The position numbers and the translations under genes are program-made. The notes under the pieces are model-generated. The model did not search any database. It saw only the letters and a program-made list of their open reading frames with translations, and was not told the DNA's origin. 64,000 bases of DNA from Isoetes taiwanensis (taxonomy: Eukaryota; Streptophyta; Lycopodiopsida; Isoetales; Isoetaceae): contig JAJEKV010000111.1 in NCBI GenBank assembly GCA_021234155.1, forward strand, positions 1,618,968-1,682,967, read 5' to 3'. Shown here piece by piece: positions 1 through 64,000 of the stretch. Every line of letters starts with the position of its first letter. Position 1 is the stretch's first letter.

Positions 1-153
1 TTCCACACAGGATCTCTAGCCCTCATCTTATAGTTTATACTGCATTATTGGCTTTCCATTTTTCATCCAAAACCTAAATTGCAATGGAGCACTATGCCTA
101 ATAAGGTCTTCACGAGCATAAGCCTCTATGAACTCTTTCGAGTCGGGGACTTC

Positions 154-573
154 TTATATCAATGAATCAATAAGAAGAGGTGAAGAATACTGCTTAAATA
201 GCTCTAAAAGCCTCAGATAGGTGGTGACATCTCTTTTCTGCAATTTGATTCTATAATGCCTAAACATTGCATCAATGTCTTCGTGAGTATGGCAAGGCAT
301 CAAGTAACCAATATATACCATTTCAAATACTCCAAGATATGACAAGTATGCAAACAAGTATCTATTTTTATTCTGGATAACACAATTGTCAAGTTTCAAG
401 AGTAGCTTCTTGGGTCGTCGACACATTGTGAATCTACCAAAGCAGTTGTTGGGGCAGTCACAATCTCCCCCTCTGATGGCTTGCATAGTCTCTTCACTAC
501 AGTTGTTAGCATCTTTCATAGTCTGAACCTTTTCCTTCCTCTTCTTCCTCTTCTTCCTCTTCTTCCTCTTCAA
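154..573 (-). pseudogene. DUF7869-like domain fragment (divergent third copy)
   Basis: The 139-codon ORF starts with a Lys/Arg-rich stretch coded by a GAAGAG-type microsatellite (about 531-570), then a Cys-rich patch. From about residue 55 it has the hallmarks of the DUF7869 family: LKLDN, then NKNRYLFAYLSYL, then a C-H-T-H-E-D-I-D-A-M-F motif. The same order (LDN...ENKNQ...GHTHDQIDQMF) occurs in the two better copies near 14.6 kb and 62.2 kb. The family is known to me as an uncharacterised domain in invertebrate and plant transposon-like proteins; a transposase role is inference. Only the C-terminal half is visible and no intact N-terminus is found upstream, so I treat it as a remnant. Divergence from the other two copies suggests a separate lineage. 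Confidence 0.65.
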
Positions 574-686
574 GAAGTTGTAGGCCCTTCAAACTGGTAT
601 GGAAACATCCATATGAGGTATGGATAGAATGTCATTTTTATCCACCACCTTATTATTTTCTCCAAACGCTCAGTTCTTTGAAGCAA

Positions 687-899
687 TCATTTTCCTATTA
701 TCTCAACGAAGTCCACTAGCCAGAGCAACAGGGCTGGCAACTCTAAACCATTATTGATATTATTGCAAGCATAGCAGTGTTTGTCCTTTAGCTCAACACT
801 GAAGTTATGAAGCTGTATTGAAGAAATAGAGACTCCCACAAAGTCATCACGAATAACCTGTCCGTCGTAGTAGTGCATAGGATCCCATAGTATAAGCAC
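687..899 (-). pseudogene. Unrecognised ORF upstream of the DUF7869-like fragment
   Basis: A 70-codon open frame on the same strand as, and just upstream of, the DUF7869-like fragment. It has a C-Y-A-C pair and a hydrophobic C-terminus (LPALLLWLVDF). It may be an exon of the same gene, since its spacing and strand fit, but no domain is recognised. It could also be chance. Confidence 0.25.
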
Positions 900-1771
900 A
901 CCTTCACCAATAATTCTTCTATTGCACTGATGATGCAGTTCACTTACTCATCCTTCCATGTTAATCTGGAAACCACTATTCTTCTTTCCTCATTAGCACC
1001 AGCTTTGGCATCAGTTTTATTTTGAGCTATCTCTTAGTCCTAGAAGCTGGGCAAAGAAATTTGTTAGAGATTCTAAGGAGCTAATGCTGGAAGCCGAAAC
1101 GAACTTCCTGCTCATGATGACAAATCTGCATGCGAATAGACTAGATTATATTGTACAAAGGACAGTAATTGTTGAACCTGCATCACTGCTACTACTCTTA
1201 CCAGAATAGCTTCTATGAAGCTCTCTTTTACAAAAGTTGTGGATTAAAACAAATGTTTATACAATTTGTCAACTCAAATATACATTTTTCTGTTCTTTTT
1301 TCTTCTCGCGCTAAGCGGGAGTCAGTTTGCATAAGGAAACGAAACATGTCTAAAAGTGTTTTATAGAAAACCATATTAAGTTCTCGCGCTAGGCGTGCGT
1401 AAACTCCAGTTTGTTAAAATTCATCTTAAAGGAGATTAGATTTAATGTACATATTAGATTTAGTTAATTGTTAATTAACACAAAAAAAACTACTACATAG
1501 TACATACATGTCAGTACACTATACTCAATGATATAGCATATAATTGGTAGAAAATACAAACAATGATTTCCTAGTGATATATATAGATAATGAGGGTGTC
1601 GTTTGCAGTGAGAGATAGCTTTGGCATTTCAAGCTACAGACAAAATATTACAAATGCACAATATTAAAGAAGTTGGGATGTCATTTCTAATCAAGTTCTT
1701 AACGGGATGCAGGCGATTTTTTATTCAACAAGGAAAAACCATGTCAGTTACAAAAGGAGAGGATCATTCTT
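900..1771. other. Non-coding AT-rich stretch with two CGCG palindromes
   Basis: No convincing gene is seen. Two GC-rich imperfect palindromes stand out in the AT-rich background: CTCGCGCTAAGCGGGAG at 1305-1321 and CTCGCGCTAGGCGTGCG at 1383-1399, 78 bp apart. They resemble the CGCG-core palindromes in introns of genes A and B near 52.2 kb and 54.8 kb. Confidence 0.5.
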
Positions 1772-2008
1772 TCACCAACTGGGTTCATCATAAGCAGGTG
1801 GCACGGTCACTCTCTTAGCTTCATAAACACCATGCTCTGGAACCCACAGAAGGTGGATGACAACCTTATATGTATCAGGATAACTTCTAGCAGAGGCTAT
1901 TGCAACTTCCTGCAGCCAAGGATCGAGTTCCAAGCCCCTCTGCAGGCATCTATAAATCTCAGAATAGTTCATGGAGCAAATGATAGAATGATAGATCGAC
2001 AATCGCAA
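1772..2008 (-). CDS. Small conserved protein fragment, paralogue of the ORF at 53599-53808
   Basis: The 78-codon ORF contains MNYSEIYRCLQRGLELDPWL, followed by a Y-P-D-x-x-x-V-V-I-H-L-x-W motif. The ORF at 53599-53808 has the same series (MNHEDLYRCRQRGIELEDWL then YPDPFDVVIHLAW), so this is a real coding family and not chance. I do not recognise the domain. Both copies are on the minus strand and both lie near CGCG-core palindromes (1305-1399 here, 53517-53537 there). The C-terminus here runs into a tract with KRVTVPPAYDE. Probably one exon of a longer gene. Confidence 0.55.
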   Translation of the reverse strand: MRLSIYHSIICSMNYSEIYRCLQRGLELDPWLQEVAIASARSYPDTYKVVIHLLWVPEHGVYEAKRVTVPPAYDEPSW

Positions 2009-2194
2009 TTAGCATAGGACGTGATTAGATTGCGGGACATGACTAATGCACTGCCAGTGAGGGGAACTCATATTTATAGCATGAGCAATACAATAGCAGC
2101 ACTATTGTGTAGACATACGAGTATGTATGTGAGTAGCACATCTAAAGGTGACATGTGAAATATGCTACAGTAGCTACAATGAAGAGCAACATTG

Positions 2195-2557
2195 CTACAA
2201 TAAAATTTCAGTACATACCTCTCTGAGTAGTGTTGTTGGCCAAGCCAAGAAAATCCCTAGTGATTCTTCAAGGGTTTCTGCTCCTGCATATGGTCTTTGT
2301 AATGGATGAGTGGCAGCAAAGCAGTCTGTCAATCTAATTCTAATATAATCAGGTCCCAAGGGCACTCCATGACCTGTTGTATTTGGTGCCATGTTATCAA
2401 TAATGCCCCTGCCAATTACATCTTTCTTGTTTTCTGCTAATAAGAAGCATGCTTCTCCAATGAAAAATTTCATTTCTGCTGTTTGGTTGCTCATCTCTTC
2501 GACCTGCAAAGCTTTGTTAATTATGTTGCACAAATTTTGGCGCCTCAATCCACTCAC
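2195..2557 (-). pseudogene. DUF8039-like domain fragment, plant transposon-associated
   Basis: A 120-codon ORF. Residues from about 45 read G-R-G-I-I-D...PNTTGHGVPLGPDYIRI...L-Q-R-P-Y...T-L-E-E-S-L-G-I-F-L-A-W-P, matching the DUF8039 pattern: turn into P-L-G, a proline pair, then a terminal (V/L)xWP. DUF8039 is commonly found C-terminal in plant CACTA/Ptta-type proteins. A second example is the ORF at 17915-18226 inside the CACTA element here. No matching TNP2 gene is seen within 2 kb, so this is a stray piece of a decayed element or a domesticated relative. Confidence 0.55.
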
Positions 2558-4208
2558 TTGATAGAAGAATTACCTGAGATATGGTAGCCTTCAACAAGCT
2601 TCCTTCTTGGCGACATCCCAAATTGGAATGAAAAATACTGTAATGAAAACACAATTCTTGTGTTTCTTTAGGCGCAGGAGAGAAACGCAAATTCCATGAT
2701 CCAATGCGCAGCCAGGAATGCTATAAATGGCAGGCATGTTACAAGAGACAATTAGTTAAGGCTAATGATTAAAAAGTAGTTGGGGAAAGGGATAGTCACG
2801 GGCGGGCTAAAAGTTTTTAAATTTTGAAATTTGAGGGGGGGCCGGGGGGGATTAAATTTTCTATTTTCTTAAAAGTAATAAGGGTATTATATGGTCTTAA
2901 TGGCCAGCGTCTTTCATTAAATTTTGTACGACCCGTGTAACAATCACAGGTTTTCTAATTCCCATGAATTTGAATCCCATTTTTTCATTCCTAATTTCTT
3001 CCGAGAAAGTTTTACTTCGAGCGCCTTCCCAAACCGAGCATTTTTCTTGAGCGATCTCTCAATTGAGCCGAATTTCTCGAGTATTACCTTCATTTCGAGG
3101 TACCTTACTTCGTTTTCAGCCTGTTTACAACATCTGAGTAATAAACTGTACCCGAGCTTCTCGAGCTGCAACTGAGCTTAATTCCAGTTCCAAGAGCTTT
3201 ATAGACCTCGCTATGGCAACTAAAGGTTAGTATGTTCACGTTTAGAAACTCTGTGACTCTGTTTTTAATAGGTTTTAGAAACTTTCTGTGCTTAATTATT
3301 ATTGATAGGTTTAGAAACCCTGTGACTCTGTGATTGACTCTTTAACTCTGCAACTCTGATTTCATTAGATTATCTCCTTAACTTTGTCTTCATTGAAGTA
3401 TATCTGTTACTCCGCATCTCTGCTTCTTAGTTGTCTTCTTTTGCTTAGTCATGTAATGTACTCCAATTTCAATTTCAAGTTCTTTGTTTATTTTTGTGTT
3501 TAGGGTTTTCTGCTATGTCATTTATATTTCATATGGTGGATTCTGTGTTATAATTCCTATTATCTTAATCTTCAATTATATTCATCTAAGATAGGGAAGT
3601 GTGTTATGCTTCCCTATATTATGATTTTATGTTTATGAAGCATAGTCTCTTTAATGTTTTTCTATGTTAAGCCTTCTGTGGAGTGCCCTCAGTCTATGGA
3701 CTTCACAAAAAGAATTGCCCTCTAATAAATCTTTCAATGTTAAGCCTTCTGTGGAGTGCCCCTCGGGATTGGCGTACAGCGTGAATCAAAGATCAATCCT
3801 ACGCTTAAGATACTAAGAGAGATGGAATCTAGGATTGTCCTTTGAGTCGCGATACAAGCGAATCTTAGCCAGAGTAACATAAGACAACACAGGAAGACAT
3901 TAGACACTTCCATATCTTATATGAATATACATTATAAGGATATATAGCTTATTATACCAAAGTTGAATCATACGAAACATTTAAATGGTCTATATAGATC
4001 CATTAGCCCTGCAATCTTTCCTGATTCGCGCATAACACGAATAAAAAGACAACCCTACACTTATGATACTAAGAGTGATGGAATCTGCCCTCATAATAAA
4101 TCTTTATAGACTAGTTAAAATTAAAGGAAGTTCATACTTAACATGTCGCATCAAACGCGCGACGTTGGTGCATGTTGCTAACTTACTAAACACAGAAATC
4201 CTTCAACA
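2558..4208. other. Gene-poor stretch with short direct repeats and CGCG half-palindromes
   Basis: No recognisable gene. A minus-strand ORF at 2944-3171 is rich in Lys, Glu and Leu and could form a coiled coil, but it has no family match. The segment at 3664-3688 is repeated at 3737-3761. A longer ~65-bp unit (3766-3830) recurs at 4022-4086, and each copy holds an imperfect inverted motif (GGCGTACAGCGTGAAT; TTCGCGCATAACACGAAT). Further such motifs lie at about 3836-3856 (GTCGCGATACAAGCGAAT) and about 4145-4162. Confidence 0.45.
3766..4086. repeat. Pair of ~65-bp direct repeats containing a CGCG-type inverted motif
   Basis: Copies at 3766-3830 and 4022-4086 share a common tail including GATACTAAGAG and GATGGAATCT. 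The head of each is an imperfect palindrome with CG-rich arms and a 4-5 bp loop. The repeats precede the unrecognised exon at 4237, so they may lie in its intron or 5' region. Confidence 0.55.
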
Positions 4209-4670
4209 ATGGCTAACTTGGATATTTGTTTTACAGCTACCAAGAGATCACTAGTTACATTAACTAGTGCACCCTCAAAGAAACTTAAGAAGGACCCCAA
4301 GGTAGTACAAGAAGAAACTGCGGAGATAGATCGGACTCTTGACATCAAGCCAATTGACGACTGCAGAGTCATAACATGTGAGCTAAATCAAGCCTTGCCA
4401 GAGACAGTTTTGCCTGAGGGGTCTGAATGGTATGTTTTTGTGAGCAGGGCAGGCTCAAAGTATGATGTGGTTCTGCATTCGATGGAGAACAAAGATGCGG
4501 CATTTAAAAAAGTAGGGTTGGTCCTTTCATGCGAGGAGCTTGATGACCAGATTTGTGTCTTCATAATAGAGAAGACCATAAGAAAGAATTTCAGCATTTC
4601 CAAATGCAATGTAGGTATAGATGAATTCAGGCGAGATAAGACAACAGACGGTGTTACAAAGTATGGCTAG
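4209..4670 (+). CDS. Unrecognised protein-coding exon (gene X)
   Basis: This is an open frame of 153 codons. A good splice acceptor (TTTGTTTTACAG) ends at 4236, so the true exon may start at 4237. The product has a Lys-rich start, an acidic stretch, then WYVFVSRAGSKYDVVLHSM and CEELDDQICVFIIEKTIRK, and looks globular. No domain is recognised. After a one-base shift near 4668, the next frame reads SPFKADTIQFLLYVKVYPQF, reminiscent of the K-P-L-K-A-D segment of plant LINE ORF1. The exon could therefore be the N-terminal part of LINE ORF1, or a host or palindrome-associated gene into which a 5'-truncated LINE inserted. I cannot decide. Confidence 0.45.
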   Translation: MANLDICFTATKRSLVTLTSAPSKKLKKDPKVVQEETAEIDRTLDIKPIDDCRVITCELNQALPETVLPEGSEWYVFVSRAGSKYDVVLHSMENKDAAFKKVGLVLSCEELDDQICVFIIEKTIRKNFSISKCNVGIDEFRRDKTTDGVTKYG

Positions 4671-4736
4671 CCCCTTCAAGGCTGACACCATACAGTTCCT
4701 TCTGTATGTGAAGGTGTATCCGCAGTTCGAAGAAGT

Positions 4737-6107
4737 TTGCAGAAGAAACCATCTTCAAGTTACTACATATCTGGTTTCGGTGGTAGTGACGATGCACTTG
4801 AGTCAGAAACTTTGGCCCTAGTATCTTTTCCAAAGACAGTGAAGGAAACAAATGGTGAAAAAAAATTGCAAGCTAACATCAAACTTGATTCAAAGAATGC
4901 AACGACTGAGTCAGAAGGTTTGAATGAGGTTTCATTAATTAATGAAAAAGGTAATGCTTTCTTCAAACAAATTGATTTGCAAGCTCATCTTCCTCCAGTC
5001 TTCAACACAGACACAGATCCCTCTACTGGTCAATTGAAGGAAAGTGGATCCCATGACAGGGTCAATGCTGATGAACTTGAAGTTTCAACATGTGACAATG
5101 CCACAGAAACTCTTCAATGCTCAAACACATATGCAATCCTATCACATATGTCTGAGGATGATACTGCTGATCAGTTAATTGATCCAACCTCTCACTCCAA
5201 CAATTCTCCAAATGCTATACCCCAAGCCACTACTCTCCCCACTCTGCCACCCAAACCCTCCACACCTGCTTTTTCTCCATCACCATCTGAAACTTTCCTT
5301 AAACAACCCTGCCTGCATGCTGACCTTCTTGATCTAACTCAAACTGCTTCCCATACACCATTAAATGTCACTATTTCCCCTGAAATAGCTCTACAACTTC
5401 AGCAATTGGTGGAAATGCCAGGAAATGTGTCTGATGCCCCTGCACAGTTAAAAGAGGTAATACATGACAGAGAGGACAGTGTCAGAGATATATCTACCTC
5501 CTGGGAAAAAGGTCTGTTACATGATGATGTTACAACAGTAGGTTCAGCAAAAGATACTCACCAGGCTCCACATGATTTCACTCCAACTGTGCACGTGTCA
5601 ACAACAGTATCATTCCCCCAACTAGCTGGATCAGCAGATACTCTACAGCTTGAGCACAACGTTTCCAGGCAAGATCTTTCCTTAACAAATATTGAATTTG
5701 ATTCCATTAATAAAAATAATAAAACACTTATCTTGAGGGATACTTCTAGGAATCCTAGCCCTATTGCTTTAAATTCTATTTCTTTAAACCCTGATAATGC
5801 AGATTGTTGTAAATCCAAGTTCTGGAAATGCCCTCACCATTCAGATAATTCTGAACTTACAAACTCTGAGGATGATTCAGTTAACATGGAATCTGACAAA
5901 GAAAATGCTCTAAAAAACAGCAACCCCAGTGACAAATCTTGGGATGATGATGCTTACCTCACATGTCATCATAAACTTCCTGACACAGCTAAGCCAAAAG
6001 GCAAGAAGGCCAAGGAGAAGGTCAAGAAAAAGAATTATCCAAAAACTACCAGTTCTTCCAATACTCCTGCTGCTAACACAAGGTTGAGATCCAAAAAACA
6101 TTCTTAA
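4737..6107 (+). CDS. LINE ORF1 protein (partial at the N-terminus)
   Basis: An uninterrupted frame encodes 456 residues of low complexity: acidic, Ser/Thr-rich, with a Pro-rich segment (TLPTLPPKPSTPAF) and a very basic C-terminus (KPKGKKAKEKVKKKNYPK). The segment C-S-N-x-Y-A-I-L-S resembles the end of plant LINE ORF1 proteins. It ends 39 bp before ORF2, the expected bicistronic layout. No CCHC knuckle is evident; C-C-K-S-K-F-W-K-C-P-H-H could be a degenerate one. The annotated start is simply the first ATG in frame; the real protein probably begins further upstream. Confidence 0.6.
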   Translation: MQKKPSSSYYISGFGGSDDALESETLALVSFPKTVKETNGEKKLQANIKLDSKNATTESEGLNEVSLINEKGNAFFKQIDLQAHLPPVFNTDTDPSTGQLKESGSHDRVNADELEVSTCDNATETLQCSNTYAILSHMSEDDTADQLIDPTSHSNNSPNAIPQATTLPTLPPKPSTPAFSPSPSETFLKQPCLHADLLDLTQTASHTPLNVTISPEIALQLQQLVEMPGNVSDAPAQLKEVIHDREDSVRDISTSWEKGLLHDDVTTVGSAKDTHQAPHDFTPTVHVSTTVSFPQLAGSADTLQLEHNVSRQDLSLTNIEFDSINKNNKTLILRDTSRNPSPIALNSISLNPDNADCCKSKFWKCPHHSDNSELTNSEDDSVNMESDKENALKNSNPSDKSWDDDAYLTCHHKLPDTAKPKGKKAKEKVKKKNYPKTTSSSNTPAANTRLRSKKHS

Positions 6108-6146
6108 ACCCAACCTTCTCTGCTTCCTTCCCTTATCTTACTCTTC

Positions 6147-7363
6147 ATGAAGATTCTCAGTTGGAATCTCAGGGGAATAAAAGGCCCTCTGAAGAGAAGA
6201 AGGGTAATTTCTCAGATAAGGAACTATGACAGTGACATTATCCTTCTGCAGGAGCTCAGACTCCCAAACTTTGAGTGCTCTAACCTTGCAGACTGGATTG
6301 GACCCGGATTCTCTTCAACTTGGATTGAAGCAACAGGTACATCTGGAGGGCTTTGCATAATCTGGAAGCATTTAAACCATAGCTTGACCTATAATAGCCC
6401 ATGTAGAATCTAACAATCTGTAATTCTCAGAAATAATGATATTTCTTTTGGAGTCATTAACATTTATGCTTCAACTGACTCCAGAATCAGGGCTACTACC
6501 TGGCCTTCTATTAGTAGCTGGCTTTCAACTCAAAGTTGTGAAACATGGATCATGGCAGGTGATTTCAACAACACCCCAACTTGGGATATGAAAATTGGTA
6601 GGGATCTAAATATGTCAACTCTTGAGAGAACTCATTGGGACTACCTGCTTGACATGCACCTCTTACAGCATATTCCATCTTCCACATCATCTTACACTTG
6701 GTCAAACAAACAAGAGGGGAATAATAGGGTCTACTGTGCTCTTGACAGATTCTATATCAATAATATTCATCATGATTTTTGGGATAACTGCTTTGTTCAA
6801 AGTGATGAGTGTACCTCCATCTCTGACCATCAGCCTCAGTTTCTAATTACCAAACATGTGCTTTCTATAAAGAGGCATGGAAATACCCCTTTCAAGCTTA
6901 ATTGCTCCCTGCTAGAATCTGAGGCTTTCTGTAGCGAATTTACAGCCTTCTACAACTCTCTTCCAAGAGTTAGATCTACTAGCTCAATGAGGGCCTTCTA
7001 TTCCAATCTTAAAGAATCCAAGTCCTGGATTAAGAATTGGTCTAAACACCATCATGACAGTAAACTTGCTGAAAAAAGAGCATATTTGCAAGAAATGAAA
7101 GAAGTTAGATTGAAACTTCAAGATGATCCCCAAAACATTGACCTTCATTGGCAAGAGGGGAACCTCGAGATGACCATTAAGACCATTGAAGAGCTAGAAG
7201 CCAAAGGCTCCTCCATTAGATGCAAGCTCAAATACTTCTCCAAAATGGATCATGGGAACTCAAATTTTTTTTACAGGGTGGCTAAATCTAGGCTACTAAA
7301 AAGTCAACTTTCTACCATCATAGATGATAATGATAATACTTTGGATGACCAAAAGGATATATC
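6147..7363 (+). pseudogene. LINE ORF2, endonuclease part (5' half)
   Basis: The frame opens with MKILSWNLRGIKGPLKRRRV and LLQEL, the first motifs of the APE-type endonuclease (N and E). After a single in-frame TAA at 6411-6413, the same frame continues to MAGDFNN (the GDFN motif) and SDHQ (the SDH motif), so all key endonuclease motifs are present. The APE endonuclease nicks the target to prime reverse transcription. The frame runs on through a Lys/Glu-rich spacer and is cut by the copia element at 7364. It resumes at 32957. Confidence 0.85.
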
Positions 7364-8067
7364 TGATAGAAAATGAAATCTACTAGATGCTTATCTTTTC
7401 TCAGAATCACAAGCTTATAACTTGTTCAAAGAAACTACAATTGCAATGACTTCAAATGGGAAGGTTATAGACTTAATATTTCAAATTTGCATCTTGATAG
7501 CTACATGTATTTGGCTAGCAAATACATCACAAGGGAGCCACAATTTGGTCTCTAATCCCTTGTGTTCATCAAGTGCACACGTAAAACAATCCAACCATTA
7601 AGCTAAACCTTAGTCATTAATACCAAAATGATACTGTAGCAATGGGATCACTTCGAACACTGTAGCAAACAACTGCTTCAACCTATAGCCATGATTCCGG
7701 CACTGGATTAAGGGTCTCTCCTTCGTTGTGTCTAAAGCACATTGTATTCTTGGTATTTATCTACGATCCGCAGTCGGTTTCGGCCGGATAAACCTGCTAA
7801 CTTGAGAATCTGAAGCTTTCGATATATCCCACATACGTTACAATGAAGAAAGGCTTTTGTATAGAATTATCCCACATGCATTCTTCTAAAATATTAACTT
7901 TGAAACCATTGATTCACAATTCGAACCTTTTATGCTTTTTCTCTTTTCAAGAGATGTAACCATTTCTATACCATTGCACCTTCAAATTCCTATCAAGTTC
8001 CAACATGATCTGAGGTTATAGAACTGCCTTCAACTGGAGAAAGCATTATATGACCTAATTCTTAACA
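7364..8067 (-). repeat. Copia 3' LTR (intact, 704 bp)
   Basis: Starts TGATAG and ends TTAACA on the plus strand. The adjoining internal bases on the minus strand read GAAGGGGGAA, a polypurine tract for plus-strand priming. It matches the split right LTR almost base for base, which is what revealed the insertion point after CATTCTT. Confidence 0.95.
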
Positions 8068-9672
8068 TTCCCCCTTCATATAATCTTTCTTACCATTGTA
8101 TTGAACTGAATCCCTTAAGATCTGAAACCTCCCCAGTGACAATGCTTTAGTTAGCAGATCTGCCTTTTGATCAACTGTATTCACATAGGTAAGCTGAACT
8201 AAATTCTTTTCAACCATATCTCGTACAAAATGTATCTCCATTTCTATATGCTTACTTCTTTCATGCAGCACAGGGTTTTTTGACATGGCAATGCAGCTCG
8301 TGCTATCACAAAAAATGATGGTAGGTTGAGACTGTTCTACACCAAGTTCAGATAACAACCTTCTTTCCCAAACCACTTCTTTAGTTAATAGAGCTGCTGC
8401 ATTGTATTCTGCTTCTGCACTAGAGAGAGCTATGCTTCCTTGTTTTTTGCATTTCCAAGCTACAGGAGCACCTCCAAGTAAAACAACATAACCTGAAGTT
8501 GACTTTCTTTGATCTAGATCTCCTGCCCAATCAGAGTCACAATAAGCTTTGAGTTGCAGCTCATCTGAGTTGTACATAATCCCAACATTTAGAGTCCCCT
8601 TGAGATATCTCAGAATTCTTTTTGCTGCTGTCCAATGTTCCAGACCAGGATTATTGTTGTACCTACTTAATATATTTACACCAAAGGCTATATCTGGCCT
8701 TGTGCAATTTGCTAGATATGATAGACATCCAATTAGTGATCTGTAGGGTATATTTTCCATTTGCTTCAACTCCTTCTCTGTAGTTGGACACATACGAGCT
8801 GAGATCCTGTGTCCTGGAACTAAGGGTGTATGTGCTATGTTGCACTCATCCATATTAAATTTTTTTAACATGTTTGTAATATGAGTTGACTGGCTCAACT
8901 TCAGAATTTTATTCCTCCTGTCTCTATACACATCAATTCCAAGAAATCTCTTAAGCTCACCTAAATCTGTCATTTGAAATCTCCTGTTGAGCAATTGTTT
9001 ACAATGAGCCAGGATGTTTTTCTCATTTGCAACCATGATGTTATCATCAACATACAGAGCTATAATACACCATTTCTTCCCATCATTGTACCTGTACAAA
9101 TTTCCATCATGCTTTAATTTTTCAAACCCTTGCTCTAAAAGATAATTATCCATACATTTGTACCATTCTCTGGGAGCCTGTCTCAAACCATAAACTGCCC
9201 TATTTAACTTCCAAACTTTCCCTTCTTCTTCCTCAAACCCTGGAGCTGGTTTCAAATAGATCTCCTCTTCTAGTTTTGCATTAAGGAAAGCTGTACTGAC
9301 GTCCATATGGTAAATCTCCATGTTCCATGAGTTGGCAATTGCTAGTAACATTCTCAAGCTATTTATTTTGACTAAAGGAGAGAATGTCTCATCAAAGTCT
9401 AATCCCTTTTTCTGAGTGAATCCTTGTGCAACAAGCCTTGCTTTAAATTTCTTTGTTTGCCCATTAATGCCTGGCTTGATTCTAAAAATCCATTTGCTCC
9501 CAATAATATTTTTTCCTGGTGGTTTATCAACCACAGTATATGTTCCTGTTCTTTCAAAAGAGATCATCTCATCCTCCATAGCTTTGTTCCAACTGACTGA
9601 ATCTTTACTTTTTAACACTTCTTCAACATTACTTGGTAGCTTGTCAGTTTCTAAAAACAGAATATCAAACAC
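8062..9672 (-). CDS. Copia pol: reverse transcriptase and RNase H
   Basis: A 536-codon open frame carries the Ty1-copia reverse transcriptase. It contains KWIFRIKPGINGQTKKFKARLVAQGFTQ (split here: KWIFRIK and KARLVAQGF), MDVSTAFLNA with catalytic Asp, VYGLRQAPREWY, and the active site YVDDN. The RNase H domain follows, with YCDSDWAGD, the SSAEAEY motif and the FCDSTS...SKHIE end. The frame ends 6 bp inside the LTR. It copies the element RNA into DNA in virus-like particles. The upstream end overlaps the integrase frame by a frameshift near 9660. Confidence 0.95.
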   Translation of the reverse strand: MFDILFLETDKLPSNVEEVLKSKDSVSWNKAMEDEMISFERTGTYTVVDKPPGKNIIGSKWIFRIKPGINGQTKKFKARLVAQGFTQKKGLDFDETFSPLVKINSLRMLLAIANSWNMEIYHMDVSTAFLNAKLEEEIYLKPAPGFEEEEGKVWKLNRAVYGLRQAPREWYKCMDNYLLEQGFEKLKHDGNLYRYNDGKKWCIIALYVDDNIMVANEKNILAHCKQLLNRRFQMTDLGELKRFLGIDVYRDRRNKILKLSQSTHITNMLKKFNMDECNIAHTPLVPGHRISARMCPTTEKELKQMENIPYRSLIGCLSYLANCTRPDIAFGVNILSRYNNNPGLEHWTAAKRILRYLKGTLNVGIMYNSDELQLKAYCDSDWAGDLDQRKSTSGYVVLLGGAPVAWKCKKQGSIALSSAEAEYNAAALLTKEVVWERRLLSELGVEQSQPTIIFCDSTSCIAMSKNPVLHERSKHIEMEIHFVRDMVEKNLVQLTYVNTVDQKADLLTKALSLGRFQILRDSVQYNGKKDYMKGEC

Positions 9673-10859
9673 AGAATGAATTTCACCTGTGTCTCCATGA
9701 TGCCTTTTTTTCGCGCCCGACCGGTTCTACCATGCAATTCTAATTTGTGTTTGCTTTCATCAGCCAAGATTTGAGCCTCAGTTCTTCTAGTTTTCCTCTT
9801 TGACTTTACAACAGGTTCAACCATAATGGGTTCTGCTGCCATATGTTCAAGGACAGTTTCTGCTGCAGGTTCTGCAGTTGGTTCTACTGCAGGTTCAACT
9901 TCTACTGCAGAATCTTGTGCCTCAACCTTTTCCTCATCTCCATTTTCATTGTCACTGTCAATATCAAAATCCCTTGTATCCTGCACTTTGAATTCAGTCT
10001 GAGCAGCATGCTCAACCATTTCTTCCACCTTAGAGTTAGAATTATCTACCTCTAAGCAATTATCATCATTAACATTAGGAATAGCTTTATAAAACTTGTG
10101 TTCATTGAAGACTACATCTCTACTGACCAGAATCTTTCTATGAGTAGGATCATACAATCTGTAAGCCTTTGAATGCACATCATATCCTACCATATATGCA
10201 ATATATGCTTTCGATCATCAAGCTTTTTTTACGAGCTCTTGAGGGGAACATGTACAAAACTTAAGCAACCAAATGACCTCAAGCTGTTCATAGTCGGGGA
10301 GTTTTTTCGACCACAACATCTCAGGAATTGTAGCTTTTGTACTTACAGTTGGTAACATATTTTGAACATGTACTGCTGTCTTCAAGGCTTCACTCCAGAG
10401 AAAAGTTGGTAAACCTGAATATTTTAGCATAGCTCGAACAGCATTTAGCAAGGTCTGTTCTTCCTTTCGGCTACTCCATTTTCTTTGAGGGGAGAACACG
10501 CAAGTCAAGCGCCTTTTAATACCACGGTTAGCACAAAACCATTTAAATTCCGTTGACAAATATTCCCCCCCCTCTGTCGATCTTATGCATTTCACTTTCT
10601 TTTCGTCTCTAATTCAACTTCAGCCACAAATAATTTTAGAGCCTCAAAAGCTTGATCTTTTGTTTTTAACAAAAAAATCATCTTGTTCTTCTCTCGCTGA
10701 AATCATCTATGAATGTCATAAAATATCTATGCCCTTCTATTCTGTGATATTAATAGGTCCACGGATCTGTGTGGATTAAATCAACACCCTTTGAGCTCTC
10801 TTGGCTTTTTGTTTTAAAAGGTAGCCTTGATTGTTTGCCAAACCGGCAGCCAAAGACAT
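9651..10859 (-). pseudogene. Copia pol: integrase (frameshifted)
   Basis: The integrase region is split over several frames. About 10813-10600 carries VDLIHTDPW and GHRYFMTFIDDFS (first Asp region). About 10595-10218 carries GGEYLS and GLPTFLWSEAL. About 10193-9651 holds the C-terminal part with the characteristic VGYDVHSKAYRLYDP and a Val/Glu/Pro-rich low-complexity spacer. The usual N-G-V-A-E-R motif with the catalytic Glu is shifted out of frame near 10480, and RSTEGGEY replaces the expected Asp. As sequenced it cannot make a working integrase. Because the LTRs are so alike, sequencing error is a possible cause. Confidence 0.85.
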
Positions 10860-12415
10860 AGCTTCTTTTCTCCATCCACATTTGCTGTTATAAATTTGTT
10901 TTTAATGAGCATATCAATATTTGATGAATGAGTATGACATAATCTATTATGCCAAGTGGTCTTTGATGTGCATTCAACAATATTGACAGATAGTATTTGC
11001 TCCTTGTTAAAGCCAAACAAATTTCCTACTCTTCTTCCAATGAATTTCAAAATATTATTAAGAAATATTTTGCATTTAAGCTTTTCAAAAACAACCTTAT
11101 ATCCAAGGTCCACAAGTTGGCACACAGAAATTAAGTTTCTCACAAGAGATGGCACACACAAAACTTCTTTAAGCAACACACTTTTGCCATTCAAATCAAA
11201 TAACTCTAAGATTCCAGAATCTCGAATTTTCTGCACCCCACCATCTCCTAGCTGAACATGACCATTCTCTCTTTTACATTCCTTTAAGAACTTGACATCA
11301 TGCACTACTGATTTTTCTGCTCCTGAATCTATAATGAGAAACTTGTTATTACTTTTGGCAAGATATTCAGAAATATTCAATACATCCTTTACCTCAATAT
11401 CCTCAGAATTTTCTTCAGTTGCCTCTTCCAAAATGTTCAGGCTTGAACTTTCTTTAAAACGTCCCCTTCCTCTCCTTGAATCCATTTGAGTTCTACCTCG
11501 ACCTCTGCCTCTTCCTCCAATTCCCTTTGGACTTGGGCAGTCTGTAGACATATGCCCTTTCCCATCACAATTAAAACACTTAAATTGCTTACCTCCACTT
11601 GGACACTCATTTTTCAAATGCCCATACTGATTACAAGTGTAACAAGGCCCCAATCTCTCTTTGGAGCTGCCTCTTTTTTTCTGTTTTCTTGCAAACAAAA
11701 CCTCTGGAGATTGGTCATCATCTTGTATGCCCTTTGTCTGCTCAAACTCAGTTCGGATCATCCTTAGAGCATGTTCTTTTGAGGTAGCTATATTTCTTAC
11801 TAGAGTTGCAAGCTGAGAATTATGTGAAACAGCCCTAGATAGTGCCAAAATTTGATATTGTTCACTTAGAACATTTCCAGCTCCTTCAAGATCTGCCACA
11901 ATTGAATCAAACTTCTCCAAAAATTCTGTTAGATTATCTTTTTCAAACAACTTTAGCTTCCTTAGTTGTTTTTCTAATAAATCAATTTGAGATGAGCTTT
12001 TTACCTCGTACTGACTTATAAGGTACTGCCACATTTCATGTGGCTTCAAACCTCTTAGCCTCAGCTTAAGAGCAGTGCCAACTTTGCTCAGAATAATCTG
12101 CTGTGCTTCCATAACCTTGGTGTCATCTGCTATAGCAACAATAGCAACAGTAGGAGCAGAAGATGCTCCTGAACCTTCTGGATTTCCACTCCCTCCCCCT
12201 GGATTGCTTGAACTAGTACCTGGACTTGTACTCCCAGAGCTGGCTGAGCTAGTAACTCTAGCTTGACTTCCATCTATAAGATGCCACAAATGCTCAAACT
12301 CCAATACAGACTTAATAGATTCCTTCCAGACTTGAAATCCAGTATCCCCCTTAAACACTTCAATTTGATTTAACAAATTTGCTGCAAATCTAGTAGACAT
12401 TATGACTTTAGCCAA
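10814..12415 (-). CDS. Copia gag and protease, with the integrase zinc-finger start
   Basis: A 533-codon frame begins MAKVIMSTRFAANLLNQIEVF, 18 bp after the primer-binding site. The gag capsid segment (WQYLISQYE...LLEKQLRKLKLFE) is followed by two CCHC knuckles (CYTCNQYGHLKNEC and CFNCDGKGHMSTDC) and a Gly/Arg-rich tract. The retropepsin active site is FLIIDSGAEKS. The C-terminal TWHNRLCH...H segment is the start of the integrase HHCC finger, and its cysteine half is garbled. A Ser/Gly-rich insertion (about residues 55-85) is unusual but harmless. Confidence 0.95.
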   Translation of the reverse strand: MAKVIMSTRFAANLLNQIEVFKGDTGFQVWKESIKSVLEFEHLWHLIDGSQARVTSSASSGSTSPGTSSSNPGGGSGNPEGSGASSAPTVAIVAIADDTKVMEAQQIILSKVGTALKLRLRGLKPHEMWQYLISQYEVKSSSQIDLLEKQLRKLKLFEKDNLTEFLEKFDSIVADLEGAGNVLSEQYQILALSRAVSHNSQLATLVRNIATSKEHALRMIRTEFEQTKGIQDDDQSPEVLFARKQKKRGSSKERLGPCYTCNQYGHLKNECPSGGKQFKCFNCDGKGHMSTDCPSPKGIGGRGRGRGRTQMDSRRGRGRFKESSSLNILEEATEENSEDIEVKDVLNISEYLAKSNNKFLIIDSGAEKSVVHDVKFLKECKRENGHVQLGDGGVQKIRDSGILELFDLNGKSVLLKEVLCVPSLVRNLISVCQLVDLGYKVVFEKLKCKIFLNNILKFIGRRVGNLFGFNKEQILSVNIVECTSKTTWHNRLCHTHSSNIDMLIKNKFITANVDGEKKLCLWLPVWQTIKATF

Positions 12416-12416
12416 C

Positions 12417-12431
12417 CTGGCTCTGATACCA
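12417..12431 (-). promoter_or_regulatory. Copia primer-binding site (initiator tRNA-Met)
   Basis: The minus strand reads TGGTATCAGAGCCAG directly after the LTR end CTATCA plus one base. This is the standard plant copia site complementary to the 3' end of initiator tRNA-Met. Confidence 0.9.
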
Positions 12432-12432
12432 A

Positions 12433-12954
12433 TGATAGAAAATGAAATCTACTAGATGCTTATCTTTTCTCAGAATCACAAGCTTATAACTTGTTCAAAG
12501 AAACTACAGATGCAATGACTTCAAATGGAAAGGTTATAGACTTAATATATCAAATTTGCATCTTGATAGCTACATGTATTTGGCTAGCAAATACATCACA
12601 AGGAAGCCACAATTTGGTCTCTAATCCCTTGTGTTCATCAAGTGCACACATAAAACAATCCAACCATTAAGCTAAACCTTAGTCATTAATACCAAAATGG
12701 TACTGTAGCAATGGGATCACTTCGAACACTGTAGCAAACAACTGCTTCAACCTATAGCCATGATTCCAGCACTGGATTAAGGGTCTCTTCTCCGTTGTGC
12801 ATGAAGCACATTGTATTCTTGGTATTTATCTATGATCCGCAGTCGGTTTCGGCCGGATAAACCTGCTAACTTGAGAATCTGAAGCTTTCGATATATCCCA
12901 CATACGTTACAATGAAGAAAGGCTTTTGTATAGAATTATCCCACATGCATTCTT
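12433..12954 (-). repeat. Copia 5' LTR, first part
   Basis: This covers 522 bp of the right LTR up to the interruption after TTCTT. The remaining 181 bp are at 32771-32951. Together they rebuild a 703-bp LTR matching the intact one. Confidence 0.95.
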
Positions 12955-12955
12955 A

Positions 12956-12979
12956 ACAAAGTTGCGTATTAAACGGGAG
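12956..12979. repeat. Left terminal inverted repeat of the DUF7869/methyltransferase element
   Basis: About 24 bp, with roughly 19 matches to the right end. Just inside, at about 13003-13016, lies the palindrome AAGGAATATTCCTT, which shares the GGAATA/TATTCC half-site of the large arrays. Confidence 0.75.
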
Positions 12980-13378
12980 CAAATCATTGAAACGAGAGCG
13001 AAAGGAATATTCCTTAAAGATTCCCCTTTTTTTTTACAAAAAGGGGGTAAAACGAGGTTAAAAAAAAAAAAGATGCATGAAATTCTATTTTGACCCCCCC
13101 AAAAGTGACTAATTTTTTTGTGCAACGAAAGAATTGACTGTTTGAAAGTGTCATTTTTCTTAGCAAATAGAATGTTCTTGAAGTATATTTTACGTGAGAA
13201 ACCCTAATTTCAGGAGGATAAAATATTTAACAAAAATTGAAGTTAGTCCAGAATGGCTGGCTGTAGTATTCTCAAAATTTGAAGATACAATCTTCATATT
13301 CACAACAAAATTCTGAGTTTTTCTAAGACTTCGAGTTATTATGTGCAAAAGTGTGAGGAGTGATGAAGGAGGGATCCA
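12980..13378. other. Subterminal non-coding region of the TIR element
   Basis: Contains the palindrome AAGGAATATTCCTT, long A and T runs, and the run GACCCCCCCAAAAGTGAC. No gene is seen. It is probably the 3' untranslated and subterminal region of the minus-strand DUF7869 gene. Confidence 0.4.
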
Positions 13379-16300
13379 AAGGCGTCATCATGTTCATTTA
13401 TACCATCCTCATCACCTTCACTTTTTTCTTTGTCACTAGAGGAAGTGCTTGAGTTATCTTCCTCATCACTATCAACAGATGGTGTAGCATTGCCACCACC
13501 TTCTTCATCCTCTTCTTCGTAATTACAAGCTTTTTAAGCAAATTGATAGTCCTCTGGCGTGAGAGGCGATTGTCGATTTCAATTTAAAATCATAGCACAA
13601 TATAGTCCGTCATTAAGGATCAGCTCATCCCTACAACCCACCTTCTTGGACTTTCTTCCTTTTCCTTGGCTTCTCATTTCTAACTCATATCTACCTTCAA
13701 AAGCATTTTTCGATCGTGTTGCAAGCCAATGAATCTTGAGTTTAGTGACTAAGCCTTCCTCCTTGACGGTGTCAAGCACTTTTGCTATCGTAAAAGGTCG
13801 ACCTTTGTCATCCTCCTCGGTTGGAAGAGCAATTAGCATACCCTTGCAAATTTACGTGATATTACCTTGAGGTTCATTCTGCGTCTTGGTCCGAGGTACA
13901 TGATTTCGATCCTCATCTTCTTCTAATGCGGGTGCTAATGTAGCTTTGCTTGGGACCTTAGTCTTTGGGGTTGATGGAAGGTGTTAGGCCATCGAAATGG
14001 TTCTTGCAACTGTCTTAGAGCTATATTTTTCACAACAATTTTCTGTCGAGAAAGAAATTACTCCACCACATCCGATCTTCTTCTAAGAAGTACTTAAAGC
14101 TGAGGAAATTCCATTTTCAATGGCTTTTAAGGATGACTCTGGGGTACTTTTCTTTACGCTTGGACTCCTTAGGATTTTTGAGAGGAAGTTGTTCAAAGAC
14201 GTTCTATGAAGGAAGTGTGCGGAATATATTTAAGGAAGCGTAATCCCTCTTGTGGACTCCGGTCCTTAGTTGTGGTACTTTTTTTCCCACAGAAGAAACT
14301 CGGCCATCCTTCAAGTAGAACTTGATGTGATGTTGAAAGGTGAGATCATTCAACTTGTTCACGGCTTGTTCTCAATGCGAACGTTGAGAGAAAACAAACT
14401 CTACGAAATCAGCAGTCTCTTTAAGAAGATCGATCACCGGGTGGGAGTGTAAGAATCTTCAATAATTGAACTAATGTAGGAAGGGAGAAAGCCTTCTTCC
14501 TTCTAAAGGCGCACAGAAAATCTGCTGAACATCTGGTCAATCTGATCATGAGTGTGGCCTACAAGTAAAAAACCGAGCTTCACTTTTCTAAAGATCCCTA
14601 GCTCCACTAACATAGCACAGTATGCAAAGAGTGTTTGATTCTTGTTCTCCCTTGTAGTATTGTCAAGTTTGCAGTAAAAGCACTTTGGTGGTAATTGCTC
14701 TTGCTCGCTGGGACCTGGTTAAGAATTGTAATTGTGAGGTTCGGGTCACCATGCAAGTTTGGATATGTCAAAAATACTTTGCACTTTAGACTTCCTTTGA
14801 AGACCATAGCTCCTACAAGGTGGACCTTAACAAAACATTCCTCTGGCACATCTTTAGGAATGTTCAAGAAATGTGGTAGAGTAGTTTTTTTTTGGTCCAT
14901 TCCATCAATCAAATGAGACATATATTGCGGCCGGACGTTCAAGAGCTTTTTTTACGTGTTTGGCAAGCTTTCTTCTCTCTCACGCTTGTTGTTCACGATA
15001 TGTCGGCAAGGTTACATTTGCACAATATCTGTAGAAGAAATAAGGTCAAAGCATTTTTTAAAACAAGTGAGAGTTTGAAGAACATGAGCTTACTTCTTTC
15101 GACTTACGTCTTTGCGGTTTCTCTTTGACTTTTTAATTACGCACACCTTGAGCAAAAGCGGACATTACGTGTCTCCTCGAATTTTCACTAAACCGAATTC
15201 ACTTTTCCACAATCGGTGAAGTGTGAGTAAGAGATGTCTTTGAAGTTGAGTGCAAGTCTCTTTGTACTCATTAAAAACATCTTTTTGGTGATGTTATCGG
15301 GTTAAATGATACATGTTCTTTGTTAGGCTGACTTCTCACATGTTTCTCTAAAATATTTCTCCATCCATGACACGGCAGCAAGGGCATGCATGGTTACAAC
15401 TCTTCTTGGTCCACAATGATCATCAATTCTTTGGATTTTTGTCCGATCTTTTGTGTATTCTAGACATTCGGTAGTCCCTAAGCGGTGGACAACCATAAAG
15501 CATTTTCGGCAAACTTCTTGGCCGGTTAATGTAGTGCAAGAAGGTGTTGCGGTGCGGCCTTACATGATAGGCCAAGTAGGCATTCTAGTCAGCCAATGTC
15601 ATTGAACTGTAGTTGTCTCTAATTGCTCGTAATTTAGACATGTTAAATTTGTTGATGCAACCCAATGAGCAGCATTTACTTCTTAAAGTCTTCTCATTTT
15701 ATGCTTTCGTCCATAAGGTTTCTTCTTCTTCTGAGAGGAGCATGCTCTCACACCATAATCCACCTTAAATTTTTTGGTGGGTGGCTAGAAGAACATGTAA
15801 TCTCGTTGCGCCGTTGGTGTCTTCATCTTCGAAGAGAGTTCTACTCGGGGTGACCTCCTCGCCCTTAGTGGTGTGCTTGTAGAGGAGAACAAACCACGTG
15901 AAGTTGTATGAAAAAGGCGGAGGTGCGGTGTTGAATGAAGGAGATGGGCCAGCATATGATGTGCCAAATAAAGTTGTTGTAAGCGTCTTCACGGGGGAGT
16001 TCGATCGAACATCTCTCTTATAGCGGACCCGAAATTTCTGCAAACCCATGTGTCACCACGTTTGTGTGAAGGAGTAGATCTTTGCCGAGGTCGCGTCTTC
16101 ATTTGTAGTGAAATCGTGGTGGGAGAAACGATGGAGAATCTCGCAGATCTTGAGCGCCGAAATGTATTCCTGGCATGTGTAAGTGAAGATGGAGAAACAA
16201 CAAACGGCGGAGGTAGTCTGTTCGAAAAAAAAAAATTTCTCGAGGTCGAGCCATTGTAGTGTCGGGGGATGGAACAAATGGTGGTGGAAGATTGCTACGT

Positions 16301-16548
16301 GCAACAGGTGAGGGTTGGAAAGGTGGTGGCAGCCGGTTTCCTATTGGACTTGGAGAGGGTTGGAAAGGTGGTGGCAGTCTACTAGTTACTGGACTCGGAG
16401 TTTCTTCTAGAAGTAACAAAGACCTTGTCGAGGTAGGTGTTGAAGAAGCATCTCCGTCTTGTGTTCCATCCAAAGTAGAGGTACTTGGGCAAACAAATGG
16501 TGGTGGAAGTTTGTTCACGAAGCGGTTAACCATTTCAAACAACTGCAA
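13379..16548 (-). pseudogene. DUF7869 protein, candidate transposase (copy 1)
   Basis: The gene reads 5' to 3' on the minus strand through several frames. The N-terminus (16548 on) is Pro-rich with a repeated NRLPPPFQPSP unit. The centre at 14942-14740 has LIDGMDQKKTTLPHF and KVFLTYPNLHGDPNLTITIL. At about 14660-14510 comes KLDNTTRENKNQTLFAYCAM, then VGHTHDQIDQMFSRFSVRL. The 13839-13579 frame (MLIALPTEEDDKGRPFTIAKV) and an acidic Glu/Asp/Ser tail at about 13550-13385 close it. The conserved Asp residues (DGMDQ, LDN) and the HTHxQIDQ motif suggest an RNase H-like fold, but catalysis is inference. Several frameshifts break it. A well-conserved relative lies at 61.0-63.7 kb. Confidence 0.75.
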
Positions 16549-16932
16549 AAAATTGTGGGCTTGTTACTAACTCACAAGTCGATTGGACTAATGCTATTCG
16601 AGAATACAAATGCTATTCTGGAATAGTATTCTGTGTGCAGCATTTGCTGTGTGTGTGCAATAATGCTATTCCAGAATACACTTATCCAGAGTGTTTGGAC
16701 AAGGCGTATTCGCATCACATAGAAAAACACAACCGACAGGTTGCCTACCTTTAAAAAAAGGAAAATTGGCGCCTCGATTCGTATTCGCTTCGGGGAGATT
16801 TAGTCGCCCAGCCAAAGCGCCTTCCGATTAATATATATTTGCCGTATTCGATTCACATAGCGAAAACAATGGGGTAAGCATGTAAAAATTACATAGCACG
16901 TCTTTCTTTGGTTTTTCGATTTTGCCACGTAG
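16549..16932. other. Divergent promoter-side region with scattered TATTCC palindromes
   Basis: Between the DUF7869 gene start and array 1. Motifs GCTATTCGAGAATAC, GCTATTCTGGAATAG and GCTATTCCAGAATAC lie at about 16590-16680, so palindromes begin before the regular array. No coding sequence is seen. It may hold the promoter of the minus-strand gene. Confidence 0.5.
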
Positions 16933-16934
16933 GC

Positions 16935-17248
16935 CAAAGTGTATTCGAATACACTTTGCCCATCGGCGAAGAGCAAAGTGTATTACGGAATACACTTTGC
17001 TCATCGGAAGTGCAAAGTGTATCAGGAATACACTTTGCCCTTCGGGTGAAGAGTAAAGTGTATTCCGGAATACAATTTTACTCTAGGCCTGAAGGGCAAA
17101 GTGTATTCCGGAATACACTTTGCTCGTCTCCCGATAGGCAAAGTGTATTCCGGAATACACTTTGCACTTCGCCAGTGAGCAAAGTGTATTCCAGAATACA
17201 CTTTGCTCTTCGTTTGATGGGCAAAGTGTATTCTGGAATACATTTTGC
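16935..17248. repeat. Palindrome array 1: eight copies, ~41-bp period
   Basis: Eight palindromes start at about 16935, 16973, 17012, 17055, 17096, 17138, 17179 and 17221. The core is GTGTATTCCGGAATACAC, with arms extended to GCAAAG...CTTTGC. Copies at 17096-17123 and 17138-17165 are perfect 28-bp palindromes, and that at 16935-16958 is a perfect 24-bp version (TTCGAA centre). Spacers of about 13 bp vary freely, so the palindromes are what is conserved. All but one have a CpG at or beside the dyad. The CACTA inserted 27 bp beyond the last copy. Confidence 0.95.
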
Positions 17249-17290
17249 TTGTAGTTTTGAGAACGCTTGCTTTTTCACTACTACAAAAAT

Positions 17291-17720
17291 AGGTATAAAT
17301 GGCACAATTATGTGCCATTTTTCCCCTATATAAATGGCACTTTCTGGGTGTGCCATTTGTGCATATTTGTGCCGTAAATGCTCCGCCTTTTTTGTGCCAT
17401 TCAAGTGTGGTCAAAATATGTGCCATTTAATTGACATGTGTGTGCCATTTAAGTGACTTGTGATTGTGCCATTTAAATGACATGCATTGTGCGACTTAAA
17501 TGCCATTCAAGTGACATGCATTGTGACATGTATGTATGGTGCATGTGCCACTCAAGTGCCATAAGTATGACACGTATGTGTAGTGCTTGTGCCACTAAAA
17601 GCATTTAAGTATGGCATGTATAAATAGTGTTTGTGCCACTCAAGCGTCATTAATGTGGCATGCATATGCCATTCAAGTGCCATGAAAGTGTGACATGAAT
17701 GTGTGGAGTGATTGCCATTT
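17291..17720. repeat. CACTA left subterminal repeats
   Basis: Over a dozen copies of TGCCATTT, or variants TGCCACT and TGCCATTCAAGTG, in mostly direct orientation. Such subterminal motifs are the binding sites of the TNPA-type protein in En/Spm elements. Confidence 0.85.
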
Positions 17721-17914
17721 TCATATTCATTAATGGAGAATAGTTGTTTTATGGTTATGTGAACAATGTTGAATAGTATTTTTATAAAGTGAAATACAAT
17801 AACAAAATATTCATTAAAATGTCATGTCATGGATACAATAATAGTAAATAGAATGTCAAATGTCATGTGGGTACAATAATAGTAAATAGAATGTCATACA
17901 CAAGGACCCAATGT

Positions 17915-20900
17915 TTATTGGGCAATACGACTCAATAAAGATAATGGCCAAATGATCACCGAGTTTATCGCATCCTTGAATGTCGTAAGTTCGCTTGTTG
18001 GATACAACAACTGATCATTCAAGTGCCCAGGATTTATGCCTTGAACCATAATAGAAGCATTACCATTGCCAATTGGTTGACAGTGACAAGTTTTCTTTGG
18101 ATCTAACGAGAAAATCCTTCCATGTCCAATGACTGATTTATTTCTCAAATCAAGAATTTGGACTTCGTTGTTTTCCTGTAATAAATGGACCAATAAAATG
18201 TCACATGTTATTTTTGAAAAGTTCAAAAAATCAAAACATAGATATAGATGTTACCTGTAAATCCTTTTGGACATGTTTTGTTGGCAAACACTGTTTTTTA
18301 AACTTGGGAATTGCACTTCCCTAATATTCAAAATGTAAATTACAATTAACGAAATTCTCATAGTTCATTAAATAGATGCTACTTTACCTGGCTTCCAATG
18401 GATGCTTCTTTGTTGATCACTTTCCTCACGGCCTGTATCATTATTATATAAAGGATTGATGACATTAAATGAGCAAGGACAATCGTTCGAGATGGTTTAC
18501 TTACCTGGCTTCCAACAGATGCCTCTTTACAAATCACTTTTCCCATAGCCTGGATATTTGTTATATAAAAGATCAATGATATGAAGTGAGTAAGAGCAAC
18601 CAAAAAAGATAATTTCGCAGTACCTGGCTTCCAACTGATGCTTCCTTGTTGATCATTTTTCTTGCAACCTACGTAATTAATTTGTAAAGGATTGATGGCA
18701 TAGAAAAATGCAAAAATATATGACAAAGATATTTTCACAATACCTGGCTTCCAACTGAGGTTTCTCTACTCGTTACCTTTCCCAAAGCCTATTGTAAAGG
18801 ATTAAAAATATAAGGTAAATAGAAACAATTAATGAAGATGTTTTCACAATACCTCTTCTTTTGTATCTTCTTCAAGTTTTTTCTTCTTAGCAGATAAGCT
18901 TTCAATCTGTTTATGCAACTCTAGAAGCATAGATTTGGCATCATTCACCATTTGTGTAACATCACCTTGAGTTTCTCTAGGCTCTTCGAAGCTTTCATGA
19001 AGAGCAATTGGCTTCTTGACACGTTTGCATGTAGCTTTCACATTGAATGAAGGTGACGGATGTGCACATGTACCCTAAAATTCCATACAAAGAAGATAAA
19101 TAGAAACATATAGTCACCACATAATTTAAAGGATCAAGAAAATGTAACCTTACGTTTGATTTCTCTTCCCAATCTAGTGTCTTGGCTCCCCTTGGTAAGT
19201 TCCCATATCCTTTAGAGGTATGAGCTTCATTTGCAATTTCAGCTGTGGTTGGCGACCTTTGCATCTTTTTTTTCTACAATTTTGTAATCAAGTGAATTTT
19301 ACACATTAACATGACACTTACCAAGTAGATGGAAATTTAAGATTGACATTCTTACCAAATGCATGTATGTTCCAGCATAGCCACTTCTTCCAGTGTTGTT
19401 AGTAACTTTTTGATCTGCTCGGTTCTTTTTGTTGCGACTACTGGAGCTCTGAAGAATATTAGCAATTTAGTATTTTACATCAAAAATTATTTATAAAGAT
19501 ATTAAACAATATAATATTTTACCTTGTATTCGTTTGTCTCCATATATGCAAGAAATCTAAACCACGTGTCATTCTTCATCCAATCTGGCTTTATTGGCTC
19601 TTCATTATTTTTTCGAGCTCTCAAGACCTTATTGCATACACTCCTCCTTGCCTCTCTAATACCCTTAGAAAGGCGTGTCCGCCAATATTTTTTGTCCCAC
19701 TCAGCCCATGGTATAACAAACCAATCCTGCATTCATGAAATAAAAAATCACTTTACCTATTTTGCTTAAAAAGAAATATAAAAAGCTTTGAAGATGTCTA
19801 TTTTATTTAATGAGAAATAATTAGAAAGCTATGTATTTTTAATTAAAATCACCTATTTTTAATTAAAGTCACCTGCAATGTTCTTCGTACAAGGTCCAAC
19901 TGCCCCTGGGGAACTTTTCTCATGTCCGAAATGGACAGATCAACATGTTTTTTGATGAGTAAATTTAGTTTTCGATCAAAGTAATTCTTATAGGCACCAC
20001 ATGGGATCATTTCACCATCAAGTTCCAATTTGTATGGTCTTTCCTCTCTTACAATTGCCCTTATAGCATTATTTGATAATCTTCTTAGGTGGTTCCGCCG
20101 TGCTCTTTCATAGTTGGGTTGATGCTCTTCGCCTTTATTTTGTATATTCCCTCATAAAAAGTTAGTAAGTAAAATAAATAAACTAGAAAAAAAATAGAAT
20201 CTTGCACAAATGTTAACTTATTAGGATACAAACAAATACAAAATCTTGATCTTGAAGAAACTATTTAAAGCATAATTTTAAGGCAATTGATTTTGCATAC
20301 TCAACAAAACTGTTAACCCGTACATTGGACTGATTCCAATGGAATTGAACCATTGGAATTCATTCATTATGACACCATGCAAGCATTAGTTGCTTAAGCT
20401 ACAACGTAATGATTCAACCCAAAATAAAGTTTCCACTATTCAGTATGACTTCATCTATCAGAAAAGCAGACGAGCTTCTCTACCTATAACCATGAGTGGG
20501 ATATCCTGCACCCATAGCAGTACAAAAAAGAAACACTTCTATGTTGTGTCTTTGTGAAAGATGTGCATGCATTTTCCAGACTATCACAAGTTCCATATAT
20601 TTTAAAGTGGCAGAACCCGATGCCAACTCTGATTTTATGCCACTATAACAATGTCTGCATAATCTTTTGATCATAACAAGCACCTTATATGAAAGATAAA
20701 CCATATCCTTTAACAAATACTGACCTTGATGATATTCAGCTGCGCCGTGACCTTGATCTGGAACAACAGGTTCGAGTCTGCCACGCTGCCCCGACAGATT
20801 AATATTCCCTGCCAAAACACGCAGATCACAATATGAGCGAATCGAGTATACAAGATTTCAATTGTCTTTATGCAATTCCCCTACTTTGCCACAGTTGTGA

Positions 20901-21085
20901 CATCAACATCATGTTGGCAACTGGGATTTATGGAAGTCTCAGCTTACATCACACAAGAAATCTTAGCAAAGTTTAACAAATACTGACCTTGTTGATATCC
21001 AGCTGCACCTTCACCTTGCTCTGCAACAACACTTAAAGGAGGTTCGAGTCTGCCACTCCTCTCCAATAGATTGATATTCCCTGCC
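17915..21085 (-). CDS. CACTA accessory protein: Transposase_24 (Ptta/En/Spm) with DUF8039
   Basis: A multi-exon minus-strand gene. The order is two similar Gly/Glu-rich exons (20990-21083 and 20723-20812); a Transposase_24 region at about 19732-19380, with WDKKYWRTRLSKGIREARR, W-F-R-F-L and RNKKNRADQKVTNNTGRSGY; a Lys-rich coiled coil (18853-19074); four 45-nt repeated exons (18388-18788); and a DUF8039 end at 18226-17915 with GHGRIF, CQPIGNG and the closing IIWPLSLL. In En/Spm elements the TNPA-type protein binds subterminal motifs and helps the transposase. Splice sites are mostly good, and intron positions were judged by eye. Confidence 0.8.
18388..18788 (-). repeat. Four tandem 45-nt duplicated exons
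   Basis: Exons at 18744-18788, 18624-18668, 18505-18549 and 18388-18432 are each exactly 45 nt. Each has AG before and GT after and encodes a 15-residue unit of the form A-x-G/R-K-V-x-x-K-E-A-S-V-G-S-Q. The period is about 118 bp, so exon plus intron were duplicated together. Skipping any one keeps the frame. Confidence 0.85.
20723..21083 (-). repeat. Duplicated exon pair in the CACTA accessory gene
   Basis: Exons at about 20990-21083 and 20723-20812 both begin GNINL and continue with S-G-R-L-E-P. Both end in G-A-A-x-Y-x-Q-G-Q before a GT donor. Their flanks also match (CCCTGCCAAAA and GCAGATCACAA). Together with the 45-nt exons, this shows repeated exon duplication in this gene. Confidence 0.7.
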
Positions 21086-22237
21086 AAAAAATGCAGATCA
21101 CAAATATTTAATGTTGAACTTTAAACATTAAAGAAGTGAAGCATGTCTTTATGCAAATCCATCTTTAAGGTACAGAATCTGGCTTTTATGTTCTGCTAGA
21201 GTAAATCCCAGCAACCTATAAATATCAGAAGTTTGCATGCAGAAACAAGTGATGGGGCTTCTGTATAAATCTATTGGATATCAGTCTGGGAAGGGTGAAA
21301 ATGAGCCTTGAACAGCTTTAGGAGGCACAGGCCTTATGCCTGCTATCTGTAATTGCTTCTCATGACAGTAAATCCAAAGTAGCATCTTGAGATTAATAAT
21401 ATTTATCTTCTTATTTCCAAAGGTGGAAGTTGAAGAGAATGGAAGTACATGGGTCTTAACTCTGCCTTAACTAAGTATAACCACAGTGTTTTTGCTGAAG
21501 CTAAACACTCTTCGTGTTGGGCTACAAAGACAAGATTTCTGTGACAAACAAGGTCATATTAAGAGACTGTCCACGACATTTGGAAATATGTCAAGTGCAA
21601 GGACCAACCATACCACAACCAATGAGATGAAATGAATCTCAACTTTAGCAGCAAATTTCCATTTGGAATATTTTTGATAGGCTGCAAGTTTGATGATTAC
21701 AAAACCCTTCATTATACACAATACTGCTGCCAAAAGTGCAATGCTGGAAATACCAAAGCAACTTTCTGGATAGTACATGAGACTCTGGACTATTTTTTAA
21801 TATTTGGGGATTCTTTGATGTTTTTATAACCAGATTCACTTGTACTACTTTACTCCAGCACCAGAAATTAGAATACATTTATATTTTTCACGACGACCAA
21901 GGCAAGTAACTGCAGCGCAAGTGCCAGGTTAGTTGTTTAAACGTTTTGTCAAGCTACATGTCACTAAATCTTACCTCAATTAAAGCGCTACACCATCAGG
22001 ACAATAAAATGCCAGTCTTAGATAGAAGAGCATATATCCTCCTTGTCTTATGATTTAAAATAATTCTGTTCTTGAATAATGACTGGAAAAAGTGCAAGAT
22101 ATATTGGGAATAAATCTATCTGTGTCCTAATGCCTAGAAGCTGGACCTCATGCTACGTACTCTTCAACATAACAAAACGCTTGTGTAAGCATTCGTGATC
22201 CAATTGCTAAAATGATTTGGCACTAATGTTAAATTCA
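21086..22237. other. CACTA central region, left part, no gene recognised
   Basis: AT-rich sequence between the divergent CACTA genes. A minus ORF at 21554-21778 is hydrophobic but has no support. It probably includes the promoter of the minus-strand gene and intronic sequence of the captured armadillo gene fragment. Confidence 0.35.
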
Positions 22238-22553
22238 GGAACTGAAAAAGAGCAATATGCTGCTGTTGTTGCATTGCTTAAGCTAACTATGGACAACCCA
22301 ACCAAGGTTCTGGCATTAGTTGAGAATGAAACTAATCGTTTAGTTGTCTTAAGCAGGATAATGTCATCTGAGTCTTCACTGGAATTGAGAGTATATTGCA
22401 GATCTTTGCAGAGTGTTGTTTGCAAATGCCAAGATACGATCAAAAGTGGCTGTCACAACCTGCATCCAGCCTGTGTTATGATCAGCATGTGTTATGCTGC
22501 TGTTCTTGCTCTTGACGCTTTAGTGGATGATGAACAACGTGTAGAACGATTCT
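22238..22553 (+). pseudogene. Captured armadillo-repeat fragment resembling plant CSI1
   Basis: After a splice-acceptor-like TTCAG, the frame reads GTEKEQYAAVVALLKLTMDN, then a P-T-K-V-L-A-L-V stretch and RIMSSESSLEL. A one-base shift then gives ADLCRVLFANAKIRSKVAV and T-T-C-I-Q-P-V-L. Another shift gives ALDALVDDEQRVE. The series KEQYA...LxxLxxxNP...RIxSS...AAxLCxVLFxNxxIRS...LDxLVDDEQ matches my recollection of armadillo repeats in CELLULOSE SYNTHASE INTERACTIVE 1, which links cellulose synthase to microtubules. At least two frameshifts and no continuation mean it is not functional. It is probably transduplicated genomic DNA, since the acceptor is retained. Confidence 0.65.
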
Positions 22554-24334
22554 GAGAACAACTCTGTTATCTTTGTATGTCATTTGGCGGCATGCCTTTC
22601 TTTTCGGTGCATATGTTTCCTGACCGCCGCAAGTGCGAGGGTTGTGATGATTGCTTGAAATTCCTGTTTGGACTTAGGCACTGGCATAGAGGCTATGATG
22701 TGAAGGACTTTAATGGTGCAAGCGATGCTCATGGTTGTAGATCTTGACAGGTGTAAATAAGATTGTGGCTTTCTCAGAACCTTATTTCAACAAATGGTGT
22801 TTATATGCTAACATTGTACACATTCCTTGGTCATGATGACCTGGAAATATGTGTGTATGTGCATATATGTGCTCATACATGGCACTGCATTAGACATTAA
22901 TATACTGTAAAAGCTCTTTGGGCTTTTTAGTGGATAATATTCCACCCTTCCAATTAGCAGCGCTTGATCTGAAGTTGAATCAGCAGCAGGTCAACCAACT
23001 TACCGACATGATTTAGAGAAAATGGCTGTTTGTTTCAAGAAAATAGTTGAACCATACCACGGAGTTATTTACAAAAAGAAGGTTTTATTTGGATTATTTT
23101 CTGAATATCTCAACTGACGTGTTCATTAAAAGACCTGGATACTTAACATAGACCTCCCAAACAAGATGAGGTTTTCAATGGGACAGTTCATGGTGTCTTC
23201 TGACCAATTGGAAATCGAGGTTAGAAGGGCTAAGCATGTTAATTGGGGACAGCCTACGGCAGAAGGCACTCAAGACTGCAGGTGTAACGTTGTTCTTGCT
23301 GTCTAAGAGGTGCGAAAAACAAGTGATGGAGCATCCAAGAGAAGAACAGAATGGAATGCCAAGAGAAATGCTTAACTCTTAAACATCTTAGTTCGAAAAA
23401 TAGTTCTTTTCCATTGTTGGACATGATCTTCCCCTACCTCGACATGGTGTTACAGGGTATCCAAGTGCCCTACATTACATGGACAGGTTCCATGATGCCA
23501 TTATCAAGATTTCCTATCAAAGTAGATCTTGAGGTGCTAGAGAGTAGCGTCTCTACCTAGCAGTGCTACAGATCTTGAAGTGCTAGAGAATAGTGCCTCT
23601 AGTAGCAATACAGAATGTCTGGATGCCATTTATAATGACAATTATGCTACATAAGCACCACAATTTTGTATATCCTCTGAGCAGCTGAATATGCAAGAAT
23701 TTACAGCTGAATATGCAAGAATTTACAGATGAATTTATGTATTCTTTACGGCAATTATATCTGGACCTTCTGCATTTTTTTCACAACAGATAAAGCTTGT
23801 GCTGCTTCTGTGCTCCAGCGACGGAGGTGCAATGTGCCATAGCCAGCAAGCTACTCCGGCGGCATAGCAACAACAGGACGCCCGCTTGCTTGTCAAGTCA
23901 GTCTTTTTTTTCTCTTTTTTCTTATTTTTTTTTTAAAGCTCGATTTTTTCCTCAGAAAGGTACGTGTCAGTTTTAGGAAAATCATCAATCAAGAATATTC
24001 TAAAAGCATATTTGTAGGAGAATTATATATGTTAGAAAAGATGCATTTGTTTAAATTTCCCTTCAGTGTGCAAAAATTGAAACATGTAACTCGTAGATGG
24101 AACTTGACCTATAATATCACACTAATATACTGTGTATTTCCAAATATTCCTCTTGTAGAAAGTGGAAATAGGCACACTAATAGACCCTGATGTTCCCGAT
24201 GTTCCATCCCTTAGAGATGACTCATAACTTGTAGTTCCACCATATAATGCATGTAATGCTAATTACCTATTACTTTTATGATACGAAATTAACCTCTATG
24301 GATCATGTTGATGATCCTAAAAGCGTTGAAGAAT
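22554..24334. other. CACTA central region, right part
   Basis: No gene recognised. It includes a 46-bp-spaced repeat (about 23526-23556 and 23571-23602, sharing GTGCTAGAGA) and a 24-bp tandem repeat with ATGCAAGAATTTACAG at about 23690-23735. A plus ORF at 23351-23560 has no match. It may be decayed captured sequence and the TNP2 promoter. Confidence 0.35.
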
Positions 24335-27300
24335 TGAAGCCAAGCCATAAAAGATGGAGTTTCAGTTGTGGAGTGCCCATGTACAAAATGCAACGGAAAC
24401 AAATTGAAGTCACTTGATGACATTCATCGGCATCTCAAATGTAATGGTTGGAGTCAACAATTAAAAGAGGTGAGAGAACCTTCAAATTTCCATATTTATC
24501 TTTTAGCACGTGTCTAGTTTAAAATTACAACCATTGCAGGACACTAGATGTAAAGATACAGTGTCTCAAACAATTCAGGACACCTTCATGGTAATTGATA
24601 ATGATTATGAAAGTCACGTACCTTTGGAAGGTGCTAGGGATAATTTTCCAGGTAGAAATGTAAGTGAAAGTCCAATTGTTGATGGAGATCAGATAACAGA
24701 TGGAGATCAGATAACAGATGAAGATCCATTATGTGATAACACTAGCGACCCATTAAAGCCATTATATGATGGAAGTTCATTGAACATGTTATCTGCCGTA
24801 CTTCTGATTCTTGATCTGAAGACTATGCATGGATGGTCAAATTCTAGCCTTGATGATCTTCTAAAAGTTTTGGGAGGACAGTTGTTACCCAAAGGAAACT
24901 TATTGCCACGATCATCTTATTATGCACAAAAATTGATGAAGGATCTTGGTCTGGAGTATGAATCTATCCATGCTTGCCCAAATGATTGTATTCTGTATAG
25001 AGGGGAGTATGCTAATCTTGAGTCTTGCCCTAATGAAAAATGCCAAGAAAGCCGATGGGGCAAAAAAGGCAAACCTAGTGCACGTAAAGTTGTGCGTTAC
25101 TTCCCTGTCGTACCTCGACTACTGAAATTATATGAATGTCCATCAATGGCAAGACACATGACATGGCATGCTAACAATGTAAGTAAAGATGGCATTTGCA
25201 GGTATGTCTCTGATTCACCAGCGTGGCAGCACATCAACAACATGTGGCCTGACTTTGTTGAAGACCCCCGCAACATTAGATTTGGTTTGGCATTTGATGG
25301 CGTAAGCCCGTTTAGTGAGATGAGATCTAACTGGAGTACTTGGCCTGTTATGTTGGTAAATTACAATATTGAACCATGGTTAGCTACAAAGCCGCATTTT
25401 ATTATGTTGACATTGTTGATTCCTGGACCACAGCAAGTACCTTCTTCAAAAATTGATGTTTACATGAGTCTTATTGTGGAAGAGTTCCATAAGCTTTGGG
25501 AAGGAGTAAAAGCATTTGACTTCAGCAAGCCTATTTTGGAGAGGGAATTCACCTTGCGTTCAATGATCATGTGGACTATACATGACTTTCCTGCATATGG
25601 TTTGTTGGCAGGATGTGTAACCCATGGATATCGAGCATGTCCCCACTGTGGACCTGATATTCATGTTCGCAAGTCTAGCAGTCTTAGAAAATTTATTTAT
25701 GCAGGCCATCGCCGATATCTCCCCATTGATCACAATTTTCGGAGAATGAAAGTATTTGATGGGAAAGTTGAATTTGGAACAGCCCCAAATCTTGCGGAAC
25801 CTACTGATATACAAAATTGGATAATGGAAAAGGAAGAATGGGAGAGAAAGGAGTTGTCTCGAAAAGAATTGAAACAAAAAAAGAAACTTGATGATGCAGA
25901 TGATGATCCAGTGAAAAGGACGGGGTGGAAACGCCTTTCTATATTTTATGAGCTTCCATATTGGGAGGTATGTCATGCTTGCATATGTATATATGTACTT
26001 AGTAACTTATGTCATTACGTGTACTTATCTTATTTCATATTACATATTACAGCATCTTCTTATCCGAAACACACTAGATGTGATGCACGTGGAGAAAAAT
26101 GTTGCAGAAAATATAGTTAAAACAATACTTGGAGATGCTGACAAGGACAATGAAAAGGTACGAGAGGACATGAGAGAGATTGGAATTCGTGAGTCCCTCT
26201 GGTCTCAATCACAAAACGGTAAAGTTATTTTACCTCATGCTCCGTATGTTCTTACAAAAGAAGAAAAAAAAGCTTTCTTTGCTGTTATACAAAGTGTGAA
26301 ACCTCCGACAGGATTGTCCTCTAACTTCAAAAAATGTGTTGCAAATGGAAAGCTCAAATCGATGAAATCACATGATTATCATATTCTTCTTCAGCAGTTC
26401 CTTCCTTTGGCTATACGTGATTGTCTAGGAGAAGGAGAAAGAATGTCAATATTAAGACTCAGTGCTTTGTTTAAGCAAATTACTGCAAAAGAGATTCATT
26501 TGAGTGAGATGAGTAACTTGAAGAGCGAAGCTGTGAATGTGTTATGCTTGCTTGAGAAGCATTTTCCGCCATCTTTTTTCACGATCATGACACATCTCAT
26601 CATACATCTAGTAGAAGAGCTAGCTATTTGTGGGCCTGTGACTGCACGATGGATGTATCCCATTGAGAGATTCTTAAAACATCTCAAGAAATATGTTCGC
26701 AACATGGCATATCCAGAGGGATCCATTGCTGAAGGATATATAATTAATGAAGCAATGACTTTCACCACCATGAAGGAGGACAAAAATATTGAACTTTTAG
26801 GTGAATATGATGGTGTCTTGGAGCGTAACACATCTGAGGTTTTGGAAGGCAAAGGAACTTTGATAAAGTTGGATGTATCATTGAGACAACAAGCACATGA
26901 ATGCATTCTAGCAAATTCAACCATCATCAACACATGGAGATTGTAAGTATTCAGTTTTATAATTTAGATTGATGTGCTTTAATGACAAAGTTAACTTTCA
27001 ATCTGTTAATAATAGAAAATATGATCAATCACAACATGGTGTCTTTTAAAATTTACCGAGGGAGCGGGTTATGAACTTTCGAGTGGCTTAAAATGGAAGT
27101 CCAGCGTATGGTTCAAAATGAGGAGCAAGTAGATCCATTGTTGCTTGACCTTGCTTTTGGAGTTGAAGAATATGCTACAAGTTATAAAAGCATGTGGGCA
27201 TATGGTTGGCATTTACGAGTGCAAGACTTAGACGCAAAGCAAGTGACACAAGATTCAGGCATTTCTGCAATATTTCAATCTACGAGCCGTAGTAGTGCTA

Positions 27301-27810
27301 AAGACAAGCGTCCAATTGAAGCTGACATAGAATATTTTGGCAAAATTCAAATGATTCTCTGAGGTTCTATTAGTACTTGTAAATATATTATTAATACTAT
27401 AGTACATTTAATTTATAACACTAATTCTTTTTTCGTGGTTTTGTAGGTCTGTCTTGGTTCATCGCATGTGGTGCTTTTGCAATGCCATTGGTATAGGCCT
27501 GATATTATTGGACAACGAGCATCTACAAAATTTGACAAGTATGGCTTTCAACTGGTGGACACTACAAAAGCTGCATATAAATCTAATTCAAGTTCTCAAC
27601 CCTTTGTCTTTCCAGAACATGTCCAACGGGTAAAACGCAATTATAGTTTCTTACTTGCAATAATTTTTTTGTGAAATCGTCTGGTTAAGCATTTAAATAT
27701 ATGCAGGTTTTCTATTTTGACGATCCACATAACGTAGGTTGGTCTATTGTGCTCCGAAACCCATCTCGTAGATGGGCTAGTACTTACGATGAAAGTGAAA
27801 AAGTAACTTG
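24335..27810 (+). CDS. CACTA transposase, TNP2/Transposase_21 type with DUF4216
   Basis: At least five exons are visible. About 24357-24470 encodes the N-terminal zinc-finger-like Transpos_assoc domain (CPCTKCNGN...H...C). 24539-25964 and 26053-26945 encode the TNP2 core: ACPNDCILYRGEYANLESCP, FDGVSPFSEMRSNWSTWPVM, TIHDFPAYGLLAGC then YRACPHC, and LDVMHVEKNVAENIVKTILGD. Exons at about 27093-27362, 27448-27630 and 27705-27810 give the DUF4216 region (HVVLLQCHWYRPD...FVFPEHVQR/VFYFDDPHNVGW). Introns at 24471-24538 and 25965-26052 have clean GT-AG ends. The core exons have no internal stops, so it may be intact. It cuts at the CACTA ends. Confidence 0.93.
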
Positions 27811-28084
27811 ATGACATCGTGTATTTCATAAATCTTGTAATATATCTCTCTTTCATTTTTGTAGTTCAAAGGACATCACAAGTGCAATTTAATTCAATTT
27901 TACGATTCTAACATTGTAATATGATAATGTATGATCTTATAAATTAAATAAGAAACAAAGTGAAGTTTACTATTGAATTTAGTATGCTTCTACTTTTTCA
28001 CTATAGCAATATTATAACACAATAAATGAGGAGTTTTATAGTTACACTTAAATCAAAGATATAGATAGTTGCCCGTATGATTAC

Positions 28085-28590
28085 ATGGCACTTGTATATA
28101 TGCCACTTGTATTGAACAAATGGCAAAAGTCCCACCACACTTTAATGGCAATTAGAAGTCACTTATACAAGTGTCATTTGTTCATCTGCAAATGGCACCA
28201 ACAAGCAGCACTAACATGTCACTTATAAGTTTGTCATTTACGTCGCTCAAAATGGCAAAACATTGCCCACACTTAGATGGCACATTCAAGTCACTTAGAC
28301 ATGTGACGTTTATTGCAACGCAAATGGCACAAATAGGCAGCACTTATGGGGCACTTACATGACACTTATTAGTTTGCCATTTATGTAGGTCAAAATGGCA
28401 AAACATCGACCACACTTAAATGGCACATGCAACACACTAATCTATGTGCCATTTATAAGGCAAACAAATGGCAACATAAATGTCGCTTAAATGGCACATA
28501 CTTGTCACGTTTTGTTATGTGCCAATTACAATGATACAAATGGCAAATTCATGAAATTGTGCCATTTCTTCGTGCCATTTATGCACATTT
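28085..28590. repeat. CACTA right subterminal repeats
   Basis: Numerous AAATGGCA and ATGGCAC motifs, inverted relative to those of the left end, spaced about 20-40 bp. They extend to the right terminal inverted repeat. Confidence 0.85.
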
Positions 28591-28826
28591 TTGTAGTAGT
28601 GTTTTTACTAAAATCACACACTTTTTAGCTGCAACAGACAACATTTTATGTTAAAAATTACTCTGTTAAGTCTAATTTAGATACACAAAATTGACTTAGA
28701 CAGACAACATTTTAGCTTGTTTTCTTGTCTTTTTCTGGCCTTTAGGGCATAAGATTAGCAAATGTTATTCTGGAATACAAATTTCTTTTGCATTTCTGTC
28801 TTAACATGGTTGTTTTAAACGTTTCA

Positions 28827-29484
28827 GTGGCAGGGAAGAAGGAAGCAAGAGGGCATCAAAGAAATCTCATAAGCCTAAGCGTCCACACCCACAAAAGCAC
28901 ACCGCTGACACGGACGAACCTGCTATTTACGAAAACTTTCAAACGCAGTGGTTCGTAACCAGGGGGGCAGATGGAAAAAATACAAAGACACCGACGCTTT
29001 TTATGCGCCCAGTAAAAGTGCTTGGTAACAAAAGGTCTGTGACTCCATGTTTGTTAACCTTGGGACAATAAAAGATGTCTCCGAGGTTTTGGGACAAGGA
29101 GGTCAAACGGGAGGCTATCCTTCAAGACCTCCCAAGGCTTCATTGTTGTGGACCTTGCATTCTTTAAAATTGTCGGTGTGCAACCACCGATTTGTACAAA
29201 TTTTTTTCACACTACCGGCTAAAACGAAGCCCGTGTGTTCATTAATTAAGCAGTTTTTTCCAAAGACTGGCGAGGACTTTCTGTTAGTGAGTCCGAGCAA
29301 TCGGATGGAGAAAGATCGCGAATCACCACCTTCTCCTAGTTACGCTAGTTCTTGGGGAGGTCATCGGATAAAGGTTTTGAGGAAGAAGAGGAGGAAGAAC
29401 CCCTGCGCGCCAAAGAAACTTAGCACGCTAAGAGAGACCATAGTCGCTAAAGAACCAAAGAAGAGAAAAACACAGCTGACTTGA
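28827..29484 (+). pseudogene. ParB-methyltransferase gene, N-terminal coding region
   Basis: An acceptor (AAACGTTTCAG) precedes a frame rich in Lys/His/Pro (SHKPKRPHPQKHTADTDEPA) with FMRPVKVLGNKRSVTP. Another frame overlaps at 29047-29484 and contains NHRFVQIFF and a highly basic KKRRKNPCAPKK segment. No domain is recognised. By position it is the N-terminus of the methyltransferase protein. The preceding intron-like DNA has one palindrome half (GTTATTCTGGAATAC, about 28763-28777). Confidence 0.5.
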
Positions 29485-29639
29485 AATCATAGAAGTCCCC
29501 GAGGAACCTAAGAAGAAGAAGGGAAAGGGTAAAGCACCCTCGGTGTTGCTATTAAAAAAAAAAAAGTTGATAAAACATCTGAAAAATGGAAGAGATTAAC
29601 CCGCACAAGTTTGTGCAAGGTGTCATTTATTTTGATCCA

Positions 29640-30215
29640 CTTCAATGAAGCTTCCTCCAAAAAATGAAGCTGGTGAAAGGCCACTTGTGTTCGCAAAATT
29701 TATGCCGATCACTTGAGGAACCCGAAAGACGAATAAGGAGCAATCCAAATGCTCATGTGGCCCCAATAGTTGTCCTTGTTGATTGAGGGACCGGTGCATA
29801 ACCCCTGTGAGTATGACAGAGAAAATGCCGACACCTACACTCACTACGCCTTGGGAGGGAATCATAGCTTCAAGGCAAGAAGGCAACTTTACAAAGAAAA
29901 GAAGAACCCGAGGTACCCTCCGGCCCCTCTGCTGCTTCATCGTGGTCTTACAGATGAAGAAGCAAAAATCGTTGCCAACACCCACAATGTCGACATAACG
30001 AAAGTACAAACTAAAGATGAGCTTTGTCGACAAGATCCGGTTTATGCAATGTGGAGTAACGTAATTTTCAAGGAAAAGTACGGTGAGGACCTGAAGAAGC
30101 CCGGCGTTTTTCCTTGGAGCTTAAGGAGGCGTGTGCCATTGAATCTTCTGCCTCGAAATATGACGAGGCCAACAAAAGGCGCTCTCTTATTCCCCACAAT
30201 AACCGGTTCCGGTTA
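29640..30215 (+). CDS. ParB-like domain of the ParB-methyltransferase protein
   Basis: The main frame (29770-30216) contains YALGGNHSFKARRQLYKE, then GLTDEEAKIVANTHNVDIT. This is the ParB/sulfiredoxin-like pattern: a GGxHS/R loop with basic helix, followed by a G-L-x-D-x-E-A helix. Upstream in another frame, GERPLVFAKFMPIT is the likely preceding beta strand. ParB-like domains bind CTP or act as nucleases in bacteria and phages, and they are sometimes fused to DNA methyltransferases. The C-terminal part (DPVYAMWSNVIFKEKYGEDL) precedes a GT donor at about 30235. Assignment is by motif only. Confidence 0.55.
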
Positions 30216-30282
30216 GCTTTTAGAGATGGCAAGGTAAGCACAAAATGTATTCCGTAATAGCAAACCAACTATTTGGCGTGAA

Positions 30283-30530
30283 ATCTGCTTGAAATGATTT
30301 GGGAACTCCGGGACCGTGATATTCACAATGTTCGGCGAGGGGAGTTAAAGAGCAAGGACAAGGAGACGCCCAAGAAAAAACCCCGGACGTGCCCAAAAAA
30401 GAAATGACCATTACCGATGCTGAGGGAAATGCGTGGCTTCTCCGATTACGTAGATTTTGGAAAGGCTTCTCCAAAAAGTTGTTGACAAGGAGTTTAGCCT
30501 AGAAGAAATGTCAAAGGAATTGCACAAGTA
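30283..30530 (+). CDS. ParB-methyltransferase gene, linker exon
   Basis: The frame reads MIWELRDRDIHNVRRGELKS, a basic K-K-K-P-R-T-C-P-K-K stretch, and ITDAEGNAWLLRLRRFWKGF. It ends with a donor CACAA/GTAAGA at about 30528. The intron that follows holds palindrome array 2. Confidence 0.5.
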
Positions 30531-30590
30531 AGATCTCGCCACAAACTTTGCTCTTTAGGCGTTAGAGTCCCAAAAACATCGTGGTAGATA

Positions 30591-30863
30591 GTGTATTCCG
30601 AATACACATACCTTTCTTCACTTATAGCGTGTATTCGAAATACACAATCTTCGTTCTAGAGACAAGCAATGTGTATTCCGAATACACAATGGACATGTAA
30701 AGGAAGCCATGTGTATTCGGAATACACATGTCCTCTTCTAAAAAGTATTGGTATTCCGGAATACACATTGCTTTTTCAGAGAAGCAATGTGTATTCCGAA
30801 TACACAATGCATTTTGTTTCGAGGTAACATCACCCAGTTAACCCGGTTTGTATTCGTAATACA
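30591..30863. repeat. Palindrome array 2, inside an intron, ~40-bp period
   Basis: Palindromes start at about 30591, 30629, 30671, 30711, 30751 and 30789, with a further degenerate one at about 30849. The typical unit is GTGTATTCCGAATACAC (17 bp) and the copy at 30751-30764 has the even GTATTCCGGAATAC. The period of 38-42 bp matches array 1 although spacers differ. The array lies in an apparent intron (donor about 30528, acceptor CTTGCAG at about 30946) between the ParB-like and methyltransferase coding parts. Confidence 0.92.
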
Positions 30864-31080
30864 TTTAGCTTGACTTTTATTTGTTTTTCTTCTTCTTTGC
30901 CTTGTTTCTTACTTTTTTCACTCATTGTTTCCTTAACGTCTTGCAGCCAAAAGAACGTCATAACATGTCAAACATGTTTGATGGAGCAGCCTAAACGTAG
31001 AGACATGGGAAAGGTGCAAGGAACTCTACCCCACAGAGCCACTTCGACTCGACGAGCTTAATTGTGCAATATGCACCAAA

Positions 31081-31650
31081 TTTTGAGGGTTGGGTAAGTA
31101 CTCTCAACATTATTCGCCTTTGCACACACGATCTCCCTTACGATTTTGTTGTCATGTTTTTCTCGAGCAAAAAGAAAAAACAAAGACCTTCCCGAGGGCT
31201 TCATGCATTTGGTTAGAACAAAGACGGGAAGAGAGGTTAGGAATCGAAAGAAGAACTGCTTGAGTTAGAACCATCCGATTCTGAGAGATTGGCATGTTTG
31301 ATCAAAACAATTTATATTCAATCATTCATGGTGATTGCACGAACCTAGTCGGAACGGTTAAGCCACAGGACTTCACTTTGGTTATTGCTGATCTTCCCTA
31401 CGGGTTTAAGCTTAAAGAAAGCAGATATGACGACCAGCCCTTCAAATTTTCAGAGTTTAATGCTTTTATTGATGGAATCAAGCAGATCACAACGGCTAAA
31501 CATTGGCGTTTAGTTACTTTCCATTCGAGCATGCAGCCTGGCTTGGTAGAATCAGCTTTCAAAAACCACTTTGGTTCTCCAGTTCAGGCAGGATATGAAA
31601 ACTTTGTTGCGGAAAGTCTTATTCCGAATCTGATTTACTTTTCTCTTTGA
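31081..31650 (+). CDS. DNA methyltransferase, N-terminal half (motif IV)
   Basis: From 31294 the frame gives IIHGDCTNLVGTVKPQDFTL, then VIADLPYGF. This is the catalytic motif IV of N4-cytosine/N6-adenine DNA methyltransferases (D/N/S-P-P-Y/F/W), here DLPY with Leu in the second position. A helix-rich stretch with WRLVTFHSSMQPGLVESAF follows. The exon ends near 31650. A 92-bp intron-like gap containing GTGTATTCCGAATAG precedes the next coding part. The upstream frames (31081-31290) look coding but are shifted. Confidence 0.7.
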
Positions 31651-31742
31651 TTACGAGTGTATTCCGAATAGTATTTCCCTTACGGTTTTCGAAGTGTGTT
31701 CTTGTTTTGGCTAAGTAAACATCACTTTAAATGTTTTACTAG

Positions 31743-32415
31743 GTACAAACTAACATCAACTACCATGGTGGAGGACCAAGGTTGCTTAGCAAGGTAGAGT
31801 ACCTTCATGTAGCTTATTGGAGTTTTGATGGGAAGAGGACCATGGAACACTTCAACACTGCCGCCTGTCAAAACTTCTCAAACGTCCTTGAGTTTCAAAG
31901 CAGTTGTTACGTAAATTGCAGGACCCAACCGCAAAGGCGAGTGATTGTGAATCACTACCGGAAACCACAAAAGCTCATCAACCATCTCACGGACATGTTT
32001 CGGCCCGTGAGACCGGGGTGCTTGATGCTTTCTCTATGGTTCTGGTACTACTATCGCATGTGCACTTAAGAAGGGCCGCAACTGTGTAGCCGTGGATATT
32101 GATAAGGATGCTGTTAATTTTGTGAAGATGAGACTGGCTGCCTTACCTACTTTACCAGATGAACATCAAGAGCTAGGGGCCAAGTCTTCATCTGATTATG
32201 CTAAACTAACATCCTCAGAGATACAGCCTCCATTCTCCAGCTCACTAGACGATGAGGCAACCTTTGCAGAGCTTAAAGAAGTAGCTTTAGCTACCATTCC
32301 AGAGGACAAGGAGGATACAAAACTCAAGTCTCCAGCAAAGGAGCAGATAGAACAGAAGGACGAGATGGCAGAGAGCAGCAAAAAGAATGAGGAGGACTAT
32401 GATGTAGATCTTTGA
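31743..32415 (+). CDS. DNA methyltransferase, C-terminal half (motif I) and acidic tail
   Basis: Starts after an ACTAG acceptor. It contains VNHYRKPQKLINHLTDMFRP (the helix before motif I in such enzymes), VLDAFSM, and after a frame change GSGTTIACALKKGRNCVAVD, the AdoMet-binding motif I (D-x-F-x-G-S-G-T-T). A charged Glu/Lys-rich tail ends EEDYDVDL at 32415. Motif IV before motif I is the beta-class order seen in PF01555 enzymes. One frameshift near 32035 separates DAF from GSGTT. The tail is eukaryote-like and its terminator lies 350 bp before the TIR. Confidence 0.75.
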
Positions 32416-32722
32416 CTACTGCATATTAAAATTATCATTATTTATTACAATGAATCTTCAATATTGATGTACAACAATTTATTAAAAACATAGTACTTTT
32501 TTTCCTTTCTATTCTGGTGCTTGTTTTTTGTAATGCTTTCAGTCTCTTCAAGTCTATGCCTAAATTTCGCTATTTTTATGATTTCTGTTTCATAAGTACA
32601 AAGTTTTCGTCTAATAATGGGCCAAAATGGCATGAAAAAAAATGCAAACCTCTAGAAATTCTTAACAACTATCAAAAAAGGCTTATTTTAGAAACTTGGT
32701 GTTTTTTTAAAGGGAATCTTTG
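32416..32722. other. 3' region between the methyltransferase gene and the right TIR
   Basis: AT-rich non-coding sequence, probably the 3' UTR and subterminal region. No palindrome array is seen here, unlike the inter-gene region. Confidence 0.4.
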
Positions 32723-32765
32723 AAACGGGAGTGATGCAACACTCCCGTTTAATTTGCAATCGTGT
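32723..32765. repeat. Right terminal inverted repeat with hairpin
   Basis: The end carries an 11-bp perfect inverted repeat, AAACGGGAGTG / CACTCCCGTTT, with a 6-base loop (32723-32750). It is followed by the terminal arm that pairs with the left end. The left end has AAACGGGAG plus a degenerate second arm (GAAACGAGAG). Confidence 0.75.
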
Positions 32766-32770
32766 TTCTT

Positions 32771-32951
32771 CTAAATATTAACTTGGAAACCATTGATTCA
32801 CAATTCGAACCTTTTATGCTTTTTCTCTTTTCAAGAGATGTAACCATTTCTATACCATTGCACCTTCAAATTCATATCAAGTTCCAACATGATCTGAGAT
32901 TATAGAACTGACTTCAACTGGAGAAAGCATTATATGACCTAATTCTTAACA
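32771..32951 (-). repeat. Copia 5' LTR, second part
   Basis: The sequence starting CTAAATATTAACTTGGAAACC matches the intact LTR from position 7895 on and ends TTAACA, followed by the target duplication ATATC. It shows that the 19.8 kb between 12955 and 32765 is an insertion. Confidence 0.95.
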
Positions 32952-33099
32952 ATATCTAACTACTTTTGCTCCAAATATGCCAGCATCTTTTCCCAACCTG
33001 TTGATACCCCTAATCAAACTGTTGAAGCCAATTCTTTTTCAGATATGATCAACAATAATGGTCTTCAAAGTGACACTGTTATGCCCCATGCCATAGAGG

Positions 33100-35564
33100 C
33101 TACCCCCCTCAATTGATGAAATTTTTTCAACTCTAAAAAGTCTAGCCAAAGGGAAAAGCCCTGGCCCAGATGGCTTACCTCCCGAATTTTACCTCAAATT
33201 CTGGGATATAATAAAAAATGACTTCATGTTCATGATTAAAGGCTTTTGGAATTCAAATCACTTGCACCCTGCTCTCTCTGCTGGTCTCATCACTTTGATC
33301 CCAAAAGTTGACAATCCTACGTCCTTCTCTGATTGGAGACCTATTTCTTTGACAAACTCCACCTACAAAGTTTGTGCAAAAATCATTGCAAACAGGGTCA
33401 AAACTCACCTTCAAGAGGTCATTAGTTCTAATCAATCTGCCTTCCTCCCAAATAGATTTATCCGGGATAATTATATTGCTGCCATGGAGGGGCTTCAATG
33501 CGGAACAAACCCGACAAATCAAGATCAGATCCTTCTAAAGCTAGATTTTTCAAAGGCTTTTGATACAGTCAGATGGGATTTTTTAAAATTTTCTCTTGAG
33601 AAAATTGGATTCAGCCAGAAGATCATCAAGTTAATTCTGGGTCTTAACTCTAGATCCCAATCTACTGTGCTCATAAATGGATCCCCTGGGTATTTCTTCC
33701 CCTGGCTAGAGGTGTCAGACAAGGGTGCCCCCTAGCCCCTTATTTATTCCTTGTTGTGGCTGAAATGTTAACTAGAGTTATCGCTGATCTCCAATCTAGT
33801 GGCCATATTATTGGTCTAACTTTACCTGATAACACCACAAATCTTTCAATCCTTCAATATGCAGATGATTCCTTCAGCTTCCTCAAAAATGATTTGAACA
33901 TCATTCAAACCTTCTTGCAGACCATTCATAATTTTGGCTCTGCCTCGGGTATTCATTTAAACAAAAGTAAATGCTCTATCATTAGGGATCTCAATACTGA
34001 TAATATTGCAAGTATTAAATGTATGAAGGCCACTGAGACAACTCAGCTTCTTGGCATGCCTCTATCTCTCAATCCTAGTCTCAAATGTCTCTGGAATCCC
34101 ATTGTGGAGAGAATTAGAAAGAAACTTGGTAATTATGGCAACTGTCTTTCATTGGCAGGGAGAACTTTAATTGCAAATTCTGTCATTGCAGCCTCTCACA
34201 TTTACTTCTCATCTGCTCTTCTAGCTCCCAAATGCATCTATCAACAAATTGAGAGGATAGTGAGGAACTTCATATGGGGAAAACATCACATGGTTAACTG
34301 GACTTCAACTACCAGAAGCAAAATTCAAGGGGGTCTAGGATGCAAAAATCTAATTCTGCAAAGCTATGCTTTAGGAGGCAAATATATTTGGAAGTCTTTA
34401 TTCTGGACTAATAATTCAGCTTCTGTTTTTATTAATTATTGGCTTTCCTGTAGTCACCCAAAGAAACATGCTTCCATCACTCTAACTTGTCTCATTCAGC
34501 TTTTACAAATTTAAAACCTGCCCCACACACTTCCCCTCTTATGAGAAACATGATTACAGCTTGGAACAAAGTTCATCTGTCTTTTGATCAATCCAGCCTG
34601 GAAAAAAGCCATGTTAACACGAGCATATTTTGGAATTCTAATTTCTCAAGAGACAGCTCTACTCCTTTAGCTATCAGGCATAAAAAGCTTTACAAAAAAT
34701 GGAAAGACTTCAATATTCTGACTCTTGGTGATCTCTGGGATCAAAACAGATGGATTTCTTGGACTAATTTGAAACACAAGATAAGAGGTAGCTCTTCAGA
34801 CAGAACTCTTTTTAGATACATAATGCAGAAGGTCTGCACTATAAATCCTCTGGATAATCCCATTAGTATTGATTGGACTCTCTTTGACAAGCCAAATTAT
34901 AGTGTCTCAAAAGTCTACAGACGCTTAAACAAGTCAAACGCGCCTTCAAAAGCTAAATTGTACTGGGAATTCTCGGATGATACTGAAACTAGACTGTTCA
35001 AAAACATTTGGTATTCCTTCCTATCTACCCCCAAAAATCTCATACTTTGTTTGGCTTGTTGCAAACAAAAGTGTATCAAATTTGGAAATGATATCTAGGC
35101 ACTCAAACCAAAACACTCATCCCATTAACTCAAACTGCCCCTTGGGCTGTGGTAATGTGGAAACTCTAGAGCACATCTTCGGGCGTGTCAAGCTCACTTC
35201 CTTTTGGTTATGGTTTGAAGATACCTTCAAAATTAAATGCCCTGCTACCCTGTTAGAGTTTATGATGAATGATGATGCATTTAAAAACTCTTTATGCTTC
35301 ACTGCTTTATGGAATGTATGGAAACATAGAAACAGATGTCATTATGGAGATAAAAGAACATCTACATACTGGATAAAAACACAAGTAATTTATGACATTG
35401 AAATGGCTGCAACTAGTCAAATGCATGTAGATAAAAATTCTGTGGATAACAAATGGCATGGTATTGGTAATTTCATAGGCTCTCATCATTTGTTTAAATT
35501 AAATTGCAATATCACATCTACTGACATTGATTGTCTTTCTGCTAGACTACATGATGAACCTTAG
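33100..35564 (+). pseudogene. LINE ORF2, reverse transcriptase and zf-RVT region
   Basis: The sequence resumes in LINE ORF2 after the copia insertion. KGKSPGPDGLPPEFYLKFW, GLITLIPKVDNP and DWRPISLTNSTYK are L1-type RT motifs. The RT active site ILQYADDS is at about 33850-33875. Frames change at about 33735 (GVRQGCPL region), 34500 and 35010. The C-terminal part shows the zf-RVT domain (CPLGC...ETLEHIFGRV...FW) and WNVWKHRNRC. The RT motifs are intact, but the frameshifts disable it as sequenced. Confidence 0.9.
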
Positions 35565-36003
35565 CAGGGATTTTAATACATCAGTTGAGCCAGCTGAGTA
35601 CAGACTTTTCCCAGGACAGAGATTACTTCATGACATTCATTACACAGATGATGGATTATGGGCAGGCCTAGTCAGGGGCACCACAAACATTGATATTCCT
35701 GAAATTCCAGACAATGAAATTGATTGGGCAATAGAGTTTTGCAGAGGCACTTACTTAATGGTTCAATTGTGGTGGTTCATGGAAAGTAATAGCAGAAGGA
35801 TGACAGACTAGCAATTCGAGTATTACAGACAATGCTACTATCATCACAGATGCTTAGCAGATGCTTATGGCACACTCATTATCCTGATGTCCACAGCTAA
35901 TGCAGACAGGTTGATCCAAGAGCTAAACTGGGGAAATGGTAACATTCTCATTCTGCAGCCAGACTTCCAGCCAAACATTGACTTTCTTACCTCCTATCAT
36001 TTC
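35527..36003 (+). pseudogene. LINE ORF2 C-terminal region
   Basis: A 94-codon frame (FPGQRLLHDIHYTDDGLWAG...EIDWAIEFCRGTYLMVQL) continues after one stop with YHHRCLADAYGTLIILMSTA. H-Y-T-D-D-G-L-W-A-G could be the start of an RNase H domain, as occurs in some plant LINEs, but catalytic residues are not clear. It is followed by the 3' UTR and the A-tail at 36344-36362. Confidence 0.5.
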
Positions 36004-36374
36004 TAGTCTGATCCCATCTTTCCCTTTCATCCTCCACTCTTAAGTCCAATCAGATCATTACCAAAATCTACAGGTTTTTGTCTACATGTTGCTGCCAACA
36101 GTTACTTGTGAGCTGCTCAATTTTCAAACTTCATACTTGTTCAACTTGGTTGCAGCACTACAGGTTCTCTCACAAGGCATTCAATTACTTCAGAATTACA
36201 AATATTTCTGCTATACATATAGCATAGCATTTACTTATGTTACTTTTGCTTGCAAGTTTAATTTTGAGTAGCCTACTCTATGGCTCACTCACAACAATGT
36301 ACCTTTTTCTATAATTAATGAAAAAAACCCCATTCTCTCTCTCAAAAAAAAAAAAAAAAAAATGTAGGCTTCTT

Positions 36375-37330
36375 GGGCAGAGTTTTGCCCCTTGACATCG
36401 GACGAGGTTGGGCGACATCCACGCGGGTCCCACCGGGACGCGGGAGCTTCGTGACTTTTTTTCGATGCCCTCCAAGTGTCTTAAGTTTCTCCTTATAGGC
36501 ATTCCCCGACTTATGAGCCGTAGACTTCCGCCTCCGTTTCACAACAGGAGTTTCAGTCTCGTCGGGAGCCCGCTGCATGTTCTGCTCTTGATTTTGTTGG
36601 GGCTGCTGCTGATCCTCATTCTGCTTGGCCAGCTCCTCTGCCTGCCATTGCTGCTCGGCCTGTTCTGCTGCTTGCTACACGGCGTGTGCAGCCATTATAT
36701 GCTCTTCCATTTCTACGAGGCGACGGGCATTCACTCTCCTCAACAGCTCTGTTTGATATCTGTCGGGCCTGGCCTGCATATCTAGCTGGATGGATATCAA
36801 GTGGTCCACCGTGAGGTATGATGGGACATCGCCCCAAACAAAACTTTGGGTTGCCTCATCATAAAGGTTGAATGGGTTCCCCACTATGATGGCTTGTCTG
36901 CCTCTCGAGGTAGACGTACTCTCTACCCTGGTCCTTCGGGTCACCCCTCACCCCCTGTCCTCGGGCGAGCCCCATAATACTCTCAGCCTTTGCCCGGATG
37001 GCCCCATCTTCGGCAACCTCCACACACGAGGGAGGGTAAAACTTAACCAGCATCAGAACTTGGTCTAGCTGCTCTACTAGGGTGTAGGGTTGTCCCAGGG
37101 CATTAAGTTTAAGCAAAAAGTGCCCAGATAGATGAAAAATAGGGTAAGGGACCCTATGTCCAGCGACAAACCATCGCACGAGCTCGACTAAAAGAAGCTC
37201 AACCTTGTCGGAGTCGCTGGCAAGCTGCTCTTCGAGCTCAGCAAATATCTGATGAACACTGAGGTTACAGTAGCTAACGTAACTCGGGTATGAGCCATGT
37301 TCATGGGTTTAGGAGAAGGTTCAAAGGAGG
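36375..37330 (-). pseudogene. Gag-like ORF of a truncated retroelement
   Basis: GC-richer than its surroundings. It is read from about 37300 down: an acidic start (ELEEQLASDSDKVELLLVEL), then RWFVAGHRVPYPIFHLSGHF. After a frameshift near 36920 it continues IIVGNPFNLYDEATQSFVWG, then a Gln-rich tract (QQAEQAEQQ) and a basic end (VKRRRKSTAHKSG). No zinc knuckle is seen. It is called gag-like from position: it follows a primer-binding site and LTR on the same strand. It could instead be an unrelated gene. It stops at the LINE A-tail, so the pol part is missing. Confidence 0.45.
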
Positions 37331-37929
37331 CACTGGTATGGCAGCTGTGGAGGCGACCAAATATGAGGTTACGGAGAAGCGAACTCTTCTCCGGTGGCTT
37401 GGCTATGGCAGACGAGCGAGGCGAAGAGCGCTAGTCGGCGAGAGAAAAAAAAGATAACCGTCACTTTTTCAAAAGTTCAATTTTTTTCAATTTTTTTTTT
37501 AATTTTATACGGCAGAAATATGCATTTTTATACGAGTGCGTGTCGGTGAAAATACGTGTTTCTTTTGCAATTCTAAGATGCTATTTTGCCAGACACGCAC
37601 ACTGTGCTCCCGCGCCTGTTTGATGCCGTTTTGATGTCGGATGCTGATGTCTCTGGAGTAATTAGATTGTGCCCGACAGTTGATGCAAAGATCGTCTCCA
37701 TCCGAGTTATCTAGAAAAAGTTATAACCCTCGGAAACAGGAGACCTCCTTTCTCCACAACTTAACATAATACTAACTTAGACCTTCATACCTAACTAGTT
37801 TAGTCCTCTCATAACTAGGCCAGCACACATACTAACTATGGAGTTGGGGTAGTTTAACCTAAGGCAAAGGCTCCTACAACCAACCAATCTAACGAGTTAG
37901 ACTATGACCAGTGCAATGATTTGGTCTAC

Positions 37930-37951
37930 CAAAATCATGCTCTGATAACAC
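37930..37951 (-). promoter_or_regulatory. Degenerate primer-binding site (initiator tRNA-Met type)
   Basis: The minus strand reads TGTTATCAGAGCATGATTTT next to the LTR end, one base off the standard TGGTATCAGAGCATG. It supports LTR retroelement identity and direction. Confidence 0.65.
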
Positions 37952-39389
37952 TGTGACGCTCTTAGAATCTATACAATGCTCCCATCATATAAATACGGGA
38001 ATTCCCCTCCCGTGACAACTACATCACCATGGAAGGGACCTCCGTCTAACTCGAACCACTTGGGATGGCCAAGTGTCCGGGGGAGAAACACGAAGATGTC
38101 ATTTGTCCCACGTCCTCTATGGGAGTCCTATCCAGCGGAAGCGTACATATGTCAGTACACAACAATCATGCTCAAATGCTATACCACCACAAAGGGTGGT
38201 CCATCCATCATCATCGTCGAAATAGCAATACAAGCACAAGATAATATAAGCAATATACCATAAATAAGGGCTCTACCCTGGGCTCAGACTCCATGGGGCC
38301 GATTAACGGTCAGGGCCTTAAGATATCAGCAGACAGAGGTATAACATGGCTTGACTGGCATAGAACAATGGCTAAGGTAGTCCACTCCATTCGCCCCTCC
38401 TGTGCAAACTTTGCAGATAGGCTAAAACATGTTATGGCGTGATTGAATCCTTCCGGAGATGCAGTCCATGGAATCACCCTATGAGACTGCTCTGAGTTAC
38501 ATCTTCCCAGTCCGATGAGGCAGGTCAGGGAGGCGTCCCCTTCCTGGGCATGACGGATCCCTGGGTGTGCTAGAGAAACCCCACCATCCGTACCGACTTA
38601 CTCCCCTAAATCTAAAGGCCGGCTCACCGCGCTCGTTCGAGTCCAGGACGTCCATATAGGCACGTCGCCTGCAACCCAAGGAGTGTCAGATCCATACCCG
38701 GCCCACACTCAGTGACCGACTATTAGCCTAGCATACTATAGGAGTCCTGTAGCCAAGCTAGGCAAGAACCCACCTCCATTTCATACTGCGTCTTAAGGGT
38801 TCTAGCTAGAGACATATCTACTTCTAGGAAGCTTTCAGGTCTCTACCCTCCCTTAACCCCAAACACATAGAAGGAACAGAAAGAGAAAATATAATCATAA
38901 TCTAAGTATTCATCAACATCTTAATAATATATAAAAGAGAAATTAACCATTCCATCTAATCAGAAAAGGATTAGCTGAAGCGCAGACTATTTAGGGACTA
39001 ACCGGTCTCGTGGCTAGAGCCATTGTCACAAAAGGCTTCCATTCTTCAAGTTTGGTTGCAGTAGCTGATAGATCCTCCTTCCTTCAACTTTTCCCAAATC
39101 GATTTAGGACAGAATTGGAGGTAGGACCCCAATTTACCCTCCAATTTTAGCATGTTCTCCCTGGCCACTCGATTTGGGCCACATGGCACTGTCTAAATGG
39201 CCGACTTTCACTAATTAATAACCTAATTAGCCTAATTAGATTGTTTACTCATCAATATTTTAGTATAGCTAATAAAAACCCTTTTAGGTTAGCCCAAATT
39301 ACCCCCTATCGACTCATAAGGGTCTAATTATACCCTGTAACGTGTCATAGTATGTATATGTATACCATATAAATACATGGAATGTCACA
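37952..39389 (-). repeat. Long terminal repeat, 1.44 kb, of the truncated retroelement
   Basis: Begins TGTGACGCTCTTAG and ends ATGGAATGTCACA (inverted TGTGAC/GTCACA ends). The primer-binding site abuts the left side, so this is the 5' LTR of a minus-strand element. No second copy is in the window. The right neighbour is the coding sequence of gene A, into which it seems to have inserted. Confidence 0.75.
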
Positions 39390-39756
39390 AAGGAGGCGCA
39401 GTGAACAAGTACAGACTGAGCTCGAACTTGACCTCATGGATATATTTGTACCCAAGAGAGGCTGTCTGTGACTACTTCAATGGTAGGGTTGGGCATGAAG
39501 CTCTAGCCAATGGCAGAAAAGTTCAAAGCTAGGTGGCCAATGAGCAGCAGAAAGAGTTTTTGGAGCTGTATTATCCCGATGTGGAGAAGCATCATCTGAC
39601 ATATCAAGGGAAGCAAGTACAGAGGGAGAATCGACAAGGTCAAAAGGATATAGAGAAGAAGGAGAGAAAGAAGCAAGGTCAAAAGGATACAGAGAAGAAG
39701 GAGAGAAAGAAGAAGGAGACAGAGCAAGAGTCTAACGAGGAGGAGGCAGGGGATGG
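39390..39756 (+). pseudogene. Gene A, methyltransferase-like C-terminal segment and charged linker (5' part)
   Basis: The frame gives NKYRLSSNLTSWIYLYP, CDYFNGRVGHEALANGRKVQ, one stop, then EFLELYYPDVEK. Gene B on the other strand has the same series (NKNGFSMALSHYLIEAFCP, REALRLARKCQS, HFLELFFEKVLEE). The F-x-G...EAL...GRKV pattern fits motif I of a beta-class DNA methyltransferase. A Lys/Glu-rich linker with two 39-bp repeats follows and is cut by the gypsy element within codon GDG. The reading continues after it at 51903. The upstream half (motif IV) is not found next to it because an LTR adjoins. Confidence 0.6.
39635..39712. repeat. Two 39-bp tandem repeats coding a Lys/Glu-rich linker
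   Basis: AAGGTCAAAAGGATA then GAGAAGAAGGAGAGAAAGAAG, twice with one or two changes. It encodes GQKDxEKKERKK units in the linker of gene A. Confidence 0.8.
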
Positions 39757-42248
39757 TGTTAGCCTAAAACCTGGAATTTTAGTCTAACCTCAAAGGAAGT
39801 GCAAACAAACTGGTCAGGACCTCCAGATCACTTAGGGTGATCAATCCTCGATCATATAAAGCAAAAGAACTCAATTTGAAATGCTAGATTTCTCAAAATC
39901 ACTACAGTCCCTGAAGCAAAAAAAACTGTCAGAACAAAAATCAGTTTAGCAGTCACACCCTTTAAGATTTTTGAGTTTTGATTTTTGGTATGGTTTATAG
40001 ACAAGTGGAGGAAGCTACTGGTGAAAGTCTGACTCGATTTGGATAGAGGAAGGCCAAGAAAATCTATGTCAAAGTTCAGTCAAAAATTGGTCAATGCCAA
40101 AACAGAGAGCCAAAATTTGCAAATATAGTTTGGTGATGAATCTTGAGTTGGAATTTGTATAAACAGCTTCAAAATAAACTCTAGATCATGTGCATAAGGT
40201 TTTCTTGACAAGCAAACACTATGATATTTCTTGAGATGGGCCAAAGTCTCGATTTACATCACAGGTTTATGGCGATTATGGAAAAAACTATTTTTTCTTT
40301 GTTTTCTTTACATATAAGCAATACTCAAACCTTTTTAAAGAATGGGACCACGACTATTTAATTTGGATTCTACTTTAAATATCTGGTTTCTATTAGTTTA
40401 GACAAAAGTGAGAACAACTTGAAACAAAAGAAGATGGAAACACTATTTGTCCAGGCAATGAATATGCATTCAAATCATAAGATATCACAGGAGTTTAGAA
40501 TTCTCAGCAAGTAATACCCAGGATAATGCTTGAGAACAGATCCCAAGGCATTGTCAACTTCTGAAAACCCAAAAATTATCAGAAAGAGAAAATAATAAGA
40601 TAATTTGAGTAGCGTTAGGAGTTTTGATATCAAATAAGCCCAAATGTAGTGGGTCTTCAATCAAAAAATGAGTCAATCTTCAATCTCGGCGGGGATTAGC
40701 AGAATTTGAGGTAGAAACGGATCAAGAGAATATCGGGAATATAGAAATCGCCCGGATCCAGAGGTATATCTCAGGGGTAAAAAAATGATTCGTATTCCCG
40801 TGATTAAAACTATCCTTCCCAAAAACCAGCTCGGTTCAATGATTTCCGGCCTAATCTGAGCAAGTTTCTATCAATCAAGTGCCACAAAGGGTTCCAGGGG
40901 TTTCGGAAAAGGTCTAGGAGGATAAATCGGGAGGAAAAGGGCGGGATCCAATCAAGTTATGGCACGAATTGGCCAGATTTAGCAGGTTCCCCTATTTCTT
41001 AGGGTTCATCGAAAAATTCTTGAAGGCCATATATCCCACAGGCTAAAATGGTTCTGGAGGCTCATGTATATAAGGCTTAATGCTGACCAACTAATAAGCT
41101 TGGCGTGCCATGCGGAAGGGTTGTGCCCATTTCGTCGAGGAGGCCACGCCACGCTAACGTGGACCAATGGGGGGGGGCTGAGGTGGAATTTAGGCTGAGG
41201 TGGAAAATAGAAAAATAGGGTAGATAGGCTAGAATAGGTTTTTTTTTTTTTTTGCTATATTTTTTTTTTTTTTTGGCACGCATCCCAAGAAATAATATTT
41301 GAGGATTTTTCCAAGGTCTTTTTTGAATTTTGGAAAGGCCAACATAGCTATTTTTTGCCAAGCTCCAAATCTAGAGTGTTTTCAAGTCAAATTGAGATAC
41401 TTGAAATTTTGCCCATTTTGACCATGGTCAATGAGTTTTCAACCTTGGGAATGGTGAAAAAATCATAGGAAGAGGGTGAAAAGATAGAAAAAAAAAAAGG
41501 CTATGGCGGGATTTAGGGAAATAAGATGAAAGTAAAATTCAAGCCTCCTTGCTCTTGAAGTTTTTCATGATCTCTTGAGAGCAATTCACAAGTGGAGGTG
41601 AGGCCAATAAAAATATAGGTAGTGAAGTAATGAAAGAAGGCATGACAAGGTGGAAATGGGGTATATAAAAAGATGAAAGGAAAGTGGATATGGAATGGAT
41701 GAAATGGATAAAGGATGGAAACCCCTGTAGCACATGATCTTATCTCCAAAGCTCAAATCATACCTCATAACTTTGCTCAAGGCCCTAGGGTCTTCCAAAC
41801 TTCTAAAAAGGTCTTCCAATCTTCAAGGCCTAAACAAGAGCAATATTCACCTTTAAAGTGACATCTTCATAGGTGTGATTTCCAAACCATTGGTGCAACT
41901 CCATTTAGCTCCATATGAGTGAATATGAGCAACATGCTTATAACTCCTGGTATAGCTTGCTATATCCTTTGCCTGGTCTTCAAGAAATAAGAATGTAACT
42001 AGAGAATTTCCTCAAAGGAAAGAATTAGGCTATACAACCAAGATCCCAAGGGTCTTCCAAACTTGAGCCAATTTCTTCCAAACTCTAGCAGGATCAAAAT
42101 AACACTAACTCTTACCATATGAGTAATAGGAAAGTAACTTAAGATGAAACCTCAAAAGAAACCACAAGTCTTCCAAACTCTGACAAGTATCTTCCAATCT
42201 TGAAACTCTAGGTATCATGATGGTCCATGTTGCCAAAAAGGGGCAACA
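39757..42248 (-). repeat. Gypsy 3' LTR
   Basis: 2,492 bp. It contains a poly-A/T-rich section around 41240-41275. It matches the 5' LTR throughout, with differences concentrated at CAG/CGG-type sites and short indels. The internal side on the minus strand ends in a short purine run (GAGGAGA). Confidence 0.95.
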
Positions 42249-44274
42249 TCTCCTCAAAAAGGAAAGAATGAGGCTGGTCCCCTCAGCCTCAAAGGAAAGA
42301 AATGCTAACTGAAGGTCTTCAAAATATCAACAAGTGGTGGAGGGAATAGAATTACTCTGCGGTGGTGGGAAATATGAGGTGAGTATAAGGTAATGGAGAG
42401 AGTGATAAGAAAATAAGATCAAATGGAGGGTAGGACAACTCAAGGCAGGGTGAATATGGAGAAGAAGTGGATGAACCTGCATATGACAATGATAATCAAA
42501 TTAGCATGAGTGCCAAATAAAGGGATGAGTAACAATGTAGGATTAGCACTCTTAAAATTTCATATGGAAGCAAGGGCTAGATGGAAAGAGGCCAACTTAA
42601 GACAAATAAGAGTAATGAGCAAATGGACCTGAAATGACAACACTCAAAATTGTTAAAGCATAGCAAATCTCTACCCTATTTAACTAAACTTCTACTATTC
42701 AAGAAATTTGGCTCATACAACCATTGAATGTATTTCAAACTAAAATTCAAACCTTCAAACCAAAAATTCAAACCATCGAAGCTCGAACCCTAATTTGCTC
42801 TCCTCCTCACGCTTTCGTGCTCGAGAAAACTTCGACCTCCCTTGCCGATCATGGCTCCTTTTTTCTTACCATACACCTATCCGGGACAATGTAACAGCTG
42901 ATCCGAGCAATTTAGGAGTGCTTCACGAGCTTGATCCGACTCTACAGAGTACCTATTCCTTATGGTGTAATCAGACTGTGCAAGAATTGCATCTGATGAG
43001 AATGGGACAATGTTTTAATTAATGAAGAACCTCTTCCTCGTGGAAATTTACTCGGTGCACATGCATTTTCGAAAAGGCGTGTATATGGGAAGGCAGAAAT
43101 GTTGACCAAAACTACCACGACTCGAAAAGGAACTCTACAAAAAGACATGAACCATGATCACCTTGCCATGGAGTGTTTCCTTGGGCAAAAGACTTATCAA
43201 GAGAAACTAGCAAACCTTTGCCGCGTGTATCGAGAACACAAAGGCTCGTGGGGCGAATTTTTACAAGGGAATGCATTCAGGATGCTACATATGCACTACT
43301 TTTTGTGTAAGCATCATCATGGTGACGGATGCTCAATTTGCCGGTATAGGCGGTTATACTACTCCCACAGGGATGCTAGCAGATAGCTATGGTTCCTTGA
43401 TGCTTCTCATGATAAAAGAGATGCATTTCAAACTCCCGAAAAGAGAATCTCCGGAGTGAAGATCATTATGTGTTTGGTACCATGGACAATTTTTTTACCG
43501 AGATATAACAGATCTCTTAGATCTTTGCAGATGGATCTCCTTGGACAAGATTCCTACTATCCCTTGAGGGAAATCTTGATAGCATTGGTTTTCTATGAGA
43601 GGATCCTCTCTTTTGTAACTTGTGTACCTTTTTGATGAATAGAATTTTCTCTTGCTCTTTTTGAAAATGTCGATCTTGAAAAAATATTTACGCTTCAAAT
43701 GAGAACACACAATTAGTTCACCTCAAAGGAAAAATGGTCTTGATGGCACAAGTATAAAGAAACTTGAATACAACTAATCGAGAAACAATTTAGCAATTCC
43801 AACCAACCAAAATCTGACTTAAGCCTCAAGGAAATAAACAAAATCAATCAAAAGAATTTTAAATCTCCAACTTCCAACGACAATTAACCTACTTTAAGTT
43901 AAAATAGATGTTCATATATAGAACAAAAAAAGGCCTAAACATGCATGTTGAGGCCAATATCTTTTCAAATGCTGAATATTTGTAGGATTGGGTAATTCCA
44001 AACTGTTTTGAGATCCTTAAGCCAATAAGATGAACAGCCGACTTCTCTTACAACACGGTAAGGGCCTTCCCAAGGATTTTCAAATTTAGACAACTTACCT
44101 TCATTTGCAAACATCCCATTTGAGCACGAGTTCCAATGGAGCAAATTTATCCGGAGCTTGTGAGCTGCTTTAAAAGCTTTGCACTCCTAGCCTTCTTAAG
44201 TAGATTGAAGTTTTTACGCACCAAATCTATCCTCATCCAACTTTAGTAAAACCTCATACACGTGTTGTAATGCC
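42249..44274. other. Gypsy 3' internal region with unassigned plus-strand ORFs
   Basis: This lies between the integrase end and the 3' LTR. Plus-strand frames at 42795-43022 and 43099-43459 contain NVTADPSNLGVLHELDPTLQ and YQEKLANLCRVYREHKGSWG, which look protein-like but antisense to the element. They may be a captured host or transposon gene fragment. No family is recognised. Elsewhere in the region only AT-rich DNA is seen. Confidence 0.35.
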
Positions 44275-45109
44275 TCAAGTAAACTCCAAATCCAACTTGA
44301 GTGCCATCCTCAAAGAGGGGATCTCCAACTCAACAGAATAAGCTGCTTCAACACCATAAACCAAACTGAAGGGAGAAGCATTAGTGGCGGTTTTAGCGGT
44401 GATTCTATGAGCCCAAAGAGCATCATATAATTTCAAATGCCAATCTTTTTGGTTTTGGCAAAAGCTTTTCTCGTAAAATACCCTTAAGCACTTTGTTAGT
44501 GGACTCGACTTGACCATTTCCTTGAGGATAATAGGCTGAGCTTTTCACATGTCTGATTTTGAGACTTGAAACAAGAATTTGAATAACCTCATTAATAAAA
44601 GTAGAGCCTCTATCAGTCAAAATTTTGAAAGGGATTCCAAACCTAGAACAAATATTTTCATGCAAAAACCTAGCAGTAGTATATGCATTTGCTTTTCTCA
44701 AGGGTGCTGCTTCTGACCATTTGGTAAATAAATCTGTGGCCACAACAATGTATTCATCGAAAGCGTAAGATGGGGGATTTATAGGGCCAACATAATCTAG
44801 CCCCCAAACTTGAAATGGGCCTGGGGACACAATCCCGATGAAGAGGGGGGGATGCAAAATTTTCTTACCAAAGATCTGGCATTGATGGCAAGTTTTAATG
44901 ACATCATAGCAATCTCTAAATAAATGAGGCCAGAAATAACCAGACCTTAATATTTTTTTGGCAGTTGTATCTGCTGCAAAATGACCACCACAAACACCTT
45001 TGTGATTTTCAGCAAGTACCAGGGCAGCTTCATCTTCATCAACACATCTTAAGAGTACACCATCCCTATTTACCTTGCACAAGATGTCACCAACCAATGA
45101 GTAAGTCAA
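44275..45109 (-). pseudogene. Gypsy integrase
   Basis: The frame from 45109 shows the H2C2 zinc finger (H-K-G...GGHFAADTTAKKILRSGYFW...C-H-Q-C) and the DDE core: GLDYVGPI with first Asp, KILTDRGSTF with second Asp, GNGQVEST with the catalytic Glu. After a frameshift near 44470 the C-terminal part continues (WHLKLYDALWAHRITAKTAT, FSLVYGVEA). Integrase inserts the DNA copy into the genome. Core residues are present; the frameshift breaks the chain. Confidence 0.9.
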
Positions 45110-45114
45110 ACATT

Positions 45115-46439
45115 TTAACTTAAACTTGTAAGCTTGGCTTTTTGAAAATTCTGAAGGTATCTCTTGATCTTGAAGGAATCTCGATAGGTTGTTGCCAACC
45201 TTGAGTCGGGCATAGTTGACACGTCCTGCTCATTTACAACAAGGTTAGTCATTTCTTCTTCTTGTACCACCTCCTCATGTTCAAAGTAGGCAGCAGGCAG
45301 GTATAAACTCGGGTTGTTCAATACATGAATAACCTTTACCTTTAAATCATAAGATTGAAGCCTACAAGCCCACCTATGAAGCTTAGGTTTTTCTAATTTC
45401 TTACCATACAAAAAAGGCATGGGGTTCTGCTGCATGTAGATAGTGGCTTGGGATTTTTGTAAAAGATGACCCTGTCTCTCGATCAAAAAGATGAGAGCAA
45501 AGCAGACACTCCTTTCTATCTTAGCATACTTCTCTTCAGTTTGAGACCATTGTTTGCTTGCAAAAGCAATAGGGTGTCTATCCTGCAAAATGGCAACTCC
45601 AGCAGCCTTTTTAGTGATAGTTATGTAAACTTTAAATGGTAAGGAAAGGTCTGGAGTTTTTAAAAGTGTAGAATGGCAAATGGCCTCTATGATCTGCAAA
45701 AAAGCTTTTTCACACTCATCAGTCCAAACAACAGGCCTATATTTACTTTCTCTTTTACTAACTTGGCCTACTCTAGTCAACTTAGAGATAGGACTAATAA
45801 GGTGAGAGAAATTAGGCACATACACTCTTAAGAAAGAGGTCATTCCCATAAATCCCTTGACTTCTTTAATTGTCCTTGGTGTTTGAAGCTTTTTTAAAGC
45901 TATGATCTTCTCTTCAGCTACTTGAAGGCCTTTAGCAGAAACCTCATGGCCTAAGAGCTGGCCTTTGGATGCCAAAAAGATGCACTTCTTTGGGTTTAGA
46001 TTAACTCGGTTTGTGCGCACAATGTAAATATTCTTGTTAGCTCTGAAATATGATCACTTGTATCAAGTACCTAAGCATAAATCATCGGATAAACTCGAAT
46101 TGCTCAGAGTCATGTTTGCAAAGACGGTATCCATGGCTCTACGAAATGTGGGGGGGCATTCATTAAGCCAAAAGGCATCCTTTTCATTGCATAAGTTCCC
46201 CATGGAGTAATGAAGGATGTCTTAGATCGATCTTCCTTTTTGATGCTAATCTGATTAAAACCGGAGAAACCATCCAAAAATGAGTACATAGACTTACCAA
46301 ACCAACTTTGCATAAAGGATTTCTTCCAAAAAGGCAAAGGGTAACAATCTTTTAAAGTAGCTTTATTTAGATCTCTATAATCCACACATATTCTTAAGGA
46401 ACCATTCTTTTTAGAACTGGAACAATACAAGAAACCCAA
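45115..46439 (-). pseudogene. Gypsy reverse transcriptase and RNase H
   Basis: 46439-46110 carries the RT start (GSLRICVDYRDLNKATLKDC, YPLPF, GFSGFNQI with catalytic Asp lost to Gly-Phe-Asn, PFGLMNAP). The stretch 46110-46020, where the Y-V/I-D-D active site should lie, has no such motif and is shortened. From 46020 the frame resumes with NPKKCIF, GHEVSAKGLQV, KEVKGFMGM and the RNase H region (ILQDRHPIAFASKQWSQTEE), whose usual first motif (T-D-A-S) is degraded. This copy should be catalytically dead. Confidence 0.85.
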
Positions 46440-46899
46440 GAGGGGTTCACAATGTCAACTATCAATCCCGATTCCACGCATTTTAAAGCAGCTCTTGTTT
46501 GATAAGATCCAAAAGTGAAGAATTAATTCTTCTCAACTCGCATAACAGGGTTTGGCATCTTCTCGAACCTTAATTTCAAACTCACAATTTTTTTTTTTAT
46601 CAACCCCTTTCAGTTGAATACTCCCAAGCAAAAACATCCACCCAATCCTCAAATAACTCAACCATTTTACCTTGATCACCTTCATTATATAAGTCTCCCA
46701 TTTGCGGGGTCCTAGATATACCTCCTTTATGCACTTCAAGCTCTTTTAAGTGATTCCTCTTGTGCTAGGTTGATAGTTAAGATGGGATGGAATTGGGAAA
46801 GCTCCTCTTCATCTAAGACATCCTCTTGAATAGCTCCTTTGGACAAATACTCCATAAGGGTTTTTTCACGCACAATGAGTCACTTCAAAATTTTTAGAT

Positions 46900-47240
46900 C
46901 TAGGAATATGTAAAATCTCCCAATGATCAAAAAAGTTAATAATTCTACGGCTTGAGCACTTTCAGATCCTCCATGTCTTGATGTTTAGTTCGATATTCTC
47001 CCAAGATTTGTCTACAAACAAGTTGTGAGTCTCCATAAATAACAATATGAGAAAGTACTCATACACCTTGCTTCTTGTAAACCTGCAATGAGGGCTTTGT
47101 ATTCTGCTGCATTAGAAGAAATATTAGGGTGAATTCTCCCTATCTTAGTCATCAACTTAAAATCTGCATCCTTCAAAATAGCAGCAGAAGAAGCAATCCC
47201 CAGTTTTTTTGACATACCTCCATCAAACCAGAGATAGGCT
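46900..47240 (-). CDS. RNase H-like domain between protease and RT of the gypsy element
   Basis: Frame segments read AYLWFDGGMSKKLGIASSAA, then SSNAAEYKALIAGLQEA, and, after a frameshift at about 47045, IVIYGDSQLVCRQI. These are the D-G-G, E and D-S motifs of an RVT_3/archaeal-type RNase H. In most plant gypsy elements RNase H follows RT. Here an additional domain precedes RT, while a degraded RNase H still follows it. Confidence 0.65.
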
Positions 47241-47848
47241 TTTTTTGCCTTCAGATCAGGAGATTCAACATGCATGTAAGCAAAGTTGACAACCTCTTCA
47301 TGTATACTAGCATCCAGGCCTAAATTGTAAACACCCAAATCTTCTTCACGTAGTATGTCCACATCTATGAACCTAATGTTAGCGGATGGATCAGTTTTGT
47401 TTGCCGGGTTTTGTGAAGTTGCTCCATTGGAAATGGTGCAAGTGCCTTCAGACCATACAGGTCTGGCATCCACTGTTTTCATCCATCTCCTTCCTAATAA
47501 TAGATCATAGATATTAGCTTGATTAACATTTTCAAAATCAACAACCACAAATGTGGCCAGCACAATGATTCCCCCTGTATTCACAGATACATTTCTTACT
47601 ATTCCCTTAGGCACAACTTTAGCATTTGAAAAAGATTTTAGAACAATGGAAGTATTATCTTCTACCTTGAGATCCAGTGCCTTCATAACATGATAAGGCA
47701 TAACATTAAGAGAAGAACCTCCATCCAGCAAAACTTTGTCTAGATGGGAAGTTCCTATAGTAGCACTACAAGTAAAAGCACCTGGATCTTCAGTTTGCTC
47801 AGGCAAAAGCCACGAAATATTGTTGCGGGTTTCAGACAACCTCTTCAA
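47240..47848 (-). CDS. Gypsy protease
   Basis: The retropepsin-like segment has the active site VLLDGGSSLNVMPY, where D-G-G-S replaces the usual D-S/T-G, and the flap/end motif IYDLLLGRRWM. D-G-(G/A)-S is common in Tat/Athila-like gypsy elements. The frame overlaps the upstream gag frame by 17 bp, a candidate programmed or accidental frameshift. It runs on without a break into the RNase H-like domain. Confidence 0.8.
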
Positions 47849-48734
47849 TATCTGGAGTGCTTTTGATCAACTTTTCCCTGTATGATGGTGCAATTCTCAG
47901 CAGAGTTAATAAATCCACAGTAACCTTAGAATTTTTCATAAGTAATTCAAATTCATCCAACTCAGAATCTTTCTGTTTATACCTTTGAGCAGGAGGAGGA
48001 GCTATATTCTGAGGATCTGATTGAAATGTTACCTTATGAGGTGGAACAGAACCTGTAGATGCATTTGGATGAGCTCTGGCACGTGTCTGCACAACCATAA
48101 CATCTTGCTCTTCCTGTTCTCCTGCACAAGTCTCAATAAAACTTATATTTGACATTTGTTTACCTTTATCTTGTTTTTCAAAATAAGCCTTAACACTGCA
48201 ATACTTCTCCTCATGACCTATTTCCTTGCAAAAAGAGCAAACAGGACATTCTCTACCAAAGTGACCTCTTCTATGACACTTAGGACATTGCCTTGCAAAA
48301 CACTGCTCAGCTCTATGGTAAGGTTTACCACAGTTTGTGCATTCAGGAGGTGGGGCATCTTTACTGTTTTTTAATTCAGTAAGTTGTTTGGTAACTTCCA
48401 AAAGTGCCTCAGACACTTTACTGATCTCAGATTTCATCTCTGAAACATGAGGATCCAATTCTTCAGCCTTGGACTTCTTCTTCTCTTTTTGTACTGCATA
48501 AACAGGAGCAGCATTAGCAAAATGTAAATCATGTTCAGTTCCATGATGAGGAGGATAAAATGGATCTCTGATCTCTTCATCAGGAAGATAGCTTAATAGT
48601 TCTGCCAGATCTACAGCCTTTACAAATGTTTTATGGATAGAATCCAACTCACCAAATTTTTGTAATTTTAATAACTTCCTATAGATCCTAGGTCTAGACA
48701 TCAAACCTCTGATAAAGGAAGCAACTAGGTGCAA
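47832..48734 (-). CDS. Gypsy gag (C-terminal part) with zinc knuckles
   Basis: A 300-codon frame holds a gag segment (RKLLKLQKFGELDSIHKTFV), a Lys/Glu coiled region, and three cysteine knuckles in series (CTNCGKPYHRAEQC, CPKCHRRGHFGREC, CSFCKEIGHEEKYC). A long spacer with VVQTRARAHPNAS follows. The N-terminal half of gag should lie at 48740-49380, but that stretch is frameshifted and only partly readable. Confidence 0.85.
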   Translation of the reverse strand: MHLVASFIRGLMSRPRIYRKLLKLQKFGELDSIHKTFVKAVDLAELLSYLPDEEIRDPFYPPHHGTEHDLHFANAAPVYAVQKEKKKSKAEELDPHVSEMKSEISKVSEALLEVTKQLTELKNSKDAPPPECTNCGKPYHRAEQCFARQCPKCHRRGHFGRECPVCSFCKEIGHEEKYCSVKAYFEKQDKGKQMSNISFIETCAGEQEEQDVMVVQTRARAHPNASTGSVPPHKVTFQSDPQNIAPPPAQRYKQKDSELDEFELLMKNSKVTVDLLTLLRIAPSYREKLIKSTPDIEEVV

Positions 48735-49413
48735 TGTTGGATGAGTAACACGATTCTGTTACACACTAGCAAATAAGAATTAAATCTCTCCACATCTTTG
48801 CTTTACACTCTCACCGGGTCTAATGGAAAATGAGTTGAGTTCAAAGACAAGATCACGGGGTGAAGTAGCCTTACCAAACCTTGATAGAAACTTGTGTTCC
48901 AATTCATCCCCTTTGGTACCTATAGGCACTCAAAATCGAGCCAAGATCGGCCTCATCACCCTTCATGCATTTGATGAATTACGCAAGAAACACGGAACCC
49001 TTCTTTCTCCCATGTTCTTCATAATAGTCTTCAAAGTTTTTAGAAAATGGTTGGCATTCATGGAAGAATCATAGCAAGGGGGGAAACAGGTATAGTCAAC
49101 TCAAAATGATAAGGTGCTGATGGAGGAACAGACCTGAAGCAGGTTGATCTGGTTCAAAAAAGTTTATGAATTTGTGAAGAAGAGGGCCAGAGGAAATATT
49201 AGTAATATTTGTAGACTGATAGAGAGGAGGCTGGTGGAGGAATAGGCAAGTTGGGAGTATTTGTAGCATTAGTGGTAGATCTGGTAGCCACTCTCATGCT
49301 TACTCCTACCAAATCTGGTTGATTTGTCTCCTCGGTGGTTCAGCGGACTCACGAAATCTTCCTTGGTGCCATTGAGTTCAATTTCGGTAAAAATCTGGTA
49401 GGACCTCCAAAAA

Positions 49414-51902
49414 TGTTAGCCTAAAAACGGAATTTTAGTCTAACCTCAAAGGAAGTGCAAACAAACTGGTCGGGGACCTCCGGATCACTTAGGGTGATCA
49501 ATCCTCGATCATATAAAGCAAAAAGAACTCAATTTGAAATGCTAGATTTCTCAAAATCACTACTGATCCCGAAGCAAAAAAGCTCGGTCGAACAAAAATC
49601 AGTTTAGCAGTCACACCCTTTAAGATTTTTGAGTTTTGATTTTTGGTATGGTTTATAGACAAGTGGAGGAAGCTACTTTGGTGAAAGTCGATTTCGATTT
49701 GGATAGAGGAAGGCCAAGAAAATCTATGTCAAAGTTCATCAAAAATTGGTCAATGCCAAAGCAGAGAGCCAAAATTTGCAAATATAGTTTGGTGATGAAT
49801 CTTGAGTTGGAATTTGTATAAACAGACTTCAAAATAAACTCTAGATCATGTGCATAAGGTTTTCTTGACAAGCAAACACTATGATATTCTTGAGATGGGC
49901 CAAAGTCTCGATTTACATCACGGTTTATGGCGAGTTATGAAAAAACTATTTTTTCTTTGTTTTCTTTACATATAAGCAATACTCAAACCTTTTAAAGAAT
50001 GGGACACGACTATTTAATTTGGATTCTACTTTAAATATCTGGTTTCTATTAGTTTAGACAGGCAGAACAACTTGAAACAAAAGAAGATGGAAACACTATT
50101 TGTCCAGGCAATGAATATGCATTCAAATCATAAGATATCACAGGAGTTTAGAATTCTCAGCAAGTAATACCCAGGATAATGCTTGAGAACAGATCCCAAG
50201 GCATTGTCAACTTCTGAAAACCCAAAAATTATCAGAAAGAGAAAATAATAAGATAATTTGAGTAGCAGTAGGAGTTTTGATATCAAATAAGCCACAACAG
50301 AGTCGGTCTTCAATCAAAATACAGTCAATCTTCAATCTCGAGCAGGATTAGCAGAATTTGAGGTAGAACAGATCAAGAGAATATCAGGAATATAGAAATC
50401 GCCCAGATCACAGAGGTATATCTCCGAGGGGGGTAAAAAAATGATCTGTATTCCCAGATTAAAAACTATCCTTCCCAAAAACCAGCTCGGTTCAATGATT
50501 TCCGGCCTAATCTGAGCAAGTTTCTATCAATCAAGTGCCACAAAGGGTTCCAGGGGTTTCGGAAAAGGTCTAGGAGGATAAATCGGGAGGAAAAGGGCGG
50601 GATCCAATCAAGTTATGGCAATTAATTGGCGATTTAGTGAGGTTCCCCTATTTCTTAGGGTTCATCGAAAAATTCTTGAAGGCCATATATCCCACAGGCT
50701 AAAATGGTTCTGGAGGCTCATGTATATAAGGCTTAATGCTGACCCAGCTAATAACTGTGCGTGCCATGCAGAAGGGTTGTGCCAGCTCGTGTTCTGGAGG
50801 CCCTGCCCTGCTGCCACGTGGACCAATGGGGGGGGGCTGAGGTGGAATTTAGGCTGAGGTGGAAAATAGAAAAATAGGGTAGATAGGCTAGAATAGGTTT
50901 TTTTTTTTTTTTGCTATTTTTTTTTTTTTTTTGCACGCATCCCAAGAAATAATATTTGAGGATTTTTCAAGGTCTTTTTGAATTTTGGAAAGGCCAACAT
51001 AGCTATTTTTTGCCAAGCTCCAAATCTAGAGTGTTTTCAAGTCAAATTGAGATACTTGAAATTTTGCCCATTTTGACCATGGTCAATGAGTTTTCAACCT
51101 TGGGAATGGTGAAAAAATCATAGGAAGAGGGTGAAAAGATAGGAAAAAAAAGGCTATGGCAGGATTTAGGGAAATAAGATGAAAGTAAAATTCAAGCCTC
51201 CTTGCTCTTGAAGTTTTTCATGATCTCTTGAGAGCAATTCACAAGTGGAGGTGAGGCCAATAAAAATATAGGTAGTGAAGTAATGAAAGAAGGCATGACA
51301 AGGTGGAAATGGGGTATATAAAAAGATGAAAGGAAAGTGGATATGGAATGGATGAAATGGATAAAGGATGGAAACCCACAGAGCACATGATCTTATCTCC
51401 AAAGCTCAAATCATACCTCATAACTTTGCTCAAGGCCCTAGGGTCTTCCAAACTTCTAAAAAGGTCTTCCAATCTTCAAGGCCTAAACAAGAGCAATATT
51501 CACCTTTAAAGTGACATCTTCATAGGTGTGATTTCCAAACCATTGGTGCAACTCCATTTAGCTCCATATGAGTGAATATGAGCAACATGCTTATAACTCC
51601 TGGTATAGCTTGCTATATCCTTTGCCTGGTCTTCAAGAAATAAGAATGTAACTAGAGAATTTCCTCAAAGGAAAGAATTAGGCTATACAACCAAGATCCC
51701 AAGGGTCTTCCAAACTTGAGCCAATTTCTTCCAAACTCTAGCAGGATCAAAATAACACTAACTCTTACCATATGAGTAATAGGAAAGTAACTTAAGATGA
51801 AACCTCAAAAGAAACCACCAGTCTTCCAAACTCTGACAAGTATCTTCCAATCTTGAAACTCTAGGTATCATGATGGTCCATGTTGCCCAAAAAGGGGCAA
51901 CA
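49414..51902 (-). repeat. Gypsy 5' LTR
   Basis: 2,489 bp, ending GGGGCAACA before the duplication GATGG. The adjacent internal sequence on the minus strand is TTTTTGGAGGTCCTACCAG. I do not recognise which tRNA would prime there. Confidence 0.95.
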
Positions 51903-52783
51903 GATGGCACTTTAGAAGAAACTCTCTCTGATGAAGAGTCTGGTTCTGAAGAAAGTAAAACTAAATCAGGAAGCCCACCACCAAAATCGCCACCAATCAT
52001 GGATCCACTAACTCAGTAGAAGTTGATCCTAAGAAGAGAGAATTCTTGAGGTAAATCCACAGGAACTAGCTATACAAAATGATTCAATTCTTCCTGAACA
52101 AACTGACTCTAATCCTATCAGGGCTGAAGAAGAAGATAGGACATGCAGGAAGGGAGAAAAGTTGACTTTACCTGGAACAAAAGAGTAAGTCATCTCGCGC
52201 GAGTTCTTTTTTATATTGACCATTTCGCGTAGCGCGAGTGTATTGTTCTTGAATTTCACAAAATTTTGTTAACTTAAAATATGCATTGTCCAGAGAGGAG
52301 ACTACTTCAAGTAACAAAAAACTTATCCTCTTCGATCTGAATAGAGTTCTTACCAAGTCCTTCTCCAAAGCAGAGTACTGTGCTGCACCTCCTTTTCCTG
52401 GAGGGGTTCTAGAGATAAACACCAAATGGGTGTATCCAAGACCTGGTGTTGACAAATTGTTGAGCCATCTGAAGGACAGAGCCATCAGTGGTATACGGTC
52501 ATCCATGCTGAGAAACAATATATTAGAAATTAAAGAAGTTATTCCAGAGTTGAAGACCTTTGATTTCTACATTATTTTAGATCAAGGTAATTGTGGGATT
52601 GTTCGTCGACCACAACATGAAGCAAAGAATATCTCCATCAAGAACATACATGGGGCCTTGAAGGTGATAGAAGGATTTCAAGAAGAACAAATATGTTTGA
52701 TGGATGATGACCCCATCAAGTGTTGCTTGAACGTAGACAGTAGCATAAATCCTCTGACATGGCACCCAAACAATGAAAAATAA
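51903..52783 (+). pseudogene. Gene A, linker continuation and FCP1-like phosphatase domain (3' part)
   Basis: Directly after the gypsy duplication the frame continues TLEETLSDEESGSEESKTK and SPPPKSPP. An intron (about 52185-52293) carries two CGCG palindromes. The next exon encodes a NIF/FCP1-type HAD phosphatase: KLILFDLNRVLTKSFSK (nucleophile Asp; Asn at the usual second Asp, as in the plant DLNG subgroup), TKWVYPRPGVDKLLSHL, EVIPELKTFDFYIILDQG, and the DD motif CLMDDDPIKCCLN. FCP1-type enzymes dephosphorylate proteins such as the RNA polymerase II tail; the substrate here is unknown. The gypsy and LTR insertions disable the gene. Confidence 0.7.
52194..52237. repeat. Palindrome pair in the gene A intron
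   Basis: CTCGCGCGAG (52194-52203, perfect) and TCGCG-TAG-CGCGA (52225-52237) lie 31 bp apart within the intron before the phosphatase exon. The equivalent intron of gene B also has two CGCG palindromes. Confidence 0.85.
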
Positions 52784-53598
52784 GACAATTGGGTGTTCTT
52801 TGACTCTCTGATATCAGCCCCTACAGTGCCTGCTTTCCTGAGTAATAGACCAGATTTGCAAGGAAAAGCGAACCCTACAGGTGACCTGATTGTAAAAAAT
52901 TACTGTCAATGAAAATGTAATATTTGTATTATACCTTGTACATGTTGATGTACATAACTTATATGAATATGCAAGATTTTTTTTTATATACAGAACTAGT
53001 TTGATCTTGACTCTTTCCAGTCTACACTCTACTTTTTGCCTTGGTTTTGTTGTCACCAATTTCTAGCACACTGAATAAATGGTAAAAAAAATGAAAGGTG
53101 GAATAATTTTAAAATAACGGAATCGTGGTTATAATGGAGTCAATAGTGTGTCTTTTTTTAACCATTCTGATTTAATTTCAGCTGTTAGAGCCATTAATCA
53201 TTATTCAATTAAATTGGGATTATGTATATTCCAAAATCGCGCCATATAAGCTTATTATTTACCTTTTTAAACATACTTTTGCGTTGAGTTCATTTTCAGC
53301 CTGAGAATATGCATTTTGTATTGAAATTGAAGGACATTCAAAAATACGATGCAAATCACCCATATTATGACTGAATGTTGGCAATATGAAAAGTAGAAAT
53401 TTGCATATTATTTTATACCATCATGGACGACTACAAAATTTATAGAGTAAAATAAGAAGCCTTTTTCAATAAATGATGACAAGCAAGTGGCTACAAAACA
53501 AAGATTTTCGTAGTACAAATCGCGCCTGGTGTGATTTTGTTGGTATAAATATAGCATGATCAAACAACATAAATGCCAAAAACTATTCTGATTCATCG
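52784..53598. other. AT-rich stretch between convergent genes
   Basis: No gene recognised. It includes the gene A 3' end. A palindrome AAATCGCGCCTGGTGTGATTT lies at 53517-53537, differing in one base from that at 54769-54789. A half-motif AAAATCGCGCC is at about 53233. Confidence 0.5.
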
Positions 53599-53808
53599 TC
53601 AATAGGCGCTCCTGAGATCCTTTTGATCATGAACAAACCATGCCAGATGGATCACAACATCGAAGGGATCAGGATAGAAGCGGACGGGATTCATAGCAAC
53701 GACAGTCAGCCAGTCTTCAAGTTCTATGCCTCGTTGGCGACATCTATAGAGGTCCTCATGGTTCATTTTGCAGGTAATGGAATGGCGATCGGAAGCAGAA
53801 TATGCCAT
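53599..53808 (-). CDS. Small conserved protein fragment, paralogue of the ORF at 1772-2008
   Basis: A 69-codon frame with MNHEDLYRCRQRGIELEDWL, VVAMNPVRFYPD and VVIHLAWF. It matches the left copy in order and spacing (about half the residues identical in the shared block). It lies downstream of gene B on the same strand, so it could be its 3'-terminal exon or a separate gene. The segment E-D-W-L-x-x-V-A vaguely recalls Alfin-like N-terminal domains, but not enough to name it. Confidence 0.5.
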   Translation of the reverse strand: MAYSASDRHSITCKMNHEDLYRCRQRGIELEDWLTVVAMNPVRFYPDPFDVVIHLAWFVHDQKDLRSAY

Positions 53809-54159
53809 AACAAAAAGAAGCAGGCGGAGGCCAAAGTCTATTTATACCGGTATATACATACAAATTATTGGATGTAATATAGCAAATTATATAGATAATA
53901 GAATAATACAATACGTATACAGAACCAATAATGCTGCTACAGTTGTATTTCGTCTCTAATAATGAGACAAGATGAACGCCATAAAACATTACAAAGTTAT
54001 TTTACAATAACACAATATATATTCAAAGCTTTTGTGTAAAGTATATTTCATATTCAAAACATTTCTGCAAAGTATATTTCTGGTATACATATATCAAAAT
54101 AGCTCCCTTTCTAGAACAATTTTCTCAAGGTCCCTGTCAATTTCTCCCGTTCGATCAAG
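53809..54159. other. AT-rich non-coding stretch
   Basis: Between the small ORF and the end of gene B. Simple AT-rich DNA with two partly similar lines (about 54018-54040 and 54050-54075, sharing GTAAAGTATATTTC/GCAAAGTATATTTC). No gene is seen. Confidence 0.4.
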
Positions 54160-56703
54160 TTACGGATATAGTATTTGTATCTCTTCGACCGATTTTTCTG
54201 ATGATATTTCTTGCAAGACACTGATAAAACGAAGTAGAAAGTCATCTGTGCTAAACATATCAAGATGATAGGATGGCGGATTTAATGACTGTGACTGATT
54301 GAAGCAACACTTGAGGGTGCCATCATCAACCATGATCATGTCTTCCTTTTCCTCAATACCTCGAGCATCCATCATGGTGCGCAAGCATTTCACAAATATT
54401 TTTTTACCTGTCGGATCCTTAGGGTTTATGAATGAAGCACATTTGCTTTGATCCCAGATGGAAGTCCAATCTCTATTTAGCTCAGGCACTACTCTCAAAA
54501 CTTCATGTATATTTCTATGTTCCATAGATAACCAAATTGCACAATAAACTGAAGGCCTAGTCCAACATCTCCTTCAGATAAGGGCGTGGATAAACATATT
54601 TGGTACGCCTTTCAAATGGTTTCTGCGCATACCATGACTTATCAAACGTTGCTTTAGGTAACGTTCTGCATAGCACACTATTCAAATCAAAGACCAGTAT
54701 TTTTGGAGAAGCCGAATTATGTCTGTAACGCAAACAGGTACGTATGAGAAGAAAGAAATTGAACAAGAAATCGCGCCTGGCGTGATTTATATAAAGAGAG
54801 CATGTCAACAAGTTCTAAAAATATGAAACCAAAGGAAACTCTGAATCGCGCCAAGCGCGATTTCCTTATGCATGTCATTAGTAAAATGCATGGATATCAC
54901 AAGACAACGAGTTTGGTCACAATACCTTTCTTCTTCATCAATCCCTGTGGCGTCTTCTTCCGTTGCTTCCTTATTTAGAGTTGTCTTTGGTCTGCTAGAA
55001 GCATCAACCACATCACTTAGTGTTTGTATAGTTTGAACTATGGTTGATAGCTCATTACCCTTTACGCTAACCTGGCTAGAGCTTTCAGATTTCGACTCTC
55101 GATCCCTGTATTATCTTCATCCTTGTAATTTTCATCATGTTCTTTATCTTCATCTACAAGGATGTTCATAGGCATGTCAAACGTATCGACAGGATCCGGA
55201 ACCACTGTCTGCTCATTGGTGATATCCATATTGATGCTAACGAAGTGCCGTCTCATAGCCTCCGTTCTTTAGCCAAATCTGCAGGTATTTTGGCCTTAGA
55301 GCTCGAAGCTTTGATTTTTGCACTACTGATTGGACCCCTAGGTGCTTCCTCTAGCACTTTCTCAAAAAAGAGCTCTAAGAAATGCTTGGCTCGATCATCG
55401 AAGACGATGCTCTGGCATTTCCTTGCTAACCTCAAAGCTTCCCTATCGATGTAACCTCCGACGTGAAGCTCCCAGCAAGTTGTCCCCAATGGGCAAAATG
55501 CTTCAATGAGATAATGAGAAAGGGCCATAGAAAATCCGTTCTTATTTAACCTCCCCTTATGTGACGTTAGGAGCTCATACTTGATGTGCTCTACAAGAAC
55601 GGGTCCGCCTGATTTTCTTCCTCATCTTCCTCTTCAAGTTCTAGCTTTTCCACGTCTACCACACCCTTTCCCTTATCTTCAGTAGCTTGCTCAACATACA
55701 AGACATTTCGCAGGAGGGATTCATCGAATGATAGCTTTGCCATGCAAGTTTTTCGCCTTTTGGTTTCCCCTTAAGCCTTTCATATTCCTTATCATCCATC
55801 ATATAATGATTAGCACATGCGAAATTTTACTTTCTGTACTAAACTCATTGTCCCTGTTTTCATCTATCAGTATTGCTTGCTGTATCACTTTAACGCATTC
55901 TAAATTCTTTGCAGCAGATAGAACATATGCATAGGACATGTTGGAGGGTCAAATTGTGACGATGGTATAATGCATTTCTGTCGTAAAACCATCGCATGTA
56001 TTGTAGAAGGTGTTATAGTTATTAAGAGACCATCTGGTGCCTCGGCTATCAAGCATGAAAAGAGTGATATCGTGTGGTCCTTTACCCACGTCTGGCATTG
56101 CACACTTAAAACTCGTGGACACTTGGTAAAAGAAAGTGGATTCTTCTTCCGGGGTCTGCTTCACCAACGCGACTTTTCTTTTCAAGTCGAATGCCACTTT
56201 CTTGTGAAGCCCACGTAGGCGTGCAACATTTTTCGATTCTGTTGTTTGACAAAGTCTTTCGAACAAAAAACATACTTCTTTAGATCATCGTTGGAACAAC
56301 GTATTTTTGCATTAGTCCTAGTAGTCGACAATGACCACTCCCTGTAAGCCTTTGTAATTCCTCTCCAAGTGCCTTCTTGAACACTCGAATATTTTTCAGT
56401 TGGTCGCATGCGTCTTCAAATGATACCTTGTCCTTTCGCTGAGAACATTTCTTGTAAAGGAATTCTTTTTTGATGCACCTATCCAAAACCGAGATCAGCT
56501 CTTCATCATCTAATCCCTGGGCCTTCTTCATCTCTGTGACATGGAGATCGAATATTGATGTGTCGGCATGAAGGAAATGCAGATTGTGAATCAGGCAACT
56601 TCTTCTCCACACAGGCATCCCAGAATTCATTCCGTTTATCCCAGACCTGGTCAGAAGCAAATATTATCTTGCAGGCATCCTTCATAGGAAATATTTGCAC
56701 CAC
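54160..56703 (-). pseudogene. Gene B: methyltransferase-like protein fused to FCP1-like phosphatase
   Basis: Minus-strand order: an N-terminal region (56703-56280; KDACKIIFASDQVWDKRNEF, then KAQGLDDEELISVLDRCIKK), a middle frame (PDVGKGPHDITLFMLDSRGT), then FDPPTCP at about 55955 as a candidate motif IV. After a degraded stretch comes LIEAFCPLGTTCWELHVGG and REALRLARKCQSIVFDDRAK (55528-55253), a candidate motif I. An acidic linker (55256-54940) leads through an intron (about 54930-54724) to the phosphatase: ILVFDLNSVLCRTLPKATF, TKYVYPRP, VVPEL, MIMVDDGTLKCCFNQ. Several frameshifts are present. The beta-class motif order again fits a DNA methyltransferase, though less surely than in the TIR element. 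Confidence 0.55.
54769..54862. repeat. Palindrome pair in the gene B intron
   Basis: AATCGCGCCAAGCGCGATT (54844-54862; 7-bp perfect arms, 5-bp loop) and AAATCGCGCCTGGCGTGATTT (54769-54789) lie in the intron just before the phosphatase exon, the same place as in gene A. The arms differ between the genes but the CGCG core and paired layout persist. Confidence 0.85.
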
Positions 56704-57798
56704 ATTACAATGGGAAGGTGAAGCACCACGAACTTAGTTATAAAAGCAAAATTGCTCTACATCTTCTCTACCACATCGATACTATAGTGGACCCAACATG
56801 GCCCAACTTCTTCCCAATGCAAAGAGATACTATAGGAGTAGCTTATGATTCTTTCCACTCATTAGTAGCACAATGGAATTTGTTCCTACTCAAATTTTAG
56901 AATTTAGTATGCTTTGAGGTCATGCTTCCAATAGGCATTTCGAGTGGAGGATCATATTTGATGGATTTGTGATCTTAATCTCGTCGATCGAAGACATGTT
57001 ACACTAGTAACAATTGAAAGATATACTTTTATTCATTCATGTTAAGCTCTTTTGGCTTGCAGGTGTGTGTGGCACTATGATGTGATGTTAAATCATGAGA
57101 ATTCTCTTTGTTTCAAGGACTCTCTAATATTCAGTCCTCCCTTCAATTTCTGGTGTCAAAGATCCCTCATAGATGGATAGAAATTATTGCGCTAAGACAA
57201 CAAGATGAAGTTCGAAACCAGGACCATTCTCTTCAATTCAAATCAAAGCTAGATGACCCACAAGATCTCTAGGGAGAAACTTTCATTCCAAGGCTAACAA
57301 CTTGGGGCCTGGATTATCTTCCTCCATAGAAGTACTAGAAGAGCCCCACTCTTGTTCTTCTGCTATGCAAGGCATATTGTGGTGCGCCCCCAAAGGGTGC
57401 TCTACTCACTTCCCTCGTATACTCACGCTAGATCCCTTTCTTCATTCAAAGCAGCTTTGAACTCGCTTAACAAACCATATCTTTGCCTAGCGGGGATAGG
57501 GGGGTTGACAAGAGAGGAAGGCCACAACCTATATACTTCCGGTACAAAGGGCGTAGTCTTTTGGTCTAAGTCTTATGAGTCTTTCTCAAGAACGTAGTGC
57601 TCTTATTTCCAAAGAAAAGTTGTCTATATAAGCTTTTCTAAGTACCCATATTTGTTTTTTGGTGAGAATATTGTAGATGAAAACTACGATATCCAAGCAG
57701 ATGAGATATTGTTATAAAACAAGGTGACCTAGCAAATGCACTAATGACCTGCGTTTGCACCACAAAAGGAATCTTTCAAAGATTCCTAAAAAAAAATA
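56704..57798. other. No gene recognised
   Basis: Only short unsupported ORFs. The region upstream of gene B would hold its promoter or lost 5' exons. No palindromes of either family were noticed. Confidence 0.35.
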
Positions 57799-57972
57799 GC
57801 GTTTACTTTTGTTTCACCCAATAGAAAGTAAACGAAGTTCGAAATCTGATGGCGCTTGCGGTTAGTTATTTTTGTCCTTTCTTTCCTAGTTTTCTATTTA
57901 GCGGTTTTCTCGCTTCTCCTTTCTTCATCAGCTCGCTTTGCATCTCCCGTTCCTTTTTCGCAGTTTGGTTCC
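57799..57972. repeat. ~175-bp direct repeat, copy 1, with hairpin
   Basis: Matches 59794-59971 closely. It starts with a 9-bp inverted repeat GTTTACTTT / AAAGTAAAC with a 15-base loop (57801-57833), then a pyrimidine-rich tract ending CAGTTTGGTTCC. The two copies enclose about 1.8 kb. It could be the LTRs of a small non-autonomous element, but TG...CA ends and a target duplication are not evident. Confidence 0.7.
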
Positions 57973-58101
57973 ACTAGTGCTTTTCGTTCCTTGGGCAGCC
58001 ACGCTAATTTTCTATGGCTCCAAAGGCTAGTGCTATAAAGCGTAGGAAGAGGTCCGAGGTGAGGCTTCCGATGAGGTTCCGGTTCGGCATGGCTTAAAGC
58101 C

Positions 58102-58534
58102 ATGGAGGTCAGTTGGAAGCCAAGATGGGAAGTTTAAATGGCATCATCGAAAAGCGGGGTCGCGAGCAAAGTTGGATAATCTGTATGGCTCTAAAAGGTT
58201 GTGGTGGCTTTGGAATCAAGATCTCATCCTTGCAAGAGGAGATCCAAGCGGAAGAGCAAGAGACAAAAGAACCCTGTTTTTGAAGTATCACGAAAATATC
58301 AGGCAGTTTGATTTCATGAACGAATTGGAGGACTCCTTTGCAGATTTAGAGCGCCATCTGCAGTTGCATAAGGCCTTGGATTCAGTAGCTAAGGGCATCA
58401 TTGACAAAGGTAACACCTTAATCTCTAAGAGGAAGAATCTAATCTGCATCAGAGATAGGGAAGGGCCAAGAGTTGCTGAGTTATATGAAATGGGGAATTT
58501 AACCCTTTTGGATGTGAAAAAGGATCTTTCCTAG
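58102..58534 (+). pseudogene. Unrecognised small gene between the direct repeats
   Basis: After a frame change near 58260, the reading goes from EKRGREQSWIICMALKGCGG and LSLQEEIQAEEQETK to FLKYHENIRQFDFMNELEDS, DLERHLQLHKALDSVAKGII and ELYEMGNLTLLDVKKDLS. It looks like a helical, charged protein. No domain is recognised. The frame change could be sequencing error. It may be cargo of a small retroelement bounded by the repeats. Confidence 0.4.
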
Positions 58535-59793
58535 ATGTTTTTGGCCCTAAATCTGTGGTAAATCTGCCAGAGACTCTGAATGTTTGTCATTTGTACTAAG
58601 AAATAATTTGCTAAGGGATAATTTTCGAATCAATTGTTCTGTTGAGGAAAAGTACAGAAAGTTTGGGTTTAGTTCTCGGTTCAATCGTTTTGTTTATGTT
58701 TTGGATGTCTTAGAAAGAGGCAGTTTTCAGAAGTAATTTACAGAAATAGTTGGGTTACAGAGCTTGCTCTGGTCACCTTTTCCCTGTTGTCATTCATTCT
58801 GTGTCTGCTTCGGCCAAGATGCTAGGATAGCCGAATCACAAGATCTATATTGCTATTCAGTCTTATTTAATTCAAACCCCTTTTTTGCTGTGTTTCCCCT
58901 GCTTTTCTTGCCAGACCTGTTTCCTTCCATGACAGTTCGCTACCCGGCGGCAAGGTTTGCGGCCTTAGACTCCAGTTCAAAGCAAGGAGCATGCCTTGCC
59001 GGGATCGCTTGACCTGGTCTTGAGACCTCTGTTTTCCTTACCTTACTTCGGCGAGGAACTTGCCATGCCACGGTCGCCGGCCACGTTTTGGCTTTGCTCT
59101 GTTTTTTATTCGTTAGTGTAACCTTAATGAAACCTACTAATTCTTGATAGCAGCCTTTCTTGATGGCACATTTTGATTTACTAAGATTAACCTTACAGAA
59201 ACCTTGCCTTGACAACTACTTCTTGATTCATTGATCCTTTTTTAAATCGTTGCGGGTTTGTTAAGATTTAGCCCAGGCATGGATTTGCATTCCCATGTCA
59301 TTAATAGATTTTATTTTAACAAATCCATAGGTAGTCTTGACTTCTCCTACTCGTTAGTTAAGATCGATCTAGTGAATTACCAGGATGAGACCGTTTTAAT
59401 CCTAAGTGGGTTTATTCCTAGTTATCGATGTTTGGGTGCAATGATGAGAACGTTTAATCCTAAGTTGTGGGTTTTTTGCTAGTTATTGGATGTTTGAGTT
59501 CAAGTGTTGTAAATGTGACTAATTTAAGGGGCTTGATGTGCAAGAGATAAGCTAAGGGTTGATTTCACCTTGGTTCTGAGTGTTCCCAACCATAAGTCAA
59601 CCTACAAGCTTTGTTCTTTCTTACCTACCATTCGTTCTTTTGCCACTATGGGTTCATTTGGATTTGTTCCTTTTACTATTTTAGCATGTGATCTTATTCA
59701 TAGGTGCGTCTGCTACTTTTTTCTTGCTCTTGGTTCATGCTCTGCCTCTTTTTCAGCATTCTTGTCCATTTTGCCTTAGTATTTCTAGAAATG
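58535..59793. other. No gene recognised
   Basis: Between the unrecognised ORF and repeat copy 2. Unsupported ORFs only. A 33-bp segment at 59758-59790 (ATTCTTGTCCATTTTGCCTT...) recurs at 60493-60525. Confidence 0.4.
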
Positions 59794-59971
59794 ACGTTTA
59801 CTTTTGTTTCACCGAATAGAAAGTAAACGAAGTTCTGGAAATACGATGGCAGTTGCAGTTAGTTATTTTTTGTCCTTTCTTTCCTAGTTTTCTATTTAGC
59901 AGTTTTCTCGCTTCTCCTTTCTTCATCAGCTCGCTTTTGCATCTCCCGTTCCTTTTCTGCAGTTTGGTTCC
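59794..59971. repeat. ~175-bp direct repeat, copy 2, with hairpin
   Basis: Second copy of the 57799-57972 repeat. The hairpin GTTTACTTT/AAAGTAAAC is at 59796-59828. It is preceded directly by the 33-bp segment that reappears at 60493-60525, so 59791-60492 may be an insertion or tandem duplication. Confidence 0.7.
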
Positions 59972-60044
59972 CCACCCTCCCACCCTTGCTCTCGTATGCC
60001 TTATTTGGTAAGCTAATTTTCTAGAGGTTCTAGTGGCCCTACAT

Positions 60045-60165
60045 CCTGATTGAGGCCTGGTGCATAGTTGGAGGCCTTTTGTGCCTGGTTGAGGCTCTCA
60101 TGCCTGGATGGAGGCCCTCGTGCCTAGTTGAAGGCCCTCGTGCCTAGTTGGAGGCCCTCGTGCCC
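60045..60165. repeat. 20-bp minisatellite, about six units
   Basis: Consensus TGCCTAGTTGGAGGCCCTCG, exact 20-bp period at 60061, 60081, 60101, 60121 and 60141, with degenerate edges. Stop codons occur in both strands' main frames, so it is unlikely to be coding. Confidence 0.85.
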
Positions 60166-60960
60166 ATGTAGCCCTAGGGGCATTTGGTTCATTTTCTTGT
60201 GTATGCAGGATAACAGTTGGTGAGCGATTTCCCTATAGCTTGTATTTCTGGATGAAGGTTGGATTCCAAGCACAAAACGAAGATCGGTAGAGAAGACAAT
60301 TTCAACATGAGTTTGTTTTTGCAACTTCATTACTATATGTATTCTCCACCCAACAAGGCTGGTCAGCATGAGGGTATAGATTCTTTTGAGAGTATCACTC
60401 TAGCATAGGTTAGTGATCCCATTATTGTCAGGGTTTTTCCTCGAAAACCCGAAAGGGCGAGGTTTTTTAATCCCGGCCATAATGGTTTCACTATTCTTGT
60501 CCATTTTGCCTTAGTATTTCTAGAACCTAAAAATTGCCACTTTTGGGGGGTCAATTGAAAAAACAGCCCTCAATTTTGATTTGTGACACCCCTTTTTTGG
60601 TCCAAAATTAGAAAACTTTTGCTGTTTTGTGAATTGTAGACACCCAAACAAGCTGTAAAATTGGAGTCACCTTTTAAGAAAATCTAGGAAATACAAGAAA
60701 ACTAGCAAAATTAAAGAACCATTAAAATCTTCACAAGAAATGAAAGCAAGATTGGCAAATCTAGGCGTATCTATTTGTTATTACTCAAGAAGAACCACAA
60801 GGTGCTATGCCAAGATAGGCAACGAGAAAAACATACAAGACATAACTAACATGTCCGATAGCATTTGGCTTATACAAGACATGAAAAAACATGGATAAAC
60901 TTGGAAGAAGCTATGCGAGCATGTACAAAACATGTACAACATGTACAAAAAACTCTAGCC
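60166..60960. other. No gene recognised
   Basis: AT-rich. It includes the second copy of the 33-bp segment (60493-60525) and CCACTTTTGGGGGGTCA at about 60537. The latter resembles, inverted, the run near 13090 inside the TIR element; this may mark a degenerate element end or be chance. Confidence 0.35.
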
Positions 60961-60999
60961 AAAATTAGGAGGTAACGATGTGCCCACATTTAGATTATA

Positions 61000-63680
61000 C
61001 AAGAAGTTTACGGCCTTTGAGAAGAGCAGGATTAGGAATGTCGTTATACTCGTCAACTCCTTCAGACTCGTCACCACTGTCCTCGTTGCCACTCTCCTCA
61101 TTGTCACTTGAAGTGGTCGAAGAGCTAACATTTGGAACACCTTGTCCTCATCCACGGGAACCTTCGTCCGAACTATCTTCGCAGAAAGACTTCAGTAAGT
61201 TAACTGTTGTCGCACGTAGCCTGTTATCAACCTTGAGAGTAAAATCATAAGCCAACACTTGAGTTTCGTTCAGGTCCAGATTGTCATGTGATTCTTATTC
61301 ATCGTTTTCCGGCCCTTCTTGAAAGGAATTATTACTGAGGATCATCTGGAGCCAGCAAAAGGATCAGTATCCTTAGTGGCGTACCGGTGAACTTTCACTA
61401 GAAGGAGATTGTCTTTGAGTACAATGTCCTTAACCAGCGCAATCCGAAAGGGCGGCTCGCCGTCATCATCGGTCAAAGGTACAGCTATAAGCATCCCCTT
61501 AGACAAATCCATAAGTTTTTTACGGAGTTTGGCCTTGGTTCTTTTCAAGGCATGTCTACTTAGAGGTACATTACACGATCGAGGTTCCTTGTTGACTTGA
61601 TCTTGCGAGAACACGGAACCCTTTGCAATTCCTTGGTCGCCTCAACAAGGGGATGAACTTGAGTACCGGGCCAACAAAAGCAACTTCGGGGAGATCTTTG
61701 TTGAGGGATTTAGTTACATCCTGCATTATTGAAAAGAAATTCTCCCACCAGCCTTTGTCCTCCTCCTTTGAAGTACTTAAAACCCGACCTTATACTTTTC
61801 TCCATCTTTGGTCGGTGGAGGCGAAGGGATTTTTGTCCTTGTTCTTTTTCGTGTAGTCTCTGACACTTTTAGGTGGCTGTTGAATAGCCCTTCTCATTAC
61901 CTTAGTTTGGGAACATATTTTAAATATTGTAGGCTGCCTCAGTCGCCAAGTTTGGGAGGTGACAAAGTACTTCCCTTGAAGTTGTGCTTTACCGTCCTTG
62001 AGAAAAATTTTTACATGATGTTGAAATGTCAAATTATTCAACTTATGGATAGCAGGACCTGTATCACCATGACACTGGAAAACAAACTCACGAAAATCAA
62101 AAGTCTCGCTAAGCATTTCGACAACTGGAGTCGGATTGTAAGCTTGCTCAATCACACTGCACAAGAAGTGTAGACAAAATGCTTTTTTCCTTCGCAACCG
62201 CACAGAAAATCTGCTGAACATTTGGTCTATCTGATCATGGGTGTGGCCCACAAGTAAGAAACCAACCTTGACCTTTCGAAAGATACCCAGCTCGACCAGC
62301 ATTGCGCAATAAGCAAATAAAACTTGGTTTTTATTTTCTCTAGTAGTATTGTCTAACTGTAAGTACAACACTGGAGGCAGCTAGTACACACCGAAAATCT
62401 GTGCCTCTTCGGAATCCTAACAAGATTAAATTCTTGCTTCCACAACCTCAAGAAGTAGGAATAGGATATGAACTTCTGACTTGAACTCTGGAAAAGATCC
62501 TTGTACATGCCGTAGACTTCCTTCTTAGTAATACTGTCTGTCAGATGATATACAGGACTGTTTGGAAGTCGCTCACAGTTAGAGTCAAAGAAACCTACCA
62601 GCCAAGCTTTTTGCTTCTAGGCAAAAGTACATACCTGACAACTTTCTTTGGGTGTGAATAGTCATCAATGCACAGTTCTGTCTAACCTCTTTTGCACTCT
62701 TGACATCGCGGCGACTTCCAATGGCATGTATTCTTTTAAAAGCAAGTTGGCACAATTGTGTTGCTTTCGAAACATAGTATGAAAATTGTCTCCAACTTCA
62801 GGCCTTACATCGTATGCCAAGTACAACTCTTGATCACCTTTCGACATTGACAAAACCGTTGTCTTATGTTCCTAAAAAGGCGAAAATGTAAAGGCACGTA
62901 AGCATTTTTTTTTGACAATTCGGTCTCCTCGGCTTTCTCATGTAAAAGGCGGTCCCCATCAATCCTTTCGCGATAACAGTTCTAAAAGCTTTTCTTGTGG
63001 GATCCCTCTTAAATCTTTTTCGCGACTGGCAGACGGGTTTTTCAACTGCGGGACTTTTATTACGGCGATTAATGCGTGGTAGGTCTTTCGAGTGCGAACC
63101 GCATCGCGTCTTCAAACCGGGGTCGTCAGCCTTGTAAGCCCTCAGCGGAAGTGCAGTGTCGTCAGCAAAAATAATGTTCTCGACTTTCTCTTGAACTTGA
63201 AGGTCTTCCTCGAAGCCCCACTACGTTAAAGAAGGGCCCCGAAGACCAGCGACACCGCGTCTCTCGCGAGAATCTACAATATATTGCAACGATTCGTGTA
63301 GTTCTGGAGAGGTGAAGGAGTATCAAAAAAATAGAGTGAGTACGTTGAGTAGGGGAAGAGGAGAAGAAGATGCCGTGATTGTGGCGGGGGAGGGTGTTTT
63401 GAAAATGGACGAATCTTTGTAAAAGCGTGTTTTGGAGATGGAGTTTGAAAAGAGGTAGACACACGCAAAGATGGGTGTAAAGGGGAGGGAGGTGGTGTGG
63501 AGGAGGTAGCATCCGGGGAGAAGCGTATCGGTGTTCTTCATCGTCACCCCACTTGGTGTGGGTGTGTTGTAAGCGACCACGAGTCAATATTGCCACATTT
63601 GGGGGGAGGACTTGAAGTAAAAACGTCTTCGTCGTTGCTCTCCATTCTTTGCACAAGGAAGAGTGACTTGTTTCAGCCAT
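61000..63680 (-). pseudogene. DUF7869 protein, candidate transposase (copy 2)
   Basis: Better preserved than copy 1. Minus-strand order: an N-terminal Pro-rich/Arg-rich region (63680-63115, frames mixed), a basic segment (PRINRRNKSPAVEKPV), a segment LSMSKGDQELYLAYDVRPEV and QHNCANLLLKEYMPL (62853-62665). Then comes the DUF7869 core (62371-61790): LYLQLDNTTRENKNQVLFAY, VGFLLVGHTHDQIDQMFSRF, SVRLRRKKAF, LNNLTFQHHVKIFLKDGKAQ. 61614-61342 continues with LSRHALKRTKAKLRKKLMDL and GMLIAVPLTDDDGEPPFRIA. The end is an acidic Ser/Glu/Asp tail (about 61170-60995). Its gene plan equals that at 13.4-16.5 kb. A methyltransferase partner, if any, would lie beyond the right edge of the window. Confidence 0.75.
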
Positions 63681-64000
63681 TAAACCCTCTCCTTCAAACC
63701 TGCAAGTCTACATGCCCATGGCAAGATAGAAAAGCGATTACAAACGTAATATACACTAGTTGCCCATGCATGCATAGACAGGGATAAAATATGTCTATGT
63801 GCGCATACTTCAATACGAAAAGTAGATGCCACACAACCAAGAAACATTACAAAATATTAGACATTATCTCCACAAGCCAATGCCTGCAACCAAAACTAGA
63901 TGTGTATACAAGAATTCATAGACGAAAAGCAAAGTACCTAACACAATATAAATACGAAAACATATGGAGGCATTTGCACATACAGACGATACTCCAAAGG
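63681..64000. other. No gene recognised at the right edge
   Basis: Upstream side of DUF7869 copy 2. In copy 1 the equivalent region carries TATTCC palindromes; none of that family is seen in these 320 bp. Confidence 0.4.

Follow-up and report, generated by a model that had tools for sequence, protein, structure and literature searches.

A multi-copy TIR transposon of the lycophyte Isoetes taiwanensis carries divergent DUF7869 and ParB-like/DNA methyltransferase genes

Introduction

The existence of real 6mA/4mC writers in eukaryotes beyond a few lineages is disputed. We analyzed a window of 64,000 nucleotides of the Isoetes taiwanensis genome (contig JAJEKV010000111.1, positions 1,618,968 to 1,682,967), in which a sequence-only reading had described a DNA transposon inserted in the LTR of a copia element, with one DUF7869 gene and one gene for a ParB-like domain and a DNA methyltransferase.

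Results

Ends, target site, and copies

The original observation of a terminal inverted repeat (TIR) transposon with two divergent genes inside a copia LTR was confirmed, with the following features:

12951..12954, no strand: left copy of the target site duplication (TSD), TCTT
12955..32766, no strand: whole TIR transposon with TIRs, 4-bp TSD, and empty site; own DNA 8512 bp, interrupted by a nested CACTA element at 17276-28601
12955..12979, plus strand: left TIR, 25 bp, AACAAAGTTGCGTATTAAACGGGAG, beginning at 12955
32742..32766, minus strand: right TIR, 25 bp, CTCCCGTTTAATTTGCAATCGTGTT, last base 32766
32767..32770, no strand: right copy of the TSD, TCTT
17276..28601, plus strand: nested CACTA transposon, 11.3 kb, a later insertion and not the element's own; CACTACTACAAAAAT termini; PF02992 at 1e-65 (24507-26120)
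7364..8067, plus strand: second LTR of the host copia, the empty site with a single TCTT

The inverted ends are 25 bp long and identical at 20/25 positions in the window copy, with AACAAAG as termini and subterminal AAACGGGAG repeats. Of the limits proposed earlier, the left end was exact and the right end was off by one base (32766 rather than 32765), while the suggested duplication of 4-5 bp proved to be 4 bp, the fifth base being one ambiguous T. With the two flanks joined, the sequence aligned to the copia's other LTR with 97.3% identity across 704 bp, without a break at the junction and with TCTT present once, which bears out the insertion of the unit into the LTR.

The left kilobase of the element had 1580 candidates in the genome, and the 40 that we scored were all 91-100% identical. 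We then compared a set of 21 copies, namely the window copy and 20 fetched copies of its subfamily that could be aligned with it. In 14 of the 21, the sequence could be read at both ends, and each of these 14 shared the TIRs and had a perfect 4-bp duplication, no two alike. Four test blocks were taken from the two genes, and 16/21 copies contained every one of them; both genes lie within the same TIRs elsewhere in the genome. The genes are also paired across families: among 150 listed methyltransferase matches, 40 had a listed DUF7869 match no more than 30 kb away, and 38 of these pairs were divergent (0.8 by chance). We interpret the element as belonging to a multi-copy family of cut-and-paste DNA transposons in this genome.

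The DUF7869 gene

The minus-strand gene encodes the DUF7869 protein, as had been claimed:

13330..16533, minus strand: predicted DUF7869 transposase gene, limits approximate, frames broken here; homologous to frames in sister copy L019 and to a 987-aa open frame (L029:949-3909, minus strand)
14350..15060, minus strand: DUF7869 core, with three aspartates in a predicted RNase H-like domain, limits approximate

PF25273 (DUF7869) matched sister copy L019 at 2e-50, and 226/230 residues of the core were covered in the window copy by tblastn. The protein is predicted to have the beta1-beta2-beta3-alpha-beta4-alpha-beta5-alpha order of DDE/D (RNase H-like) enzymes, in which acidic residues are located on beta1, just past beta4, and in the helix that follows. 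We infer from this that DUF7869 is the element's transposase, with a predicted DDD catalytic core; a BAH domain, a putative chromatin reader, is probable at its C-terminus. A Pfam scan of the 987-aa protein returned nothing beyond DUF7869 and, weakly, RFX at E 2, and PF02992 was absent at E <= 10. This absence and the AACAAAG termini set the element apart from CACTA/EnSpm, and the 14 different duplications, one of which is TTAA, set it apart from piggyBac and Kolobok with their TTAA target. Sola1 elements have a 4-bp TSD, as was found in all 14 readable copies.

DUF7869 proteins of the same family from Ceratopteris, Riccia, Cymbomonas, and an entry with a Ginkgo-style identifier were 27-47% identical over the aligned part. 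No relative was confirmed among 98 pattern stretches in viral contigs, and a viral fold library gave no match below 0.001, so a viral origin is without support. Within the open-licence papers searched, we found no mention of "DUF7869" and no report of a BAH domain together with a transposase.

The ParB-like/methyltransferase gene

The plus-strand gene contains the following parts:

28820..32415, plus strand: ParB-like/DNA methyltransferase gene of several exons, limits approximate; homologous frames in L013, L018, L019, L023, and L030
29600..30233, plus strand: ParB-like part; in sister copy L013 the motif reads GGNHSFKARR ... LTDEEAKIVANTHN; GTAAG donor at the exon end, profile matches weak
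31285..31650, plus strand: methyltransferase exon with DPPY-type motif (ADLPYGF)
31743..32415, plus strand: last methyltransferase exon with SAM-binding motif (DAFSGSGTT in L018 and L030)

As had been proposed, a methyltransferase is present: PF01555 matched a single natural frame in sister copy L018 at 3.7e-11 (43.8 bits against a cut-off of 26.7) and a query made by joining L013 and L018 at 4.2e-12 (46.9 bits), with 0.0013, under the cut-off, in the window's own ORF 32026-32415. ADLPYGF precedes DAFSGSGTT, and many methyltransferase exon frames are open across 220-245 aa. Judged by sequence, the predicted product has a ParB-like part in front of a beta-class N6/N4 DNA methyltransferase. The ParB likeness stood as a resemblance of motifs compared by eye and not as a profile match. 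PF02195 (ParB/sulfiredoxin) had no match over the cut-off anywhere in the genome, the sole match being E 1.49 at C1105:237209, and the control was positive in 11/14 genomes; other profiles gave 0.32 (phrog_723, ParB-like) and 0.013 (PF20188).

Protein searches with the ParB-like/methyltransferase gene returned no match at E <= 0.001 among 5134 candidates and none at E <= 1 among 203. The ParB-like part had no match in phages by tblastn. The methyltransferase part matched 530 phage records, every one under 60% identity, and in two records inspected it was annotated as a stand-alone gene of 843 and 714 bases.

Selection and frame damage

We detected purifying selection between families on both genes, with strong third-position bias in the ParB part and both methyltransferase exons. 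The window copy has broken frames, and in this assembly none of the 20 fetched subfamily copies has both genes with whole frames. An initial reading of these copies as dead was set aside. Small indels recur at CAG/CTG (62/106 recurrent sites vs 16% of positions, p 4e-24); the control GCA/TGC was also raised (30% vs 14%), CCGG was not (2/106), and long homopolymers add to the damage. Nanopore reads went into the assembly, so basecalling errors at methylated CHG probably account for some of the damage. This signature suggests that the host methylates the copies at CHG, which makes full shielding of the element look doubtful.

Palindrome arrays

A new observation of this analysis is a pair of palindrome arrays:

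16980..17241, no strand: GTATTCCGGAATAC palindrome array between the divergent genes, spacings 80, 43, 42, 41, and 42 bp
30591..30809, no strand: second array of related palindromes, in the methyltransferase intron

With up to 2 mismatches, GTATTCCGGAATAC occurs 10 times in the whole window vs 0.07 expected. In the divergent promoter as in the intron, neighboring palindromes are typically separated by 41-42 bp. The arrays are also present in related families, and L030 has both of them at 41-42-bp spacing.

Discussion

Because selection has preserved a bacterial-type methyltransferase, the element may modify its own DNA with a chemical mark. We consider it probable that a DUF7869 transposase is accompanied by a ParB-like/methyltransferase accessory protein that would bind GTATTCCGGAATAC and methylate element DNA. 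The transposase would generate the 4-bp duplications. The product of the divergent accessory gene, a ParB-like part fused to a predicted beta-class adenine-N6 (or cytosine-N4) methyltransferase, would bind the palindromes of the promoter and those of the intron within its gene, and the methylation it lays down may keep the promoter active or counter host silencing. Self-marking, shielding from silencing, and licensing of transposition, the roles imagined earlier, are hypotheses. A far-reaching version strikes us as rather unlikely: a vascular-plant transposon with its own DNA-marking system, in which the ParB-like/adenine methyltransferase would recognize phased arrays in the divergent promoter and its own intron, spread in parS-like fashion, and lay 6mA (or 4mC), holding young copies in a non-host epigenetic state, while DUF7869/BAH would form a separate transposase superfamily whose association with this module would date back to early land plants or to algae.

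A competing account, to which we give slightly less than even chances, is that the transposase or a host transcription factor uses the palindromes and that the methyltransferase acts elsewhere, for example at the ends, timing or licensing transposition. One array does lie in the shared promoter, a usual place for regulator sites, and the subterminal AAACGGGAG repeats offer separate candidate transposase sites; however, the second array in the methyltransferase intron, and the presence of both arrays at the same phasing in L030, point to the product of the methyltransferase gene. That this gene is passive captured cargo would accord with the lack of a fetched copy whole in both frames, but is highly improbable given its divergent pairing with DUF7869, its many open exon frames, and the strong third-position bias, which contradicts the idea unless the signal stems from outside the element. 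Chance nesting of two elements, each contributing one of the genes, has practically no standing: the CACTA does separate the genes in the window, but copies without it have both genes within the same TIRs and 4-bp TSDs, which refutes the idea.

Whether the element is a land-plant Sola1, with DUF7869 as the Sola1 transposase and the methyltransferase as its accessory, we regard as evenly balanced; the accessory protein would then act in the way proposed above. The TSD length agrees with Sola1. Sola2 also has 4 bp (PMC3627910), Sola1 is listed for Physcomitrella (PMC9033089), and the layout resembles that of Sola1-1_Ec32 of Ectocarpus, as presented in the passages of PMC12477816 on that element. 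However, EnSpm elements may carry the same gene, in which case a common gene would not prove kinship.

On the favored reading of an accessory methyltransferase under selection, this multi-copy plant transposon offers a concrete, testable candidate 6mA/4mC writer, together with candidate target sites in the GTATTCCGGAATAC arrays and a large number of substrates. For DUF7869, a Pfam family of unknown function, this reading suggests a role in catalysis.

Comparison with known systems

The element's methyltransferase shares its motif order with CcrM (6pbd) and other beta-class N6 methyltransferases, and the joined query matched the CcrM sequence at 1.1e-7 over query residues 50-296. CcrM targets GANTC, which is not contained in the GTATTCCGGAATAC palindrome. 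The bacterial ParB-methylase Bce_0392 similarly joins a ParB domain to an adenine methylase, and its ParB domain reportedly nicks DNA without specificity (PMC5512222); unlike the element's protein, it is prokaryotic and stands outside eukaryotic transposons. We found no report of a land-plant transposon with a ParB-methyltransferase gene in the open-licence papers searched. The sequence-only reading had taken such a eukaryotic TIR element to be undescribed, a claim that fails on algal precedent: according to the relevant passages of PMC12477816, algal transposons carry ParB-methyltransferase genes, Ectocarpus Sola1-1 among them, so the element type is not unprecedented. Sola1-1_Ec32 likewise has a gene that combines ParB-like and N4C/N6A DNA methyltransferase parts and is oriented opposite to the transposase. 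The Ectocarpus element is 21.5 kb long and from a brown alga, whereas our element is 8.5 kb and from a lycophyte, and the two are likened by gene layout rather than by transposase; those passages make no mention of palindrome arrays, which the element here has. The elements of Petroll 2025, as cited there, share the accessory gene type with ours. Our element brings to land plants an accessory-gene theme known in algae.

Structure, ends and insertion history of the element

The element is a real, multi-copy transposon with two divergent genes, a DUF7869 gene on the minus strand and a ParB-like/DNA methyltransferase (MTase) gene on the plus strand. We searched 1,658,258,908 bases of the genome (1110 contigs) and compared 21 copies, the window copy and 20 further genomic copies (L009–L028). 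Both ends were readable in 14 of the 21, 12 through an exact pattern and two (L014 and L016) by eye, and all 14 were flanked by a perfect 4-bp duplication, with 14 different duplications; the sequence-only reading had sought such copies with matching terminal inverted repeats (TIRs), and of its "4-5 bp" duplication the 4 bp held and the 5 bp did not. Elsewhere, ends were obscured by insertions running beyond the fetched stretch (L015, L020, L025), by a contig end (L027), or by a match ending before the right terminus (L010, L021, L023). The TIRs are 25 bp long, agree between sides at 20 of 25 positions, and are accompanied by subterminal AAACGGGAG repeats.

Features of the insertion in the window
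12955–32766: window copy of the element, 8512 bp without the CACTA
17276–28601: nested CACTA transposon (PF02992, 1e-65)
7364–8067: second LTR of the host copia

The second copia LTR aligns with the joined flanks across the junction and contains a single TCTT, providing the empty site that had been sought and bearing out insertion as a unit inside the LTR. The order of insertion is copia, then the two-gene element, then the CACTA. The host copia (7364–12954 and 32771 onward, minus strand) has LTRs 97.3% identical over 704 bp. The CACTA, which carries Transposase_21 and DUF4218 frames and subterminal repeats, separates a palindrome array from the second gene. Beside the copia LTR, fragments of LINE-type reverse transcriptase (RVT_1) lie at 33097–34514, and the window also holds long open frames at 4686–7376 (+) and 44423–48758 (−).

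Pairing of the two genes and copy number

The proposal that both genes belong to one unit with shared ends was upheld: of the 21 copies, 16 gave tblastn matches to all four blocks, namely DUF7869, the two MTase exons and the ParB-like part. Some or all right-hand blocks were missing from L015, L020, L023, L025 and L027, in all of these except L023 because of insertions reaching the stretch end or a contig end. Across families, among the matches listed (150 for each gene), DUF7869 lay within 30 kb of 40 of 150 MTase matches (0.8 expected by chance), with 38 of these 40 pairs divergent and 20 separated by 5.0–5.5 kb; the 110 MTase matches without a listed partner prove nothing, since each list covers only about 150 matches. 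Genomic candidates, which are not confirmed copies, numbered 1580 for the left kilobase (40 scored, 91–100% identical among those), 10354 for the DUF7869 core (150 scored, giving 151 matches) and 3311 for the last MTase exon (150 scored).

Codon-position bias, indels and possible methylation

We counted differences at codon positions 1/2/3, comparing L030, a member of another family (G000:C907), with the commonest base at each position in the window's family. L030 differed at 12/8/52 in the DUF7869 core, 7/10/28 in the C-terminal (putative BAH) part of that protein, 21/16/102 in ParB, and 22/7/98 and 21/21/81 in the MTase exons. The DUF7869 core of L029 gave 10/5/91. For L028, ParB and the two MTase exons gave 25/20/99, 30/22/73 and 21/28/77, and the DUF7869 core only 14/8/18; its right part (ParB/MTase) is ~79% and its left part ~93% identical to L019, and from these identities it may be a recombinant between families. 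The excess at third positions in these comparisons indicates purifying selection on both genes between families. Against it, when copies of the window's subfamily were pooled, the DUF7869 core lacked such bias (124/140/135), as did DUF7869 variants common to at least three copies (18/21/19); elsewhere the bias was mild (ParB 123/156/199; MTase 73/94/95 and 118/115/169).

Within the window's subfamily the weak or missing bias could reflect post-insertion decay, mobilisation in trans or errors in the assembly. Across 5365 coding positions in the L009–L028 blocks, L028 left out, 106 sites had small indels in at least four copies: 62 touched CAG/CTG (background 16%) and 21 touched CG (background 9%), GCA/TGC was also raised (30% vs 14%), and GAC/GTC, ACA/TGT and GAG/CTC were not. 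Nanopore error at 5mCHG/5mCG in the assembly is a possible source, which would imply host methylation of the copies. CAG/CTG was also touched by 59% of substitutions, and real mutation at methylated sites would contribute part of the CAG/CTG signal. If the error is linked to methylation, repeats of this genome may seem more broken than they are.

The ParB-like/MTase protein and phased palindromes

The second gene has several exons with GTAAG-type donors. Its catalytic part matched PF01555 (3.7e-11 for a single natural frame of L018; 4.2e-12 for a joined query) and, as a joined query, phrog_67 (1.3e-12) and CcrM (1.1e-7). ADLPYGF precedes DAFSGSGTT, which under the beta-class rule for methyltransferase motif order reads as the beta-class arrangement. 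The ParB-like part contains GGNHSFKARR and LTDEEAKIVANTHN, which by eye look similar to the ParB boxes of that family; a PF02195 profile search did not detect it. Of the proposed double identity, the methyltransferase half has profile support and the ParB half is a likeness of motifs. In L029, non-element sequence follows the start of this gene (L029:5421–8460), possibly a retroelement insertion, judging from its frames.

The palindrome GTATTC(0-3)GAATAC occurred 15 times in L019, 11 in the window copy and 9 in L013; in 300 first-order Markov sequences generated for each, the mean never exceeded 0.003. It was present in 20 of 21 copies and at least eight times in 18, with low counts in L015 (6), L027 (2) and L025 (0). 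Palindromes form two clusters, one between the divergent genes and one within an MTase-gene intron, and 99 of 162 intervals shorter than 130 bp measured 41 or 42 bp, about four helical turns. When as many as two mismatches are allowed, three palindromes spaced 41–42 bp apart stand in each of the two cluster places in L030, which has two more besides; L029, covered only short of its methyltransferase part, has eight at less regular spacing. The arrays look constrained because L030 has kept them although its ParB/MTase halves are only 67–73% identical to those of L019. Judged from sequence, these palindromes are the best candidate sites for binding by the ParB-like/MTase protein.

Comparison with known elements

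In the open-licence literature we found no land-plant case of a transposon ParB/MTase gene, no DUF7869 described as a transposase, no BAH tail on such a transposase, and no phased palindromes in such elements. What the second gene does can be tested directly. A TIR element with its own ParB/methyltransferase gene had been thought undescribed; that claim falls, as earlier work on algal transposons such as Ectocarpus Sola1-1 (PMC12477816) already contains both the idea and this type of gene.
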